Origin: Armatimonadota bacterium
GTDB lineage: Bacteria > Armatimonadota > UBA5829 > JAUSEB01
Assembly (NCBI GenBank): GCA_030649165.1
Contig: JAUSGG010000118.1
Coordinates: 1 to 54,966 of the forward strand
DNA length: 54,966 nucleotides
Reading direction: 5' to 3'
Under the pieces are notes generated by a model. That model was not told where the DNA came from. It saw only the letters and a list, made by a program, of their open reading frames with translations, and did not search any database. Both the position numbers and the translations under genes were made by a program. This document shows positions 1-54,966 of the stretch, piece by piece. The number at the start of each line of letters is the position of its first letter. Positions within the stretch are counted from its first letter, which is position 1.

Positions 1-1
1 G

Positions 2-241
2 TACGCCCGCCGCCTCCAGCTCCAGGAGCGGCTGACCGAACAGATCGCCCACTCCATCAAAGACGCAATCGACGCGGAGGGCGTCGGCGTGATCATCGAA
101 GCGCAGCACCTCTGCATGATGATGCGCGGGGTCGAGAAGCAAAACAGCATGATGACGACCTCATCCGTGCTCGGCAGCTTCCACGACTCCATCGCGACCA
201 GGACCGAGTTCCTTTCGCTGATCAACCGGCCCAGGCCGTGA
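2..241 (+). CDS. folE: GTP cyclohydrolase I, C-terminal part
   Basis: The window opens inside this gene, and the last 79 codons are readable up to TGA. The enzyme converts GTP to 7,8-dihydroneopterin triphosphate, the first step of folate and pterin synthesis, as a cytosolic toroidal decamer. The fragment shows the family signature [15 protein letters not shown], whose Cys is the third zinc ligand (Cys181 in the E. coli enzyme), then a threonine-rich stretch ([11 protein letters not shown]) and the usual FLSLINR end. The length from that Cys to the C-terminus fits the family, so the 3' end is intact. It is a housekeeping gene flanked downstream by accessory genes, so it probably marks the edge of the accessory patch. 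Confidence 0.95.
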
Positions 242-256
242 GGGAGTGGTTACGAG

Positions 257-562
257 GTGAAGAGCAGCATAAACGGCGACGAGGTTCTGAGTCCCGACTA
301 CCTCAGAGAACTGCGTCTGGAACGAATGCCTCGTTTCATGTGGCGCGCCACAGCGGAATGCGAAGGCAGGGTCGTTCTCGACCTGCTATTCGACGCTACG
401 GACATAAACCAGGGGGCCTTCTTCATAAGGGCCATAGAATACGATCCGGCCTTATCGTTTGTCCTGCGAGTGGCATCAAAGGCTCAGTTTGTTCAGAATA
501 CTCCGAAGACGGACCCGCTGTGGCGAGTACTGCAGTGGTTTGCGGACCAGCCAGTCTTGTGA
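257..562 (+). CDS. hypothetical protein, 101 aa
   Basis: This small cytosolic protein starts at GTG 15 bases after the folE stop, with a purine-rich GGGAGTGG stretch upstream that could serve as a ribosome site. No family is recognised. The sequence has ordinary amino-acid composition, a mixed alpha/beta pattern (WRATAECEGRVVLDLLFDA, then FVLRVAS), no signal peptide and no membrane span. Close spacing suggests co-transcription with folE, but functional linkage is not implied. An overlapping longer open frame in another register starts at 238 and is rejected because its composition is arginine- and serine-rich as expected for a shadow frame. Confidence 0.55.
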   Translation: MKSSINGDEVLSPDYLRELRLERMPRFMWRATAECEGRVVLDLLFDATDINQGAFFIRAIEYDPALSFVLRVASKAQFVQNTPKTDPLWRVLQWFADQPVL

Positions 563-627
563 CTTACCGCTGCTATTCCCCCCGCTCAGGATTTCTCAGG
601 CCAGTTGTGCGGAACCACTAATCGCCA

Positions 628-927
628 TCAGACGGAATTCTCCATTTCCTCAAGCCGAGCGCGGGCTTTTCTGACTTCCTCTGTGGTGAACAGGCTGGAG
701 AACCTCTCGTCGCAGACGCGGGCCTCCATGCTGAGTTTGAGACAATCCAACCTCTTCAACCGATACAACCCCGTTTGGGGTTCTTTCGCCGCAAGTAGTT
801 TCTTCACTGTTCCAACTGCGCCGTACTCATCCAGCATCCGTATAAAGTAGATCGGGTTGTAGCGTTTGCTCTTCAATACTTTGTAGTCCTGAATGAAAAC
901 CTGCCGAAGCTCTTCCTGGACATCCAT
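628..927 (-). CDS. hypothetical protein, 99 aa, helical
   Basis: A small soluble protein starts at ATG with GGAGAATTCAGG just upstream. It is predicted to be nearly all helical and highly charged: an N-terminal stretch with FIQDYKVLKSKRYNP, a YFIRMLDEYGAVGTVKKLL segment, and a C-terminal TTEEVRKARARLEEME helix. I recall similar stand-alone proteins of about 100 aa in accessory regions, but no function is known to me and none is assigned. It lies 16 bases downstream of the HEPN-like ORF on the same strand, so the two are probably co-transcribed. Confidence 0.65.
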   Translation of the reverse strand: MDVQEELRQVFIQDYKVLKSKRYNPIYFIRMLDEYGAVGTVKKLLAAKEPQTGLYRLKRLDCLKLSMEARVCDERFSSLFTTEEVRKARARLEEMENSV

Positions 928-943
928 CCTGAATTCTCCGGTA

Positions 944-1615
944 TCAATATGGTCTGCCTGATGAATCCGGGGCGCCGCACGAGAAGGTGAACCCAGACCC
1001 TATGTCCGACGAGGATGGTGTCGATGATCCAGCATCCTCGATGAGTTCCGACCTAATGTCTATACTGCCGTAGAGGCTGTACATCTCACTAAAATTCGTC
1101 TTGAGTGCTGCCGTGTTAGGCCCTGTGAGAAGGTCCGCTTTGTACCTTGCTGCCGAGTCCACGAATTCTTGCAGCAAGGCTCTGATATTGATCAGGTACA
1201 CGCTACCGGGCCGCTGCTTAACCAACGGACCATTAAGGGATAGCCGAAAGTGGTATGCGTTTGAATACCAGCCGAATGAGTGCATCAGGGAGTTTCGTAG
1301 CTTCCACAAGACTTCTTTTTCGCACTTTGCTGCGGGCATGTATTTCTCTATGTAACCACAAAATCGGCCGCCTACCGAACCTGTGTCGCTGCCCGCCAAA
1401 AACTTCCCCAGCAGGTCAATCCCAGCAAGAACGCACATTGTGCCCGCCCAAAGGGGTTTGAACGGGATGTTCAGATCCACATCCCCCGCCAAGCTGGTAT
1501 TTTTTCCAAAGCAAGCATACGTATTGCACAGAAGAAAACTTGAGTATGCCGCATTCCTTGGTTGGGTCCAGACGAGCTCTTGGGTCCTCAAAAAACGTCG
1601 CGATATTGTCGTCAA
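944..1615 (-). CDS. HEPN-like protein, probably frameshifted at its N-terminus
   Basis: The open frame has 223 codons from a TTG with no good ribosome site. The middle contains NIPFKPLWAGT, a helical GIDLLGKF segment and RNSLMHSF. The last matches the R-x4-H catalytic motif of HEPN ribonucleases, which are common in toxin and defence systems. The assignment is motif-level only. A second frame on the same strand (1416-1715, or from an ATG at 1628 behind GGAGGCAGGG) reads as natural protein (FFEDPRARLDPTKECGILKF) and runs into this one near a TTTTCTTCT stretch around 1530. This suggests the real gene starts further upstream and has suffered a frameshift or carries a sequencing error. It lies between the PIN toxin and the small 99-aa gene, all on the minus strand. 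Confidence 0.55.
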   Translation of the reverse strand: MTTISRRFLRTQELVWTQPRNAAYSSFLLCNTYACFGKNTSLAGDVDLNIPFKPLWAGTMCVLAGIDLLGKFLAGSDTGSVGGRFCGYIEKYMPAAKCEKEVLWKLRNSLMHSFGWYSNAYHFRLSLNGPLVKQRPGSVYLINIRALLQEFVDSAARYKADLLTGPNTAALKTNFSEMYSLYGSIDIRSELIEDAGSSTPSSSDIGSGFTFSCGAPDSSGRPY

Positions 1616-1746
1616 CTGAGCTTCTCATCCCTGCCTCCAATAGAGTCCTACCAGCCGTGGGTCCGTTGTGCTGACAATGCCTGCGTCTCGTTTCCTCCTT
1701 CACCCACTCCAGCAACGCCCAAGCCCACTCGTCGTTCGCTTCCGAG

Positions 1747-2203
1747 TTACTTATATGCGTCCTGGTCTATGTAGTCGCGGGAGAGGTAATCCGGGGCAAG
1801 GTGGTCAAAGCCCTTGTCCGTCGTCAGAAGCCTGGCTCCGGTTGCCTTGGCTGTCGCGGCTATCCACACATCATTCTTGCCCATCTCATTACCCACCTGA
1901 CGGCTGTAGTTGTCGATCACCGCATAGGCATCGTAGACGCCGGGTAGGTCCAATTGCACGACAACGAAGCGGCCCAGCAATGCTTCGAGTTTTCGCAACC
2001 TGTCTGGCCCCCACATGAACTGTAGCGCAAGTGACCGCAGTTCGCCTTCCGTGACGGCGCTGATAATCGGAGCCACAGGCGCGGTTTTCAGCGAGTACGT
2101 CGCTTCGATATACTCCCCAAGCTCTTTCCCGCGAATGTAGTAAACGAGAATGTTGGTGTCGAGCAGATAGCAGATACCGGAGTTGGCTTGGAGGCATCAT
2201 CAT
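1747..2203 (-). pseudogene. PIN-domain (VapC-like) toxin, start region frameshifted
   Basis: This is a PIN-fold endoribonuclease of the VapC toxin type. All four acidic positions are present: LLDTNILVYYI (first Asp), TEGEL (Glu), KNDVWIAATA (Asp) and LLTTDKGF (Asp). The domain-coding frame has no ATG, GTG or TTG upstream of LLDTN before an in-frame TGA. The natural start, ATG-ATG-ATG just after the upstream gene's stop, is in another frame. A 7-bp tandem duplication (GCAGATA twice on the plus strand, 2163-2176) separates the two frames. Removing one copy gives an uninterrupted protein reading QLRYLLDTNIL. Translation from the internal GTG at 2076 would give only 109 residues and lose the first catalytic Asp. 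The upstream partner ends 2 bases before the first ATG, as in a toxin-antitoxin operon. Confidence 0.75.
2163..2176. repeat. 7-bp tandem duplication in toxin start region
   Basis: GCAGATA occurs twice back to back (2163-2169 and 2170-2176). A 7-bp gain is not a multiple of three, so it moves the toxin start codons out of frame with the PIN domain. Confidence 0.85.
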
Positions 2204-2205
2204 CG

Positions 2206-3141
2206 TTATCCGATCTCAGATAGCGCGTGCTCTATCTGCTCGGTAGTCTCATCTCCCGGCCAGCGGCCAAACACCTTGTCCATGCCGCTAGTACCTGGCT
2301 TTGGCGCTATGCGGGGTTTCAACTCATCTAGGGATATAAGATGCGGGACCGGAACCCGATCCCAGGCTTTGTCGGTGTCCGTCGCAAGCTCGATATTCTC
2401 GGCCAAAATGAGCGAAACCGCGCGCGAAGGTTTGAAAGTAACCTCCCCATCGACAACCACGCGCTTTCCCCAGAGGTTCGCATAGGCTGAAGGGTCGCCT
2501 TGAGGCAGAAGCCCCTTCAGTGAATGTCCGTCCGATAGGATCAAGCTAAACGCGCGTTTGCTGTGCTTCAACTCATCGAGGTATCCGGCCACTATTGTGC
2601 GTTCCGGGGCGGGAGCGTCGTGGTGGAGTCTTTCGGCAGTCTGTATATCCGGGCAAGTCATGCGCACGGGAGTTGCCCCCGCGGTCCCGCCGTTCAGAGT
2701 TATCGCCTCGTAGCCGTGGCTCAATATCTTGCCGAAGTGCGACAAGGACTCCAAGATGTTGCGGTCGAGCAGATCGCTCTCCGAGTTCCCCGCAATTGCG
2801 TCTCGCGCCGCGTCCTCAACAAGGGAAAGAGCCGTTTGGTCGCGTCTGGGGGCGGAGTCCCACAGCGGCAGTCGATCGAATATCTGCGGTACTGCTTCTC
2901 CAAGCGGCGGAGCCTCGATATTGACAACGGTAGAGCCCTCTGTCAAGCCAGTGAAATCGAATCGAGTCGCGTCATCAAGCCAGGCCGGATGTCCATGCAG
3001 ACTGCTTCGGCCATCTACGCGAAGGCGCAGAGAACGCTGGGCGGATTGGAGGAGGGCCTCCAGCAAGTCGCTCAAGACCTGGAATGGGACTCGGTTGCCT
3101 TGTGCGTTTTCCCCTTCAAGTCTTACTGTATGTTTGATCAT
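2206..3141 (-). CDS. large antitoxin-like partner of the PIN toxin, unknown family
   Basis: The protein has 311 aa from the ATG at 3141, which follows AAAGGGGGTCC. A frame extension to 3183 is possible but has no ribosome site. The product is soluble with no signal peptide. I do not recognise the main body, which alternates beta and alpha segments. The C-terminus reads VFGRWPGDETTEQIEHAL, which resembles the WPGDE(T)-EE-AL tails of antitoxins that pair with PIN toxins. The stop codon lies 2 bases from the toxin ATG cluster, so the pair is one operon and this gene most likely neutralises or modulates the toxin. At 311 aa it is far longer than classical VapB antitoxins (about 70-90 aa), so it may carry an additional sensor or binding domain. 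Confidence 0.6.
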   Translation of the reverse strand: MIKHTVRLEGENAQGNRVPFQVLSDLLEALLQSAQRSLRLRVDGRSSLHGHPAWLDDATRFDFTGLTEGSTVVNIEAPPLGEAVPQIFDRLPLWDSAPRRDQTALSLVEDAARDAIAGNSESDLLDRNILESLSHFGKILSHGYEAITLNGGTAGATPVRMTCPDIQTAERLHHDAPAPERTIVAGYLDELKHSKRAFSLILSDGHSLKGLLPQGDPSAYANLWGKRVVVDGEVTFKPSRAVSLILAENIELATDTDKAWDRVPVPHLISLDELKPRIAPKPGTSGMDKVFGRWPGDETTEQIEHALSEIG

Positions 3142-3250
3142 TGCGGGACCCCCTTTCGGCCAATATCGTTGGCGACTGTACATTACCCATTATGGCACAC
3201 ACGTTCGGTTTTTCCTATTCTCTGACTGCCGGAGTTATTCCTCCGTTCAA

Positions 3251-3418
3251 TCACTTTCGCTTCTGAGAATCGCTTCTCTCCCCGCCCTTCACCCTCGCCA
3301 ACAACACCCTCGCCGGTTCGTCGTTGGGGTCCTTCGGCACGAGCTTCCCCTCGAACGCCCGCTTCAGTATCGCCTGCCGCAGCCTCTCCACCCGCCTCAG
3401 GTTCGCCTTAGACTCCTC
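3251..3418 (-). pseudogene. hsdS: 3' remnant of type I restriction specificity subunit
   Basis: About 55 codons before a TGA read as the C-terminus of HsdS: NLRRVERLRQAILKRAF followed by EGKLVPKDPNDEPARVLL. This is the helical spacer and family-typical end of the DNA specificity subunit. Upstream of this stretch the sequence turns into the C-rich heptamer-type repeat (CCCTCCCCG with a matching GGAGAGGGG), and no further HsdS or HsdM coding sequence follows. The gene therefore appears truncated, with only its last helix left. No start codon or ribosome site is seen. Confidence 0.7.
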
Positions 3419-3719
3419 CCCAACCCTCCCCGAAACGGAGAGGGGGCCGGAACTCCGCGCGAGCGCCCGTTGTTTCGGGATCTGAGCGAAGCGGAAATCC
3501 CGAAACCGGCTCTGTCGCGGGAGCGCTCTCCGGCTCCCATCCGCGGAATCCCATCAATCCCCCAATGTGTGGTTCAACCCCTTCCCCATCCGCATCCGTG
3601 TTCACATGTGTCTCTGGTTAAGACCGGTTTTGATCGTTCGGCACGTCCGATGCGCAGTCGGCGCAGGCCGACTTCGTGTAGTCGTAGCCGTGGTTTCAAC
3701 CGCCAGGGCCCAATGCCCC

Positions 3720-3754
3720 CCAACCTTCAACCTCCAACCATCAACCACCAACAG
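3720..3754. repeat. heptamer-period repeat tract
   Basis: Five consecutive 7-mers read CCAACCT, TCAACCT, CCAACCA, TCAACCA, CCAACAG. The same period-7 architecture recurs at 4005, 8162, 9353, 9624, 14433 and 45841. Confidence 0.8.
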
Positions 3755-4004
3755 CCCTCATAAACCTCCCCCACCACCCAGCGCCCAAAAAACCAATGCA
3801 GTTTCTGCCCGGTTTCGCGCGTTTTCGGTGCGTTTTCGGTGCGTTTTCACAGCTTTGTACACAGGTTTCGGCCAGTTTCAGTGCGATTACAGCGCTGAAT
3901 CGTGCGGAAATGGAGCTGTTTCGAAGCGGTTTACGCACGACAAACGCAAAACGGGAAGAAAAACGCCGGCAGAGCCTTGCATAACTAAAATGTTAACGGC
4001 GTGA

Positions 4005-4039
4005 TTAGAAGTTAGGTGTTAGAAGCTAGAGGTAGGAAC
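4005..4039. repeat. heptamer-period repeat tract
   Basis: Five consecutive 7-mers read TTAGAAG, TTAGGTG, TTAGAAG, CTAGAGG, TAGGAAC. The tract sits just beyond the hairpin that follows the minus-strand beta-helix gene. Confidence 0.8.
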
Positions 4040-4063
4040 AGGGGCGGCCCCGCGGCCGCCCCT
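4039..4063 (-). terminator. GC-rich hairpin after beta-helix gene
   Basis: GGGGCGGCC and GGCCGCCCC form a strong stem with a short loop 25-50 bases after the stop of the minus-strand gene at 4089. There is no T-run, so an intrinsic terminator is likely but not certain. Confidence 0.5.
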
Positions 4064-4088
4064 TGTGAGGAGAATCGCTTGGAAGCGC

Positions 4089-6719
4089 TCAGTTAATTGT
4101 GTATCCGCCCATTGTCTCCCAGCTATCTTTTGCGCCGAGGTCGTCGGTGATCTGCATCCAGGCCGTGGCGGCTGCCCCGGCCAGGATGGGCTTGAGCTCG
4201 ATCGCCCAGTTGACCGTGCGCGAGGCGTCTGAGCCGCTGGTCGTCGTGTCGGCGCAGTAGAGTCTGCAGAAGGTATTCTCAATGACGTTAGCCGCGCCGG
4301 GCGCGTAGCCGCCGAGCCAGCTCGATCCGGAGTTGTTCCGGACGTAGAGCTTGTTGGTGTTCGAGTCGTATCGGAAATCGGCTGCGTAGGCTTCCGATAG
4401 GCGGTCGTTCAGAAGCAGGTAGCAATTGGCCAGGTTGGCGTAGCCGTCGGCGTCGGAGTAGACGCTGGTCAGGATCGTCTTCTGCGCCGATTGGATGGCG
4501 CCGCTGTTCGGCGTGAGGCTGACGTTCGCCGGAGTGTTATTCGCGGGCGTCGATCCCGACACGAGGCTGATCGAGCCGAATTTTCTCCAATCGTCGAACA
4601 GGCCGCCGTCGTCCCAGGTGAGCAGATAGGCTGAGCAGGTCTTGCCGACCTTCGCGGTCTTGAACGATACCTGCCAATTCACAGTGACGGTTTCGCCGGC
4701 GGAGACCCTGGAGCTTTCGGCGCAATAGAGCCTGACGAAGCTGTTCTCGATGATGTTGGACGAGCCGGCCGAGTAGCCTCCCAGCCAGTTGATGGCCTGG
4801 TCGTCCTTCACATACATCTTGCCTGAGTTGAAGTCATACTTGAAGTAGGCGGCGTTGACCAGCGTGCCGTCCGGGGTGAGGAGCAAATGGCCGCCATAGA
4901 GATTGGCGTAGCCGTCGCCATCGGAATGCACGGTCGTGAAGGTAGTTTTCGTCTCCACCGGAAACTGCCCTGAGTTCGGGGTGAGACTGACGCTTACGGG
5001 TTCGTGGACCAGCTTATTCTCGACAAGAAGATCGCCCATCTTGTCCCAGCCGTCCACGAGTCCGGAGCTGTCTTCGCACCGCATCCAGGCCTGGTACGGC
5101 AAGCCGGCTGTTATGGGCTTGAGCACGATTTGCCATTTGACCGTGAGCTTATCGAGCGAGCCGGTCACCGACATGCCCGAACAGTACAACACGAAATAGC
5201 TGTTATACAGGTTCCAGGGAGTGGCTGGGGTGCGTGGTCCAAGCCAATTGGCGCCTGAGTCATCTCTTATGTAGACCAGGTTGTTCCGAACGTCCAGCTT
5301 CAGAACGACTCCGTTGACTTCCGAGAGGGAAGTGTTCAGAAGCAGATAGCAGTAGGTGATATCCGCATAGCCGTCGGCGTCCGTGTAATACGTTGTGATT
5401 CTCTTTTTCACGCCGATGAGAAGCGTTCCGGTGTCTGGTGACACGCTGAGGTTGACCGGCGCCGTCACCGGGGCCGGCGCCGAGGGATTCCACTCATCCG
5501 CGCCGAGATCGACGGCGGTCCCGTAAACGCGGGGCTGGTTATCGACGTCCAGGATTCCGCACTGGACGTCGCCGTCGCCCACATCCGCGCAGGGGGAAGC
5601 TGCCTGCAGATGGTAGTTACCGGCCGCGGGATCCACAAAGAGCGGATCGACGCTGATATTATCCGGTCCCGGCTCGATCCCGAAATAGTCGAGCGTTCCG
5701 TTCCCGTAGACGCAGTTCCTGCCCCAGGTGAGGGTAACGCCCGCGTCACACCATATCCCGGAAGAGTTGAAAGCGAGTATCGTGTTGGAGATGGAGACTT
5801 GCGACCCCGCGGCGCAGAGAAGTCCTCCGCCGTTGCCGGCAGTCGCGCTATTGCCGGTGATGGTGCTGTTGATCAGCTCCAGGTATCCGTCGCAGCTCAC
5901 GCCGCCGCCGCTCGCCGCGGTATTGTCGGTAATGAGACTGTTCGTGATCTCCGCGTACAACCCACATTGCACACCCCCGCCCGATGCTGAGGCGGAGTTA
6001 TATTTGATTATGTTGTTGTAGATGTCGAGGCCGTGCGCCGAGGAGAGAATCCCTCCTCCGGAGCCGGCTGTGGCCTTGTTGGACGAGACGACGTTCCACG
6101 AGATTTCGGAAGACTCGCCGCCGACACAGGCGATGCCTCCGCCCGACGCAGCGGTGTTGCTCTTTATCTCGTTGCGGACTATCACGACGGAGTACAAGTC
6201 TCCATCACAGTGTATCCCTCCTCCCGCGCCGCTGGCGGTATTGCCTGAGATGACGTTGTTGGAGATAGTCGCTGATGAGTTTTGACACTCGATTCCGCCG
6301 CCATTGACGGCCCTGCCGTTCTTTATGGTGAAGCCGTCGAGCACAACACCGGGTCCCAGTCCCGTCGAGATGGTAACGACCGACCCCTGCTCCTTTCCAT
6401 CGAGTACGGTGACGTTTCTTTTCCAGTCGCGTTCAGCGATCGCTGTCTCCACGCCGGCAAATCCGCCGTATAGGGCCACTCCGGGCTGCATGGTGACGCG
6501 CTTGTTGTAGGCGCCGGCGGCGACCCAGACTTCACCGCCGCCCAGGGCGAACGCCGCGTCGATTCCCGCTTGCACGGTCAGTTTTGGAGAGTTCCACGAT
6601 AAGCCGTCGTTCGCATTGTTTCCAGTCGGTCTCACGTATACTGTTGCGGACAACGCCGGCGCGGCGTTGATAAGGATCAGTAGAACAGCGATAGCACACA
6701 GTGCTTTCAGCTCTCGCAT
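4089..6719 (-). CDS. secreted right-handed beta-helix protein with three C-terminal repeats
   Basis: The protein has 876 aa from the ATG at 6719, chosen because AAAGGAGT lies about 10 bases upstream and the next residues (RELKALCAIAVLLILINAA) form a signal peptide ending near ALSA. The open frame upstream runs through repeats and the alr end and is not coding. Residues about 30-400 form a parallel beta-helix with recurring N-x-I-x-x-N and GGGI rungs (for example SGNTASGAGGGI), a fold used by polysaccharide lyases and binding proteins. Residues about 410-876 are three tandem modules of about 140-150 aa, each with D-A/G-DGYA followed by (C/H)LLL, V-x-D/N-(D/N)-S, WLG and a YC(A/S) core. The export signal implies a cell-surface or extracellular location. 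No catalytic residues can be named, and polysaccharide binding is the likely role. Confidence 0.8.
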   Translation of the reverse strand: MRELKALCAIAVLLILINAAPALSATVYVRPTGNNANDGLSWNSPKLTVQAGIDAAFALGGGEVWVAAGAYNKRVTMQPGVALYGGFAGVETAIAERDWKRNVTVLDGKEQGSVVTISTGLGPGVVLDGFTIKNGRAVNGGGIECQNSSATISNNVISGNTASGAGGGIHCDGDLYSVVIVRNEIKSNTAASGGGIACVGGESSEISWNVVSSNKATAGSGGGILSSAHGLDIYNNIIKYNSASASGGGVQCGLYAEITNSLITDNTAASGGGVSCDGYLELINSTITGNSATAGNGGGLLCAAGSQVSISNTILAFNSSGIWCDAGVTLTWGRNCVYGNGTLDYFGIEPGPDNISVDPLFVDPAAGNYHLQAASPCADVGDGDVQCGILDVDNQPRVYGTAVDLGADEWNPSAPAPVTAPVNLSVSPDTGTLLIGVKKRITTYYTDADGYADITYCYLLLNTSLSEVNGVVLKLDVRNNLVYIRDDSGANWLGPRTPATPWNLYNSYFVLYCSGMSVTGSLDKLTVKWQIVLKPITAGLPYQAWMRCEDSSGLVDGWDKMGDLLVENKLVHEPVSVSLTPNSGQFPVETKTTFTTVHSDGDGYANLYGGHLLLTPDGTLVNAAYFKYDFNSGKMYVKDDQAINWLGGYSAGSSNIIENSFVRLYCAESSRVSAGETVTVNWQVSFKTAKVGKTCSAYLLTWDDGGLFDDWRKFGSISLVSGSTPANNTPANVSLTPNSGAIQSAQKTILTSVYSDADGYANLANCYLLLNDRLSEAYAADFRYDSNTNKLYVRNNSGSSWLGGYAPGAANVIENTFCRLYCADTTTSGSDASRTVNWAIELKPILAGAAATAWMQITDDLGAKDSWETMGGYTIN

Positions 6720-7044
6720 AGGCCTGTCCACTCCTTTCACCAGAATAACGGGCAGGCAGTTGAGAGGTACCCATAATGTGAGGGAAACTAAAAGCTCAGC
6801 AGTTGATGAATTCAGAGTGGTGGGGTTGTTGATGAAGTCGCCACTGCGCTGCCACGTCATTTCGGAGCGAAGCGAGACATCTGATTTTGCGCCAGGGAAA
6901 ACAACAGATTCCTCGTTCCTCGGAATGACGTCTCCGCGGCGTGGTGGCGAGAGATGTGGGGTTGGTCTTGCGCCGGAGAAAACAGATTCCTCGTTCCTCG
7001 GAATGACGGCATATGGGCCTTTTTCAAGACCGCCTGGTCCCCTG
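6720..7044. other. intergenic, GTCATT-type palindromic repeat copies
   Basis: No gene. The gap carries one complete copy (6856-6929) and one half copy (about 6979-7007) of a dispersed palindromic element. Its ends read GTCATTTCGGAGC and GCTCCGAAATGAC-like (TCGGAATGAC), and its arms contain AATCTG/CAGATT. The promoter of the beta-helix gene should also lie here, but no convincing -35/-10 pair stands out. Confidence 0.6.
6856..6929. repeat. GTCATT...AATGAC palindromic dispersed repeat
   Basis: The element begins GTCATTTCGGAGC and ends CCTCGGAATGAC, with internal ATCTG/CAGAT arms. It is homologous to copies at 9464-9561 and 32359-32449. Confidence 0.75.
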
Positions 7045-8175
7045 CTATCGGATATACAGCCTGGGGATTCGGCTTGCGGCAGCAGTTCGGCGGCAGGGCA
7101 GGATGACCTCGTCTCCCACCTGGGATTCGGGAAGGTCGGTGAGGTCAACCACGCACATTTCCATGGCGACACGGCCGATTATCGGAACGCTCTTGCCTCG
7201 TATCTTGACCCGCGGTAGATCGGAGTTCTGTTTCGGGCGCGATGGCATATCGCGGCCGATCGAGAGCTTGAGCGCGACGTTTCGGCGGGAGACGCTCTCG
7301 GGCAGCATTGTGAGACCGTCGGCATAGCCGGCGGGCAGGACTCCAATCGTGGAGCGCCGGCTTGTGCGATATTCCGAGCCATATCCGACCGCGGCGCCCT
7401 TGGGGAGCGTTCTGACGGCGACGACCCGCGTCTTGAGCGTCCACGTATTCCTGAGGCCGAGAATCCTGGGGACGTGCGGTGATGGGTATTGGCCGTACAG
7501 AACAGTGCCGGGACGGACGATATCGTAGTGGCTGTCCGGCGCCCGTAGAATGGCGGCGCTGGCCGCGGCGTGAGCTGCTCCAAATACGATGTTCGCGGAC
7601 CGAACGCCGCGCAAGACGCCGTCGAATGCCTTCAACTGGCGCGCAAGACCGGTGTCGTCCTTCTCCGCGGCAGTCGCGAAGTGCGTGTAGATGCCGGCTA
7701 TCTCGACATTGGACAGGCCGGAGACAGCCCGCACAAAACCGACCGCTTCCCGGTCGGATACACCGAGACGTCCAAGCCCGGTATCTACCTTTATATGAAC
7801 GCGGGCGGTCCTGCCACGGGCGGACGCGGCGTCGGACAGAGCGCGAGAGAGAGAGGTTGAACATACGGTCTGGTCGAGGTCGTATTCCACCACAGTGTTC
7901 GCGTCCGGCGGCAGACAGGGGCTGAAGACCAGGATCGGCGCGTCAATGGATGCGTTGCGCAGGGCAACGGCATCCTCGATTCTTGTAACACCGAGATACC
8001 GCGCGCCTTCGTCGATAACCGCCCTGGACACCTCCACAGCGCCGTGGCCGTAGGCGTCGGCTTTGACCACCGCGAGCGTCTCGACTCGCCGGCCGGTAAA
8101 ACCGCGCACCTCTTTCAGGTTGTGGCGGATCGCTGAAAGGTCAATCTCGATCCAGATTGTGGGGTCATGGGTCAT
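7045..8175 (-). CDS. alr: alanine racemase
   Basis: This PLP enzyme of 376 aa interconverts L- and D-alanine to feed peptidoglycan synthesis in the cytosol. The N-terminal TIM barrel carries the PLP lysine in AVVKADAYGHG (Lys38). The substrate-binding region reads HIKVDTGLGRLG. The catalytic tyrosine of the second subunit lies in VGYGSEYRTS, followed by LPAGYADG as usual. The length matches the family (about 360-390). The start codon and next codons (ATGACCCATGACCC) are themselves two copies of the 7-mer ATGACCC, part of a heptamer tract. A downstream in-frame start is conceivable, but WIEIDLSAIRHN needs to be included. The FemAB-like gene lies 43 bases upstream on the same strand, so both may be transcribed together, consistent with cell-wall functions. 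Confidence 0.95.
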   Translation of the reverse strand: MTHDPTIWIEIDLSAIRHNLKEVRGFTGRRVETLAVVKADAYGHGAVEVSRAVIDEGARYLGVTRIEDAVALRNASIDAPILVFSPCLPPDANTVVEYDLDQTVCSTSLSRALSDAASARGRTARVHIKVDTGLGRLGVSDREAVGFVRAVSGLSNVEIAGIYTHFATAAEKDDTGLARQLKAFDGVLRGVRSANIVFGAAHAAASAAILRAPDSHYDIVRPGTVLYGQYPSPHVPRILGLRNTWTLKTRVVAVRTLPKGAAVGYGSEYRTSRRSTIGVLPAGYADGLTMLPESVSRRNVALKLSIGRDMPSRPKQNSDLPRVKIRGKSVPIIGRVAMEMCVVDLTDLPESQVGDEVILPCRRTAAASRIPRLYIR

Positions 8176-8218
8176 AGGTTTGTAGGGTCATAGGGTTTTA
8201 GGGTTCCAGGGTTCCGGA
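8162..8218. repeat. heptamer tract overlapping the alr start
   Basis: GGGTCAT is repeated exactly at 8162-8168 and 8169-8175, and related GGGTTxx/AGGGTxx units continue to 8218. The alr start codon is inside the first two units. Confidence 0.75.
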
Positions 8219-9307
8219 CTACACCTCCGTGGTTGCATGGGTGGATTTGGCGCGTTTCAGGGTCTTGAGGGCGCCGGTGGCTCTTGGGACGACCGAGCGC
8301 CAGAGCCAGTACATCGGCGTTGAGAACGGCAGGTCGTATTCTCCCACGTACTCGACGTACTTCGCCGCAAAGCCCTCTTTGAACCGATTGAGGCCCTGCA
8401 AATGGTCGTCCGCGCTTGGGGCGCGGCGCGGCGAGACGCCGCGGAAGTCGTAGAGCCGGCATCCGATGGACTTAGCGTGCCGGATCATCCGCCACTGCAT
8501 CAAGTGATTCGGCATAACGTCACGGTGGCTGTTGGCGGACGCGCCATAGGTGTACCAGCATCGATCGCCGAGGTAGAAGCACAGCGCGCCCGCGACGGCC
8601 TCCGACTGATATTCAGCCAGAAACAGCCTCGCGCATTCAACGGGCGCGAGGAGTTCCCACATAGTCTCGAAGTACTGGCGGCCTCTGATGAGAAAACCAT
8701 CTCTGGCCGCGGTTTCCCGAAGGAGGTCGTAGAACTTGCGCACGTCAGCCTTGCCGGATCCCTGGCGGACGGAAACCCCCTTCTTTTCGGCTAATCTGAT
8801 GTTGTACCTCGTCTTGGGCTTGAAGTCCGCCATCAACTGGTCCTCGGTCGGCGTGATGTCGAGCTGCATTACGCATCGGGGCTGAGCGCCGCCGAAGCCC
8901 GACGTGTCGTTCGCTGGTCGAAATCCAACGCGGCGCAGAGTATCGCCGGCCTGCACATCTTCCACGGGCACAGGCGGGTCTACCTTGAGCAGTATGGCTG
9001 AGCGGGCCTTTGCCAGGTCGCGCGCGGCGTCGGTCAGGGACTTCAACAGATTGGCGTTGGTAAGATCGGCCACGGGGCCGCGGGGCGCATAGAATATCGA
9101 CTTACCGAAATGCCCGCGGCTGAGGATAGACATCGCCGCGATTGGGAGGTTGTCTTCAAAGGCCATGACCCGCACAGGCTGCCATCCGCTGCTCCTGGCT
9201 TTCACGATACCCCATTCGAACGACTGGAGCAGATCGCCGGTTGGCCAACCGGCAACGAAGCTGTTCCAGAGATCGCGCTCGCTGTCGGATATCTGCCTGA
9301 TGTCCAT
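8219..9307 (-). CDS. FemAB/FmhB-like peptidoglycan aminoacyltransferase
   Basis: This protein of 362 aa (start MDIRQISDSERDLW at 9307; an upstream in-frame ATG at 9334 is less likely) belongs to the FemX/FmhB family. These enzymes attach amino acids from aminoacyl-tRNA to lipid II or peptidoglycan stem peptides, using two GNAT-like domains. Family hallmarks seen are LLQSFEWGIVKARSSGW near the start, the K-x-R-Y-N-I-R-x-A-x-K motif (KTRYNIRLAEKKGV) opening the second half, YTYGAS and HLMQWRMIRHAKSIG near the end, and GLNRFKEGF. The C-terminal region ends in a short basic tail. It lies directly upstream of alr on the same strand, which supports a cell-wall role. The amino acid and acceptor cannot be predicted from sequence. 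Confidence 0.85.
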   Translation of the reverse strand: MDIRQISDSERDLWNSFVAGWPTGDLLQSFEWGIVKARSSGWQPVRVMAFEDNLPIAAMSILSRGHFGKSIFYAPRGPVADLTNANLLKSLTDAARDLAKARSAILLKVDPPVPVEDVQAGDTLRRVGFRPANDTSGFGGAQPRCVMQLDITPTEDQLMADFKPKTRYNIRLAEKKGVSVRQGSGKADVRKFYDLLRETAARDGFLIRGRQYFETMWELLAPVECARLFLAEYQSEAVAGALCFYLGDRCWYTYGASANSHRDVMPNHLMQWRMIRHAKSIGCRLYDFRGVSPRRAPSADDHLQGLNRFKEGFAAKYVEYVGEYDLPFSTPMYWLWRSVVPRATGALKTLKRAKSTHATTEV

Positions 9308-9352
9308 ACTAGCTGAGTCTAGCATGGGGGGCATGGGGTGTCAACGGAGTGA

Positions 9353-9436
9353 GTGAACAGTGATCAGTGAACAGTGAACGGTGAACGGAGTGGGGAGTGC
9401 AGAGGAGAGGGTTGAGGGTTGAAAGATGACCTCCCC
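9353..9436. repeat. heptamer-period repeat tract
   Basis: Twelve consecutive 7-mers are visible: GTGAACA, GTGATCA, GTGAACA, GTGAACG (twice), GAGTGGG, GAGTGCA, GAGGAGA, GGGTTGA (twice), AAGATGA, CCTCCCC. Most of this series is repeated at 9624-9693. Confidence 0.85.
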
Positions 9437-9463
9437 CTGTAACAGTTCAGTCTTCCGGGAATT

Positions 9464-9561
9464 GTCATTTCGAGCGGAGCGCCAGCGGAGTCGAGAAATC
9501 TGCTTTTGCTGTGGTAAGTCCCGGAAAAAGCAGATTCCTCGTCGTTCCTCCTCGGAATGAC
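9464..9561. repeat. GTCATT...AATGAC palindromic dispersed repeat
   Basis: The element starts GTCATTTCGAGCGGAGC, has arms AAATCTGCTTTT and AAAAAGCAGATT, and ends CTCGGAATGAC. It is almost the same as the copy at 32359-32449. Confidence 0.8.
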
Positions 9562-9623
9562 GTCCTCCGGGGCTTCTTTTGGTATACGTTCGGAATGACA
9601 TTCCCGTAGAACTGAACTCTCAC

Positions 9624-9790
9624 GCGAACAGTGAACAGTGAACGGAGTGGGGAGTGCAGAGGAGAGGGTTGGGGGCTGAAAGACGACCTCCCCCTAACCC
9701 CCTCCTGAGAGGAGGGGGGATAGGCGGGGTTGAGGGTTGAGAGTCGAGGGTTGACCTCGCCCTAATCCCCTCCTAAAAGGAGGTGGGAAA
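9624..9790. repeat. heptamer-period repeat tract with C-rich palindromes
   Basis: 7-mers GCGAACA, GTGAACA, GTGAACG, GAGTGGG, GAGTGCA, GAGGAGA, GGGTTGG, GGGCTGA and AAGACGA are followed by CCTCCCC, CTAACCC, CCTCCTG, AGAGGAG. The C-rich palindrome of this genome is thus in register with the heptamer series. Confidence 0.8.
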
Positions 9791-9807
9791 GAGCGGTATG
9801 AAGTGGA

Positions 9808-9866
9808 CTGGTAATATTACCAGTTTTTGCCGTGCCATATTGACACAACGGCCCGAATGATATAAT
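9808..9866 (+). promoter_or_regulatory. array gene A promoter with palindromic operator
   Basis: A perfect 16-bp palindrome, CTGGTAATATTACCAG (9808-9823), lies exactly 16 bp before a TTGACA -35 box (9840-9845). The -10 box TATAAT is at 9861-9866 with a short 15-bp spacer. This is the most symmetric of six operator copies and the only one without the conserved leader start. The gene begins about 840 bases downstream. Confidence 0.75.
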
Positions 9867-10710
9867 CTCCGTACAGGAGCATAAGGTTTCGTTGGGCGAG
9901 CCCGCGTCGCCGAGCGCGAGACCTTGAGCTAAATCGAAGAGAGAGGCACGAGGCGCGGGGCGAGGCTATTTTACTTGCCCGTGCCATTTCTCACATCTGC
10001 TTCACGGTAATCCTCAGCTTTGATTGCCTGTGGGAATAACGTGAGCCTCAGTATCTTCGACGCATCAGGATTCTTCCGCAGGCGCGAAATGGCTGTGACC
10101 AAGTCCTCAATCGCACCGCCGCCGGCCGGACGGCAGGATTGCGACGGCGACCAGCCGCACGAAGGGCGCGCGCGGCCGATCGGAACTGCGGGAGATGTAT
10201 GGATGACGCCGATAATCTAGCGTGTGAGGTTATGAGCTGGTTCTACCGGTTGTTTTCCCTCAGACAATGGAGAACGGCAGGATAAAGGGCCTGCGCCCGG
10301 GAGATTGTGGCGCGGGGCGTTCCGTGGAGGATTGGCTGCATCAGCGTAACAATTCAGGAACCCAGAGAGGATTCACCCTCACCCCAACCCTCTCCCCTCA
10401 AGGGAGAGGGGGCCATGCTCGTCTTCTGCCGAGGGCGGTGGGGCAACGACAGACGTACTCAACGATCCTGAACAGTTACGCATCAGAGCGGAAGCCGCGG
10501 GGCGTGGGCTCAACAGATTTGCAGCCGTGACGGGGGGAGGTGTCCGCCGAGAAGATAAGCTCCGCAAAACGGAGTTTGCCGTATCCCGCCCGCGCGAGCG
10601 GCGGCGCGTGGCGTGGTTAATGCAAGACAGCCGCAAGACAACGTTACTTCGTTTCAGGAAAACAGAAAAAACTACCTCACCTTTAGACACTTCGAAAGGA
10701 GGAAGGGAAC
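9867..10710 (+). promoter_or_regulatory. long leader region of array gene A
   Basis: There is no convincing gene in these 840 bases. A GGCCGGACGGC box (10124-10134) matches the box near the 3' end of the other array leaders. An element with inverted ends (10346-10479) is inserted in it. The region ends in AAAGGAGGAAGGGAAC before the TTG start. An open frame at 10020-10220 has no ribosome site and is not called. Confidence 0.5.
10346..10479. mobile_element. MITE-like element with C-rich palindromic core
   Basis: The ends are GTAACAATTCAGGAA (10346-10360) and TCCTGAACAGTTAC (10466-10479), a 12-of-14 inverted match. The core is the CACCCTCACCCCAACC / GGGAGAGGGG palindrome followed by GCTCGTCTTC. 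No coding capacity. Related copies are at 14549-14684 and 54431-54564. Confidence 0.6.
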
Positions 10711-13700
10711 TTGCGAAAGCTATGCTTTGTAGTAATGACGGCGCTGTTGCTGACGTGTCTCGGTTCAGCAGGACCGGTGACCGCGGAGCCGTCGAACCCC
10801 AATCACGGGGCCACACCCTTCTGGTTCTTCCAGGAAGGGTTCGAGTACGACACTACGGGTGATCTTCAGACGGTGTCCAACAACACTTGGATACAGAACC
10901 CGCTGGTTGCAAGCCAGATATTGGTTGAAGCGACCAATCCCTACGCCGGAGCCAAAGACCTGAATATCTCCGACCAGTTGACGGACGGAGCGGCGGAGAT
11001 GAACCTCGGGAGCTATTCGCCATCGTCGGGCATTATCTACTTCCACTTCAGGGTAAAGAGCCCCGCGCCGAACCCGGTGTCCGCAACCAACACGTACTAT
11101 ATTTACCTGTTGTCCAATAACGGCTACGAGTTCGGGCGCTGGTACGGCAACAATCGGCAGTTGACGCCGAGGGTCGGAGGCAAACTGCCTACCAACGTTC
11201 CCGGTGGGCTGCCAACATGGGGAAACGTCCCTCTGGCCACTGATAGTGGAGGCGGCGTGTACGTCAGCAACGGCTGGCATGAACTCGACTTTGTCCACGA
11301 CACGAACACTATGGTTACAACCTGGTACGCCGATGGCGTGGAAAAGTTCTCGCTCGACCTGAACGGGCCTAACGGCCTGACGGGCACCCCCCCCAACTAT
11401 CCCAGCACTGCCCTGCAAAAAGTGACCATCAGTGACGCGAGTCATGCGGGCCCTGATGGGACGTATCTGGTCTGGGACGATGTGGCAGTCGGGACCGACG
11501 TTGACGACTCGGTGCCCACGATTATCATGCCGGAAGACAACTGTTCGGGAGATGACCCGAGCACGTTCGTGTTTTCCGCTCTGGGCACGGAGCTGGATCC
11601 CACGAGCCTGGCGCCCACGATAGAGTGGACGGGACAGCCGCACACTCACTATCAGGTGAAGATATTCAACTTCAACACCACCAACCCCGACAGCGCAACC
11701 GGACTCGTATGGGATTCCACGCAGGTAACAAGCACGGAGGATTTCAGCGACGTGCCGAATGGAGTTCTGTCGGAAACGCCGACCTACTACGTGTATGTGC
11801 GGCTGAAGATAAATGGGGCATGGAAGGGCTGGAGCCCGGCCGGACGCGACTTCAAAGTGGAGGCGGATTCCATTCCGTCGCCGTTCACGCCGTATTTCAG
11901 CGGGGCAAGCCCTGCCGACGACGGTTGGTACAGGTCACTCTCCAACCTGCCTACGTTTGAATGGAGCATACCTCCGTTCGACGGTTTAGGAAATCCAACC
12001 CCGCCTCACCAGTCGTTCTGGTTGAGAATGGGAACTAACCCGAGTAATCCGACGGATTACGTGGACACGGACTGGGTCACGGGTCCGGATTCCCTGGACC
12101 TCGATTCGCTGCTGCCCGCTCCGCCCAGCCTGATCGAGGACCAGATATACTACGCCAGAGTCAGGGTCCGAAACGGATGTATGAGCGATGGAGACAGTTT
12201 CCCGTCCGACCCGATGATTCGGTTCAAGGTAACAGAAAAGCCTGTCGTGCTCAACGTCGCTCCCAATGGCGGCGCGTTCATAGGCACACAGACGCCGACT
12301 ATTACCTGGACGGTTGACTCCGGTTCGCCCACGGCGGTAACCGGCATACTGGTACGCGTCACCGACACGGCGGACTCGAGCCCGCCGCCGGGCGGCGTGG
12401 ACATTCCGTTCACTCAAACGGTATCGAGCGATCCGGGTTCCTTCACCATACCATCGGCTCTGCCCGCCAACAAGCACCTGTACGCGCACGTCCGGCTGAC
12501 AAACACGGCGGGCATGGGCGACTGGTCACCTAACGAGCAAGAAGGGTCATATCCGGCGGCCGTGGACCCGGGCGGATTCTACATCTACACGTCGCCGGCC
12601 AAGCCGGTGGTCACGGCTCCCGCGGGAACCTACACCGGCGCAAAGCCTATGGTCGTGTTCACTTCCGATGTGCACAACTTCGCGAGATGCAAGATCACGA
12701 CCGACGCGGGCGGAACCGCCGCGGTGTGGGATTCCGGAATGGTGACTACGACGGGAAGCGGCTTGCCGTGCACGATAGCGCTGGAGGATGGCCACACCTA
12801 CTATGCATTTGCCAAGGTGTCGAACCCGGCAGGCGAAAGCGTTTGGAGCGATCCTTCTTTGTTCCTCGTGGACCGCAATACGGAGATGACCGATCTTGTT
12901 GACGTACGGCATATGGACGAGGTCATCGCCGGCGAAAACATCCTCACCCACAACGCCGGGCCTCCCAACGACGGGTTCAACAAGGGTCTCCCCAATATGG
13001 GTGAGAACGTTGTGGTGTCGGCTCCGGCCCTGACTTACTGCGGGAAGAGCAACAGTATCGTCAGAATCGAGAACAACGACATCGGCAACGGCCACGACAT
13101 TCTCCGACTGCACAGAGTCGGTTTTCTGGATCTGAACAAGGGCGTGACGTTTATTGCGGCCGTGCGAGTTCAAGACCAGACGGACGGTGGCGCGTCAAAC
13201 GTGCCCCTCTGGCAGCAAGGCCAGATGATGGTAGTCGACAGTCCTACCGCGGGAGTTCGGGTTGGAGCCAGCTTCCGAGTTGAGGCGACTGAGGTGGGCA
13301 TCTGCACCGACAACACCTGGAGCACGGCGGCCAGGACGGACGACGCGAGCACGTTCGCCGTGATCCGTATAACCGGTAGAAACCAGTCTTACAACGACTT
13401 CTCCAGCACGTTGTGGAAACTGTATGTCAATGAGAGCGCGTCACCGGCTGTGACGGCGACCGGCACGATGGACGAGACGCTCCTCGATCCGAGCGTCGTC
13501 TGGATGCAGGACTGCGTCGTTATAGGACATGGCCATACGGGCCAGCTCGGCAACTGGGAGTATGACTGGACGGCCGTGAATGTGGGCGGCGACTACGCGC
13601 CGGGCGAGTGGGATTACGCGCTTGACGCATACGATCCCGTCACTACGGCAACGCGGCCCTGGAACGGCAGGTACGCGAGCATAGGCTCTGTGAAGGGCAA

Positions 13701-14364
13701 TGCCGAGACAATCTTCGCCAAATTGAACTCTCCGGCGGTTGTGACCAAGAGAGTCCTGGACGTTGGCGATGTCCAGGTGGCGTACTTTGCTCAAGACGAC
13801 ACGGGCGGCATTAGAATCAACAGCTCCGCGGCGGTAGCCGAAGGCCAGGCCATAACGGCTATCAATGGCGTCGTGCCGTGGTGGGTTGATTTCAGTGACA
13901 TTTCAACCGTGAGCCATCCGAATCCGCAGGCTGAGTTCAGCGCGGCGCAGGTGACGCTGTCTCCGGATACGCCGGGAGCGCCTGCTATCGCGCTTGCCCA
14001 GAAGAACCTGGGGACTTCTTGCCTGGATCAGAATCTGGGCAGCAGCTATGACACGATGGGAATGTTCGTGCGGATCTTCGGAAAACTGGTCTTCTACGAG
14101 TATGACGCAGGCTACGGCGCATCCGGGGCGTATATCTACTACGTCGATGACGGCTCCGGCGCAATCGACGGACGAGCCGCCGATCCCGCCATGGCGGGTA
14201 TCAGGATCGCCCGAGAATTCGCCATCGATCCCGGCCAACCGGATCCTCCAGCCATCGACAGCTACTGGATGATCGAAGGTATAGCGTCTTACGAAACGAC
14301 AACCGGACCCGACTACTTCCACGTCAGGAGCATCCTGATGCCGACTTTCACTCAGCTCAATTGA
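10711..14364 (+). CDS. giant secreted modular protein, array paralogue A
   Basis: The protein has 1217 aa. The TTG start at 10711 is chosen for its AAAGGAGGAAG site and because TTGCG-A/T-A-A starts recur in the paralogues. A signal peptide (RKLCFVVMTALLLTCLGSA) leads to a LamG-like beta-sandwich (about 38-262), four or five Ig/FN3-like modules (about 264-725), and a family-specific core (about 728-975). That core has V-RHMDE, LDLNKGVTF, RITGRNQ, LYVNE and APGEWD. Two OB-like C-terminal modules follow (about 985-1217), with IALAQKNLGTSC and YYVDDGSGAIDGR. No catalytic residues are recognised, so a polysaccharide-binding or surface role is inferred. It has no LPXTG, PEP-CTERM or other known anchor. 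It is the most diverged of the five copies and lacks their IPPPP end. Confidence 0.8.
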   Translation: MRKLCFVVMTALLLTCLGSAGPVTAEPSNPNHGATPFWFFQEGFEYDTTGDLQTVSNNTWIQNPLVASQILVEATNPYAGAKDLNISDQLTDGAAEMNLGSYSPSSGIIYFHFRVKSPAPNPVSATNTYYIYLLSNNGYEFGRWYGNNRQLTPRVGGKLPTNVPGGLPTWGNVPLATDSGGGVYVSNGWHELDFVHDTNTMVTTWYADGVEKFSLDLNGPNGLTGTPPNYPSTALQKVTISDASHAGPDGTYLVWDDVAVGTDVDDSVPTIIMPEDNCSGDDPSTFVFSALGTELDPTSLAPTIEWTGQPHTHYQVKIFNFNTTNPDSATGLVWDSTQVTSTEDFSDVPNGVLSETPTYYVYVRLKINGAWKGWSPAGRDFKVEADSIPSPFTPYFSGASPADDGWYRSLSNLPTFEWSIPPFDGLGNPTPPHQSFWLRMGTNPSNPTDYVDTDWVTGPDSLDLDSLLPAPPSLIEDQIYYARVRVRNGCMSDGDSFPSDPMIRFKVTEKPVVLNVAPNGGAFIGTQTPTITWTVDSGSPTAVTGILVRVTDTADSSPPPGGVDIPFTQTVSSDPGSFTIPSALPANKHLYAHVRLTNTAGMGDWSPNEQEGSYPAAVDPGGFYIYTSPAKPVVTAPAGTYTGAKPMVVFTSDVHNFARCKITTDAGGTAAVWDSGMVTTTGSGLPCTIALEDGHTYYAFAKVSNPAGESVWSDPSLFLVDRNTEMTDLVDVRHMDEVIAGENILTHNAGPPNDGFNKGLPNMGENVVVSAPALTYCGKSNSIVRIENNDIGNGHDILRLHRVGFLDLNKGVTFIAAVRVQDQTDGGASNVPLWQQGQMMVVDSPTAGVRVGASFRVEATEVGICTDNTWSTAARTDDASTFAVIRITGRNQSYNDFSSTLWKLYVNESASPAVTATGTMDETLLDPSVVWMQDCVVIGHGHTGQLGNWEYDWTAVNVGGDYAPGEWDYALDAYDPVTTATRPWNGRYASIGSVKGNAETIFAKLNSPAVVTKRVLDVGDVQVAYFAQDDTGGIRINSSAAVAEGQAITAINGVVPWWVDFSDISTVSHPNPQAEFSAAQVTLSPDTPGAPAIALAQKNLGTSCLDQNLGSSYDTMGMFVRIFGKLVFYEYDAGYGASGAYIYYVDDGSGAIDGRAADPAMAGIRIAREFAIDPGQPDPPAIDSYWMIEGIASYETTTGPDYFHVRSILMPTFTQLN

Positions 14365-14396
14365 TCTCTCGATAAGAGAAAACGATCAAGCTGGAC

Positions 14397-14426
14397 CGCG
14401 GGGCCCGGGACCTACCGGGCCCCGCG
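14397..14426 (+). terminator. hairpin terminator of array gene A
   Basis: CGCGGGGCCCGG and CCGGGCCCCGCG form a 12-bp stem with a small loop 33 bases after the stop. No T-run follows. Confidence 0.6.
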
Positions 14427-14432
14427 TCATTC

Positions 14433-14474
14433 AGAGGTTAGAAGTTAGACGTTGGAGGTTGGAAATCAGGGAGG
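14433..14474. repeat. heptamer-period repeat tract
   Basis: Six 7-mers: AGAGGTT, AGAAGTT, AGACGTT, GGAGGTT, GGAAATC, AGGGAGG. Confidence 0.8.
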
Positions 14475-14524
14475 GCGAACACAAGGTTCGCCCCTGAGAA
14501 GCGGGCGAACACAAGGTTCGCCCC
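14473..14524. repeat. two copies of a short GGGCGAAC hairpin repeat
   Basis: Copies at 14473-14494 and 14503-14524 have arms GGGCGAAC and GTTCGCCCC around ACAAG. Further copies are at 21966, 25998, 26543 and 26579, all in the intergenic gaps of the array. Confidence 0.85.
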
Positions 14525-14548
14525 TACAAGGGAACGACGGGGCTCGAG

Positions 14549-14684
14549 GTAAGAGTTCAGGAATGGGTAGAATTGTATCACCCTCACCCTAACCCTCTCC
14601 CGTCAAGGGAGAGGGGATTACGCTCGTCTTCTTCCGAGGACGGAGGAATAACAACCGACAGTCTACCTAATCGTGAACAGTTAC
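14549..14684. mobile_element. MITE-like element with C-rich palindromic core
   Basis: The ends are GTAAGAGTTCAGGAATGG and TCGTGAACAGTTAC, and the core has CACCCTCACCCTAACC with a GGGAGAGGGG arm. Length 136 bp, nearly that of the copies at 10346 and 54431. Confidence 0.6.
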
Positions 14685-14716
14685 GGCTCGGGGATTATTC
14701 CCGGGCCCCTTTTTTC
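14685..14716 (+). terminator. hairpin with T-run before promoter B
   Basis: GGCTCGGGG, loop ATTATT, then CCCGGGCCCC followed by TTTTTT. Similar hairpins precede the array promoters of C, D, the remnant and E, insulating each transcription unit. Confidence 0.65.
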
Positions 14717-14753
14717 GCCTGGCACGATTAACTATCCTGGGACCTTCTTTCCC

Positions 14754-14814
14754 CTGGTACAATTACCTGTTTTGGCCGGCGCATATTGACACTTGTCGGT
14801 TCCTGGTGTAACGT
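14754..14814 (+). promoter_or_regulatory. array gene B promoter with operator
   Basis: Operator CTGGTACAATTACCTG (14754-14769), 16 bp, TTGACA (14786-14791), 17-bp spacer, weak -10 TAACGT (14809-14814). The gene starts about 400 bases downstream. Confidence 0.7.
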
Positions 14815-14938
14815 CACTAATAGGGATGGTGGCTCGACTGATCGTTTGTGCATCGGTTACTTCCTCTCGAGCGTCCACCCCAAGAGCGCCGACAAGCTCT
14901 GCCATTGCCGAAATAGACGCCGCGGGCCGGACGGCGCG
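14815..14938 (+). ncRNA. conserved 5' leader of array gene B
   Basis: The leader contains GGTGGCTCGACT (14828-14839), a complementary TCGAGC (14867-14872) that pairs with GCTCGA (14832-14837), and the GGCCGGACGGCGCG box (14925-14938). The same three elements occur in order in the leaders of C, D and E, with a partial match in the remnant. A structured regulatory RNA is inferred, not shown. Confidence 0.5.
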
Positions 14939-15219
14939 TTGAGCGACGGCAGGGATTGCAGCGACTGTCGGATGCCTATCCGTTTGGCGCAACGCGAAGC
15001 AATAAGTCGGGCTGACGCCCATCTCGGGCCTTCTCACCGACGGGTTGCTTACGTCGGTCAGGGACTGACCGGCGGGGCTCGATCTGAGTGAACGCCAAAC
15101 GGTATCACCCGACGGCGGAACGGCTCTCGAACCGACTGAAGAATCGGAACTTGTCTTACAAAACGGTATCAGGCAGGCTGGGAGTCAACAAGGAGCCTGC
15201 CCAAAGGAGGAAGAGGATA

Positions 15220-18123
15220 ATGCGCAGATATTACTTTCTGGCAATCGCGCTGCTGTTAATAGCAGCGCCGGCGGCGCCGTCTTTCGCAGCCAGCGTAAGC
15301 GTGACCATTCGGGACACCACCCCACTCGGCGACGGCACGGCAGTGATAGACGGCGGGCTTCGGTCCGACGGCGGGGCCGACGGGAATATTGGAAACAGCT
15401 ACGGCACCGGCTCAGCGCGCCTACACCCGGATATTGGCTGGCCGGGCGGCAAAGGCCCTCGGCATTTCATAATCAGGTTCGAGGTGTCCGGCGTCGTTCC
15501 GCCCGGCACTGTGATTGACTCGGCCACGTATGGCCTTTTAGCGGAAGCTAGCGGCAGCGCCCACAACATCACCGACTATAAGCTTTCCCGAGTCATGAAC
15601 GGCATGGACTGGATCGAGGGAATTGGAGCCTATCCGACAGCCAATCCGGGTGAGGTTACCTGGAACAGCCGGAAGCACGCGATAGCGCTATGGCAGGTGG
15701 CCGGGGCGAGCGGCGCGGCTGACGTCGATCTGGCTACTTCCATAACCTATGCCATAACCGGGGGAGGTTGGCAGACCTACAACGTCACGAGTTGGGCCCA
15801 GGATTGGATCAACGGCGCGTGGGACAACAACGGTATGGTGATGTGGGGAGGGAATGACCTCGCCCCAGGGACAAGCTACTATTGGGCTCGCACCAGTGAG
15901 GAACCGGTTGTCGATGTGCGCCCTTACCTGACGATCACCTGGAACGATAGCGCCCCATTAGTTACGGCCCCAATCGGTGGCGTAGAGCTGAATACCCAGA
16001 CGCCTACAGTCACTTGGGACAGTTACACCACAGGCGTAATCAACCACCAGGTCGTCGTCTGCACCGCCGACGCAGCAACCACGTCGGGTGACCCGGCAAA
16101 TGTCTACGACAGCGGCACGGTCGCCGGCAACGCCACATCCGCTGTTACCGGTTCTCTTCCGATCGACACCCAACTATATGCATTTGCCCGCGAAGAGACG
16201 GCAACCGGGTGGACTCCGTGGTCGCCGGCCGGCAACGGCGGATTCCACATCAAGATAGATCCGCCCGCCGCTCCGACAGTGACCGACCCAGCCGGAACCA
16301 TAGCGACACCCAAGCCGTTTGTCATCTTTATGGGTGACGCTCATTTGCGCTATGTCGTGAGGATATTTACCAGCGATGTGGCTGATCCTGAGAATGCGGC
16401 TTTCGTTGTCAATTCCGGAGTTGTCGAATCGAGCGGGTTCCTGTACACCGTTACGGACGTTCTGGCGGACGGCAGTTACTTCGCGTTCGCCAAGATTGGC
16501 AACGCGGCCGGCTGGAGCCCCTGGAGCACAGGTCAGGCTTTCACCGTGGCGACCGGGACAGCGACAGTAGACGTCATGCACATGGACGAGATCAAGGGAG
16601 GGCTGAGCATCCTTGATATCGACGACCCAGGCCCAATGAACCTGCCGACGTCGGGCGATGGCGTCAAACACTCTCTAGGAATGGACGTCAATGGCGTCAT
16701 CGTCAACAGTTGGTTTGAAGAAGCCTGCACCGTCTCGTTGACAACTCCCCTCTGCGGCAACGTAGCGCTGGAGATCAGCGACGCGGGAACAGGCGCCGAC
16801 AGCAGAGTAATGAGAGTGCACAAGATAGGCAGCAGCACGGACTACAGCCTCTTGGACCTCGACAGAGGCATCACCTTCGCGTTCGCGGTGGCCGCTCTTA
16901 GCCAAACCGGAGGCGACTCCGCCGGCGCAAGCTGGCGCACGGCGAACGCCATACTGATGGACAAAGACTCCCTGGGCGAGACCCACTTCGCCTGCCTGAG
17001 GACCTATCCCGGCGGAATCGGCCTCATATGTGACGACGACAGAGCGGATGACGACTCCGGCTCCGGCTGGGGCGCCCACTGGGCCGGCCTGTCGTCCTCG
17101 AACGACTACCGCATAATCCGTCTAACCGGACGCAATCAAGTTCCGGGCGACTACAATTCCACACTGTGGAAGGTCTATCTCGACGAGAACCCGGCTCCTA
17201 TTCTGCAAGGCGCCGGTACCGCCACGGGTAGCGTGCAAGACTCCGGCATTATCTGGCAGACTGACGCTATTGCGCTGGGTTATGGAGGCAAGAGCTCGAC
17301 GTGGCACGGCCTGTTTGACTGGACCGCGGTAAACGGTGGCTGTGACTACGCCCCCGGCGAGTGGGATCCCAACGGCGGTGGTGGAGCCTACGCCAGCATC
17401 GGGGCAGCCAAGGCCGGCGGCGTAGAGGTTCGGCCAGTCACGATCAGCGGATCTATGGTAATCACCAAGGTCGTGACTCACGAAGACGTCAACCCGACCC
17501 CGCCTCCTGACACGATCACCGTCCAGGATGGCTTCTACCTTCAGGACGTAGCGGCCGGAGGAAAGAGCCTGGCCGGCGTCAAGATACTGACCTCGAACAC
17601 CCAGGGCGGAGCGGTCGCGGTCGGAGCGCGGGTAACGGCCATCAGCGGCATTATGGTCGAGCAGACCGGAGGCCGGGTGATATCAAATGCATCCGTGACC
17701 ATAGTGGGCGTTGCCACGTTCGCGCCTGTTGCGATGGCTCAGAAAGCGCTCTACGGTCCGTGCATCACTCAGAACCTGGGCAGCAGCTCCGATACGACCA
17801 GCATGATGGTCAGGTTCTTCGGCAAGTGCACGCTGAACGGTTTCGATCCCAACTGGGGCTCCGCCGGCGCTTACGTGTTCTACATCGATGACGGCTCCGG
17901 CGCCGTGGACGGCAGAGAGGAAGGCGGCACAGGCATTCGCTGTCTGTACGACGCAAGCGATCCTCTGTTCATCCCGCCGGACATTGGCAACTACCTGATG
18001 ATCGAAGGTATAGTCTCTTACGAGCATGCCATGACAGCGGACATTCCGCCCGTGGACCTCGGCAACGTAAGGACGATACTGTTCCCGAGTTACACTACTC
18101 TCTACATTCCTCCGCCCCCGTAG
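15220..18123 (+). CDS. giant secreted modular protein, array paralogue B
   Basis: The protein has 967 aa. The ATG at 15220 follows AAAGGAGGAAGAGGATA; the open frame further upstream lies in the leader. A signal peptide (RRYYFLAIALLLIAAPAAP) is followed by a DNRLRE/CBM96-type beta-sandwich (about 23-243; TTPLGDGTA at its start and WAQDWINGAWDNNGMV near its end). Two Ig/FN3-like modules (about 245-445) precede the family core (about 447-715; VDVMHMDE, LDLDRGITF, RLTGRNQVPGDYNSTLWKVY, APGEWD). Tandem OB-like modules (about 723-967; TVQDGFYLQD, VFYIDDGSGAVDGRE) lead to the tail YIPPPP. DNRLRE domains bind carbohydrate in characterised members, so a secreted polysaccharide-binding role is likely. 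The 3' end and terminator are almost identical DNA to those of C and D. Confidence 0.85.
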   Translation: MRRYYFLAIALLLIAAPAAPSFAASVSVTIRDTTPLGDGTAVIDGGLRSDGGADGNIGNSYGTGSARLHPDIGWPGGKGPRHFIIRFEVSGVVPPGTVIDSATYGLLAEASGSAHNITDYKLSRVMNGMDWIEGIGAYPTANPGEVTWNSRKHAIALWQVAGASGAADVDLATSITYAITGGGWQTYNVTSWAQDWINGAWDNNGMVMWGGNDLAPGTSYYWARTSEEPVVDVRPYLTITWNDSAPLVTAPIGGVELNTQTPTVTWDSYTTGVINHQVVVCTADAATTSGDPANVYDSGTVAGNATSAVTGSLPIDTQLYAFAREETATGWTPWSPAGNGGFHIKIDPPAAPTVTDPAGTIATPKPFVIFMGDAHLRYVVRIFTSDVADPENAAFVVNSGVVESSGFLYTVTDVLADGSYFAFAKIGNAAGWSPWSTGQAFTVATGTATVDVMHMDEIKGGLSILDIDDPGPMNLPTSGDGVKHSLGMDVNGVIVNSWFEEACTVSLTTPLCGNVALEISDAGTGADSRVMRVHKIGSSTDYSLLDLDRGITFAFAVAALSQTGGDSAGASWRTANAILMDKDSLGETHFACLRTYPGGIGLICDDDRADDDSGSGWGAHWAGLSSSNDYRIIRLTGRNQVPGDYNSTLWKVYLDENPAPILQGAGTATGSVQDSGIIWQTDAIALGYGGKSSTWHGLFDWTAVNGGCDYAPGEWDPNGGGGAYASIGAAKAGGVEVRPVTISGSMVITKVVTHEDVNPTPPPDTITVQDGFYLQDVAAGGKSLAGVKILTSNTQGGAVAVGARVTAISGIMVEQTGGRVISNASVTIVGVATFAPVAMAQKALYGPCITQNLGSSSDTTSMMVRFFGKCTLNGFDPNWGSAGAYVFYIDDGSGAVDGREEGGTGIRCLYDASDPLFIPPDIGNYLMIEGIVSYEHAMTADIPPVDLGNVRTILFPSYTTLYIPPPP

Positions 18124-18192
18124 TATGGCGGAAGCGAATATCTGACTAACCGACATGGGGCTCGGGGATTATCCCGGGCCCCATTTCTTGGC
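18124..18192 (+). terminator. terminator of array gene B
   Basis: After a sequence shared by B, C and D (GTATGGCGGAAGCGAATATC), a hairpin GGGGCTCGGG-GATTAT-CCCGGGCCCC (18157-18182) is followed by ATTTCTT. Confidence 0.75.
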
Positions 18193-18252
18193 CTGGTACA
18201 ATTACCTGTTTTTCCTATCGGGTGTTGACATCATGCACAGAGTCAGTATAAC
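18193..18252 (+). promoter_or_regulatory. array gene C promoter with operator
   Basis: Operator CTGGTACAATTACCTG (18193-18208), 16 bp, TTGACA (18225-18230), 16-bp spacer, TATAAC (18247-18252). A near-consensus sigma70-type promoter. Confidence 0.8.
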
Positions 18253-18386
18253 CTTCCAAATAGGAGTGGTCGCTCGACTCGTTGGCAGTTTGACGCCGAC
18301 CGTCCCCGTCCCGAGCGGGCCGCACGACACAAATAGTCCTCAACCCTGTCTATGCCGAGGCGCAGCGTCGCAGGCCGGACGGCGCG
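18253..18386 (+). ncRNA. conserved 5' leader of array gene C
   Basis: ATAGGAGTGGTCGCTCGACTC (from 18260), CGCTCG (18271-18276) paired by CGAGCG (18312-18317), and GCAGGCCGGACGGCGCG ending at 18386. The rest of the leader to the TTG start (about 190 bases) is less conserved. No leader ORF is evident. Confidence 0.55.
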
Positions 18387-18578
18387 CACACTTGGATTGG
18401 CACAGATGAGGGACTTTCACACGGCGACAGCAGCCGAGCGTTGTGCCTGACGAAGAAGGATGACTGCCCGGATTCTCGAACCGCGCGATGTTTCGCCGCT
18501 GCCGCGGACATTACACGACGCCGTGCGCGTTCAGCCGGCGTACAATTGCAAGGATGAACTCGAAAGGAGAGGATGATC

Positions 18579-21500
18579 TTGCGAAAATACTACATAGCCA
18601 CAGTCTCAGTCTTGGCGGTTGCTCTGTTAGCGGGCGCGGCCGCTGCCCTGACCAATCCGGTCACGGGCTTAACGGCGACACCGCAGGGAGGGATAACGAC
18701 TGTATCGTGCAGGTTGAACTTCTCGCTTCCGGCGGATCCCGATGTGGTCGGAGCCAGGGTCGTAGTCAACGGCTCCAATGATCCGACGGGACCGGGGAGC
18801 CCGGTTCCCGGCGGCGGCGCGGACGGCGTGGTGGTCGCTGATGTCGCAGGAGCGCCCAGCGCGGCTTGCACCGCGACTTACAATGTCCCAATAGCTCAGA
18901 TGGGCAGAGTCTTCTGGTATCGCATCTGGACCTACGACGCAACCGGCGCCTATTGTTCGGTGTCCGCGGGCATCACGTCGAGAATGCTGGTCAGCGCACT
19001 GGAGATCAAGGATACTACGCCTCTCGGGCTCGGGACGGCCATCGAGGATTCGCCGCTCCGTGGAGACTGGCCCAACTGCAATATCGGACAGAACGGTGGT
19101 GACAGGCAGTGGCGCATGTTCGCTGATTCGTGCCCTGTACAGCGCCACAACTTGTTGAAACTCGACGTGTCCCTCATACCGCCGGGTATGGAGATCGCCT
19201 CCGCAAATCTCGGCATCTACATTCGCCGATACAACTCCGTCGCTACAGTGAACGGTTACCAGATATCGAGGCTGAATCCCGGCAAGAGCTGGGTCGAGGG
19301 CGAGGATGATTTCTCCGACCCAGATTACCCACAGGGGTCACCTCCAACCGGCGAGTATCCAATCCGAGCCGGTGACGTTACCTGGAACGAGCAGGGGTAC
19401 TTCGACGGCTTGACAACCGCGACCGGCAACTGGGCCACGCCCGGCGCGACCGGCGCGGCCGACATCGACCTTGCTACTTCCGTTAGCTGGGACCAGCCGG
19501 GCGGCGGCGCCGACCCAGGGTATAGGTCATTCGATCTGACAGCTTTTGTCCTTGACTGGGTCAATGGCGTCTGGGAGAACAACGGTATTCTGTTCTGGGG
19601 AGGGACCGCGGATCCCCCGACAACCGGCAACACGAACTACAACTGGGGATATCTCAGCGAGTCGACATCCATGGATCGTCGGCCGGCGCTGAAGATCTTC
19701 CAGGAAGCTCATACCCCCCACCTTACCGCGCCGATCGGCAACCCGGAGCTTAGCACGCCCACGCCCACAATTACGTGGCTTAGCTACGCCGATGGAACGG
19801 TAATCAACCACCAGGTAAGGGTCTGCTCCACCGATGATCCGTCAGCGTCCGTGGTATACGACAGCGGCGCGATCTCGGGCAACGCTACCTCCGCTGTCTC
19901 CGGCGCTCTTGCAAATGGCTCATATTGGGCGTTCGCGAACGAAGAGACGGCAAGCGGATGGGTCGGGTGGTCGGCGACAGGCAACGGCGGATTCCGCATT
20001 GCCGTAGTTGCGCCGGCGCAGCCAGTCATCACCTCGCCGACTGGAATAATCGCAGACCCGAAGCCAATGGTATTGTTCCCGGGCGCGGGCGCCCACACCA
20101 GTCTCCAGATGAAGATATTCACCTCGAATGTGGGTGATCCGGAGACAGCTACCGCTTACTACGATTCCACGGTCCTTGCCTCAGCGGCCAATAGCTGCCC
20201 GTCCGGAATGTTGCCGAATGGCGATTATTGGGCGTTCGTAAAAATCGCGAACGCGGCCGGTTGGAGCCCCTGGAGCGCGGGCAAGGCGTTCACAGTCAGC
20301 CGCGCTGATTGGGTCGACGTGCTGCACATGAACGAGACCGTGCCCGACTTGCTTGTCGCGGACAATCCCGGCGGCACGGCAGCCTGGACCGGAACCGTTC
20401 TCACCAATCCAAGCAATCAAGACGGCTTCGCCCACGAGATACTCGACGGCACCGAGAATGTCTGGTCGGTGGATTTCGAATCCGGAGCTTGTGGCGCAAC
20501 AAGCGCAAACAAGCTGCTGATTGTGGAAAACCCGAATCCCGGTGGTGGATCGACAGGTCATAGCAGATCTATGAGAATTCACAAGTGCCAGGATGAGATC
20601 GATCTCGACCGCGGCGTCACCTATATTTGGGAGTTGGCCGTTGAGAACGGGACGAAGGGCACGATCCACGGCGGCAAGCCCTGGATCATTGGCACAATCT
20701 ATGTGGCGGATAAGGATCCGAGTGGCGTTTTCCGCATGGTCTCCGTCAGGTGCAGGCCTGACTCCGTTGGAATAGTATCAAACCAGACGGCCGCCATTAC
20801 TCCCGCTGTCGAGCCTGGCGGTTACACCTTGCAGTCCCTGCCGTTCTCAGAAGGCTTCAGGCGATTCCGCCTGACAGGACGCAACCAGATTGCGGGCGAC
20901 TACAACAGCGCCCAATGGACCCTCTACGTCAATGACGTCGAGACGCTGACATCCACCGGCACGTATGTGGACAACACATACGATGTTGATTTCGTGTCGG
21001 CCGGCGTCGGAGAGTCGAATATACATGGCAAATGGTCATTCGACTGGATCGCCGTCAACGGAGGCGGCGACTACGGTCCGGGCGAGTGGGATCCGATCCC
21101 CGCATCGCAGTCGACATTCACGAGCATAGGCGCGGCCAAGATAGCGACTGTAGGAAATCGATCCGTCACTATCAACGGACCCGCGGTTATCACCAAGGTT
21201 CTGACTCACGTCGATCCGGGCCCTGACGCAATACCTGGTACTGCTGATGACGTGACCGTTCAGGACGGCTACTACGTTCAGGACATAGCGGCCGGAGGCA
21301 AGACTCTGGCCGGCGTCAAAGTACTCACCTCCGACGCTCAGGGCGGAGCGGTCGCGGTCGGAGCGCAGGTAACGGCCATCAGCGGCACTATGGTCGAGCA
21401 GACCGGGGGCCGGGTGATAGCAAATGCGTCCGTGACGCTAGGGGGTATTGCCACGTTCGCGCCTGTTGCGATGGCTCAGAAGGCGCTCTACGGTCCGTGC

Positions 21501-21869
21501 ATGACCCAGAACCTGGGCAGCAGCTCCGACACGACTTACATGATGGTCAGAGTGTTTGGAAGGTGCACGCTGTCCGGCTTCGATCCCAACTGGGGCGCGG
21601 GCGGCGCGTTCGTGTTCCACGTCGATGACGGCTCCGGAGCCGTCGACGGCAGAGACGGAGGCGGCACAGGCATTCGCTCTCTGCACGACGCAACCGATCC
21701 TGGGTTCGTCCCGCCCGGCGTAGGCGACTACCTGATGATCGAAGGTATAGCCTCCTACGAACTCGCTGAAATATATGCGGGCGAGCCGCCGGTCCTGGTC
21801 GAGAGTAAGAACGTAAGGACTATTCTCTACCCGACTTACACTACTCTCTACATTCCTCCGCCCCCGTAG
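18579..21869 (+). CDS. giant secreted modular protein, array paralogue C
   Basis: The protein has 1096 aa. TTG at 18579 is preferred over ATG at 18573 because AAAGGAGAGG is then correctly spaced and RKYYIA aligns with the other copies. After the signal peptide (RKYYIATVSVLAVALLAGA) come an FN3-like module (about 26-139), a DNRLRE/CBM96-like module (about 141-370; TTPLGLGTA, FVLDWVNGVWENNGIL), two Ig/FN3-like modules (about 372-570) and the family core (about 575-838; VDVLHMNE, IDLDRGVTY, RLTGRNQIAGDYNSAQWTLY, GPGEWD). Tandem OB-like modules (about 845-1096) end in YIPPPP. The second half of the gene is close in DNA sequence to D (for example 21421-21505 against 25451-25535). Binding of extracellular polysaccharide is inferred. 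Confidence 0.85.
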   Translation: MRKYYIATVSVLAVALLAGAAAALTNPVTGLTATPQGGITTVSCRLNFSLPADPDVVGARVVVNGSNDPTGPGSPVPGGGADGVVVADVAGAPSAACTATYNVPIAQMGRVFWYRIWTYDATGAYCSVSAGITSRMLVSALEIKDTTPLGLGTAIEDSPLRGDWPNCNIGQNGGDRQWRMFADSCPVQRHNLLKLDVSLIPPGMEIASANLGIYIRRYNSVATVNGYQISRLNPGKSWVEGEDDFSDPDYPQGSPPTGEYPIRAGDVTWNEQGYFDGLTTATGNWATPGATGAADIDLATSVSWDQPGGGADPGYRSFDLTAFVLDWVNGVWENNGILFWGGTADPPTTGNTNYNWGYLSESTSMDRRPALKIFQEAHTPHLTAPIGNPELSTPTPTITWLSYADGTVINHQVRVCSTDDPSASVVYDSGAISGNATSAVSGALANGSYWAFANEETASGWVGWSATGNGGFRIAVVAPAQPVITSPTGIIADPKPMVLFPGAGAHTSLQMKIFTSNVGDPETATAYYDSTVLASAANSCPSGMLPNGDYWAFVKIANAAGWSPWSAGKAFTVSRADWVDVLHMNETVPDLLVADNPGGTAAWTGTVLTNPSNQDGFAHEILDGTENVWSVDFESGACGATSANKLLIVENPNPGGGSTGHSRSMRIHKCQDEIDLDRGVTYIWELAVENGTKGTIHGGKPWIIGTIYVADKDPSGVFRMVSVRCRPDSVGIVSNQTAAITPAVEPGGYTLQSLPFSEGFRRFRLTGRNQIAGDYNSAQWTLYVNDVETLTSTGTYVDNTYDVDFVSAGVGESNIHGKWSFDWIAVNGGGDYGPGEWDPIPASQSTFTSIGAAKIATVGNRSVTINGPAVITKVLTHVDPGPDAIPGTADDVTVQDGYYVQDIAAGGKTLAGVKVLTSDAQGGAVAVGAQVTAISGTMVEQTGGRVIANASVTLGGIATFAPVAMAQKALYGPCMTQNLGSSSDTTYMMVRVFGRCTLSGFDPNWGAGGAFVFHVDDGSGAVDGRDGGGTGIRSLHDATDPGFVPPGVGDYLMIEGIASYELAEIYAGEPPVLVESKNVRTILYPTYTTLYIPPPP

Positions 21870-22034
21870 TATGGCGGAAGCGAATATCTGACTAACCGAC
21901 ATGGGGCTCGGGGGATTATCCCGGGCCCCATTTTTCGGCGACAATCCCGATACACCGGGAATGGCGGGCGAACACAAGGTTCGCCCCTACGACAAGACGG
22001 GGCCTGGGATCATTCCCGGGCCCCGTTTCTTGGC
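21870..22034 (+). terminator. terminator region of array gene C, two hairpins
   Basis: The first hairpin is GGGGCTCGGG...CCCGGGCCCC with ATTTTT (21903-21934). A GGGCGAAC hairpin repeat follows (21966-21987). A second hairpin, GGGGCCTGGG-ATCATT-CCCGGGCCCC (21999-22024), has a T-rich tail and abuts the next operator. Confidence 0.75.
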
Positions 22035-22094
22035 CTGGTACAATTACCTGTTTTTTCCGCTGGATATTGACAGTTCGGGCAAAGTTAGTATAAC
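22035..22094 (+). promoter_or_regulatory. array gene D promoter with operator
   Basis: Operator CTGGTACAATTACCTG (22035-22050), 16 bp, TTGACA (22067-22072), 16-bp spacer, TATAAC (22089-22094). Confidence 0.8.
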
Positions 22095-22230
22095 CTGTCT
22101 TATAGGAGAGGTCGCTCGACTCGTCGAAGTTCAACCCCGGCGGGGAATCCCCTCCCGAGTGTACCGCCCGATTCAATAGTCCCTAACCTGGTTCTGTTCT
22201 CAAGCGCAGTGTCGCAGGCCGGACGGCGCG
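22095..22230 (+). ncRNA. conserved 5' leader of array gene D
   Basis: ATAGGAGAGGTCGCTCGACTC (from 22102), CGCTCG (22113-22118) opposite CGAGTG (22156-22161; one G-U pair), an ATTCAATAGTCCCTAACCTGG block shared with the remnant leader, and GCAGGCCGGACGGCGCG ending at 22230. Another 370 bases separate it from the start codon, with no gene seen. Confidence 0.55.
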
Positions 22231-22599
22231 CGCGTGAGATGAGGATACGGGTCAAGGACGCGCACCTTGGTGTCAGCAGCCGAAACCGTCGCCCAACAGC
22301 AAGAACATCTGCAGAGCAGGGGGCGGCAGCGCCGATAATGTGTAGGAAGGGACTTCGCGGGGAAATCCCAGGGCGAGTCTCCTCCCAGGCGATTGACACG
22401 TTAGTAACAGAGCTAGAACGCTTTGCGACTGGTGGTCGGAAAACCCATGGGAGGTGATAGCCCAGCAGTTAAGGCGCTGGTACGTGCGTGGTTTTTTGCC
22501 AGGCGGTTCTACCGCTTGGCGCAAGTGATAACACCGTCTGAAAATCAGGCGGCGAATGAAATCCAAAGGCTTCGAAATTCCGAAAGGAGGAAGAGGATT

Positions 22600-25500
22600 T
22601 TGCGAAAATATCTTATTATCGCAATATCGGTTTTAGCAATTGCTCTGCTTGCCGGTCCGTCGGTGTGGGCGCTGAACAGCTCCGTAGTCGTTAGCGATAC
22701 CATACCTGCTACCATGACTATGGGCACGACGTACACACCGACCGTGAAGATGCGGAACTCCGGTGATACGACGTGGGCCGACGTTGCGGGCTGTACTTTC
22801 CCATCTGGTCCATTCGACTACAACTTTGGGCCGCCGGATGTCGGCGACCCCTGGAACAAAGCAGCCGAATGGGGGCCAAGAACCAACATCGGCGCAATAC
22901 CGGTTGGCCCGGGCGAAGAGATAACGTTCACGCTCAGCATTATGCCAAACGCCCCGGGCACGTTTCCCTGCAGGTGGCGGATGGTGCACGAGTGCCTAGA
23001 GTGGTTCGGCGCCGAACTCGCCAGGACAATAACGGTAGAGTGCGGACCGCCGGCGGCGGACACGGTGAAGTGGGCGGACAACTTCGACACTTACACACCG
23101 AACGGCATGCTCAACGGCGCGTTGACCCCGCCGGATAACCCGGAGGTTGATAACGATGGAGATCCCGGTTGGATACTGAGAGACGGCTCTCAGAACAGCA
23201 GCCAGATAAACATTGTGGACGACGCGATTGCCGGTAAGAATGTCGAGGTCGTCAACATCTTTGGCAACACCCTGGACTCGCGCGTTCAGGTCGCAAGCTG
23301 GAGCCCGTCCTGGAATACAGGCGACAACGGGAATAGGGCCAAGTTCCACTTCAAGGTCAAGAGCGGCGGCACCGCCGTGGGCACCACGTTGTGGCGACTG
23401 TACATGAGAGACTGGATCGACGGCGGACGGCCATACTTCGCCATCACGGGCACCGACCAGTCATTAACGCCGATGACAGCCATCAACAGCGATGGGCAGG
23501 CTCCTACCCTGACGGCTCAGGATATCAGCGACGGGGCGTGGCACACCGTCGATATCATCATGAACACGTCGAATGACGGCGCGCCCGATGACCTGAGTTA
23601 CTACTACTTCGACGGCAATTACATTGGTGTCCTCGCGCACGATGGCGGACTGAACCAGCAGAACAAAGTGCGCACCGTGGAGATCTGGCAGTACGCGCAG
23701 AGCGGTCAGCCAACGAGTAGTGTGCTGTTGGACGACATGGTTGTGAGCACCGCGCTTGGGCTCCCGGTCAACACGATCACCTCCCCGACCCCCGGCTACG
23801 TATTCGGGACGCTGACACCGACAATCACGTGGACCCGCGCGTGGAGCTGCTACGATGTGGCGGCCACTCAGGTGATAGTGGTCTCCGGCACGGCTGATCC
23901 CGTAACCGGGACCCTTGAGTGGGACAGTGGAGACGTGTCAGGCGCCAACCTCAGCCAGGTAACCGGCTCGCTTCCGAACGCAACGCCTCTGTGGGTGTTC
24001 CAGCGCGACAAGCTGACCGGCGGCGGTTACAACCCCTGGACGGACGCCAGAGCGTTCAGTTGCTCAGTTACACCGCCCGTGATCGGCGATGTGACGGGTC
24101 CGGTTGGAATCCAGTGCACCGGAAAGCCGGTTGTCACTTTCACGGGCGATCCTCACAGTTTGGTGCAGATAAGGCTTACTTCGGATGCCGGCGGAGTCAA
24201 CGAGGTAGCGAACACCGGCGAAGTCGCCTCGTTCGCATTTGCACAGGCAGTCGGACCGCTTGATTCCGGCACATACTACGCATGGGCAAGGATCGGAGGC
24301 GGCGCGGGATGGAGCGCTTACAGCGCCAACGTGTTTTCGTTCGTCGTGGACCGCGGTTGTGAAGTTGTAGACATTCGGCACTTCAACGAGACCGATATTC
24401 TGACGACGAACCTGCCCGCTCCGGACGACGGTTTCGCTGAGAGATTCACCAACTTCGACGACGGCGCAGGCACGAGCTGCGACGTCTGGATCACTACTCC
24501 CGTGTGCGGCGACCAGGCGATGTGGGTCAACGACCGCGGCGCGGCCAGATCGCTCAGACCGCACAGGATTCAGAATATCGATCTCGATCAGGGCGTGACC
24601 TTGCTCGTAGCGGTTGCTAACCCGATCCATGCCGGAAACGACGGCGGCGGCGCGAGCTGGCGCATGGCGAATGTGTGGATTGGAGACAAGGACGCCGGCG
24701 GTGAAACTCATATGGTATCCGTCAGAGTTCAGGATGACTTTGTGGGTATCATCACCGAGGCGACTAAAGCTACCGAGGCATGGGGCAATGGATTCACCAA
24801 TGTCGTATTGCCGAACTCGACCGATTACCGGATATTGCGAATAACCGGGCGCAACGCGGTCGCGGGTGACTACGATTCGGCGGTCTGGAACATCTACGTC
24901 AATGAGAACCCGACCGCTGTGCTGACTCGCACGGGAACATTCTCAGTAGGCCAGGTTGAGTCCGAGCCCCCGTATCAGCTCGAATACAGAGAGTGCGACC
25001 AGATAGCCCTCGGACAGGGAAGTGGAGACTCCACTGGCGATCCGAAACCACCGCCCCCTACAGGCGACTGGTATTATGACTGGGTAGCCGTGAACGGCGG
25101 CGGCGACTACGCACCCGGCCAGTGGCCATCCGGCGCCAGCGGCTCTTACGCGAGCATTGGCGCGGCCAAGTCGGTCGGCGTAGAGTCGATCCCGGTGAGC
25201 ATCACCGGTAACGCGGTTATCACCAAGGTTCTGACTCACGTCGATCCGGGCCCTGACGCAATACCTGGTACGCCTGATGACGTGACCGTTCAGGACGGTT
25301 ACTATGCTCAGGACGTAGCGGCCGGAGGCAAGAACCTGGCCGGCGTCAAGATACTGACTTCGGACGCCCAGGGCGGAGCGGTTGCGGTCGGAGCGCAGAT
25401 CACCGCTGTCAGCGGCGTTATGAGGGAGCAGGCCGGAGGTCGGGTGATAGCAAATGCGTCCGTGACGCTAGGGGGTATTGCCACGTTCGCGCCTGTTGCG

Positions 25501-25902
25501 ATGGCTCAGAAGGCGCTCTACGGTCCGTGCATCACTCAGAACCTGGGCAGCAGCTCAGACACGACCAGCATGATGGTCAGGTTCTTCGGCAAGTGCATGC
25601 TGTCGGGCTTCGATCCCAACTGGGGCACCTGCGGGGCCTACGTCTTCTACATCGATGACGGCTCCGGCGCGGCGGATGGCAGAGAGTTGATCGACGGCCT
25701 TCCGGTTCCCGGAATCCGTTGTCTGCAGGACGCTTGCGATCCTCTGTTCATCCCGCCGAGCCCGGGTGACTATCTGATGGTCGAAGGCATAGTCTCTTAC
25801 GAGCATGCCATGACAGCGGACATTCCACCCGTGGACCTCGGCAACGTAAGGACGATACTGTTCCCGAGTTACACTACTCTCTACATTCCTCCGCCCCCGT
25901 AG
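22600..25902 (+). CDS. giant secreted modular protein, array paralogue D
   Basis: The protein has 1100 aa. The TTG at 22600 follows AAAGGAGGAAGAGGAT; the open frame extends further upstream but into the leader. A signal peptide (RKYLIIAISVLAIALLAGP) leads to an NBR1-type Ig-like module (about 27-146; VVVSDTIPATM, PGTFPCRWRMVHE-x4-WFG). A LamG-like module (about 155-385; NFDTYTPNG at its start, VLLDDMVV at its end) and two Ig/FN3-like modules follow (about 388-583). The family core (about 586-842; VDIRHFNE, IDLDQGVTL, RITGRNAVAGDYDSAVWNIY, APGQW) and tandem OB-like modules (about 850-1100, ending YIPPPP) complete it. The NBR1-type module also occurs in the GH99-like and GH9 proteins at 47-54 kb, linking this array to carbohydrate degradation. 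No catalytic site seen. Confidence 0.85.
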   Translation: MRKYLIIAISVLAIALLAGPSVWALNSSVVVSDTIPATMTMGTTYTPTVKMRNSGDTTWADVAGCTFPSGPFDYNFGPPDVGDPWNKAAEWGPRTNIGAIPVGPGEEITFTLSIMPNAPGTFPCRWRMVHECLEWFGAELARTITVECGPPAADTVKWADNFDTYTPNGMLNGALTPPDNPEVDNDGDPGWILRDGSQNSSQINIVDDAIAGKNVEVVNIFGNTLDSRVQVASWSPSWNTGDNGNRAKFHFKVKSGGTAVGTTLWRLYMRDWIDGGRPYFAITGTDQSLTPMTAINSDGQAPTLTAQDISDGAWHTVDIIMNTSNDGAPDDLSYYYFDGNYIGVLAHDGGLNQQNKVRTVEIWQYAQSGQPTSSVLLDDMVVSTALGLPVNTITSPTPGYVFGTLTPTITWTRAWSCYDVAATQVIVVSGTADPVTGTLEWDSGDVSGANLSQVTGSLPNATPLWVFQRDKLTGGGYNPWTDARAFSCSVTPPVIGDVTGPVGIQCTGKPVVTFTGDPHSLVQIRLTSDAGGVNEVANTGEVASFAFAQAVGPLDSGTYYAWARIGGGAGWSAYSANVFSFVVDRGCEVVDIRHFNETDILTTNLPAPDDGFAERFTNFDDGAGTSCDVWITTPVCGDQAMWVNDRGAARSLRPHRIQNIDLDQGVTLLVAVANPIHAGNDGGGASWRMANVWIGDKDAGGETHMVSVRVQDDFVGIITEATKATEAWGNGFTNVVLPNSTDYRILRITGRNAVAGDYDSAVWNIYVNENPTAVLTRTGTFSVGQVESEPPYQLEYRECDQIALGQGSGDSTGDPKPPPPTGDWYYDWVAVNGGGDYAPGQWPSGASGSYASIGAAKSVGVESIPVSITGNAVITKVLTHVDPGPDAIPGTPDDVTVQDGYYAQDVAAGGKNLAGVKILTSDAQGGAVAVGAQITAVSGVMREQAGGRVIANASVTLGGIATFAPVAMAQKALYGPCITQNLGSSSDTTSMMVRFFGKCMLSGFDPNWGTCGAYVFYIDDGSGAADGRELIDGLPVPGIRCLQDACDPLFIPPSPGDYLMVEGIVSYEHAMTADIPPVDLGNVRTILFPSYTTLYIPPPP

Positions 25903-26062
25903 TATGGCGGAAGCGAATATCTGACTAACCGACATGGGGCTCGGGGATTATCCCGGGCCCCATTTTTCGGCGAAAATCCCGATATACCGGGAATGGCGGG
26001 CGAACACAAGGTTCGCCCCTACGACAAGACGGGGCCTGGGATCATTCCCGGGCCCCTTTTTT
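25903..26062 (+). terminator. terminator region of array gene D, two hairpins
   Basis: The 3' untranslated sequence copies that of B and C. Hairpin one is 25936-25961 with a T-rich tail, a GGGCGAAC repeat is at 25998-26019, and hairpin two is 26031-26056 followed by TTTTTT. Confidence 0.75.
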
Positions 26063-26065
26063 CGC

Positions 26066-26125
26066 CTGGTATAATTACCTGTTTTGGCCGGCGCATATTG
26101 ACAGTATGCGCAGAGTTAGTATAAC
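26066..26125 (+). promoter_or_regulatory. operator and promoter of the gutted array copy
   Basis: Operator CTGGTATAATTACCTG (26066-26081), 16 bp, TTGACA (26098-26103), 16-bp spacer, TATAAC (26120-26125). The promoter is fully intact although the gene behind it is nearly gone. Confidence 0.8.
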
Positions 26126-26394
26126 CTTCGGTACAGGAGTGATCGCTCGACCCGTCGTACTTCATGCCGACGGGAACCCCCTCCCGAACATATCGCTGAT
26201 TCAATAGTCCCCTAACCTGGCTCTGCTCTTAAGCGCAGCGTCGCGGGCCGGATGGCGCGGGTGTGCGGCAGATACTGGTCAGGAACGCACATGCGCTGTC
26301 GCTGAAACTGTTGCCCAAGCACACAGTATTACGCTGAAGAGCGAGAAGGGACGGCGCCGAAATACGTGGGAAGAGGTTCGTGGAATTCCGAGCG
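26126..26394 (+). ncRNA. leader of the gutted array copy
   Basis: Closely related to the D leader: TACAGGAGTGATCGCTCGAC, ATTCAATAGTCCCCTAACC, AAGCGCAGCGTCGC, GGCCGGATGGCGCG (26246-26259), and a GGCGCCGA...GTGGGAAGAGG stretch matching D at about 22330-22352. The distal arm reads CGAACA instead of CGAGCG, so the pairing is weakened here. Confidence 0.5.
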
Positions 26395-26523
26395 ATGATC
26401 GAAGGTATAGCCTCCTACGAACTCGCTGAAATATACGCGGGCGAGCCTCCGGTCCTGGTCGAGACCAAGAACGTAAGGACTATTCTCTACCCGATTTACA
26501 CGATACTGGCGACCGGCATCTGA
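26395..26523 (+). pseudogene. gutted array paralogue, last 42 codons only
   Basis: The reading frame MIEGIASYELAEIYAGE continues for 42 codons to TGA. It matches the C-terminal end of paralogue C (21730-21840) with only a few base differences, then ends LATGI like E (LATGM) rather than YIPPPP. It is joined directly to a complete promoter and leader. A single internal deletion of roughly 3 kb in a former full-length copy explains this. There is no ribosome site before the ATG, so translation is doubtful, and the product would lack a signal peptide. Confidence 0.75.
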
Positions 26524-26542
26524 TATAGCCGTAGTCAGAAGG

Positions 26543-26639
26543 GGGCGAACACGAGGTTCGCCCCTACGATACACCGGCGGGCGAACACAAGGTTCGCCCC
26601 TACAAAGAAACGATGGGGCTCGGGATTATCCCGGGCCCA
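26543..26639 (+). repeat. two GGGCGAAC hairpin repeats and terminator hairpin
   Basis: Copies at 26543-26564 (loop ACGAG) and 26579-26600, followed by a GGGGCTCGGG-ATTAT-CCCGGGCCC hairpin (26615-26639). The last one insulates promoter E. Confidence 0.75.
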
Positions 26640-26648
26640 CTTTCCCAC

Positions 26649-26709
26649 CTGGTACTAATACCTGATTTTTGCCCATGCCATTGACATTGGCCTGTAGTTG
26701 ATGTAATTT
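26649..26709 (+). promoter_or_regulatory. array gene E promoter with operator
   Basis: Operator CTGGTACTAATACCTG (26649-26664), 16 bp, TTGACA (26681-26686), 17-bp spacer, weak -10 TAATTT (26704-26709). Confidence 0.7.
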
Positions 26710-26982
26710 CGCTATAGGGTGTGGTAGCTCGACTCGTCGATTGTAGATAGTCTCACCCCTCCCGAGCGTCCGCCCGAATAGGCCAACCGCCCTTCGCTAT
26801 CGCCGAAGACAACGTTGCAGGCCGGACATCATGCGTTATTCGACGAGCGGTTCGCGGCAAGGAATGAATAATCAGGAACACCGGAGCCGGGTCAACGGCT
26901 TTGCGCACTCCCATAATTCCGAATTCGTGTGTTCAACCCACGGGTCGATCTGGGTTCATGTTAGGGAAAAGGAGGAAGCGAA
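26710..26982 (+). ncRNA. conserved 5' leader of array gene E
   Basis: TAGGGTGTGGTAGCTCGACTC, GCTCG (26727-26731) paired by CGAGC (26763-26767), and GCAGGCCGGAC ending at 26827; the box is then disrupted (ATCATGCG). The remaining 155 bases run to AAAGGAGGAAGCGAA before the TTG. Confidence 0.5.
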
Positions 26983-29900
26983 TTGCGTAACTACTGTTTC
27001 GCAGCATTGGTAATTCTGGCGTTCGCCATCGTTTCAGGCCCGGCGTCGGCCACCCACTCGTTCGTGAACGACACGTTTGACGTGGACGCCCAAGGATGGG
27101 CGATCACCGGATGGGAGAATAACGATCCCGCGGAGCCCGCCAGTGTCGGCGCCGGCACGTGGACGTGGGCGGTCGGATACCCCGGCTCAGCCTTGCGATT
27201 CGCCGGCTTCGGCGTCACCGACGACATCACGCAACACGGGCGTGAAGGCGTTTACATCGAAAAGGTCATTTCGACCGCGGGTCTGGAGAACATCAGCATA
27301 CTTTACGACATCAGGACTCACGTCCGCGGCGTCTATACCGGGGACCCCGGCGACTGTCTGCTGAATCCACATTGCGATTTGGCCGAGCAGCTTACCGTGT
27401 TCTACTCCACGAACGGCGGGACGGACTGGACTGAAGTGGAGTGGCTGCGGCGAACCGGCGGAAACGGCTGGCCTCCCCTTGAGATCTATAACACCGGTTA
27501 CGAGACACGCGTGATCGATCTGTCCAGCATCACAGGGGCCAACGATAACGCCGGCTTCACACTGAAGTTTGACTGGCAGTTTAACGAGGGCTGTGACCCC
27601 ATCGGCGGCTGCGCCGCCGAAGGCGGTGACTGGGCCAACCTCGACAACATTATAGTTCTTGGCCACGTGATAGGATCTGGCGACGACACCACACCGCCCG
27701 GTCCTGTTACCGGCTTCGCTGCCACGGCTATGGACGGTTTCACCAACACATTGTCGTGGACCGCTCCAGCCGACCCGGATTACGCCGGGGCTCTCATCAA
27801 ATACAGCACGACGGGATATCCGGCAAGCATAGACGACGGCATATTCCTGGACGACGTCTGGTCGCCGAACAGCGATTTCACCCACGCCGGAGTCACCCCG
27901 GGAGTCACTTATTATTACTCGGCATTTGCGCGCGACGGAGTCCCGAATTACTCCGCTACAAAAGTGGACGCGAGCGCCACGGCAAGCGCCAACCTGTGGT
28001 CGGACAACTTCGAGGACCCCTATACCCTGGGCAACCTCGACAGCAATTCGCTGGGCAACTGGGGCCTCAACGGCGGAGCAAACAACGGCCAGGTGATTGT
28101 CGCCAACACGCCCGTAGGCGGCCTCGGGAACCCGCCGACAGGCTCAGTGCAATCGGCGAGCATGGTCCACGCGGCGGCGAACACTGTCGATGGCGTATCG
28201 TGGCGTTTGTTCAACTACACGCCGGCCAACGGGGTGGCAAAGTTCCACTTCAAGCTGCTGAGCCCGAACGCAGTGGTCGACAGCAATTTCTGGTGGATTG
28301 AGCTTCACGACACTAACGGCGTAATGTACGCCCAGTGGTACGGCCAGGAAGTGGTCGCGGCGCCTCGAGATCCCTTTAACAGTGTCGGCACGGTCTGCCC
28401 GCTCGCGGCAAACACCTGGTACGACCTCGACATGATCGTGGACACGGTCTACAACAAGGCATACTGCTTCTTCAACAACTCGCTGGTGTATTCGGGGTTC
28501 TTCAGCGCGGGAGACAGCATAGGGCGCGTGAAGCTGCGCGACGTCAAGCGGTCGGATATAGCCGGCGCGACAATCTACATCGACGACATGAGCATTGGCC
28601 AAGGCGTCCGGCCATCGCCGTTGATCGACCCGCCTGCCACTGGTGGGGGCTGGATCACGGGCCCCGGAGCCACCACTCCAACGATTTCGTGGACGCCGGG
28701 CACGGCGGAAACGGTCAGTAAGTACTGGCTCAAGGTTTTCACGTCAGACGTGGCCGATCCGGAGACGGCAACCCCCATTTACTCAAGCGGCGAAATGACA
28801 GTCGTCGGGCCCTACACACATTCCCAGCAGGTGACGCCGGCGCTGCCGCAGAACACTCACCTTTGGGCGTTCGTGAAGGAGCGGACTGTCACCGGTTGGA
28901 TGCCGTGGTCGCCCCAGGGCGCCGGCGGGTTCTTTGTAGCGGAGACGGCGCCGCCCGCTCCGACGGTCCTATCTCCGAGTGGAACGGTGATCGGGTGCAA
29001 GCCGATGATAACCTTCTCGGCTGGAGAGCACCAGAGCTTCAGCGTTAAGGTCACCGATGGCAGCGACGTGGAGCAATGGAACTCGGGCGTTATCGACAGT
29101 TCGGGAACCGGCGCGGCGTGCGCCCAAATGCTTACACCGGGCGCGCAGTACAAGGCTTACGCCCAGGTATCGACTCCGGCCGGAACGAGCCTTTGGAGCA
29201 GCCCATCATTATTCCAAGTGACGCGCACCGGTGAAGGCACGGATATTCGCGATATGACGGAAGAAGGGCTGCTCACTACCACCGTGCTTCCTCCCAGTGA
29301 CATGTTCGGTTACCAGATAGCCTGGAGCAATGCCAACATGACGCTGTGGCCGGAGGCAAATATGACGCTGACCCAGATGAGCAACTGTAACAACGGGTTC
29401 GTGCAAATCGTTGACGGCGGGAACAACTTCGACACCCGAGCAATGCGCAGGCACAGAATTCAGAACCTCGACCTGAACAACGGTGTCACGCTGGCGATTG
29501 CGGTTAACGTCCCCACTCAGGCAGGAACGGATGCAGGCGGACAGAAGTGGCTGCAGTCTACCAGCCTGATTATCGACGACAGCCAATCCGGCGGCCTATG
29601 GATTGCCGGCATGAGAGCTACGCAGAACCTGGTGGGACTGCTCACCGACAATACCACATGGACGACCGACGGCTCGGTAGCGGGTCCGGGATACAAGGTC
29701 GTCCGAGTAACGGGAAGAAACAAGATCTACAACGACTACTCGTCCACTGAATGGAAGCTGTACGTGAACGAAGGCGCGTCGCCGGTGGTCACGGAGACCG
29801 GGTGTATGAGCGGCGCCGCCATCGATCCCGAGTTCAACGGCAACTGGATGAACGACTCCATCACACTAGGCCAGGGAAGCGGCGGACTCGAAGGAACCTG

Positions 29901-30705
29901 GGAGTTCGACTGGACAGCGGTCAACACTTCAGGCGACTACGCTCCGGGTGAATGGGATGGCGCTATACCGGCCGGCGGGACGTTTGCCAGCATATCCGGG
30001 GCCAAGAAGGCAGGTGTCCAGGTCCATGCCGTGAATATCACCGGACCCGCCGTTATCACTAAAGTCCTGACTCACCAGGAAATGCAGGGCGATCCGCCTG
30101 TGGAAGTGACCGTTCAGGATGCGTACTTTGCTCAGGACGTCCTGCCGGGCGGCAAGTCAGGAGCGGGGGTCAAGATACTGAGCTCGGACAACCAGGGAGG
30201 CGCTGTCGCGGAGGGGGCACGGATAACGGCCCTACGCGGCGTTATGTACGAAGGCGCGGGAGGCAAGATCCTTTCCAACCCAGTCGTAACCATCGAAGGC
30301 ACGGCTTCGTTCGCTCCTCTAGGGATGTCACAGAAGAACATAATCGGCCCGTGCATCAACCAGAATCTGGGAAGCAACTTCGACACTATGAGTGTGCTGG
30401 CCAGGTTCTTCGGCAAGTGCGTGCTGTCCAACTTCGATCCGAACTGGGGGAGCGCCGGCGCCTACGTCTTCTACATCGATGACGGGTCGGGAGCCGAGGA
30501 CGGCAGAGAGTCAATCGACGGAGTTCCTGTCAAGGGAATCCGCTGTCTGCAAGACGCCGCTGATCCTCTGTTCATCCCGCCGGTCATTGGCGACTACCTG
30601 ATGGTCGAAGGAATCACGAGCTACGAGACGATCACCGGCGGAACTTATGAGAACGTGAGACAGATACTGTATCCCACGTATACAATGCTGGCTACGGGAA
30701 TGTAA
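26983..30705 (+). CDS. giant secreted modular protein, array paralogue E
   Basis: The protein has 1240 aa, the longest of the array. The TTG start follows AAAAGGAGGAAGCGAA. After the signal peptide (RNYCFAALVILAFAIVSGP) comes a beta-sandwich resembling MAM or immune-inhibitor-A-type modules (about 24-225; VNDTFDVDAQGW, LKFDWQFNEG), then an FN3 module (about 232-325; TPPGPVTGFAATA, YYYSAFARDGVPNYS), a LamG-like module (about 330-540; NFEDPYTLGNLDS, IYIDDMSIG) and two Ig/FN3-like modules (about 545-745). The family core (about 750-990; RDMTEEG, LDLNNGVTL, RVTGRNKIYNDYSSTEWKLYVNE, APGEWD) and tandem OB-like modules (about 1000-1240; TVQDAYFAQD, VFYIDDGSGAEDGRE) follow. It ends LATGM. As in its relatives, no enzyme site or anchor is recognised. 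Confidence 0.85.
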   Translation: MRNYCFAALVILAFAIVSGPASATHSFVNDTFDVDAQGWAITGWENNDPAEPASVGAGTWTWAVGYPGSALRFAGFGVTDDITQHGREGVYIEKVISTAGLENISILYDIRTHVRGVYTGDPGDCLLNPHCDLAEQLTVFYSTNGGTDWTEVEWLRRTGGNGWPPLEIYNTGYETRVIDLSSITGANDNAGFTLKFDWQFNEGCDPIGGCAAEGGDWANLDNIIVLGHVIGSGDDTTPPGPVTGFAATAMDGFTNTLSWTAPADPDYAGALIKYSTTGYPASIDDGIFLDDVWSPNSDFTHAGVTPGVTYYYSAFARDGVPNYSATKVDASATASANLWSDNFEDPYTLGNLDSNSLGNWGLNGGANNGQVIVANTPVGGLGNPPTGSVQSASMVHAAANTVDGVSWRLFNYTPANGVAKFHFKLLSPNAVVDSNFWWIELHDTNGVMYAQWYGQEVVAAPRDPFNSVGTVCPLAANTWYDLDMIVDTVYNKAYCFFNNSLVYSGFFSAGDSIGRVKLRDVKRSDIAGATIYIDDMSIGQGVRPSPLIDPPATGGGWITGPGATTPTISWTPGTAETVSKYWLKVFTSDVADPETATPIYSSGEMTVVGPYTHSQQVTPALPQNTHLWAFVKERTVTGWMPWSPQGAGGFFVAETAPPAPTVLSPSGTVIGCKPMITFSAGEHQSFSVKVTDGSDVEQWNSGVIDSSGTGAACAQMLTPGAQYKAYAQVSTPAGTSLWSSPSLFQVTRTGEGTDIRDMTEEGLLTTTVLPPSDMFGYQIAWSNANMTLWPEANMTLTQMSNCNNGFVQIVDGGNNFDTRAMRRHRIQNLDLNNGVTLAIAVNVPTQAGTDAGGQKWLQSTSLIIDDSQSGGLWIAGMRATQNLVGLLTDNTTWTTDGSVAGPGYKVVRVTGRNKIYNDYSSTEWKLYVNEGASPVVTETGCMSGAAIDPEFNGNWMNDSITLGQGSGGLEGTWEFDWTAVNTSGDYAPGEWDGAIPAGGTFASISGAKKAGVQVHAVNITGPAVITKVLTHQEMQGDPPVEVTVQDAYFAQDVLPGGKSGAGVKILSSDNQGGAVAEGARITALRGVMYEGAGGKILSNPVVTIEGTASFAPLGMSQKNIIGPCINQNLGSNFDTMSVLARFFGKCVLSNFDPNWGSAGAYVFYIDDGSGAEDGRESIDGVPVKGIRCLQDAADPLFIPPVIGDYLMVEGITSYETITGGTYENVRQILYPTYTMLATGM

Positions 30706-30728
30706 GACAGGTTGCGAGCAAACGCAAT

Positions 30729-30763
30729 GGCCTCCGGACGATCTGTCCGGAGGCCGTTTTTTT
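30729..30763 (+). terminator. intrinsic terminator of array gene E
   Basis: GGCCTCCGGAC and GTCCGGAGGCC form an 11-bp stem around GATCT, followed by GTTTTTTT. A textbook intrinsic terminator closing the array. Confidence 0.9.
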
Positions 30764-30846
30764 CGGTTTGGCAGCGATCAAGTGAAGCTGGGGTACGGTA
30801 CGCTTAGACCTCCCCCTAACCCCCTCCTGCAAGGAGGGGGAACTCA

Positions 30847-31947
30847 CTATGTGATTTGCATGGGCATTACGACGTAGAGGTAGTCGTCGGCGCCCTGCCC
30901 TTTCACAACTCCCGGGCTGAGGCTCCCGGTCAGTTCCAGTTCCACCGCCTCAGCGTCCATGACTCCCAGGACATCGAGCAGATACTTGGCGTTGAACGCC
31001 ATCTCGACGTCCTCGCCTTCCTTGACGACTTCGACTTCTTCATAAGCCTTTCCGACGGACCCGCTTTCGGCGGTGACCACGAGTTTCCCATCTACGGTGC
31101 GCAAGACTGCGCGGTTAGAGTTCTCTCTCGCGACTATGGCGGCGCGCCGCATTGCCTGCAGGAAGTCGGCCGTTGGAAGAGTGAGTTTCCGGTCGTGTTC
31201 AGCCGGAATGACGCGCTCGTAATTCGGGAACTGGCCTTCGATGAGCCGCGACACAAGCCTGACGTCAGGCATGTCGAACAGGATTTGGCTTGGTGAGACA
31301 TTTACCGAGAGTTCACCTTCGTCGCTCGTCAGCAGCCTGGAAAGCTCGGCCATCGCTCGTCCGGGGACTATCGCTTGCGCTTCCCCGCGTCCCTGCGTTA
31401 TCGACATATCCTGCCGGCACAGGCGGTGCGTGTCCGTTGAGACGAGCTTTATGCCGCCTTCTTCCAACAGCAGGAGTATGCCCGTCAATTGCGGCCTTGC
31501 TTCCTCCGCCGACACGGCGAAAATCGTCTTATGAATACCCTGCCGAAGCGTCGCCTTCTCTATCTTGAACGAAACATCGTCCTTCACGTCAGGCAGCATT
31601 GGGAAGTCCTCGGCGGGAAGGCCAAGAATAGTGTACTCCGACACTCCGCATTTGAGGTTGACGACGTTGCTCTCATCAACCGAAATCACAACGTCCGCGT
31701 CGGGCAGCGCCGAGAGGACTTCCGTGAGTATACGAGCAGGCGCGGTAAGGCAGCCGTGCTCCTGGACGTTTGACTCGACACTGCATTCCATCCCGATCTC
31801 CAGATCGGTCGCGGCAATCCGCAGGTGGTCCTCTTCGGACCTGATAAGCAGATGGCCAAGGATAGGCAGTGAGCTTCGCGAACTCACGGCGCGCCCCGCG
31901 GTCTGCACCCCCTCGAATAAGTCCTTTCTGCCGCAGATTGCCTTCAT
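30847..31947 (-). CDS. dnaN: DNA polymerase III beta sliding clamp
   Basis: The ring-shaped dimeric processivity clamp tethers polymerases and mismatch-repair proteins to DNA. The product has 366 aa from the ATG at 31947 (MKAICGRKDLFEGVQTAGRA), preceded by GGGAGGAAC; the longer open frame upstream runs through repeats. Three clamp domains are visible: about 1-120 (SLPILGHLLI typical of domain 1), 121-245 (STDTHRLCRQDMS in domain 2) and 246-366 (LIEGQFPNYERVIP, then YLLDVL and the terminal VVMPMQIT, matching the YxVMPMR end). It is not beside dnaA or gyrB here, so the replication-origin cluster is split or elsewhere. A family B polymerase with a clamp-binding tail lies 5.5 kb away. Confidence 0.95.
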   Translation of the reverse strand: MKAICGRKDLFEGVQTAGRAVSSRSSLPILGHLLIRSEEDHLRIAATDLEIGMECSVESNVQEHGCLTAPARILTEVLSALPDADVVISVDESNVVNLKCGVSEYTILGLPAEDFPMLPDVKDDVSFKIEKATLRQGIHKTIFAVSAEEARPQLTGILLLLEEGGIKLVSTDTHRLCRQDMSITQGRGEAQAIVPGRAMAELSRLLTSDEGELSVNVSPSQILFDMPDVRLVSRLIEGQFPNYERVIPAEHDRKLTLPTADFLQAMRRAAIVARENSNRAVLRTVDGKLVVTAESGSVGKAYEEVEVVKEGEDVEMAFNAKYLLDVLGVMDAEAVELELTGSLSPGVVKGQGADDYLYVVMPMQIT

Positions 31948-31989
31948 GTCGTTCCTCCCGGATCGCATATTGAGGTTGGTTGCCGGGAT

Positions 31990-32019
31990 AGTATAGCACA
32001 GGTTGTGGCAGGGCTGCAA
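31990..32019 (-). promoter_or_regulatory. probable dnaN promoter
   Basis: Read on the minus strand: TTGCAG (-35, 32014-32019), 18-bp spacer, TATACT (-10, 31990-31995). The start codon lies about 40 bases downstream. Confidence 0.6.
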
Positions 32020-32029
32020 TCGCCGGCGG

Positions 32030-32540
32030 TGGGATTTGAGGGAAGAACGCAGATAAACACAGATGTCCGCCGATAAACGCGGACGCAGATGGACTTGCAG
32101 GTATGAGTCATCCGTAGCGCTTCGCGCCGCCCAAGGGGATGAAAACCGCCGACCTGCCGCGGGAACTGACTTCGAAGATATTCGATCACTCGGTTTCACA
32201 AGGCCGTTCCCGCAGGATAGATCAGGTGCAGACTTCACCCTCACCCTAACCCTCTCCCTTGAGGGAGAGGGGATTACGCTCGTGCTTTCCCGAAAGTGAG
32301 CGTCGAAAAGGACCTTACTCGGTAACAGTTCAGGAATAGGAAGTACGTGCCACTGAATGTCATTTCGAGCGGAGCGCCAGCGGAGTCGAGAAATCTGCTT
32401 TTGAGTGCGCGCAACCGGGAAAAGCAGATTCCTCGTTCCTCGGAATGACGTTGCCCGGCAGGTACTCACCATTCCTGAACTGTTACCGTCTCGCCATTCC
32501 TGACCTGTTTCGTTCCTGCTTTCCCGTCAGAAAGCTTCCG
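32030..32540. other. intergenic, three repeat families
   Basis: No gene. A dispersed GATAAACACAGATG-type repeat (about 32044-32090; others at 37411-37441 and 41756-41797) is followed by a C-rich palindrome (about 32235-32275) and a 165-bp inverted-repeat element (32322-32486). Confidence 0.7.
32322..32486. mobile_element. MITE-like element with 15-bp perfect inverted ends
   Basis: GTAACAGTTCAGGAA (32322-32336) and TTCCTGAACTGTTAC (32472-32486) are exact inverted repeats. Between them lies the GTCATT...AATGAC palindromic unit (32359-32449). No ORF that could encode a transposase. Confidence 0.65.
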
Positions 32541-35426
32541 TCACCTGAAACTCAGGCTCACTTTTTCAAGGGACGGAGAGGCCGCGCAGTTCGGCGAGAT
32601 GAGTATTGCTCTGTATTGTATCCACGAGGCGCCCGGTTCCGTCTTCAGCTTGCTTCCTGAAGTCTTGTAGTAGCTGTCTTTGCCCTTGGGCCCAACCCAG
32701 CCGACCTTCTCAAGAGCGTCCCGCGAAAATGCAGTGCGTATTTGGAACCACACGGCCGAACCGTGTGGCGTATCAGCTTGCCATTCGATTCTTTCGCCCG
32801 TTTTGCCGGCGATATTGCGAGCGGCGGAAACATAATCGAAGCGTGATCCGCGATCGTAGATATTGCCCATATCCACTCCGCCATCATAATGAGCGCCCCG
32901 ACCCGGTATCCCGAGTTTTCTGTCCGGCTTGAAGCCGTCCCGCCCTCCCCAGTAGAGGAAAGAGTTAGTTTCGTGGTCACTCACAGCGCCAACCTTATTC
33001 GGATTCCCTTCGGAGCGATGACAGAAGAACAGGATGTCGTTATGCCCGTCGTTATTGTAATCCGCTATCCGGCTGCCTGTCCCGGAATTGGTCGGCAGCT
33101 CGATAATCGAACCGGGGCTGAATCCCGCGGTCCCGCCGAGGTAGACACGTGACTTGGTTGCTCTGCTCCCGGTTTTCGTATACTCGGACATCACGATGTC
33201 GAGCCAACCGTCGTTATTGGCGTCGCCTACGGTCACCCCCTGGGTTTCCATCGGAGGAAGCTCCGATTTCGGATCAGCCGAGAATTCTCCCTTCGCGTTT
33301 CCGTAGTAAACATACGATGGGTCTTTGCCTCGACGCGTGAGGATGAGATCGAGAAATCCGTCACGGTTGAGATCGGCGACCTCCGAATTGGTTGTTCCAA
33401 TGCTTTCGGGAATTTCGGTTCGGCGATCGACGCCATAGTTGCGAGTTCCGTTCCCCCAATAGACGCAGCTTCCTTGTTTCAGACTGCCGGCGACCACGAT
33501 GTCCAGGTTGCCGTCGTAGTTCAGATCGGCGATCGTCGGAAGCCCCGATCCGGGGCCGGGAAGCTCCGTTCTCCTGTAGATCACGAAACCGTTCGGTTCG
33601 CCCCAATAAATGAACACTCCCGAAGCGGCGGCCGCGGCGGGGACAGCGAGACCCGCGTTGATCATAATCACGTCGAGATGCCCGTTCTTGTCCAGATCGG
33701 CCAGGCCGACTCCTCTTCCGCCGTGGCCGACCATCGCGGAACGACGAAGAGCGGAATAGCCTTCCGCGCCGCCCCAGTAGACGAAGCTTTCTGTTATGCG
33801 TCTGCCAATCTCGGCCTCATTTGCGAAGAGCAGGTCCGGATATCCGTCGTCGTTCAGATCGCCGGCCGCCCAGTCGTACGGCTCGACCCCGGGAAGCTCG
33901 ATGCGGCGGTCCGGCGAATAGCGCCCCTTCTTGTCACCCCAGTATACGTAAGACGGCGTGCTCCCTCCCCGCGTGCGGCCCATGGTGTTGTTAAAGATAA
34001 TGTCCAGATGTCCGTCGCCGTTGAAGTCCGCGACAGTGTTCCCTACCGCCCCACGGGTGAAGACAGAGGTTCTAAGAGAGTTGGAGAAGCCTTTTTCGGA
34101 GTTCCAGAAGATGTAGGAGGGAACGTCATAAGAGGTGTATTCGCGGTTATTCGAGACCACGATGTCGGTTCGCCCATCCTCGTTCAAGTCAGCGAGCGAG
34201 ACGCCCCAGGCCCCGAGCGTTTCGAACTCCTGCCGCCGCTGATCGGAAAAGCCTTTCGGCCCGCCCCAATACAGGTACGACGTGGTAAGAGGATTCTGCG
34301 CCGTCTGGTGGTTTGTGATGAATATCTCCGGATAGCTGTCGCCATTGAGATCGGCTGAAGCGCAGTCCTTCGCCTCGCTGGTCGGAAACTCGGTTCGTTT
34401 GCCGGCTTCAAAGGAACCCCGATTGCTCAGATAAACGTAGGAGACGGGGCCCGCTCCGTTCGCGAAGAGTATGTCCGTGAAACCGTCGCGATTAACGTCG
34501 CGCAGGGCAACCGCGTTCGCCTGGTTCGTCGGAAGCTCCGAACGACGCGACGTCGAAAAACCGTCCTTGCTTCCCCAGTAGACGAACGAATCGATATCGA
34601 ACTTGCCCGCCTTTTCCCTGTTCGCAAAGACCACATCCTGCCAGCCGTCCCTGTTGAGGTCTTCTATTGCCACATCGGAAGCCCCGGACGCTTCAAGATC
34701 CATATAGTTCTCGCGCGAGAAACCGGCCTTTGATCCCCAGAAGATGCGTGAAGGGGATTCAAGGCTGTCGCCGCTGCGATTGCCGCGATACTCCCAAAAC
34801 CCGGCTGAGAGCGCAAAAACTATGTCCTTATAGCCGTCGTTATTCAGATCGGCTATGGCCGCACTCTGGGCCGCCTCGGTGGGGAGAGAGACCTTTCGCG
34901 CAAACGGGGGGAAACCCCATGCCGTCGATTGTGGATCGCGCTTCTTGAGTTCAGCCAGGCCGCCGTAGTACACGTAAGAGTCCATCTTGCTCCAGGTGCC
35001 GTTCGTGTAATTCGGAACGACGGCGTCCATGTTTCCGTCCCCGTCGATATCCGCGGCGGCAGTCCACTGGGCGCCTTCGTTCGGGATGTCCGAGGCCCGC
35101 CTGAGATCGAAGTCCTTGCCGTCCCCCCAGTAGATGGTGGCGTCCAGCTTCTCAACGTGCGGGTGGGTGTTCACAAAGACAAGGTCTATGGAGCCGTCAT
35201 CGTTCAGGTCCCAGCGGTTGATTAGCTGAATCCGACCTTTAGCCGAAACGTAAGTATTCGCGCCGCCATCGCCGAACCGGCCCTGGATGAAATCCTTAAA
35301 ACCCGATTGCGTCCATACGACAGGGCTCTCTTCGGCCACGGCAGTGGCGCATCTGAAGCTCACGGTTAGGGTCAACCAGAAAATGGCGAAACGCGGGAAA
35401 GCGCGAAAAGTAGATTGCATTGGCAT
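32541..35426 (-). CDS. secreted FG-GAP/VCBS repeat protein
   Basis: The protein has 961 aa with a signal peptide (RAFPRFAIFWLTLTVSFRCA, cleavage near VAEE). The start ATG at 35426 follows AGGGAAC. At least 14 repeats of about 57 residues each contain a calcium-loop motif of the D-x-(D/N)-x-DG-x-x-D type (DLNDDGSIDLVF, DIDGDGNMDAVV, DLNRDGWQDVVF and so on) and a (S/Y)-(F/Y)-(V/L)-YWG strand. This repeat is that of integrin-type beta-propellers, so two seven-bladed propellers are plausible. The last 100 residues form a separate beta domain (EWQADTPHGSAVWFQIRTA). It overlaps no other gene and starts 13 bases after the beta-helix gene, so both form an operon. A surface adhesive or ligand-binding function is inferred. 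Confidence 0.85.
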   Translation of the reverse strand: MPMQSTFRAFPRFAIFWLTLTVSFRCATAVAEESPVVWTQSGFKDFIQGRFGDGGANTYVSAKGRIQLINRWDLNDDGSIDLVFVNTHPHVEKLDATIYWGDGKDFDLRRASDIPNEGAQWTAAADIDGDGNMDAVVPNYTNGTWSKMDSYVYYGGLAELKKRDPQSTAWGFPPFARKVSLPTEAAQSAAIADLNNDGYKDIVFALSAGFWEYRGNRSGDSLESPSRIFWGSKAGFSRENYMDLEASGASDVAIEDLNRDGWQDVVFANREKAGKFDIDSFVYWGSKDGFSTSRRSELPTNQANAVALRDVNRDGFTDILFANGAGPVSYVYLSNRGSFEAGKRTEFPTSEAKDCASADLNGDSYPEIFITNHQTAQNPLTTSYLYWGGPKGFSDQRRQEFETLGAWGVSLADLNEDGRTDIVVSNNREYTSYDVPSYIFWNSEKGFSNSLRTSVFTRGAVGNTVADFNGDGHLDIIFNNTMGRTRGGSTPSYVYWGDKKGRYSPDRRIELPGVEPYDWAAGDLNDDGYPDLLFANEAEIGRRITESFVYWGGAEGYSALRRSAMVGHGGRGVGLADLDKNGHLDVIMINAGLAVPAAAAASGVFIYWGEPNGFVIYRRTELPGPGSGLPTIADLNYDGNLDIVVAGSLKQGSCVYWGNGTRNYGVDRRTEIPESIGTTNSEVADLNRDGFLDLILTRRGKDPSYVYYGNAKGEFSADPKSELPPMETQGVTVGDANNDGWLDIVMSEYTKTGSRATKSRVYLGGTAGFSPGSIIELPTNSGTGSRIADYNNDGHNDILFFCHRSEGNPNKVGAVSDHETNSFLYWGGRDGFKPDRKLGIPGRGAHYDGGVDMGNIYDRGSRFDYVSAARNIAGKTGERIEWQADTPHGSAVWFQIRTAFSRDALEKVGWVGPKGKDSYYKTSGSKLKTEPGASWIQYRAILISPNCAASPSLEKVSLSFR

Positions 35427-35439
35427 CTGTTCCCTATAA

Positions 35440-37068
35440 CTACTCTTTCAGGCGATATGACTTGGGGATTTCGAAAGTGGCAGGTTTCCGTACCTCGCCC
35501 CAAATGGTCAGGCTCCGGCTGTCTGCCGCGCAAATCACACTCCAATACTCGCCGACGCGGATAACTCTCCCGACCAGTTCCTCCGCATTTTCCAAACCGG
35601 AAGCAAGCTGCATTCTGGTCTGAAATCGCGCTCGGTCGAGGCTCGTAGACGCGAGCGTGCCGGTCAGGCCATCGTCCAGGAAAGCCGGAGCAGCGCTCTC
35701 ACCCTGCGTCACGTTGTTGCTCAATATCAGCAGTTCGTCGGCGCCTTGAGCGATCGATGTATTGGCGTTGCCCCAGATGATGTTATCTTTGACAATCGAC
35801 GGCTTGAGGGGAGGGCGCGCTTTCTCACACGCTACGCCAAGATCGGTGTTGTCGACTATGGTGTTATTGGCGACAATCCCCCAGGAATCCATGATCAGGA
35901 CTCCTCCGTGAACGTTGAGCGCCAGGACGTTGCCTTCGATACGCGCCCTGCCCTCTTTGCTCAGGCGAATCGCGCCGCCGCCCTTGCTGCCCGCGATGTA
36001 GTTGCCGGAGATCAGCGGCTCAGACGACTTCATGACGTAGATCGCGCCGCCGTCGTCTTCAGCGGAGTTGCCGAGGATGGCGTTTCCGACGATGTCCGGA
36101 AAAGAGTCATACTCGCAGTAGATGCCGCCCCCGTCACCGTTTCCTCCGACGCGGTTGTTGATGATCAGATTGTTCACTATCCTCGATGTGGTGGTCTCTG
36201 TGTGAAGCGCATTGCTGCAGGAAATGCCCCCGCCGTTACTGCTCCGGGCGCGCTTCTTCTTGTCCGGGTTATTGTCCGTTGTGCCGGTTACGTTGTCAGC
36301 TATTACGTTGTTTTCGATGACCGGCAGGCTATAATTGCGGGACGCGATCGCGCCGCCACCGCCGTTGTCCGTAGTATTGCCGTGGAAGATGTTGTTCGCT
36401 ATTCTCGGAGACGCCGCGTTGATGCAGGCGATGGCCCCGCCCTCGCTCCCGACCTGGTGTATCAGCCCGCGCACGTAGTCTTTAGGTTCGCTCGTTGAGT
36501 TGCCGGTAAAGACGTTGTTCGTTATCTCAGGCGACGTTCGGTCACAAAGGATAGCTCCCCCGTGCCCGCGCGTTCGTCCGCCGCGAATGACAAAACCGTC
36601 AAGGCGGGAGTTGTCCGCGCCGATCAAGACTCTTCCCGCTCCCCGGCCATCCAACACGCTCCGATGAGCGAAGATATCGCGGGCCCAGCTTTTCGGATCG
36701 CATCCGCCGTAGATGTCCACGTAGGGTCTCATTGCTATCGTAGTACCCGTGTACCGGCCGGAGGCCACCTTCAGCAGGCAGTGTTTGGAAGGGCCTGCGC
36801 CCGAGAGCGCCGCAATCGCTTTTCCGACCGTTGACCAGGGTTTTGCCCTGGAGCCATTCCCGACCCGATCGGAGCCGGTCGTCTGAGAGACGTAGCAGAC
36901 GCGCTGATACTTGGACGAATCGACCGATTCCGTTCCGGGGCCGATATCCGCGATCTTGTAGTCCGGAGAGAAGCCACCGGCGGAATAAGCGGACGTTGAA
37001 AGCGCCAGAACCGCGCACAGGGAGAACGCGGCCAGAAGCAGGTGACGGGAGATAAGAGAGCCTACCAT
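35440..37068 (-). CDS. secreted right-handed beta-helix protein
   Basis: The protein has 542 aa with a signal peptide (HLLLAAFSLCAVLALSTSA). The start ATG at 37068 follows AAGGAGGT. Residues about 55-130 have the opening of DUF1565-type proteins (CYVSQTTGSDRVGNGS followed by PWSTVGKAI). Residues about 140-440 are beta-helix rungs with GGAI and N-x-I-x-x-N spacing (PEITNNVFTGNS, PRIANNIFHGNT, PDIVGNAILGNS). The C-terminal 70 residues (LVGRVIRVGEYWSVICA) form a small beta domain. It leads the operon with the FG-GAP protein. The fold is that of polysaccharide lyases and phage tailspikes, but no catalytic set is visible and a binding role is equally likely. Confidence 0.85.
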   Translation of the reverse strand: MVGSLISRHLLLAAFSLCAVLALSTSAYSAGGFSPDYKIADIGPGTESVDSSKYQRVCYVSQTTGSDRVGNGSRAKPWSTVGKAIAALSGAGPSKHCLLKVASGRYTGTTIAMRPYVDIYGGCDPKSWARDIFAHRSVLDGRGAGRVLIGADNSRLDGFVIRGGRTRGHGGAILCDRTSPEITNNVFTGNSTSEPKDYVRGLIHQVGSEGGAIACINAASPRIANNIFHGNTTDNGGGGAIASRNYSLPVIENNVIADNVTGTTDNNPDKKKRARSSNGGGISCSNALHTETTTSRIVNNLIINNRVGGNGDGGGIYCEYDSFPDIVGNAILGNSAEDDGGAIYVMKSSEPLISGNYIAGSKGGGAIRLSKEGRARIEGNVLALNVHGGVLIMDSWGIVANNTIVDNTDLGVACEKARPPLKPSIVKDNIIWGNANTSIAQGADELLILSNNVTQGESAAPAFLDDGLTGTLASTSLDRARFQTRMQLASGLENAEELVGRVIRVGEYWSVICAADSRSLTIWGEVRKPATFEIPKSYRLKE

Positions 37069-37458
37069 GGGACAAGACCTCCTTGAGCGGGGAAGCTACT
37101 TTTTCGAATTCGTGCCAACGCTGCCATAAGCTCCGGCCAATTCTACCATATTGAAGCAGAGGTCGTCATGCGAGATCAGGCGGATGTAATAGTTCAGTTC
37201 TACGGGAAGTTTAAATGAGACCCACCACGATAACAGATCCGATCCCCCCTCACCCCAACCCTCTCCCGCCCAGGGGGAGAGGGGGCAGGTGGCACATGCT
37301 CCATTACCTGGGTACCGTTCCCTCAAAACTGAACTGTTTCAGGTGGATCACAGGGCGAACGCATCGAATGGCCGACGGGCATGGGGGCCGCAGGTAGGGG
37401 CGATTGGGGGAGAAGGCAGATAAACGCAGATGCAGATGGGATTGCGGGGATGATCTGC
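37069..37458. other. intergenic, repeats
   Basis: No gene. A C-rich palindrome (CACCCCAACCCTCTCCCG...GGGGGAGAGGGG, 37249-37287) and a GATAAACGCAGATG repeat (about 37418-37441) are present. The promoter of the beta-helix operon should be here but is not obvious. Confidence 0.6.
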
Positions 37459-39606
37459 TCAATCAAACAACGACAGTTTCTGCTGCCCCGCGGCCTCGGC
37501 GCGGGCGAGGCCGGACGGTTTGGGGAAGAGCCGGTCAAAGTCATCGCCGAACGCTTCTCTCAGCCTGCAGGCGAACTTGTAGAGCTTGTCGAGGAGATAG
37601 GACTGGTCTTCGTCATTGGCGTAGTCCTCCGCGAGGCCGAGCGAGCCGTCCTCTTTCTGATACACGTTGATGTGGTCCCCTACCCTCGCGCCCTTCGCGA
37701 CTTCGGCGGAGCGCTTCTTGGCGGAACTGGTGAAGGTCTTCTCCGTCACTCTCTCACGCCGGCAGAAGTCGTGGACCGGCATTTCCCGCGATCCTATGCG
37801 TCGGGACATCTCGGTGTAAAGCTCCGCCACGGCGTCGGGCTTGTTTTGAACCAGCAAATCCACCGCTTCGGTTATGAACGCGCGGCCAAATCGCTCATCG
37901 GCGCGGGAGCGAACAGAGGCGCCTTTGAACACCTTGCGGCCCTGATAGTCTACCAGGACGTAGTTCTTCACCTTCAAGGAGATCATCAGCTCATAGCGGC
38001 CGTCGTGGGCCAAGCGGATGCCCTGGGGCAGACAACTACCGATCGAATCGACGTAGGCCATCTCAGCTTCCTCTGTGTCTATGCCGGGGGCGGGCGTGAA
38101 GTAGACTCCGTCGGTGTCGATCTCGATCACTTCGCTGCCGGTCCGCGTCAGCTCATCGACTATGCGCAGGACGATGTCGCGGCCCGAAGTCGTGACCTTG
38201 TCGGCGGCGTCGTAGTCGTTGAAGTGAAATACGGCGCCAAGGTATCCGTAGAAAGAGTTGATCAGTATCTTGAACGACGCCTGCAGTCCGTCCCAATAGG
38301 CGCTCTCTTTTCCTCCCGACGCCCGCGCGCGGGCCTTGGCCTCGAAACGGCGGTTTGTCAGTTCGGAGAGCGCTGGGAGAAAGACGTCGAGAGTGTCCGA
38401 GGCGGGCTTGACGCCGTAGGTGAGCATAATGCTCGGATACAGGCTCTCGACATCGCACTTGACCACGTGGTCGATGATCCCCGTTTTGCGCACGTCCGTG
38501 TAACCGCCGGAGACGCTTTTCGGGGGCCGCGGCTTGGGAATCGCCTTACCTTGACGCAAATACTCGCGAATGAGGATCGAGTTGATCTTTTCGCCCGTGC
38601 CGCTGGTGAGGCCGTTCTGATATGTGTCCGGGACCATCTGCGCCGTGTAGAAGTCCGGGGGACACACAATCTCCGCGACAGCGCGCGTCTCCTGCACGTC
38701 CTGCAGCGTGTAAGTCTTCACGCAGTCGGGGTCGTCCTTCCAGACCTGAGCGATCTTATCGTGCGGGATGTAGACCCGGTCATCCGGCGCCACACCGAAG
38801 GCTTTCGCGCACTCTTTGAGCCCGTGTGAGGTCAACACGCCGCGCGGCACGTCATAGCGCTGCACGCTGAGCAGAGTATCGACAACGTGCCTTCCGTGGA
38901 TGTAAACAGGCGTGTACGGCCTGGACGCGCCTCCAGCCGCAAACGCGCGCTCGGAGCCGAACCGGATCCGCGAGCCGTCCCGGCCCAGTGTCAGGTCGAT
39001 GCCGTGAAGCTCGGCGCGCCCGGCCAGATAGGGCAGGTCGAAACCGTATATGTTGTGACCTTCGATGAAGTCAGGATCGAGGTCGCGGACCGTCCGGATC
39101 ACCTCGCGGAGGATTTGCTCCTCCGGGCCCGATATCAGCAGCTCATTGCCCCGGTTGTCCGATATGGCGACAAGGAAGACCGCGTTCTCTCTGGGCTTGG
39201 GCGAGAATCCGAGCGTCTCGATGTCGAGCTGCAGGCGGTGAACGTCGTCGAAAGACATCCCCATAAACAGCGTCTGGCCGGACGTCATGAGGTACTGCTT
39301 CTCCGCGCCGCCAAAGGCGACGTGGCTTATGTGCTCGTCGCGAAGTCGGTATCGGACCTGCTGGTGAGCCTGCCAATTAGCAAACCGAGCCATCCAGGCA
39401 TAACCCTCTCCTTCCAGTTGCAGCCAATCAGCGCCGGGCAGGTCAAGGCGTTCGGTTGTCAGCAGCCAGGGCGCGAACGGTCGTTCCTCCCGCGAGACGT
39501 TATTGCCGTCTCGCCGGAAGATCACCGCCCCGGACGGGGCGATTTCCACCGCGACTATGCGCTCCGTGGGGTCGCTGCCGAAAAGGATGTCGTGCGTGTT
39601 TGCCAT
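37459..39606 (-). CDS. family B DNA polymerase with 3'-5' exonuclease
   Basis: The protein has 715 aa from the ATG at 39606; an in-frame TTG at 39645 is possible but lies upstream of the -10 box. It is a Pol II-type replicative or translesion polymerase. The exonuclease domain has Exo I (LDIET, Asp128/Glu130), Exo II (EGHNIYGFDLPYL) and Exo III (YTLQDVQET). The polymerase domain has motif A DVESLYPSIM (Asp385), motif B KILINSFYGYLG, motif C EIDTDGVYF (Asp497/Asp499) and KVKNY. All catalytic acids are present, so both activities should be intact. The C-terminus ends QQKLSLFD, matching the QL(S/D)LF beta-clamp-binding motif. It is shorter than E. coli Pol II (783 aa) but complete in motifs. It is divergent from the GH27 gene. 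Confidence 0.93.
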   Translation of the reverse strand: MANTHDILFGSDPTERIVAVEIAPSGAVIFRRDGNNVSREERPFAPWLLTTERLDLPGADWLQLEGEGYAWMARFANWQAHQQVRYRLRDEHISHVAFGGAEKQYLMTSGQTLFMGMSFDDVHRLQLDIETLGFSPKPRENAVFLVAISDNRGNELLISGPEEQILREVIRTVRDLDPDFIEGHNIYGFDLPYLAGRAELHGIDLTLGRDGSRIRFGSERAFAAGGASRPYTPVYIHGRHVVDTLLSVQRYDVPRGVLTSHGLKECAKAFGVAPDDRVYIPHDKIAQVWKDDPDCVKTYTLQDVQETRAVAEIVCPPDFYTAQMVPDTYQNGLTSGTGEKINSILIREYLRQGKAIPKPRPPKSVSGGYTDVRKTGIIDHVVKCDVESLYPSIMLTYGVKPASDTLDVFLPALSELTNRRFEAKARARASGGKESAYWDGLQASFKILINSFYGYLGAVFHFNDYDAADKVTTSGRDIVLRIVDELTRTGSEVIEIDTDGVYFTPAPGIDTEEAEMAYVDSIGSCLPQGIRLAHDGRYELMISLKVKNYVLVDYQGRKVFKGASVRSRADERFGRAFITEAVDLLVQNKPDAVAELYTEMSRRIGSREMPVHDFCRRERVTEKTFTSSAKKRSAEVAKGARVGDHINVYQKEDGSLGLAEDYANDEDQSYLLDKLYKFACRLREAFGDDFDRLFPKPSGLARAEAAGQQKLSLFD

Positions 39607-39617
39607 AACTTGTTCTA

Positions 39618-39645
39618 TTATAGCGGGGTCTGACTGGGAGGACAA
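39618..39645 (-). promoter_or_regulatory. possible promoter of the polymerase gene
   Basis: On the minus strand TTGTCC, a 17-bp spacer and TATAAT lie so close to the ATG at 39606 that the transcript would have an untranslated leader of only a few bases. Confidence 0.45.
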
Positions 39646-39689
39646 AGGCCCAAGGTCGTGGTTCGTGCGGGGCCGGCGGGGAGACGCTG

Positions 39690-39717
39690 TTTCATAGGCC
39701 AGCTCATGTGCTATAAT
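39690..39717 (+). promoter_or_regulatory. probable promoter of GH27 gene
   Basis: TTTCAT, a 16-bp spacer and a consensus TATAAT (39712-39717), 23 bases before the ATG. A CCTCG-GAAA-CGAGG hairpin (39721-39734) overlaps the likely transcription start and Shine-Dalgarno bases. Confidence 0.55.
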
Positions 39718-39740
39718 CAGCCTCGGAAACGAGGCCGAAG

Positions 39741-41729
39741 ATGATTAGGGGTTTCTGGGCAGTCTCGGCGGTCTTGGTCGTCGCGGTTGCGGTTGTCCGG
39801 GGCCCGGCTATCTGTGTCTCAGCGGATGACTTGTGCGGGCCGAATCCGCCTGAGAACGGCATTTGGCTGGAAACGCTGGACCTCAGCCGTGTGTGCCAAC
39901 AGTGGGGATCGGCGCGGGCCGGCAAGTCCGTGCAGGGGAAGGCGATCACGATCCGCGGGGTGACGTTCAAGCACGGCGTCGGCTCACACGCGGAGAGCGA
40001 GATCGTGATCGATCTTAAGGGCACGGTTACGGGGTTTGCGTCGGTGGTCGGTGTGGACGACGCAACCGCCGGCAAGGGCAGCGTTTGCTTCGAGGTATGG
40101 GCGGATGGGCGCAAGATCGCTGAGTCCGGGACGCTGCGGGGTCGGGAGTCGAAGATGCTCTCCGCGGACCTGACGGGAGCCCGGAAGCTCCTGCTGCGCG
40201 CGACGGACGCGGGCGACGGCATCGATTTCGACTACGCCGATTGGGCCGGCGCGGTCCTGTTTCTGGCGCCGGACGCCGCGGAGAAGCCGCGGACCTCTAA
40301 GCCCCCTCCGGAGCCGCTGCCGGAGATTGCTTCGGGCGTCGCGCCGGAGCCCGCAATCCATGGTCCGCGCGTGGTCGGCGCCACTCCGGGAAGGCCGTTT
40401 CTATTTTTGATTCCCGCCACCGGCGAAGGCCCGCTTGCCTACTCGGCGAAAAACCTGCCTGAAGGACTTACGCTCGATCCCGACACCGGAATCATCACCG
40501 GTTCGATCAAATCCGCCGGGACCTTCATCGTCAAACTGACCGTTCGCGGCCCGAAGGCCGAAACTGCGCGGAAGCTGAAGATTGTCCGCGGTGAGCGGAA
40601 GCTGGCGCTGACCCCTCCGATGGGATGGAACTCGTGGAATGTGTGGGCCCGCGCCGTTGACGCGGACAAGGCGCGCGCGGCGGCTGACTGGATGGTGAAA
40701 TCGGGACTCGCCGCGCACGGATACCAATACGTCAACATCGACGACTGCTGGGAGGCCGGCCGTGACGAGTCGGGGGCTATCCGGCCCAACGAAAAGTTTC
40801 CGGACATGAAGGCGCTTGCGGACTACGTCCACGGCAAGGGGCTGAAGATCGGCATCTACTCCTCGCCCGGACCGAAGACCTGCGCCGGGTTCGAGGGAAG
40901 CTGGGGACACGAGTCGCAGGACGCCGAAACCTACGCCGAGTGGGGGTTCGATTATCTTAAGTATGACTGGTGCTCCTACAGCCAAATCGCCAGGCCCGGG
41001 AGCCTTGAGGATATGCAGACGCCGTATCGGGTGATGCGCAGGGCATTGGACGAATGCGACCGGGATATCGTCTTCAGTCTCTGCCAGTACGGCATGGGGA
41101 GCGTGTGGAAATGGGGAGGCGCGGTAGGCGGAAACTGCTGGCGCACGACCGGAGATATTAAGGACAATTGGGGCAGCATGGCAGGCATCGGGTTCAGCCA
41201 GGACGGACGCGAGAAGTTCGCCGGGCCGGGCCGCTGGAATGACATGGACATGCTGGTCGTGGGCAAGTTGGGCTGGGGGCGGGCCCCGCGTCCATCGATG
41301 CTGACTCCGAACGAGCAACTCACCCACATCACGCTCTGGTGTCTGCTCTCGTCGCCGCTGCTGCTGGGCTGCGATTTGTCGCAAATGGACCAGTTCACCA
41401 TCGACCTGGTGACCAACGACGACGTTCTGGACGTGAACCAGGACCCTCTCGGCAAGCCCGCGAGCCGGAAGGCGCGGACGGACGCGACCGAGGTCTGGGC
41501 GAGGCCGCTGTGGGACGGCGCGACGGCGGTGGGTTTGTTCAACCACGGATGTGACGATGCCGAAGTGACCGCCAAATGGTCGGACCTCGGCGTTTCCGGT
41601 CCGCAGCCGGTGCGCGACCTCTGGCGGAAAAAGGACCTCGGCGCGTTCGACGACTGCTATAAGGTCATCGTTCCCAGGCACGGCGCCGCGTTGATCAAAG
41701 TTGGCAAACCGAACAGGACGGATTGGTGA
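39741..41729 (+). CDS. secreted GH27 alpha-galactosidase with NPCBM domain
   Basis: The protein has 662 aa with a signal peptide (RGFWAVSAVLVVAVAVV). Residues about 35-175 are an NPCBM-type carbohydrate-binding domain (FKHGVGSHAESEIVIDL, then VCFEVWADG), followed by a proline-rich linker and a short putative Ig domain (about 205-285; LPEGLTLDPDTGIITG). The GH27 barrel spans about 290-560 and is entered by PPMGWNSWN. It has the nucleophile in YLKYDWC (Asp409) and the acid/base in WRTTGDI (Asp472, four residues after Arg468, as Arg227/Asp231 in human GLA). A C-terminal beta-sandwich follows (about 570-662). The enzyme removes terminal alpha-galactosyl (or alpha-N-acetylgalactosaminyl) units outside the cytoplasm. 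The next gene on the same strand encodes another glycosidase-like protein. Confidence 0.93.
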   Translation: MIRGFWAVSAVLVVAVAVVRGPAICVSADDLCGPNPPENGIWLETLDLSRVCQQWGSARAGKSVQGKAITIRGVTFKHGVGSHAESEIVIDLKGTVTGFASVVGVDDATAGKGSVCFEVWADGRKIAESGTLRGRESKMLSADLTGARKLLLRATDAGDGIDFDYADWAGAVLFLAPDAAEKPRTSKPPPEPLPEIASGVAPEPAIHGPRVVGATPGRPFLFLIPATGEGPLAYSAKNLPEGLTLDPDTGIITGSIKSAGTFIVKLTVRGPKAETARKLKIVRGERKLALTPPMGWNSWNVWARAVDADKARAAADWMVKSGLAAHGYQYVNIDDCWEAGRDESGAIRPNEKFPDMKALADYVHGKGLKIGIYSSPGPKTCAGFEGSWGHESQDAETYAEWGFDYLKYDWCSYSQIARPGSLEDMQTPYRVMRRALDECDRDIVFSLCQYGMGSVWKWGGAVGGNCWRTTGDIKDNWGSMAGIGFSQDGREKFAGPGRWNDMDMLVVGKLGWGRAPRPSMLTPNEQLTHITLWCLLSSPLLLGCDLSQMDQFTIDLVTNDDVLDVNQDPLGKPASRKARTDATEVWARPLWDGATAVGLFNHGCDDAEVTAKWSDLGVSGPQPVRDLWRKKDLGAFDDCYKVIVPRHGAALIKVGKPNRTDW

Positions 41730-41880
41730 GTCCCGGCAGGGCTTGGTCAAGGGACAACCACGGATGAACACAGATAAACACAGATGGACGCCGATAAGAG
41801 CCAGGTGTCGAGAGTCGGCCTCCGGCTCAATTGGGTCGCGGTCGTGAGAGTATGCAGGACCGCACTTGGGAGGTTACGTT
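41730..41880. repeat. gap with GATAAACACAGATG repeat
   Basis: About 40 bases (41756-41797) consist of the ATGAACACAGATAAACACAG dispersed repeat, also seen near 32044 and 37418. No promoter is obvious. Confidence 0.5.
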
Positions 41881-44067
41881 TTGACCATGTCGTCTCTTTT
41901 TATGATGCTGCTGGTTCTTGTTATTGCGGGAACTCAGGCTGAGGCCGCCGCGCGTCCGCTTCGGGTCAGTCCCGGACGTTCGGCCTCGCCTGTCCATATG
42001 CTGGCAGTATCCGAAATGCAGCGGTATCTGCCCAGGGCGTTCACCAACCAGTTGGATCTCTCAGGCAGCGGCCCGCAGTTCGACATTGTGTTCGGAACGC
42101 CCGAGACTAATCCGTTGGTCGCGCTGGCCGTGAAATCGAGGGAGATTGCCCTCCCCGACGGCAAGAACTCCGACCAGGGTTTTACTGTAAAGACTGTCGG
42201 CGAAACCATCTACGTGGCGGGCCAAGATGAACAGGGGGCGCTGTACGGCCTCTACGAACTCCTGGAGCAATACGGCGCGTATTTTCAGATCGACGGTGAG
42301 CGCTTGCCCGGCAAGACGTGGTTCAGCGCAAAGCGGCTCGACATCCGCAAGTCACCGGAGTTCAAATACCGGGGACTTCTGCCGTGGGACAACTTCGCCT
42401 GCGGTATGTCGGGCTACAACCTGGAGCATTATAAGGAGCTGATCGACCGCGGGACGCGGATGAAATTCAACAAGCTTCAGTTCCACTTCTATCCTGGTAT
42501 GGCGTTCTTCACGGAAACCGTGGACGGCAAGACCGAGTCCCCCACCTGGATAGGCGGGCCGGTCGACGTGTTCAAGACGAAGGGTTCCATAGGCGAGAAG
42601 GCGTTTGCGGGGATGGAGATATTCGGCGCCGAGCCGTACGTGGCCAACATCGGCAATCCCGCAAAGCAGGCGGAAGCGGTGCAGGCGATGATGCGGAAGG
42701 TCATCGATTACGCCCACGATCGAGGCTGGAAGACATGTGTCGGCTTCGACCTGATGAGTTCGCCGGCCGGGCAACCCTCTCAGACGGACAAGCCGGCCGA
42801 CGCCGAAGGCGCGTGGAACAGCATCAACCCGCTGGACCCTCGAAACGTGGACATCTCCGTGCAGCGGTATCGCTCGCTGGTGAAGACGTACCCGAACTCG
42901 GATTTCTACTGGATGTGGCAGAGTGAAGGCCGTGGCGTCCTAAGCCGCGCCGTGGGCCGGGAACCGGGCGCGGCTGAGATGAGGAAGAAGTTCAAGCACT
43001 GGACCGACAATGAGACTCTCGCGGGAGACATCGACTACGCCTATCTCTTCCGCGAGGTGGCAAATCGCCTGACCCCGGAGGAACGCGCGCGACTGGCCAC
43101 CGGCGGCTGGAGCATCGAGCATATCTTCCCCGGTATCGACGCCGATTTCCCCCGCGAGATGACCTTCGCATCGCTGAACTCCTATTATCCGCCCGACGCC
43201 GCGACACGCCAGGCCAAGAGTTACCGCGTGGCCAAAGGCGGGCGCAGGGCGTGGATGATCGACTGGTGGGAGTTCGACGGCAACCAGTGGTTCCCGCAGT
43301 TCCGCACGGGCTGGCAGGAGAAGATGTACAAGCAGTGCGCGGACTATGGGGTCGAGAGCGTCACGCTGCTGGGGTGGAAACTGTCGGCGATCGAGCACAA
43401 CGTCCGCTACCTGTCGGAGTTCTCCTGGAACCCGACGCTGACAAGCGCGGACTTCTACAGAAACTACATCTCACGTCTCTACGGCCTGAGATCGGGATCC
43501 ATTGCCGGGATATACGGGGAATACGAGCGGTACGAGGAGTCCACTCCCGCTGCAACCCCCGCGGATTACAGGCCGATGCTGCTCAGCGCCGGGTGGATGC
43601 CCCTTGCGATGCCCGCCCTGCCCACCACGACAGAAGGCTTCAGCGCGGCTCCCTGGCGAGAGACCGTGCAGCGGGCAACCGAGTTGATCGCTCAACAATG
43701 GCGGCTGCTCGACAAAGACAACCGCTCGGCTGAGTCGATTCGCAGGGAGCTGCCGGAGATGGACAAACAGGGCCGGTCGTGGGCGAAACTGATGATAAAC
43801 CGCCTGGAGTTCCGCGCGCTGTACCTCGGATCGATGCTGCATTTGAACCAATCGTTCATCGATTACGACAAGGCGGGGCGCGAGCAGGGCGTCGATAAGG
43901 CCAAAACCGCGGCCGTCGAGCACGCCACGCTGGCCGTTGAGCTTGCGAAGCAGGCTATAGAAAAATACGCCGAAGAGGTGAGGAATCGCGGCGACCAGGG
44001 GGTCATCGCGCAGCTCAACGAGCAGTATTACGGCGTGGTAAAGCAGTATTTGAACGCGTTGCGCTGA
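41881..44067 (+). CDS. secreted GH67/GH20-like glycosidase
   Basis: The protein has 728 aa. TTG at 41881 is chosen for GGGAGGT six bases upstream, with ATG at 41887 as the alternative. The signal peptide (SLFMMLLVLVIAGTQA) ends near AEAAA. Residues about 30-155 match the N-terminal domain of alpha-glucuronidases and hexosaminidases (DQGFTVKTVGETIYVAG, ALYGLYELLEQYGAYF). A (beta/alpha)8-like region follows (about 170-560) with LPWDNFACG, KFNKLQFHFYPGM, DFYWMWQSEGRG and MIDWWEFDGNQWFP. The C-terminal 150 residues are helical. I cannot name the catalytic pair. Alpha-glucuronidase-like activity on plant polysaccharide is plausible, but a different family is possible. It follows GH27 on the same strand with a 151-base gap. 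Confidence 0.7.
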   Translation: MTMSSLFMMLLVLVIAGTQAEAAARPLRVSPGRSASPVHMLAVSEMQRYLPRAFTNQLDLSGSGPQFDIVFGTPETNPLVALAVKSREIALPDGKNSDQGFTVKTVGETIYVAGQDEQGALYGLYELLEQYGAYFQIDGERLPGKTWFSAKRLDIRKSPEFKYRGLLPWDNFACGMSGYNLEHYKELIDRGTRMKFNKLQFHFYPGMAFFTETVDGKTESPTWIGGPVDVFKTKGSIGEKAFAGMEIFGAEPYVANIGNPAKQAEAVQAMMRKVIDYAHDRGWKTCVGFDLMSSPAGQPSQTDKPADAEGAWNSINPLDPRNVDISVQRYRSLVKTYPNSDFYWMWQSEGRGVLSRAVGREPGAAEMRKKFKHWTDNETLAGDIDYAYLFREVANRLTPEERARLATGGWSIEHIFPGIDADFPREMTFASLNSYYPPDAATRQAKSYRVAKGGRRAWMIDWWEFDGNQWFPQFRTGWQEKMYKQCADYGVESVTLLGWKLSAIEHNVRYLSEFSWNPTLTSADFYRNYISRLYGLRSGSIAGIYGEYERYEESTPAATPADYRPMLLSAGWMPLAMPALPTTTEGFSAAPWRETVQRATELIAQQWRLLDKDNRSAESIRRELPEMDKQGRSWAKLMINRLEFRALYLGSMLHLNQSFIDYDKAGREQGVDKAKTAAVEHATLAVELAKQAIEKYAEEVRNRGDQGVIAQLNEQYYGVVKQYLNALR

Positions 44068-44090
44068 AGCGCGGCTGTGGGGAATGTCTA

Positions 44091-44858
44091 CTACCTCTGG
44101 AACCGCACCACTGTCTCGACTGTTGCGACCAGGTTCATGAATCCATGCATAGCGTAGCAGGTCCACAGCGAGCGTGTTCTAAGGCGCGCAGCGCCAAGTA
44201 TGAGGCCGCCCACGAAAGTCATAGCGATCTCGATGAAGCCGTATTGGACGTGAATCAGGGCCCAAAGCAAGGAGGTAAGCGCCACAGCTCCGGCATTGCC
44301 CATACTTGACCGTCTGAAACCTTCGAGAAGAAACCCCCGGAAGAACGTCTCTTCGAAGGCAGGCCCGACGAGAATTATAGCGATCCACAGAAGAAACGGA
44401 AACACACTGGTGCGGTACACGTCAATCTGCCACTGGGGAACGGTCGGCCTGTTGAGCGCGATGAGCAGCCCGTCCGACAGCACGACGAGCGCCGCTGTGA
44501 CGCCAAGAGCCGCCAAAAACGTCTTGAAAGAGATCGGATGCAGCCCGAGGTAATCCTTAACTGAAACGCTTTTCCGAAGTGTCGTGAATAGCACAACGAG
44601 GCAAAGACCTACGAGGGTTGTCGCAAATGTCATGACCGACACGAGCAGCCCGTTCGACGCAAGGCGCGCGGAGAACTCTATGAAATCCGCTTTGGGATTG
44701 GACGCAAGGTGAGCGGCCACGAAGACAATTCCGACCACGGTCTGCACCACGATGAACGCGGCGAAGACGGCGCAGCCCAGCCCCGCCGTTGGCCACGGTC
44801 CCCAGACCTCTTTCTCACTGACCTGGCTCTCAGTAACCTGATGCTCCTCTACACACAT
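44091..44858 (-). CDS. CPBP family intramembrane metalloprotease
   Basis: A membrane protein of 255 aa with about seven hydrophobic segments. The ATG start follows GGAGGGCAAG. CPBP (CAAX/Abi-type) motifs are present: FEETFFRGFLLEGFRR (EExxxR, motif 1), LLWALIHVQYGF (motif 2 His) and the late AMHGFMN. Members cleave prenylated or secreted peptides within the membrane, and some give bacteriocin self-immunity. The substrate here is unknown. The short cytoplasmic N-terminus (about 25 aa) is typical. It is convergent with the GH67-like gene (23-base gap) and 89 bases upstream of nothing on its own strand except the DUF6599 gene end. Confidence 0.85.
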   Translation of the reverse strand: MCVEEHQVTESQVSEKEVWGPWPTAGLGCAVFAAFIVVQTVVGIVFVAAHLASNPKADFIEFSARLASNGLLVSVMTFATTLVGLCLVVLFTTLRKSVSVKDYLGLHPISFKTFLAALGVTAALVVLSDGLLIALNRPTVPQWQIDVYRTSVFPFLLWIAIILVGPAFEETFFRGFLLEGFRRSSMGNAGAVALTSLLWALIHVQYGFIEIAMTFVGGLILGAARLRTRSLWTCYAMHGFMNLVATVETVVRFQR

Positions 44859-44947
44859 CTTGCCCTCCGCTTGAAATGCGTTTTTTCAAAAGAACGGTCA
44901 ACTGACAATCGGCTGACGGCTGATGCCCCACGAATCAGCCTCAGACG

Positions 44948-45880
44948 CTACTGTGCCCCAAGCAGGCCACGACACTGCTTTGCGTAGCCGGCGTCGAAAA
45001 CCAGCTTGAGCGAGGCTCCCTGCACCCGCGCGGCCACATGCTTCCCCTGCTCTACCTTTTGGACGCGAATGGACTCGCCGGATGCGGGTTCGCGCTTGAG
45101 GTAGACCCGGACGAACTGAGAGTAGGCAGCCCCGGCCTCTTTCGCGGTCGGGTAGCGGACGATCAGCAGGCGCGGATTGGCTTTGTCGAGGACGTACTGC
45201 GCGAGGACGGCCTCGGTTTTCGGGCCGAGGTCAAGCAGATTGGCGTCCGAAAGGTAGTAGTGGTAGTTCAGCACCGTGTGCTTATGGAGATAGCGAACGC
45301 TCGTGGGGACGAGGCCAACTTTTGGCAGCGATTTCAGAAGAACGGGATACTCGCCCCGGGCGGGAATGTGATCGGCGATCATACGCCCCAGGGCAAGGAC
45401 TGCCGCTGACGACTCGGGCGTTTGCTTGTCCGCGAGGATACGGACGAAGTAATCGCCCTTCCAGAACCTGAGCATACCGGCTTCGAAGTCACGATCGCGG
45501 CCAATAGCCAGGGCGGCCTTGTCGGAAGGATGCCTTGCGCTTCGCTCGGCGCTGTAGACGCCGAAAGCCTCTCTGGAATCGGTCATCCTGTAGACCTCGG
45601 CGGTCATCTTTGCTCCGGCCGGCCCTGTGTATTCCCGGACCGCAAGCGCTCGGAAGCCATAGGCGAGATAGAGTTCACCGGCGCCGTCCATGTAGTCGAA
45701 GATGTTGGAGGCGTCGTACAGGGCGACTGGTCCGCTGGATTGCCAGCCGGAGGCATAATCCGGCAAAAACGAGTCATACCACGCTGGGTCCGCCTCACAG
45801 GGGCCGTAGGAGAGGACGATCAAAGCGAGCGCCCCCATTAGCCAACACCCAACACTCAACACCCAACACCTATCTTTCAC
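44948..45880 (-). CDS. DUF6599 family secreted protein
   Basis: The protein has 310 aa from a GTG that overlaps the DUF362 stop (GTGA), which implies translational coupling. A signal peptide ends near CEADP. The DUF6599 signature is clear: LYDASNIFDYMDGAGELYLAYGF followed by YRMTDSREAFGVYS. Function is unknown to me. The family often sits beside DUF362 genes. An oddity is that the codons for CWVLSVGCW in the signal peptide are a run of heptamers (AGGTGTT, GGGTGTT, GAGTGTT, GGGTGTT), so a repeat tract has become the 5' end of this gene. An alternative start after the repeat would lose the signal peptide. Confidence 0.75.
   Translation of the reverse strand: MKDRCWVLSVGCWLMGALALIVLSYGPCEADPAWYDSFLPDYASGWQSSGPVALYDASNIFDYMDGAGELYLAYGFRALAVREYTGPAGAKMTAEVYRMTDSREAFGVYSAERSARHPSDKAALAIGRDRDFEAGMLRFWKGDYFVRILADKQTPESSAAVLALGRMIADHIPARGEYPVLLKSLPKVGLVPTSVRYLHKHTVLNYHYYLSDANLLDLGPKTEAVLAQYVLDKANPRLLIVRYPTAKEAGAAYSQFVRVYLKREPASGESIRVQKVEQGKHVAARVQGASLKLVFDAGYAKQCRGLLGAQ
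45841..45875. repeat. heptamer tract inside DUF6599 signal-peptide codons
   Basis: Plus-strand 7-mers: GCCAACA, CCCAACA, CTCAACA, CCCAACA, CCTATCT. They are read on the minus strand as signal-peptide codons. Confidence 0.8.
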
Positions 45881-46746
45881 ACCTTTATGTTCACGAGCTT
45901 GATCTTGTTGAGATGGCTGGTCCCGAGGCCGTACTTCTTGTCAGCCACCTCTATGTGCTTCGGCGGCGGGTTTAGAATCCACTCCGGCGGCTGGACCTCG
46001 TTCCGCTTCTTCTGGAGAACGCTCAGGCAAACCGTGTCCACGGCAACCGGGTCGGTCCCCATTACGAGGGCCTCGTAGTCCAGGAGATAACGCGGATCGA
46101 CCTGCGGTCCGCCATTGTACAGCATTTTGAGGCCGTCCACGATGATGAGACGGGTCTTGCCCTTAAGGGTGGGATGCTCCCACATAGCGGCAAGGTCGGC
46201 GCAGGAGTCCGCATGGTACCGGCTGGGCTCTGGATGGCACCCCGCGTAATTCTTGATCGAGAACGCGACTCCGGAGAGCCAGTGGCTTTTCATACCGGGA
46301 ACGTTGATCAGGGCAGTGAAGCCTTCGGGCTTCCCGGCGTCGCGGTCCCAAGCCTCTGACTTTGTGACACCGATCCTGGCAAGGCGCTCGCTAATCGCGG
46401 CGGTCAGATCCTCATGGGTCGGAGTCATCATCCTGTTTATCTTGATGCCGACAGCGTCGTCGGCGCGGATGTATTTCTTCCAGGCGGCGTCAACAGACTT
46501 CAGCCCGGAGAGTTCGCGCATACCTTTGTCCAGCATTTGGTCGAGGATTTGGCGGTTGACCTTGCCTTCAGCGTCCAGGACGCCCGGTCCGCGGACGACT
46601 ACGACCTTGGTCAACGGTTTCGCTTTCGCGACGGCTTCGGACCGCGCGGAGCCGACGCCCATAGCGAGGCCCAAAGCGCCGTATGCCGCGCCCTTCAGGA
46701 AATCGCGGCGGGTGATGGTAGAGGTATCGTGGTCATGGGATGTCAT
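45877..46746 (-). CDS. DUF362 family Tat-exported protein
   Basis: The protein has 289 aa from the ATG at 46746, which follows GGGAGGAACTA; an upstream in-frame start at 46764 is less well placed. The N-terminus carries a twin-arginine signal (TRRDFLKGAAYGALGLAMG), so it is exported folded, probably with a cofactor. The body matches DUF362 (VVVVRGPG, VGIKINRM, TALINVPGMKSHWLSG, YEALVMGTDPVAVDTVC). Related DUF362 proteins are often joined to 4Fe-4S ferredoxin modules, but no CxxCxxC cluster motif is present here. The gene overlaps DUF6599 by four bases and is the first gene of the pair. A perfect 16-bp palindrome lies 24 bases upstream. Confidence 0.85.
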   Translation of the reverse strand: MTSHDHDTSTITRRDFLKGAAYGALGLAMGVGSARSEAVAKAKPLTKVVVVRGPGVLDAEGKVNRQILDQMLDKGMRELSGLKSVDAAWKKYIRADDAVGIKINRMMTPTHEDLTAAISERLARIGVTKSEAWDRDAGKPEGFTALINVPGMKSHWLSGVAFSIKNYAGCHPEPSRYHADSCADLAAMWEHPTLKGKTRLIIVDGLKMLYNGGPQVDPRYLLDYEALVMGTDPVAVDTVCLSVLQKKRNEVQPPEWILNPPPKHIEVADKKYGLGTSHLNKIKLVNIKV

Positions 46747-46769
46747 TAGTTCCTCCCGCTCCAACTGAC

Positions 46770-46785
46770 TGATCAGTACTGATCA
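46770..46785. promoter_or_regulatory. 16-bp palindrome upstream of DUF362 gene
   Basis: TGATCAGTACTGATCA is its own reverse complement and lies between the probable promoter (TATGCTATGAT on the minus strand) and the ribosome site, a position fitting a repressor operator. Confidence 0.55.
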
Positions 46786-47070
46786 TAGCATATTGGCGGG
46801 GAACAGGGAACAATTAGCGCAAGAGTTCAGGAATGGTCGGCACGACGTCACCCTGAGCGAAGCGAAGGGTCTGCTTTTCGATCATGCTCCCCGGAAAAAG
46901 TGGATTCTTCGCTACGCTCCGAAGAAAGCGCTCGTTTCGGGAACAAGATTCCCGAAAGACCGAAGTTGTCTGCCAGATCCGGTGGTCACTTCCGCAATGC
47001 CGTTCCCGCATGAATAGGACATGTTTTTCGTCCGTGCGGGGTTTTGCCGGAATTCGATGACCGGCGCTGA

Positions 47071-47120
47071 CCCTCCAGGTAAGATACCTGGAGGGATAGC
47101 AAAAGATACCTGGGGGGATA
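47071..47120. repeat. hairpin plus direct repeat
   Basis: CCCTCCAGGTA and TACCTGGAGGG pair around AGA (47071-47095). AGATACCTGGAGGGATAGC is repeated with one change after AAA (47082-47100 and 47104-47122 approximately). Confidence 0.7.
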
Positions 47121-47147
47121 GCGCAATCGCGACTGATGTTCGTTACT

Positions 47148-47183
47148 AGAACATGGCCGGGACGCCAGTCCCGGCCATGTTCT
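47148..47183 (-). terminator. hairpin after GH99-like gene
   Basis: AGAACATGGCCGGGAC and GTCCCGGCCATGTTCT form a perfect 16-bp stem around GCCA, about 110 bases after the minus-strand stop. Confidence 0.6.
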
Positions 47184-47291
47184 GTTGCTGCAAACCGCCG
47201 TCGCCTCGTTTGGTCAAGGCTCCGACAATCGAGCCGGTTCAGGCTGGCTTACGATGCGATGTATCCAGCTTGGACCGCGCTTAGGACCGGC

Positions 47292-49823
47292 TCACTGGTA
47301 CACGCAGACTGTGTCTATGCCCCACTCCTGCTGGTTGGATATGGCGAAACGGAAATCCGCGCCGTTGTTCTGGCGGTTTCCGAAATACGCGTCGGTCAGG
47401 GTCCAAGTATACTGTTTCCAACCGCCGGTGTTGGTCAGAGTCGGTCCGGCGACGTTCTTGTACGCGCCGCCGCCGGTTGAGTCGTATTGCAGGCTCAACA
47501 CGGATGTGCCGAGGTCGTAATAGTCGCACGTGATCTTGACGTTCTGCTTGCTTCCCTGGTAAGCCCACGAGTCGTTCACGCCGAAGTAGAAGTAGATGTC
47601 CGGGTAGTCCACATTCTCCCGGCAGTTGTGGCCCGCTGAGGTCCACGGCACGGTGTCTCCGTCGCTGACTTGAATGTGAGTCATGCCGTCGTAGACCTCT
47701 GTGCCGCCCAAGTCGCAGGAGACGGCGTCAGCTCCGCGGCTGTACACGTCAATCTTGTTGAAGTTAAAGCCGCCGCCTACGACGTTGAACTGGAGTATGT
47801 GCTGGCCTGAGCTCAGATTGCGGGCCGGAACGATTATCGTCGTCCAGTTCTGCCAGCCACCGGTGCTTGCGAAGCTCCTGTTTCCGGTCTTGTCAGAACC
47901 GTCGAGCAGTATCTTGAAGGTCCCGCCGCCGCCACCGCTTGCCACGCGAACGTAGAAGTCATAGTCGCCCGTGCTGGCTACGTTTACCGTATACTCCAGC
48001 CACTCGCCGGTATCTATCCAGCCGACGTTGTAGCCGCCGCCAGTGTCTGTCGTGGTCTCTATGTCGACGTCGGTCGAGCGATACTGACCGCCTGCGTTGC
48101 CGCCCGAGGTATCATGATAGGCCACGCCCTCGCCGCCGTTGTCGAAGTTCTCGGCCTGGATTGTGCCGGGAAGCTGAATCACGCCGGCATAGGGCGTCTG
48201 GCCGCCGCCACCCCCTACTGTTACCGTTTTGGTGTCGGTGGCGCCGAACCAACGGATGAACTCGTGCACCATCCGCCAGTCCGTAGTGTAAGTTCCGGGG
48301 GTGGCCGGAGCAGTCATGGTAAAGTTGAATGTGTACTGCTCGTTCGGCGCTACGCTGTTGCTTGTGGGCAGGTTTATGCGGCCCGGTCCGAACGGATCGG
48401 AGTCGTCAACGGCGCCGAGTTTCATGAACTCCCAACTCCAGACCGTCTCTCCAATGTTCTTCATCGTCACCGAGACGCTGTACTGCTGACTCGGATTCAT
48501 GGAAGTCGGAATGGTGTCGCTGATGAACTGAGAATTGTCGGGAGAAGTCCCCGAATTGATCGGAATGGTCTGGGAGAGCCCAATCTCGCCCCTCTGCATC
48601 TTGGATGCCTGGTTCCCAAGTCGGAGATACCAGTCCTCGCCGTACCCTTGAGTCGTCCACCAGCATCCATAGGTCGGGATGTTGTCCGTAAGTTTCATGA
48701 TGGCCGTGGACTCGTCGTACTCGTCGAACATCGCCAGGAACTGGGTCTGGACTCCCGCGCTCTTCCACGCGTAGATTTGGTCCCAAAGGTGCTGACCGCC
48801 GCGCGGGGAGATGTCGGACTGGCCGCAGGGATAATTGTTCATATTGTCCCAGCCAAACCGGGGCCACATTGTAGCCATGTAATGAATGCCGAGGCTGTTG
48901 CACTCGTTCAGGTCGGGGATGATCTTGTTGGTCTTCCACCAGCTTATCCCGCTCCAGTTATTGTAAGCGCCTACTGTCCAGGGGGTTATGCTATTAAAGC
49001 TCCTGAAGACGCCATTCCATGCGGGATCCTGCTTGGTGTCTCCAGGGTCTTGCGTCCGCCAACCACCGGGCACGCCGCCAATCACCCAACAGCCCTGTGC
49101 TTTGAACCAGTCTATTACCGACTGCGCAATCGCGGGAGTGCCTGGTCGGTCCGGGTAACCAAAACCCCAAATGGCTATGACAGGCTTACCGTTGTGGTAC
49201 AGGTAGCGAGAATGGTTCTTGATGTTCCAGGTGTTGTTGAGGTACGTCCAATCGTTCGTGAGTTGGCTGTAGACGTTCGCGTCGGTGCAGCCGGAAATGT
49301 CGTACTCCAAACACCAAACACGTCCGTACGTGGTGGATGAGCTCGTCACGTTCTGAGCGACGCGGTCCATCCATTTCTGGATAGGGTCATTCGGGTCGCC
49401 GGCATAGCCGCTGACGAATCGCTGTAGAAAGACGCCGTCGATTCCGTTTTCCAGCATCCAACGGAAGTGGGCGTTGACGGCCCCTTGCCTGTAGGAGCTG
49501 TACACGTAGGGCGTACCGCCATAGGTCAAGGTGGTGTTCGGCACGTAGAACAGGTCAGAGGAATCATACTCTGTAACCGACGGCCATATCTCGGTGTGGT
49601 AGTAGCCTGGCCCGATGTAGTTGCGATCGTTACTCCAATGCTGCCAGCCAACGAACGGATCATTGCCGTCACCGGGACAACAATGCCATCCCTGGTAGCC
49701 GCACATCACTTTGTTGGTCATGCTGTTCCTGTCAACCGTGTGAACCGCGGCAACCTGCCCGGCCAACAAGCAGACAGCCAGCGCCAGACCAATCAATAAC
49801 GTTAAAACCTTTCTTGCTTGCAC
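47292..49823 (-). CDS. secreted GH99/GH71-like enzyme with Ig and CBM6 modules
   Basis: The protein has 843 aa from the GTG at 49823, preceded by TTGGAGGTTAGAA. A signal peptide (ARKVLTLLIGLALAVCLLAG) leads to a catalytic-type barrel (about 30-420) with VMCGYQGWHCCPGDG, NAHFRWMLENGIDGVFLQRF and FLAMFDEYDEST, features of the GH99/GH71-like group acting on alpha-mannan or alpha-glucan. Then come an NBR1-type Ig module (about 430-535; ISDTIPTSM, YTTDWRMVHEF-x-RWFG), a glycine linker, a CBM6 (about 540-690; TIQAENFDNGGEGVAYHD, GYNVGWIDTGEWLEYTV) and a C-terminal jelly-roll-like domain (about 695-843; THIQVSDGDTVPWTSAG). The last 300 residues are shared with the GH9 protein upstream. The exact glycan specificity is not predictable. 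Confidence 0.82.
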   Translation of the reverse strand: MQARKVLTLLIGLALAVCLLAGQVAAVHTVDRNSMTNKVMCGYQGWHCCPGDGNDPFVGWQHWSNDRNYIGPGYYHTEIWPSVTEYDSSDLFYVPNTTLTYGGTPYVYSSYRQGAVNAHFRWMLENGIDGVFLQRFVSGYAGDPNDPIQKWMDRVAQNVTSSSTTYGRVWCLEYDISGCTDANVYSQLTNDWTYLNNTWNIKNHSRYLYHNGKPVIAIWGFGYPDRPGTPAIAQSVIDWFKAQGCWVIGGVPGGWRTQDPGDTKQDPAWNGVFRSFNSITPWTVGAYNNWSGISWWKTNKIIPDLNECNSLGIHYMATMWPRFGWDNMNNYPCGQSDISPRGGQHLWDQIYAWKSAGVQTQFLAMFDEYDESTAIMKLTDNIPTYGCWWTTQGYGEDWYLRLGNQASKMQRGEIGLSQTIPINSGTSPDNSQFISDTIPTSMNPSQQYSVSVTMKNIGETVWSWEFMKLGAVDDSDPFGPGRINLPTSNSVAPNEQYTFNFTMTAPATPGTYTTDWRMVHEFIRWFGATDTKTVTVGGGGGQTPYAGVIQLPGTIQAENFDNGGEGVAYHDTSGGNAGGQYRSTDVDIETTTDTGGGYNVGWIDTGEWLEYTVNVASTGDYDFYVRVASGGGGGTFKILLDGSDKTGNRSFASTGGWQNWTTIIVPARNLSSGQHILQFNVVGGGFNFNKIDVYSRGADAVSCDLGGTEVYDGMTHIQVSDGDTVPWTSAGHNCRENVDYPDIYFYFGVNDSWAYQGSKQNVKITCDYYDLGTSVLSLQYDSTGGGAYKNVAGPTLTNTGGWKQYTWTLTDAYFGNRQNNGADFRFAISNQQEWGIDTVCVYQ

Positions 49824-49907
49824 TTCTAACCTCCAAGAATAATAATACCGGCGGGAGCCTTCCGTCGGATGCCGAAGTCGGCGCAGCTTCCGCAAATCCG
49901 TCGGAGA

Positions 49908-49943
49908 AGCATCTCCGCCGGCCGCCGGATCGGCGGAGATGCT
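49908..49943 (-). terminator. hairpin after GH9 gene
   Basis: AGCATCTCCGCCG and CGGCGGAGATGCT form a 13-bp stem in the 173-base gap between the two secreted enzymes, so they are probably separate transcription units. An unused AAAGGAGG site lies at 49967-49974 on the minus strand. Confidence 0.6.
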
Positions 49944-49996
49944 GGGAAACTAGTCGGTTGTTATTACCTCCTTTCCCGAGAGTCTGATAGAACCGA

Positions 49997-52900
49997 TTAC
50001 TGATACACGCAGACGGTGTCAACGCCCCACTCCTGCTGGCCGGAGACAGCAATGCGGAAATCGGCCCCACCGTTTTGTCTGTTGCCGAAATAGGCATCGT
50101 TGACCGTGAACGTGTATGACTTCCAGGTCAGTGTGTTGGTGAGGGTCGGACCAGTCACCACCTGGTACGCGTTTGTTGTTGAGTCGTATTGCAGATCCAA
50201 CCGGTTTACGCCGATGTCGTAGTAGTCGAATGTGATAGACAGGCTAGGCCTGTTGCCATTATAAGCGTAGCTGTCACTCACGCCGAAGTACATGTAGACG
50301 TCGGGAAAGTCGACGTTCTCCCGGCAGTAGTGGCCGGCCGATGTCCACGGCACGGTGTCTCCATCGCTGACCTGTATGTGGGTCATACCGTCAAGGACTT
50401 CGCCGCTGCCCAAGTCACAGGCGACCGCGTCGGCGCCACGGCTGTACACATCGATCTTATTGAAGTCGAAGCCTCCGGTCACTACGTTGAACTGGAGGAT
50501 ATGCTGGCCCGCGGTCAGATAGCGGGCAGGAACGATCAACGTGGTAAAGCTCTGCCCTCCGCCGGTGTTGGCGAAACTTCGATTTCCTGTCGCGTCAGCG
50601 CCATCGATCAGAATCTTGAAGGTTCCACCACTCCCACTCGCCACACGGACGTAGAAGTCGTAGTCCCCGGCGCCGGCCACGTTGACCGTGTACTCCAGCC
50701 ACTCGCCGCTATCGATCCATCCGACGTTGTAGCCTCCGCCGGTGTCGGTCGTGGTCCGGATATCAACGTTGTCGGATCGGTACTGACCACCGGTGTTGCC
50801 GGAAGTAAGGTCGTGGTAGGCCACTCCCTCACCGCCGTTGTCGTAGTTCTCCGCCTGGATTGTGCCGGGGATGGCGATGACTCCCGCGTAAGGGGTCTGG
50901 CCACCGACATTGACGGTGATCGTGAATGTCGAACTGGTCGCGCGATTGCCACTCATATCCGAGATGTGGTACTTGATGCGGTTATTACTGCCCACCACCA
51001 ATGGTGACATTCCCGTGGAGAACACGGCGCTGACGGTCTGCAAGGCGGTAGTGCCGTTGCTGCCCGTGCAGGCCGCGGGCGAAGCCGGGTCGCTGGTGAT
51101 CATTTCCGGCCCTATGGTCGAGGTGTAACCGTTGTTACCCGGACCGATCGTATCACTCACCGAGGTCCAGGCGTCCGCGTTGGCCGCCTTATCCTTGACT
51201 AGTCCGTTGTTCGTGATAATAACGTTGCGGACATAGAACTCGGAGAGGGCGCCGTCGGTCTCGTGACCCATCTCGTAGTCGGTGATGGTCTGCCCGGCCC
51301 AGGAGGAGAGATCGAAGTCGCGGTGATACCACTGATGGTAATCGCGGCTGTACAGGTTGGTGTTGGGATGGCCGCTGAGACCGTTCTGATCCACCTTGCC
51401 TGAATCGCGAAGGTTGCCGAATGACCCCTCCAGATCGACGGAGCCCTTCCCGTCGGCGTTGTTGCTATAGATGTCATATTGGAGGTGGTCGCCCGAAGCG
51501 ATCGCATAGCTTGGGTGGTAGAAGTCAGGGTACCAGTAGGATCCTCCGGTCCCTTTCGAATGCAGCACATAGCGGCCCACGTACGTCCCAAACGAGGTTC
51601 CACCGTCCACGGAGTACGCGAACTCGGCGCTGCCGACATTCAAACCTACACCGGTGTCTTGGGCGGTGATGGTGATCGTCGGGGTGAGGGTGTCGGTCGT
51701 GCTCGGATTGATCGAGCCGCCGAAGGTCGGCGCTGTGGTGTCACTTGCCGCGTTCACCTGCACTGACTTTGTGAGCGTTCCGCCAAACCATTCCACGCCT
51801 TCCCTCACCATTCGCCAATCGGTGGTGTAGGTGTTGGGAGTCGTCGGAGCGGTCATGGTGAAGCTGAAAGTCTTCTGCTGGCCAGGGCCTATGCTGTCCC
51901 CGCCGCCCAATAGTACTCGGGTAAAGGCGCAGAATGGATCGGAGTCGCCGACGGCTCCGAGTTTGTACCCCGCGGCGTTGGTCCAAGTCGTGCTTCCGGT
52001 ATTCTGCATTGTCACCGACACGTTGTATTGCTGGCCGGCTGTCATTGTGGTCGGAATGGTGTCACTAACATACTGCGCGTTATTCGTTGCCGCGCCGCTA
52101 GCCACCTCAACATAGTTCAGGTTCCAGCCGCCGCTGTCCACGTAGACCGACAGCGTCTGCTGCCCTGCGCTGAGAGACACACCTGAAACCGTAACGGTTG
52201 TCCAAGTCTGCCAGCCTCCGGTATTCGGTACGCTGGTCACACCGGTTACATTCCGACCGTTCATCAGGACGTGGAACGAACCGCCGGCATTTGGCGCAGC
52301 AACTCTCAACCTGACGTCGTACGTGCCGGCGCTGGTCACGTTCACCGTGTACTCCAACCACTCGCCCGTGTCGATCCATCCGACGTCGTAACCGCCTTCG
52401 GAACAGCTCTCGATGTCCACGTTATCGGAACGATACGCGCCGCCGGAGTTGCCGCCGCTGGTGTCGCGATATGCGATACTCTCGCCGCCGATGTCGTAGT
52501 TCTCTGCCTGGACCGTGCCGGGCAGGTTGATCACTCCCGCGTAAGGCGATTGGTTGCTGGTGGCAAATACGTTCATTCCGGCCAGGCCCGCCGCGTAGGC
52601 TGCGCTGTTGGGAAGCCAGCTTTCGTTGGTCTGGGCGCTGACGGAGCCGGTGCCGAAGTCAAGCCAGGGAAGCCCGGAGCCATCGCGAATATAACCGTTG
52701 ATGACCACTCCAGGCTCTATGCCATTTGCGATGAAGGTGTCGTACCTGGTGTGGTACTTATTCACGTAGGAGTCTCCGACAGCTTCCATCATACAGGTTC
52801 TGAAGTAGTTTGCGCCTAGCATCCAGTTATACTGGTCCAACGCGAAGCGAAGGTATGACCCATCCCCTATCAGCCTGTAGGATTCAATGGCTCCCATGGT

Positions 52901-54274
52901 TATGGTTCCGTAGAGTCTGTTTATGCCGAGGTCGGGGTTGGCCGGGAAATAAATGATATTCCCGCCCTCATTCCGCCTGATCAAACCTACGGGGTCATTG
53001 GCCATGTTCATGTGGTTGCTCATCAAAGCCTGAACTGCTGTGGTGGCGGTAGCCGCCTGAGGCTGCGTCGGATAATTCCGAGCAAACCATGCCAGCGCCC
53101 AAAGGTCATAGCCGGCCCCCTCAACGGCTGTGTCATACGATGCGGGATTGTTGATGGCGCCGGTGGCGACTTCATCAACTTTCTGCACGGCGCGGTCCCA
53201 GCAATTCTGCTGTCCGTACACCGCATACAGATCGAGCCCCGCCCAGATATGGTGGGACGCGTCACCCATATTATTGTGGCCTCCGCCTTGCGCTATGGCC
53301 GCCAGGTAGTTCCAGATGGTAAGAGCCTTGCTGGCGAAGTTCTCGGTAGGCAGTCCCTTTGAGGCCAGCACACGGTGCATTTTTATGAGAGATGAGGAGG
53401 TGATGATCGGAGTCGGGGTGTTGTCATCGCCGATCTCGACCCACCTGTCATCGGAGGTACCGATGATGTTGTCCGTGTCGTTCTCCGGTTTCACCCAGGA
53501 AGCCCCAGACCTTCGCTTGCTGATCTGCTTCATAACGTGGCCATTGCCATCGACCATCTTGGCCAGCCATCTCGCCTGATAAGTGGCCTCGTCCAGGATG
53601 TCGGCTATGCCGTTGGAGTTGGTGTCTTGGGAGTCAAAATAGCTCCTGTTGGAGTCATAGAGCGTACAGAGATCGTAAACCGCATGACTCCCAAAGAACT
53701 GGCCGTACTTCTGGTATTCACCCGAGTCGTGCCAGCCGCCGGCTGTATCCAGGTACGGGCCGGACGGTTGTATGTAGCCGTCGTCTATATGGCATAAGTT
53801 GTGGCTCCAGATGACCATATTGCCGGTGCGATTTTGGTACAGGAAAGACACGGCGGTCCCGCAGCGCTGCGCGGTGAAATACTGATACGTCGGAACTCCT
53901 GTCCTGTTAAGAAGCGATCCGACGCCCACGTTGAATGTGTAGGAAGTGTTTGTCTCAGTTCCCACGGTGGCGCTGATGTAGTAATCACCGTCCACCGCAA
54001 GAGAACTGAAATCGCCTTCCCAGTACCACTTGTTCCAGAGGCCGCCCTTCCGCACGAGGACGCCGGTGCATGTGTCGACTCCTCCCGACGTCTTCACAGT
54101 AAAGGTCCCATTGCCTCCGTAGTCCGTGGCGCGCTGCGCCCGGAAAACCTTGGGCGCATAACGCTCATAGCCTGTCTGGTTTTCCAGAACATCGAGCGCG
54201 AAGCCGCTGCCCGCGACAAGGAGAAAGAATGCCGCTAAGACAGAAACCACAAGAATCACTCGTAGATCTTTCAA
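49997..54274 (-). CDS. secreted GH9 glycoside hydrolase with two CBM6 modules
   Basis: The protein has 1425 aa. TTG at 54274 is chosen because AGGAGG lies 8 bases upstream; the in-frame ATG upstream is inside that site. The signal peptide is VILVVSVLAAFFLLVAG. A CelD_N-type Ig domain (about 28-125; ENQTGYERYAPKVF) precedes the GH9 (alpha/alpha)6 barrel (about 130-570). This has GGWHDSGEYQKYG, where the first Asp (183) is kept and the usual second Asp, the catalytic base, is Glu186, and TNESWLPNSAAY with the acid Glu551. CBM6 (about 578-720), NBR1-type Ig (about 725-840), an Ig module with a large insert (about 850-1110), a second CBM6 (about 1125-1270) and the jelly-roll C-terminus (about 1280-1425) follow. 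It probably cleaves beta-1,4-glucan or a related polymer. Confidence 0.88.
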   Translation of the reverse strand: MKDLRVILVVSVLAAFFLLVAGSGFALDVLENQTGYERYAPKVFRAQRATDYGGNGTFTVKTSGGVDTCTGVLVRKGGLWNKWYWEGDFSSLAVDGDYYISATVGTETNTSYTFNVGVGSLLNRTGVPTYQYFTAQRCGTAVSFLYQNRTGNMVIWSHNLCHIDDGYIQPSGPYLDTAGGWHDSGEYQKYGQFFGSHAVYDLCTLYDSNRSYFDSQDTNSNGIADILDEATYQARWLAKMVDGNGHVMKQISKRRSGASWVKPENDTDNIIGTSDDRWVEIGDDNTPTPIITSSSLIKMHRVLASKGLPTENFASKALTIWNYLAAIAQGGGHNNMGDASHHIWAGLDLYAVYGQQNCWDRAVQKVDEVATGAINNPASYDTAVEGAGYDLWALAWFARNYPTQPQAATATTAVQALMSNHMNMANDPVGLIRRNEGGNIIYFPANPDLGINRLYGTITMGAIESYRLIGDGSYLRFALDQYNWMLGANYFRTCMMEAVGDSYVNKYHTRYDTFIANGIEPGVVINGYIRDGSGLPWLDFGTGSVSAQTNESWLPNSAAYAAGLAGMNVFATSNQSPYAGVINLPGTVQAENYDIGGESIAYRDTSGGNSGGAYRSDNVDIESCSEGGYDVGWIDTGEWLEYTVNVTSAGTYDVRLRVAAPNAGGSFHVLMNGRNVTGVTSVPNTGGWQTWTTVTVSGVSLSAGQQTLSVYVDSGGWNLNYVEVASGAATNNAQYVSDTIPTTMTAGQQYNVSVTMQNTGSTTWTNAAGYKLGAVGDSDPFCAFTRVLLGGGDSIGPGQQKTFSFTMTAPTTPNTYTTDWRMVREGVEWFGGTLTKSVQVNAASDTTAPTFGGSINPSTTDTLTPTITITAQDTGVGLNVGSAEFAYSVDGGTSFGTYVGRYVLHSKGTGGSYWYPDFYHPSYAIASGDHLQYDIYSNNADGKGSVDLEGSFGNLRDSGKVDQNGLSGHPNTNLYSRDYHQWYHRDFDLSSWAGQTITDYEMGHETDGALSEFYVRNVIITNNGLVKDKAANADAWTSVSDTIGPGNNGYTSTIGPEMITSDPASPAACTGSNGTTALQTVSAVFSTGMSPLVVGSNNRIKYHISDMSGNRATSSTFTITVNVGGQTPYAGVIAIPGTIQAENYDNGGEGVAYHDLTSGNTGGQYRSDNVDIRTTTDTGGGYNVGWIDSGEWLEYTVNVAGAGDYDFYVRVASGSGGTFKILIDGADATGNRSFANTGGGQSFTTLIVPARYLTAGQHILQFNVVTGGFDFNKIDVYSRGADAVACDLGSGEVLDGMTHIQVSDGDTVPWTSAGHYCRENVDFPDVYMYFGVSDSYAYNGNRPSLSITFDYYDIGVNRLDLQYDSTTNAYQVVTGPTLTNTLTWKSYTFTVNDAYFGNRQNGGADFRIAVSGQQEWGVDTVCVYQ

Positions 54275-54430
54275 CTTCCTTGCCTCCTGCATAACAATCT
54301 GAGTATTGAGGGAGCCCCAGGTCCCTCTCCCGGCCCGCATTCGACTGGCGGGCGCAGCGTCACATCATTTATGGCATCACCTACCCTCGATAGCCGGCCT
54401 GAGAATTCCTCCCCGAACAAGACGGCGGAC
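54275..54430. other. upstream region of GH9 gene
   Basis: About 155 bases without a gene. It should hold the GH9 promoter, but no clear -35/-10 pair is seen. The array operator is absent. Confidence 0.4.
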
Positions 54431-54564
54431 GAAAGAGTTCAGAAATGGAGAGAGCTTTCACCCTCACTCTAACCCTCTCCCTCAAGGGAGAGGGAACTAA
54501 GCTCGTGTTTCCCCAAAGGGTGAGCAGAGAGGAGGGTCGTACCGACCATTCCTGAACTGTTACC
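54431..54564. mobile_element. MITE-like element inserted in a secreted-protein gene
   Basis: The ends are GAAAGAGTTCAGAAATGG and CCATTCCTGAACTGTTAC, around the CACCCTCACTCTAACC / GGGAGAGGGA palindrome. Length 134 bp, as in the copy at 10346. Confidence 0.65.
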
Positions 54565-54648
54565 AGCCGCCGACGCCAGCAGAAATACGACAAGTAAAGC
54601 AATCACGACTATTGCGCTCGCTTTAGGAGGACGTTTGGTTGCCGGCAA
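54469..54648 (-). pseudogene. signal-peptide stub of a truncated secreted-protein gene
   Basis: From a TTG at 54648 behind AGGAGGAAGTAATACA, the start context used by the array genes and the GH9 gene, the frame gives PATKRPPKASAIVVIALLVV and FLLASAA, a complete signal peptide. The frame then runs directly into the inverted-repeat element (codons after 54565) and stops inside it at 54469. No mature domain remains between the element and the GH9 gene. The gene appears cut off right after its export signal. A longer frame from ATG 54726 (after AAAGGGGGTGA) is also possible. Confidence 0.6.
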
Positions 54649-54747
54649 TGTATTACTTCCTCCTCCAGGATTTCGATTCGTTTTGAGGGAGTCGTAAGAC
54701 AACGATGTGCCGTATCCGCTAAACATTCACCCCCTTTCCATAAGGCG

Positions 54748-54785
54748 CGATGGCGCCCGGTGCTGAGTACTGGGCGCCATCGCCT
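54748..54785 (-). terminator. hairpin after the partial secreted gene
   Basis: GATGGCGCCC and GGGCGCCATC pair around a loop containing GGTGCTGAGTACT, 16 or so bases after the stop of the minus-strand gene that enters from the window edge. Confidence 0.65.
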
Positions 54786-54800
54786 AATTGCAGGTTCCCG

Positions 54801-54965
54801 CTAGTTGCTGGTGACCTTGATATTATCCAGGTCACACATGTCGGCTCCGCTGTTGACTTGCCATCGGAACCTCAACCGGAAGTTCGGGTTGTTGTTCGCG
54901 GCGGAAACGCCGGTCAAGTCGATAGTCCGCGTGCCGTAGCTCTGGTAAGTAGCCAGCAGCGCGCT
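54801..54965 (-). CDS. C-terminal end of a secreted beta-sandwich protein (partial)
   Basis: The last 54 codons of a gene that continues beyond the window. The frame reads SYGTRTIDLTG followed by NFRLRFRWQVNSGADMCDLD and NIKVTSN, then TAG. The pattern (strand, then F-R-L-R-F-R-W, then a terminal DLDNIKV strand) is the final part of LamG-like or MAM-like jelly rolls, as in paralogue E at about residues 190-225. It is most likely another exported protein of the polysaccharide-binding kind, but the rest of the gene is needed for a firm call. Confidence 0.6.
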   Translation of the reverse strand, partial: SALLATYQSYGTRTIDLTGVSAANNNPNFRLRFRWQVNSGADMCDLDNIKVTSN

Positions 54966-54966
54966 T

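Follow-up and report, generated by a model that had tools for sequence, protein, structure and literature searches.

The window analysed here, a 54,966-nucleotide stretch of an Armatimonadota genome (assembly GCA_030649165.1, contig JAUSGG010000118.1), carries six copies of an operator-promoter module together with genes for large secreted proteins. The palindromes related to CTGGTANNANTACCWG that the initial annotation had placed at 9808, 14754, 18193, 22035, 26066 and 26649 are all present, and in 6/6 cases exactly 16 bp separate the 16-mer from TTGACA, which a -10-like box follows after 15–17 bp, as had been described. The features are as follows.

9808–9823, + strand: operator 1, perfect palindrome CTGGTAATATTACCAG, then TTTTT
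9840–9872, + strand: promoter 1, TTGACA at 9840–9845 and a TATAAT-like -10 box 15–17 bp on
10711–14364, + strand: gene 1, 1217-aa secreted protein with signal peptide and an Ig-like Rha78A_N match; leader of about 0.84 kb
14754–14769, + strand: operator 2, CTGGTACAATTACCTG, then TTTT
14786–14820, + strand: promoter 2, TTGACA at 14786
15088–18123, + strand: gene 2, 1011-aa frame with signal peptide and DNRLRE domain; likely start at an internal ATG, giving a protein of about 967 aa
18193–18208, + strand: operator 3, CTGGTACAATTACCTG, then TTTTT
18225–18258, + strand: promoter 3, TTGACA-N16-TATAAC
18573–21869, + strand: gene 3, secreted protein of 1098 aa, paralogous to genes 2, 4 and 6
22035–22050, + strand: operator 4, CTGGTACAATTACCTG, then TTTTTT
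22067–22100, + strand: promoter 4, TTGACA-N16-TATAAC
22423–25902, + strand: gene 4, secreted paralogue in a 1159-aa frame, with an internal TTG as probable start that gives a protein of about 991 aa
26066–26081, + strand: operator 5, CTGGTATAATTACCTG, of a unit reduced to a leader and a C-terminal remnant
26098–26131, + strand: promoter 5, TTGACA-N16-TATAAC
26394–26523, + strand: remnant of a paralogue's C-terminal coding end, 95% identical to unit 3 across 108 bp
26649–26664, + strand: operator 6, CTGGTACTAATACCTG, then ATTTTT
26681–26715, + strand: promoter 6, TTGACA-N17-TAATTT
26983–30705, + strand: gene 6, 1240-aa secreted paralogue

A weight-matrix scan of the window returned these six as its only strong sites (scores 31–35), the next-best score of 14 falling on the opposite strand of site 1. 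Units 2–6 (14754–30705) are tandem duplicates: the 3′ parts of units 2–4 share 80–82% DNA identity over about 0.9 kb and about 70% with unit 6, and the leaders of units 3–5 are 73–78% identical. Operator 5 has no intact gene, its leader running into the C-terminal remnant and then into the module at 26649. The six copies are therefore not independent observations, and with five of them in duplicated units, one gene-less, the window alone overstates the case. The window proteins match DNRLRE or Ig-like domains, and no PEP-CTERM ends were found in the window's own module proteins.

The unit leaders have sequence blocks in common, among them ATAGGAGTGGTCGCTCGACTCGTCG right after the start and GCAGGCCGGACGGCGCG further downstream (14820–14960, 18255–18400, 22095–22240, 26126–26260 and 26710–26840, also near 10125). 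An RNA element was rejected as an explanation, because the window gave no Rfam match and the conserved leader block had no copy elsewhere among the fetched loci. Copies of the short repeat GGCGAACACAAGGTTCGCCCCTAC are numerous between the units (intergenic, near 14480, 21960, 25995, 26545 and 26590), and immediately upstream of operators 3–6 lie stem-loops of the form GGGGC...GGGCCCC, which are probable terminators of the preceding gene. Elsewhere in the window, a family B DNA polymerase match (37459–39645, - strand) is found near a DNA polymerase III beta-clamp gene (30847–32472); polymerases of this family are less usual on bacterial chromosomes.

Searches allowing up to 3 mismatches, with the reversed pattern as control, found 16–19 full modules in the source genome against 0 for the control. 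Across this Armatimonadota class there are about 110, spread over 21/28 genomes, against 1 control match; no full module was found in 263 Armatimonadota genomes outside the class. The palindrome with its T-tract is present in 22/28 class genomes, and the bare palindrome CNGGTANWWWTACCNG occupies at least 41 distinct places in the source genome (68 strand hits against 2 for the controls). The operator-promoter module of the initial annotation is borne out as real. At four loci (L004 on source-genome contig C169, L117 in G003:C140, L101 in G027:C7 and L087 in G020:C11) two complete operator-promoter copies stand 137–242 bp apart before one gene. A further element (approximately ACGCTC) lies between the palindrome and a distant -35 box in G022:C94, G004:C13 and source-genome contigs C46 and C61, and several sites of this type precede sulfatase-modifying-factor-like secreted genes.

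To avoid bias, spacing was examined in 94 palindrome+TTT sites gathered without requiring a promoter. TTGAC follows at 15–17 bp in 33/94 of these, at 25–28 bp in 13, at 35–39 bp in 8 and at 49 bp in 3, against a chance expectation of 0.12 per position. Successive peaks, at 16, 26–27 and 36–39 bp, are separated by one helical turn, and the sites beyond the main peak are phased as in a 10.5-bp helix (matched in 0/20,000 uniform draws). A second set comprised 137 palindromes for which no T-tract was required, taken from fetched loci partly chosen for the 16-bp spacing; a -35/-10 pair accompanies 82/137, at distances of exactly 0 bp (7 sites), 15–17 bp (43), 26–28 bp (15) and 35–40 bp (11), with none at 1–10 bp. 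The 0-bp sites, which abut the -35 box, occur in the source genome and in genome G020. The 16-bp spacing, first described as invariant, is hence the main class but not the sole one.

The logo of 84 non-redundant sites reads CHGGTANWWWTACCWG-WTTT-N12-TTGACA-N17-TATAAT, with a 17-bp -10 spacer at 66/84 sites. Its promoter-proximal half is the more strictly kept, T11, C13 and G16 being present in 84/84; at the positions that correspond to lux-box ends, T is found at position 2 in 57% and A at position 15 in 30%. With a 17-bp spacer the palindrome centres fall at about -59.5, -70 and -80.5, the first bearing out the earlier placement near -60, and those of the 0-bp group at about -43.5. Such centres are the class I and class II activator positions of CRP-type promoters, and by this geometry the sites are placed as for activators and not as for repressors. 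The helical series at 16, 26–27 and 36–39 bp and the class II group at 0 bp likewise uphold the earlier view that an activator is likelier than a repressor. Counting against an activator, nearly perfect TTGACA/TATAAT promoters are less activator-dependent than usual.

A palindrome followed by T's also resembles a terminator, and the duplication of units 2–6 could suggest an inert repeat spread in this way. We consider it extremely improbable that the element is a weak intrinsic terminator or such a repeat: its half-sites need not pair (CTGG...CCTG), which together with the fixed phase to the -35 box led to the rejection of an intrinsic terminator, and the fixed, phased spacing recurs at unrelated genes in many genera.

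Targets were defined as the first open reading frame downstream, and secretion was called by a hydrophobicity rule of thumb rather than a trained predictor. A secreted-type N terminus was assigned to 76/87 targets, compared with 50/120 other open reading frames under a similar rough rule. PEP-CTERM (exosortase-sorted) ends are carried by 38/87 targets (44%) compared with 16/361 neighbours (4%). Targets have a median length of 288 aa, which makes the giant proteins of the window a minority among them; the regulon of giant secreted proteins envisaged in the initial annotation holds up as genome-wide and secreted, and does not hold up as one of giants. Exopolysaccharide-related targets include a gene for polysaccharide biosynthesis in the source genome and, in G020, one for polysaccharide export, the latter with one palindrome upstream and about 4 kb from an exosortase gene. 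Exosortase is present in 24/28 class genomes, and no site scoring at least 17 was found near exosortase genes in 30 exosortase loci. The regulon would thus comprise secreted and PEP-CTERM proteins generally; luxR genes, two genes for GntR-type regulators and some exopolysaccharide genes would also belong to it.

The two GntR-HTH regulator genes, both in the source genome (L216 1802–2944 on C218, and L396 on C8), have the palindrome at 27 and 39 bp upstream of TTGAC, and one is shown with a LacI-type sensor domain; the regulon may in this way feed into sugar regulators. Palindromes without a phased promoter also lie upstream of open reading frames that by eye are putative DnaA and sigma-54 genes (L410 on C233 and L398 on C25 of the source genome).

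Were the palindrome bound by a repressor at -60, whether GntR/LacI-type or another, the sites near these two GntR-type promoters would fit, as would a second palindrome covering the -10 box of a luxR promoter in G020. The G020 case does indicate that some sites may repress. As a general account, however, this is very unlikely, since the main sites lie outside the core promoter with helical phase extending to 36–39 bp, and the 0-bp class leaves the -35 box free. The two GntR-type genes are targets, but GntR and LacI proteins would be ill suited to class I/II activator positions and are not favoured as the factor. Of the regulator types suggested earlier (GntR, LacI, MarR or other), the three named ones are not the best candidates; a stand-alone LuxR/GerE-type protein is preferred.

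The candidate is encoded in the source genome at C147:18557-18808. It matches PF00196 (E 4.8e-20, 71 bits against a cut-off of 23.5) and consists of the HTH alone, the autoinducer-binding domain being absent. Its HTH matches the GerE structure 1fse (E 1e-12), and its closest families are MadR, PedR, EpsA and GerE. Orthologous proteins of 84–87 aa, 67–98% identical to the source-genome copy and here termed group A, are found in 22/23 motif-bearing genomes; the exception, G023, is a fragmented genome, 80% complete, that has a close paralogue. Every motif-bearing genome of the class has small LuxR/GerE proteins, and the five motif-less ones have none: PF00196 is absent from G006, G008, G013 and G016, and G024 has weak sigma-factor-like hits alone. 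Losses of the motif within the class are few, at about 3 independent events.

The correlation extends beyond the class, where 22 distinct bare palindromes were found in 11 genomes with an A-like protein against 3 in 17 without (Mann-Whitney p=0.0014, genomes being taken without regard to kinship). Counting against the candidate, four of the 11 have no palindrome and the others few, although the A-like proteins of other classes have the same recognition helix as those in the class. There too several palindromes precede PEP-CTERM genes, two of them (L431 and L395) abutting TTGACA or TTGGCC.

Regulator genes with their own sites, which the initial annotation had proposed to look for, are found in some genomes. 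Some luxR promoters carry sites: those of group D genes in G020 and G027, of a divergent pair in G020 and of one gene in G023. In G027 the group D promoter has CTGGTAATTTTACCAG-N15-TTGACA. The divergent small-luxR pair of G020 (L354/L249/L327, G020:C4 near 16,460) has CCAGTAAATTTACCAG-N15-TTGACA and, in the same promoter, a second palindrome over the -10 box, an arrangement that would fit activation with feedback repression. Against the candidate, the promoter of group A itself has no site in most genomes.

We weighed two other families of factor against this candidate. A CRP/FNR-family activator would suit the 5-N4-5 geometry TGGTA-N4-TACCA and the class I/II positions. CRP is the standard example of a factor whose class I sites are helix-phased and which also uses class II sites, and in G014 one site has a CRP-like gene about 1.1 kb upstream of it. 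This is nevertheless quite unlikely: LuxR tracks the motif and CRP does not. Six motif-bearing genomes (G026, G027, G002, G004, G015 and G011) lack a clear CRP-type HTH, having weak other-family-like hits or none, and on this ground CRP/FNR was rejected as the regulator.

The second alternative is a different transcription factor, kept by the same set of genomes and acting as the regulator, with LuxR merely co-occurring. Three families were searched class-wide for co-occurrence, CRP, GerE and exosortase; this scope leaves room for such a factor, as do the small number of independent losses and the fact that exosortase, too, nearly tracks the motif. G013, however, has exosortase yet neither LuxR nor the motif, the LuxR-motif correlation holds outside the class, and luxR promoters themselves carry sites. 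We judge a different conserved factor to be unlikely.

The reading we favour, and think probable from the sequence evidence, is that the palindrome is the activator site of a stand-alone LuxR/GerE-type factor controlling an extracellular-matrix and surface regulon. The 16-bp CHGGTANWWWTACCWG, usually with WTTT adjoining it towards the promoter, would be bound by a dimeric activator working with sigma-70-type RNA polymerase. At most targets the dimer would lie on one DNA face, at about -59.5 or one or two turns upstream (about -70 and -80.5), and act by the class I mode, reaching the alpha C-terminal domain; in the smaller group, where the site abuts the -35 box with its centre near -43.5, class II activation is predicted. 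The factor would most likely be the single-domain HTH protein of 84–87 aa in group A, and close paralogues with an almost identical recognition helix perhaps act alongside it. We infer binding and activation, and the choice among LuxR paralogues, from these sequence relationships. The factor would switch on the genes for secreted and PEP-CTERM proteins as well as some exopolysaccharide genes; in some genera, luxR genes belonging to the factor's own family would also be among its targets.

More tentatively, and at somewhat under even probability in our estimate, a sensor-less LuxR-type protein of 85 aa may control the extracellular matrix globally across Armatimonadota by class I/II activation. 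Its targets would be the genes for exosortase-sorted and other secreted proteins, those for exopolysaccharide and members of its own gene family. Literature searches found no described regulon of such a type for Armatimonadota. The operator is defined, as are rules for its promoters; together with dozens of targets per genome and a single named candidate regulator, this opens a global switch for surface and matrix proteins to immediate testing. Shared control also lets many uncharacterised secreted proteins be grouped.

The proposed system shares features with several known ones. The class I/II promoters of E. coli CRP likewise combine helix-phased sites upstream with another site position at the -35 box, although CRP-type proteins here do not track the motif. 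As in lux boxes, the site abuts or precedes the -35 box, and perfect copies have outer CTG-N10-CAG; the CT(N12)AG ends of classical lux boxes (PMC4338825) are, however, missing at most sites, and the protein is without an autoinducer-binding domain. Small single-domain LuxR HTH proteins are known in PedR of cyanobacteria and GerE of B. subtilis. PedR, a stand-alone LuxR protein, activates, represses and controls its own operon (PMC13421787), but its motif RWWTRGGYNNYY has only a GGY core in common with the site described here, its targets differ, and the match to the PedR model (NF052366) reaches 52–57 bits against a cut-off of 120. EpsA (TIGR03020), the XrtB/PEP-CTERM-associated LuxR-type protein, likewise ties a LuxR-type HTH to PEP-CTERM and exosortase, and its HTH part matches groups A and D; its model, however, spans 247 positions with an N-terminal part, whereas the proteins here are the HTH alone and score 50–53 bits against a cut-off of 170.

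The closest parallel in logic is proteobacterial. In Proteobacteria a DNA site precedes most PEP-CTERM genes and is associated with sigma-54 and PrsK/PrsR (Haft et al. 2006, PMC1569441), and RpoN dependence of one gene in a proteobacterial PEP-CTERM system has been reported (PMC9850573). In both systems one DNA site precedes many PEP-CTERM units that consist of a single gene and have long leaders, there is a link to exopolysaccharide, and matching phylogenetic profiles led to the regulator, here a candidate. Here, in contrast, the -24 (GG)/-12 (GC) promoter of the PrsK/PrsR box is replaced by TTGACA-N17-TATAAT of sigma-70 type, with a 16-bp palindrome at class I/II positions, and the candidate is LuxR-type, whereas PrsR is an NtrC-type response regulator. 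If the more tentative, phylum-wide reading is right, PEP-CTERM regulation would have been solved in a second way, next to the sigma-54/PrsK-PrsR system of Proteobacteria.
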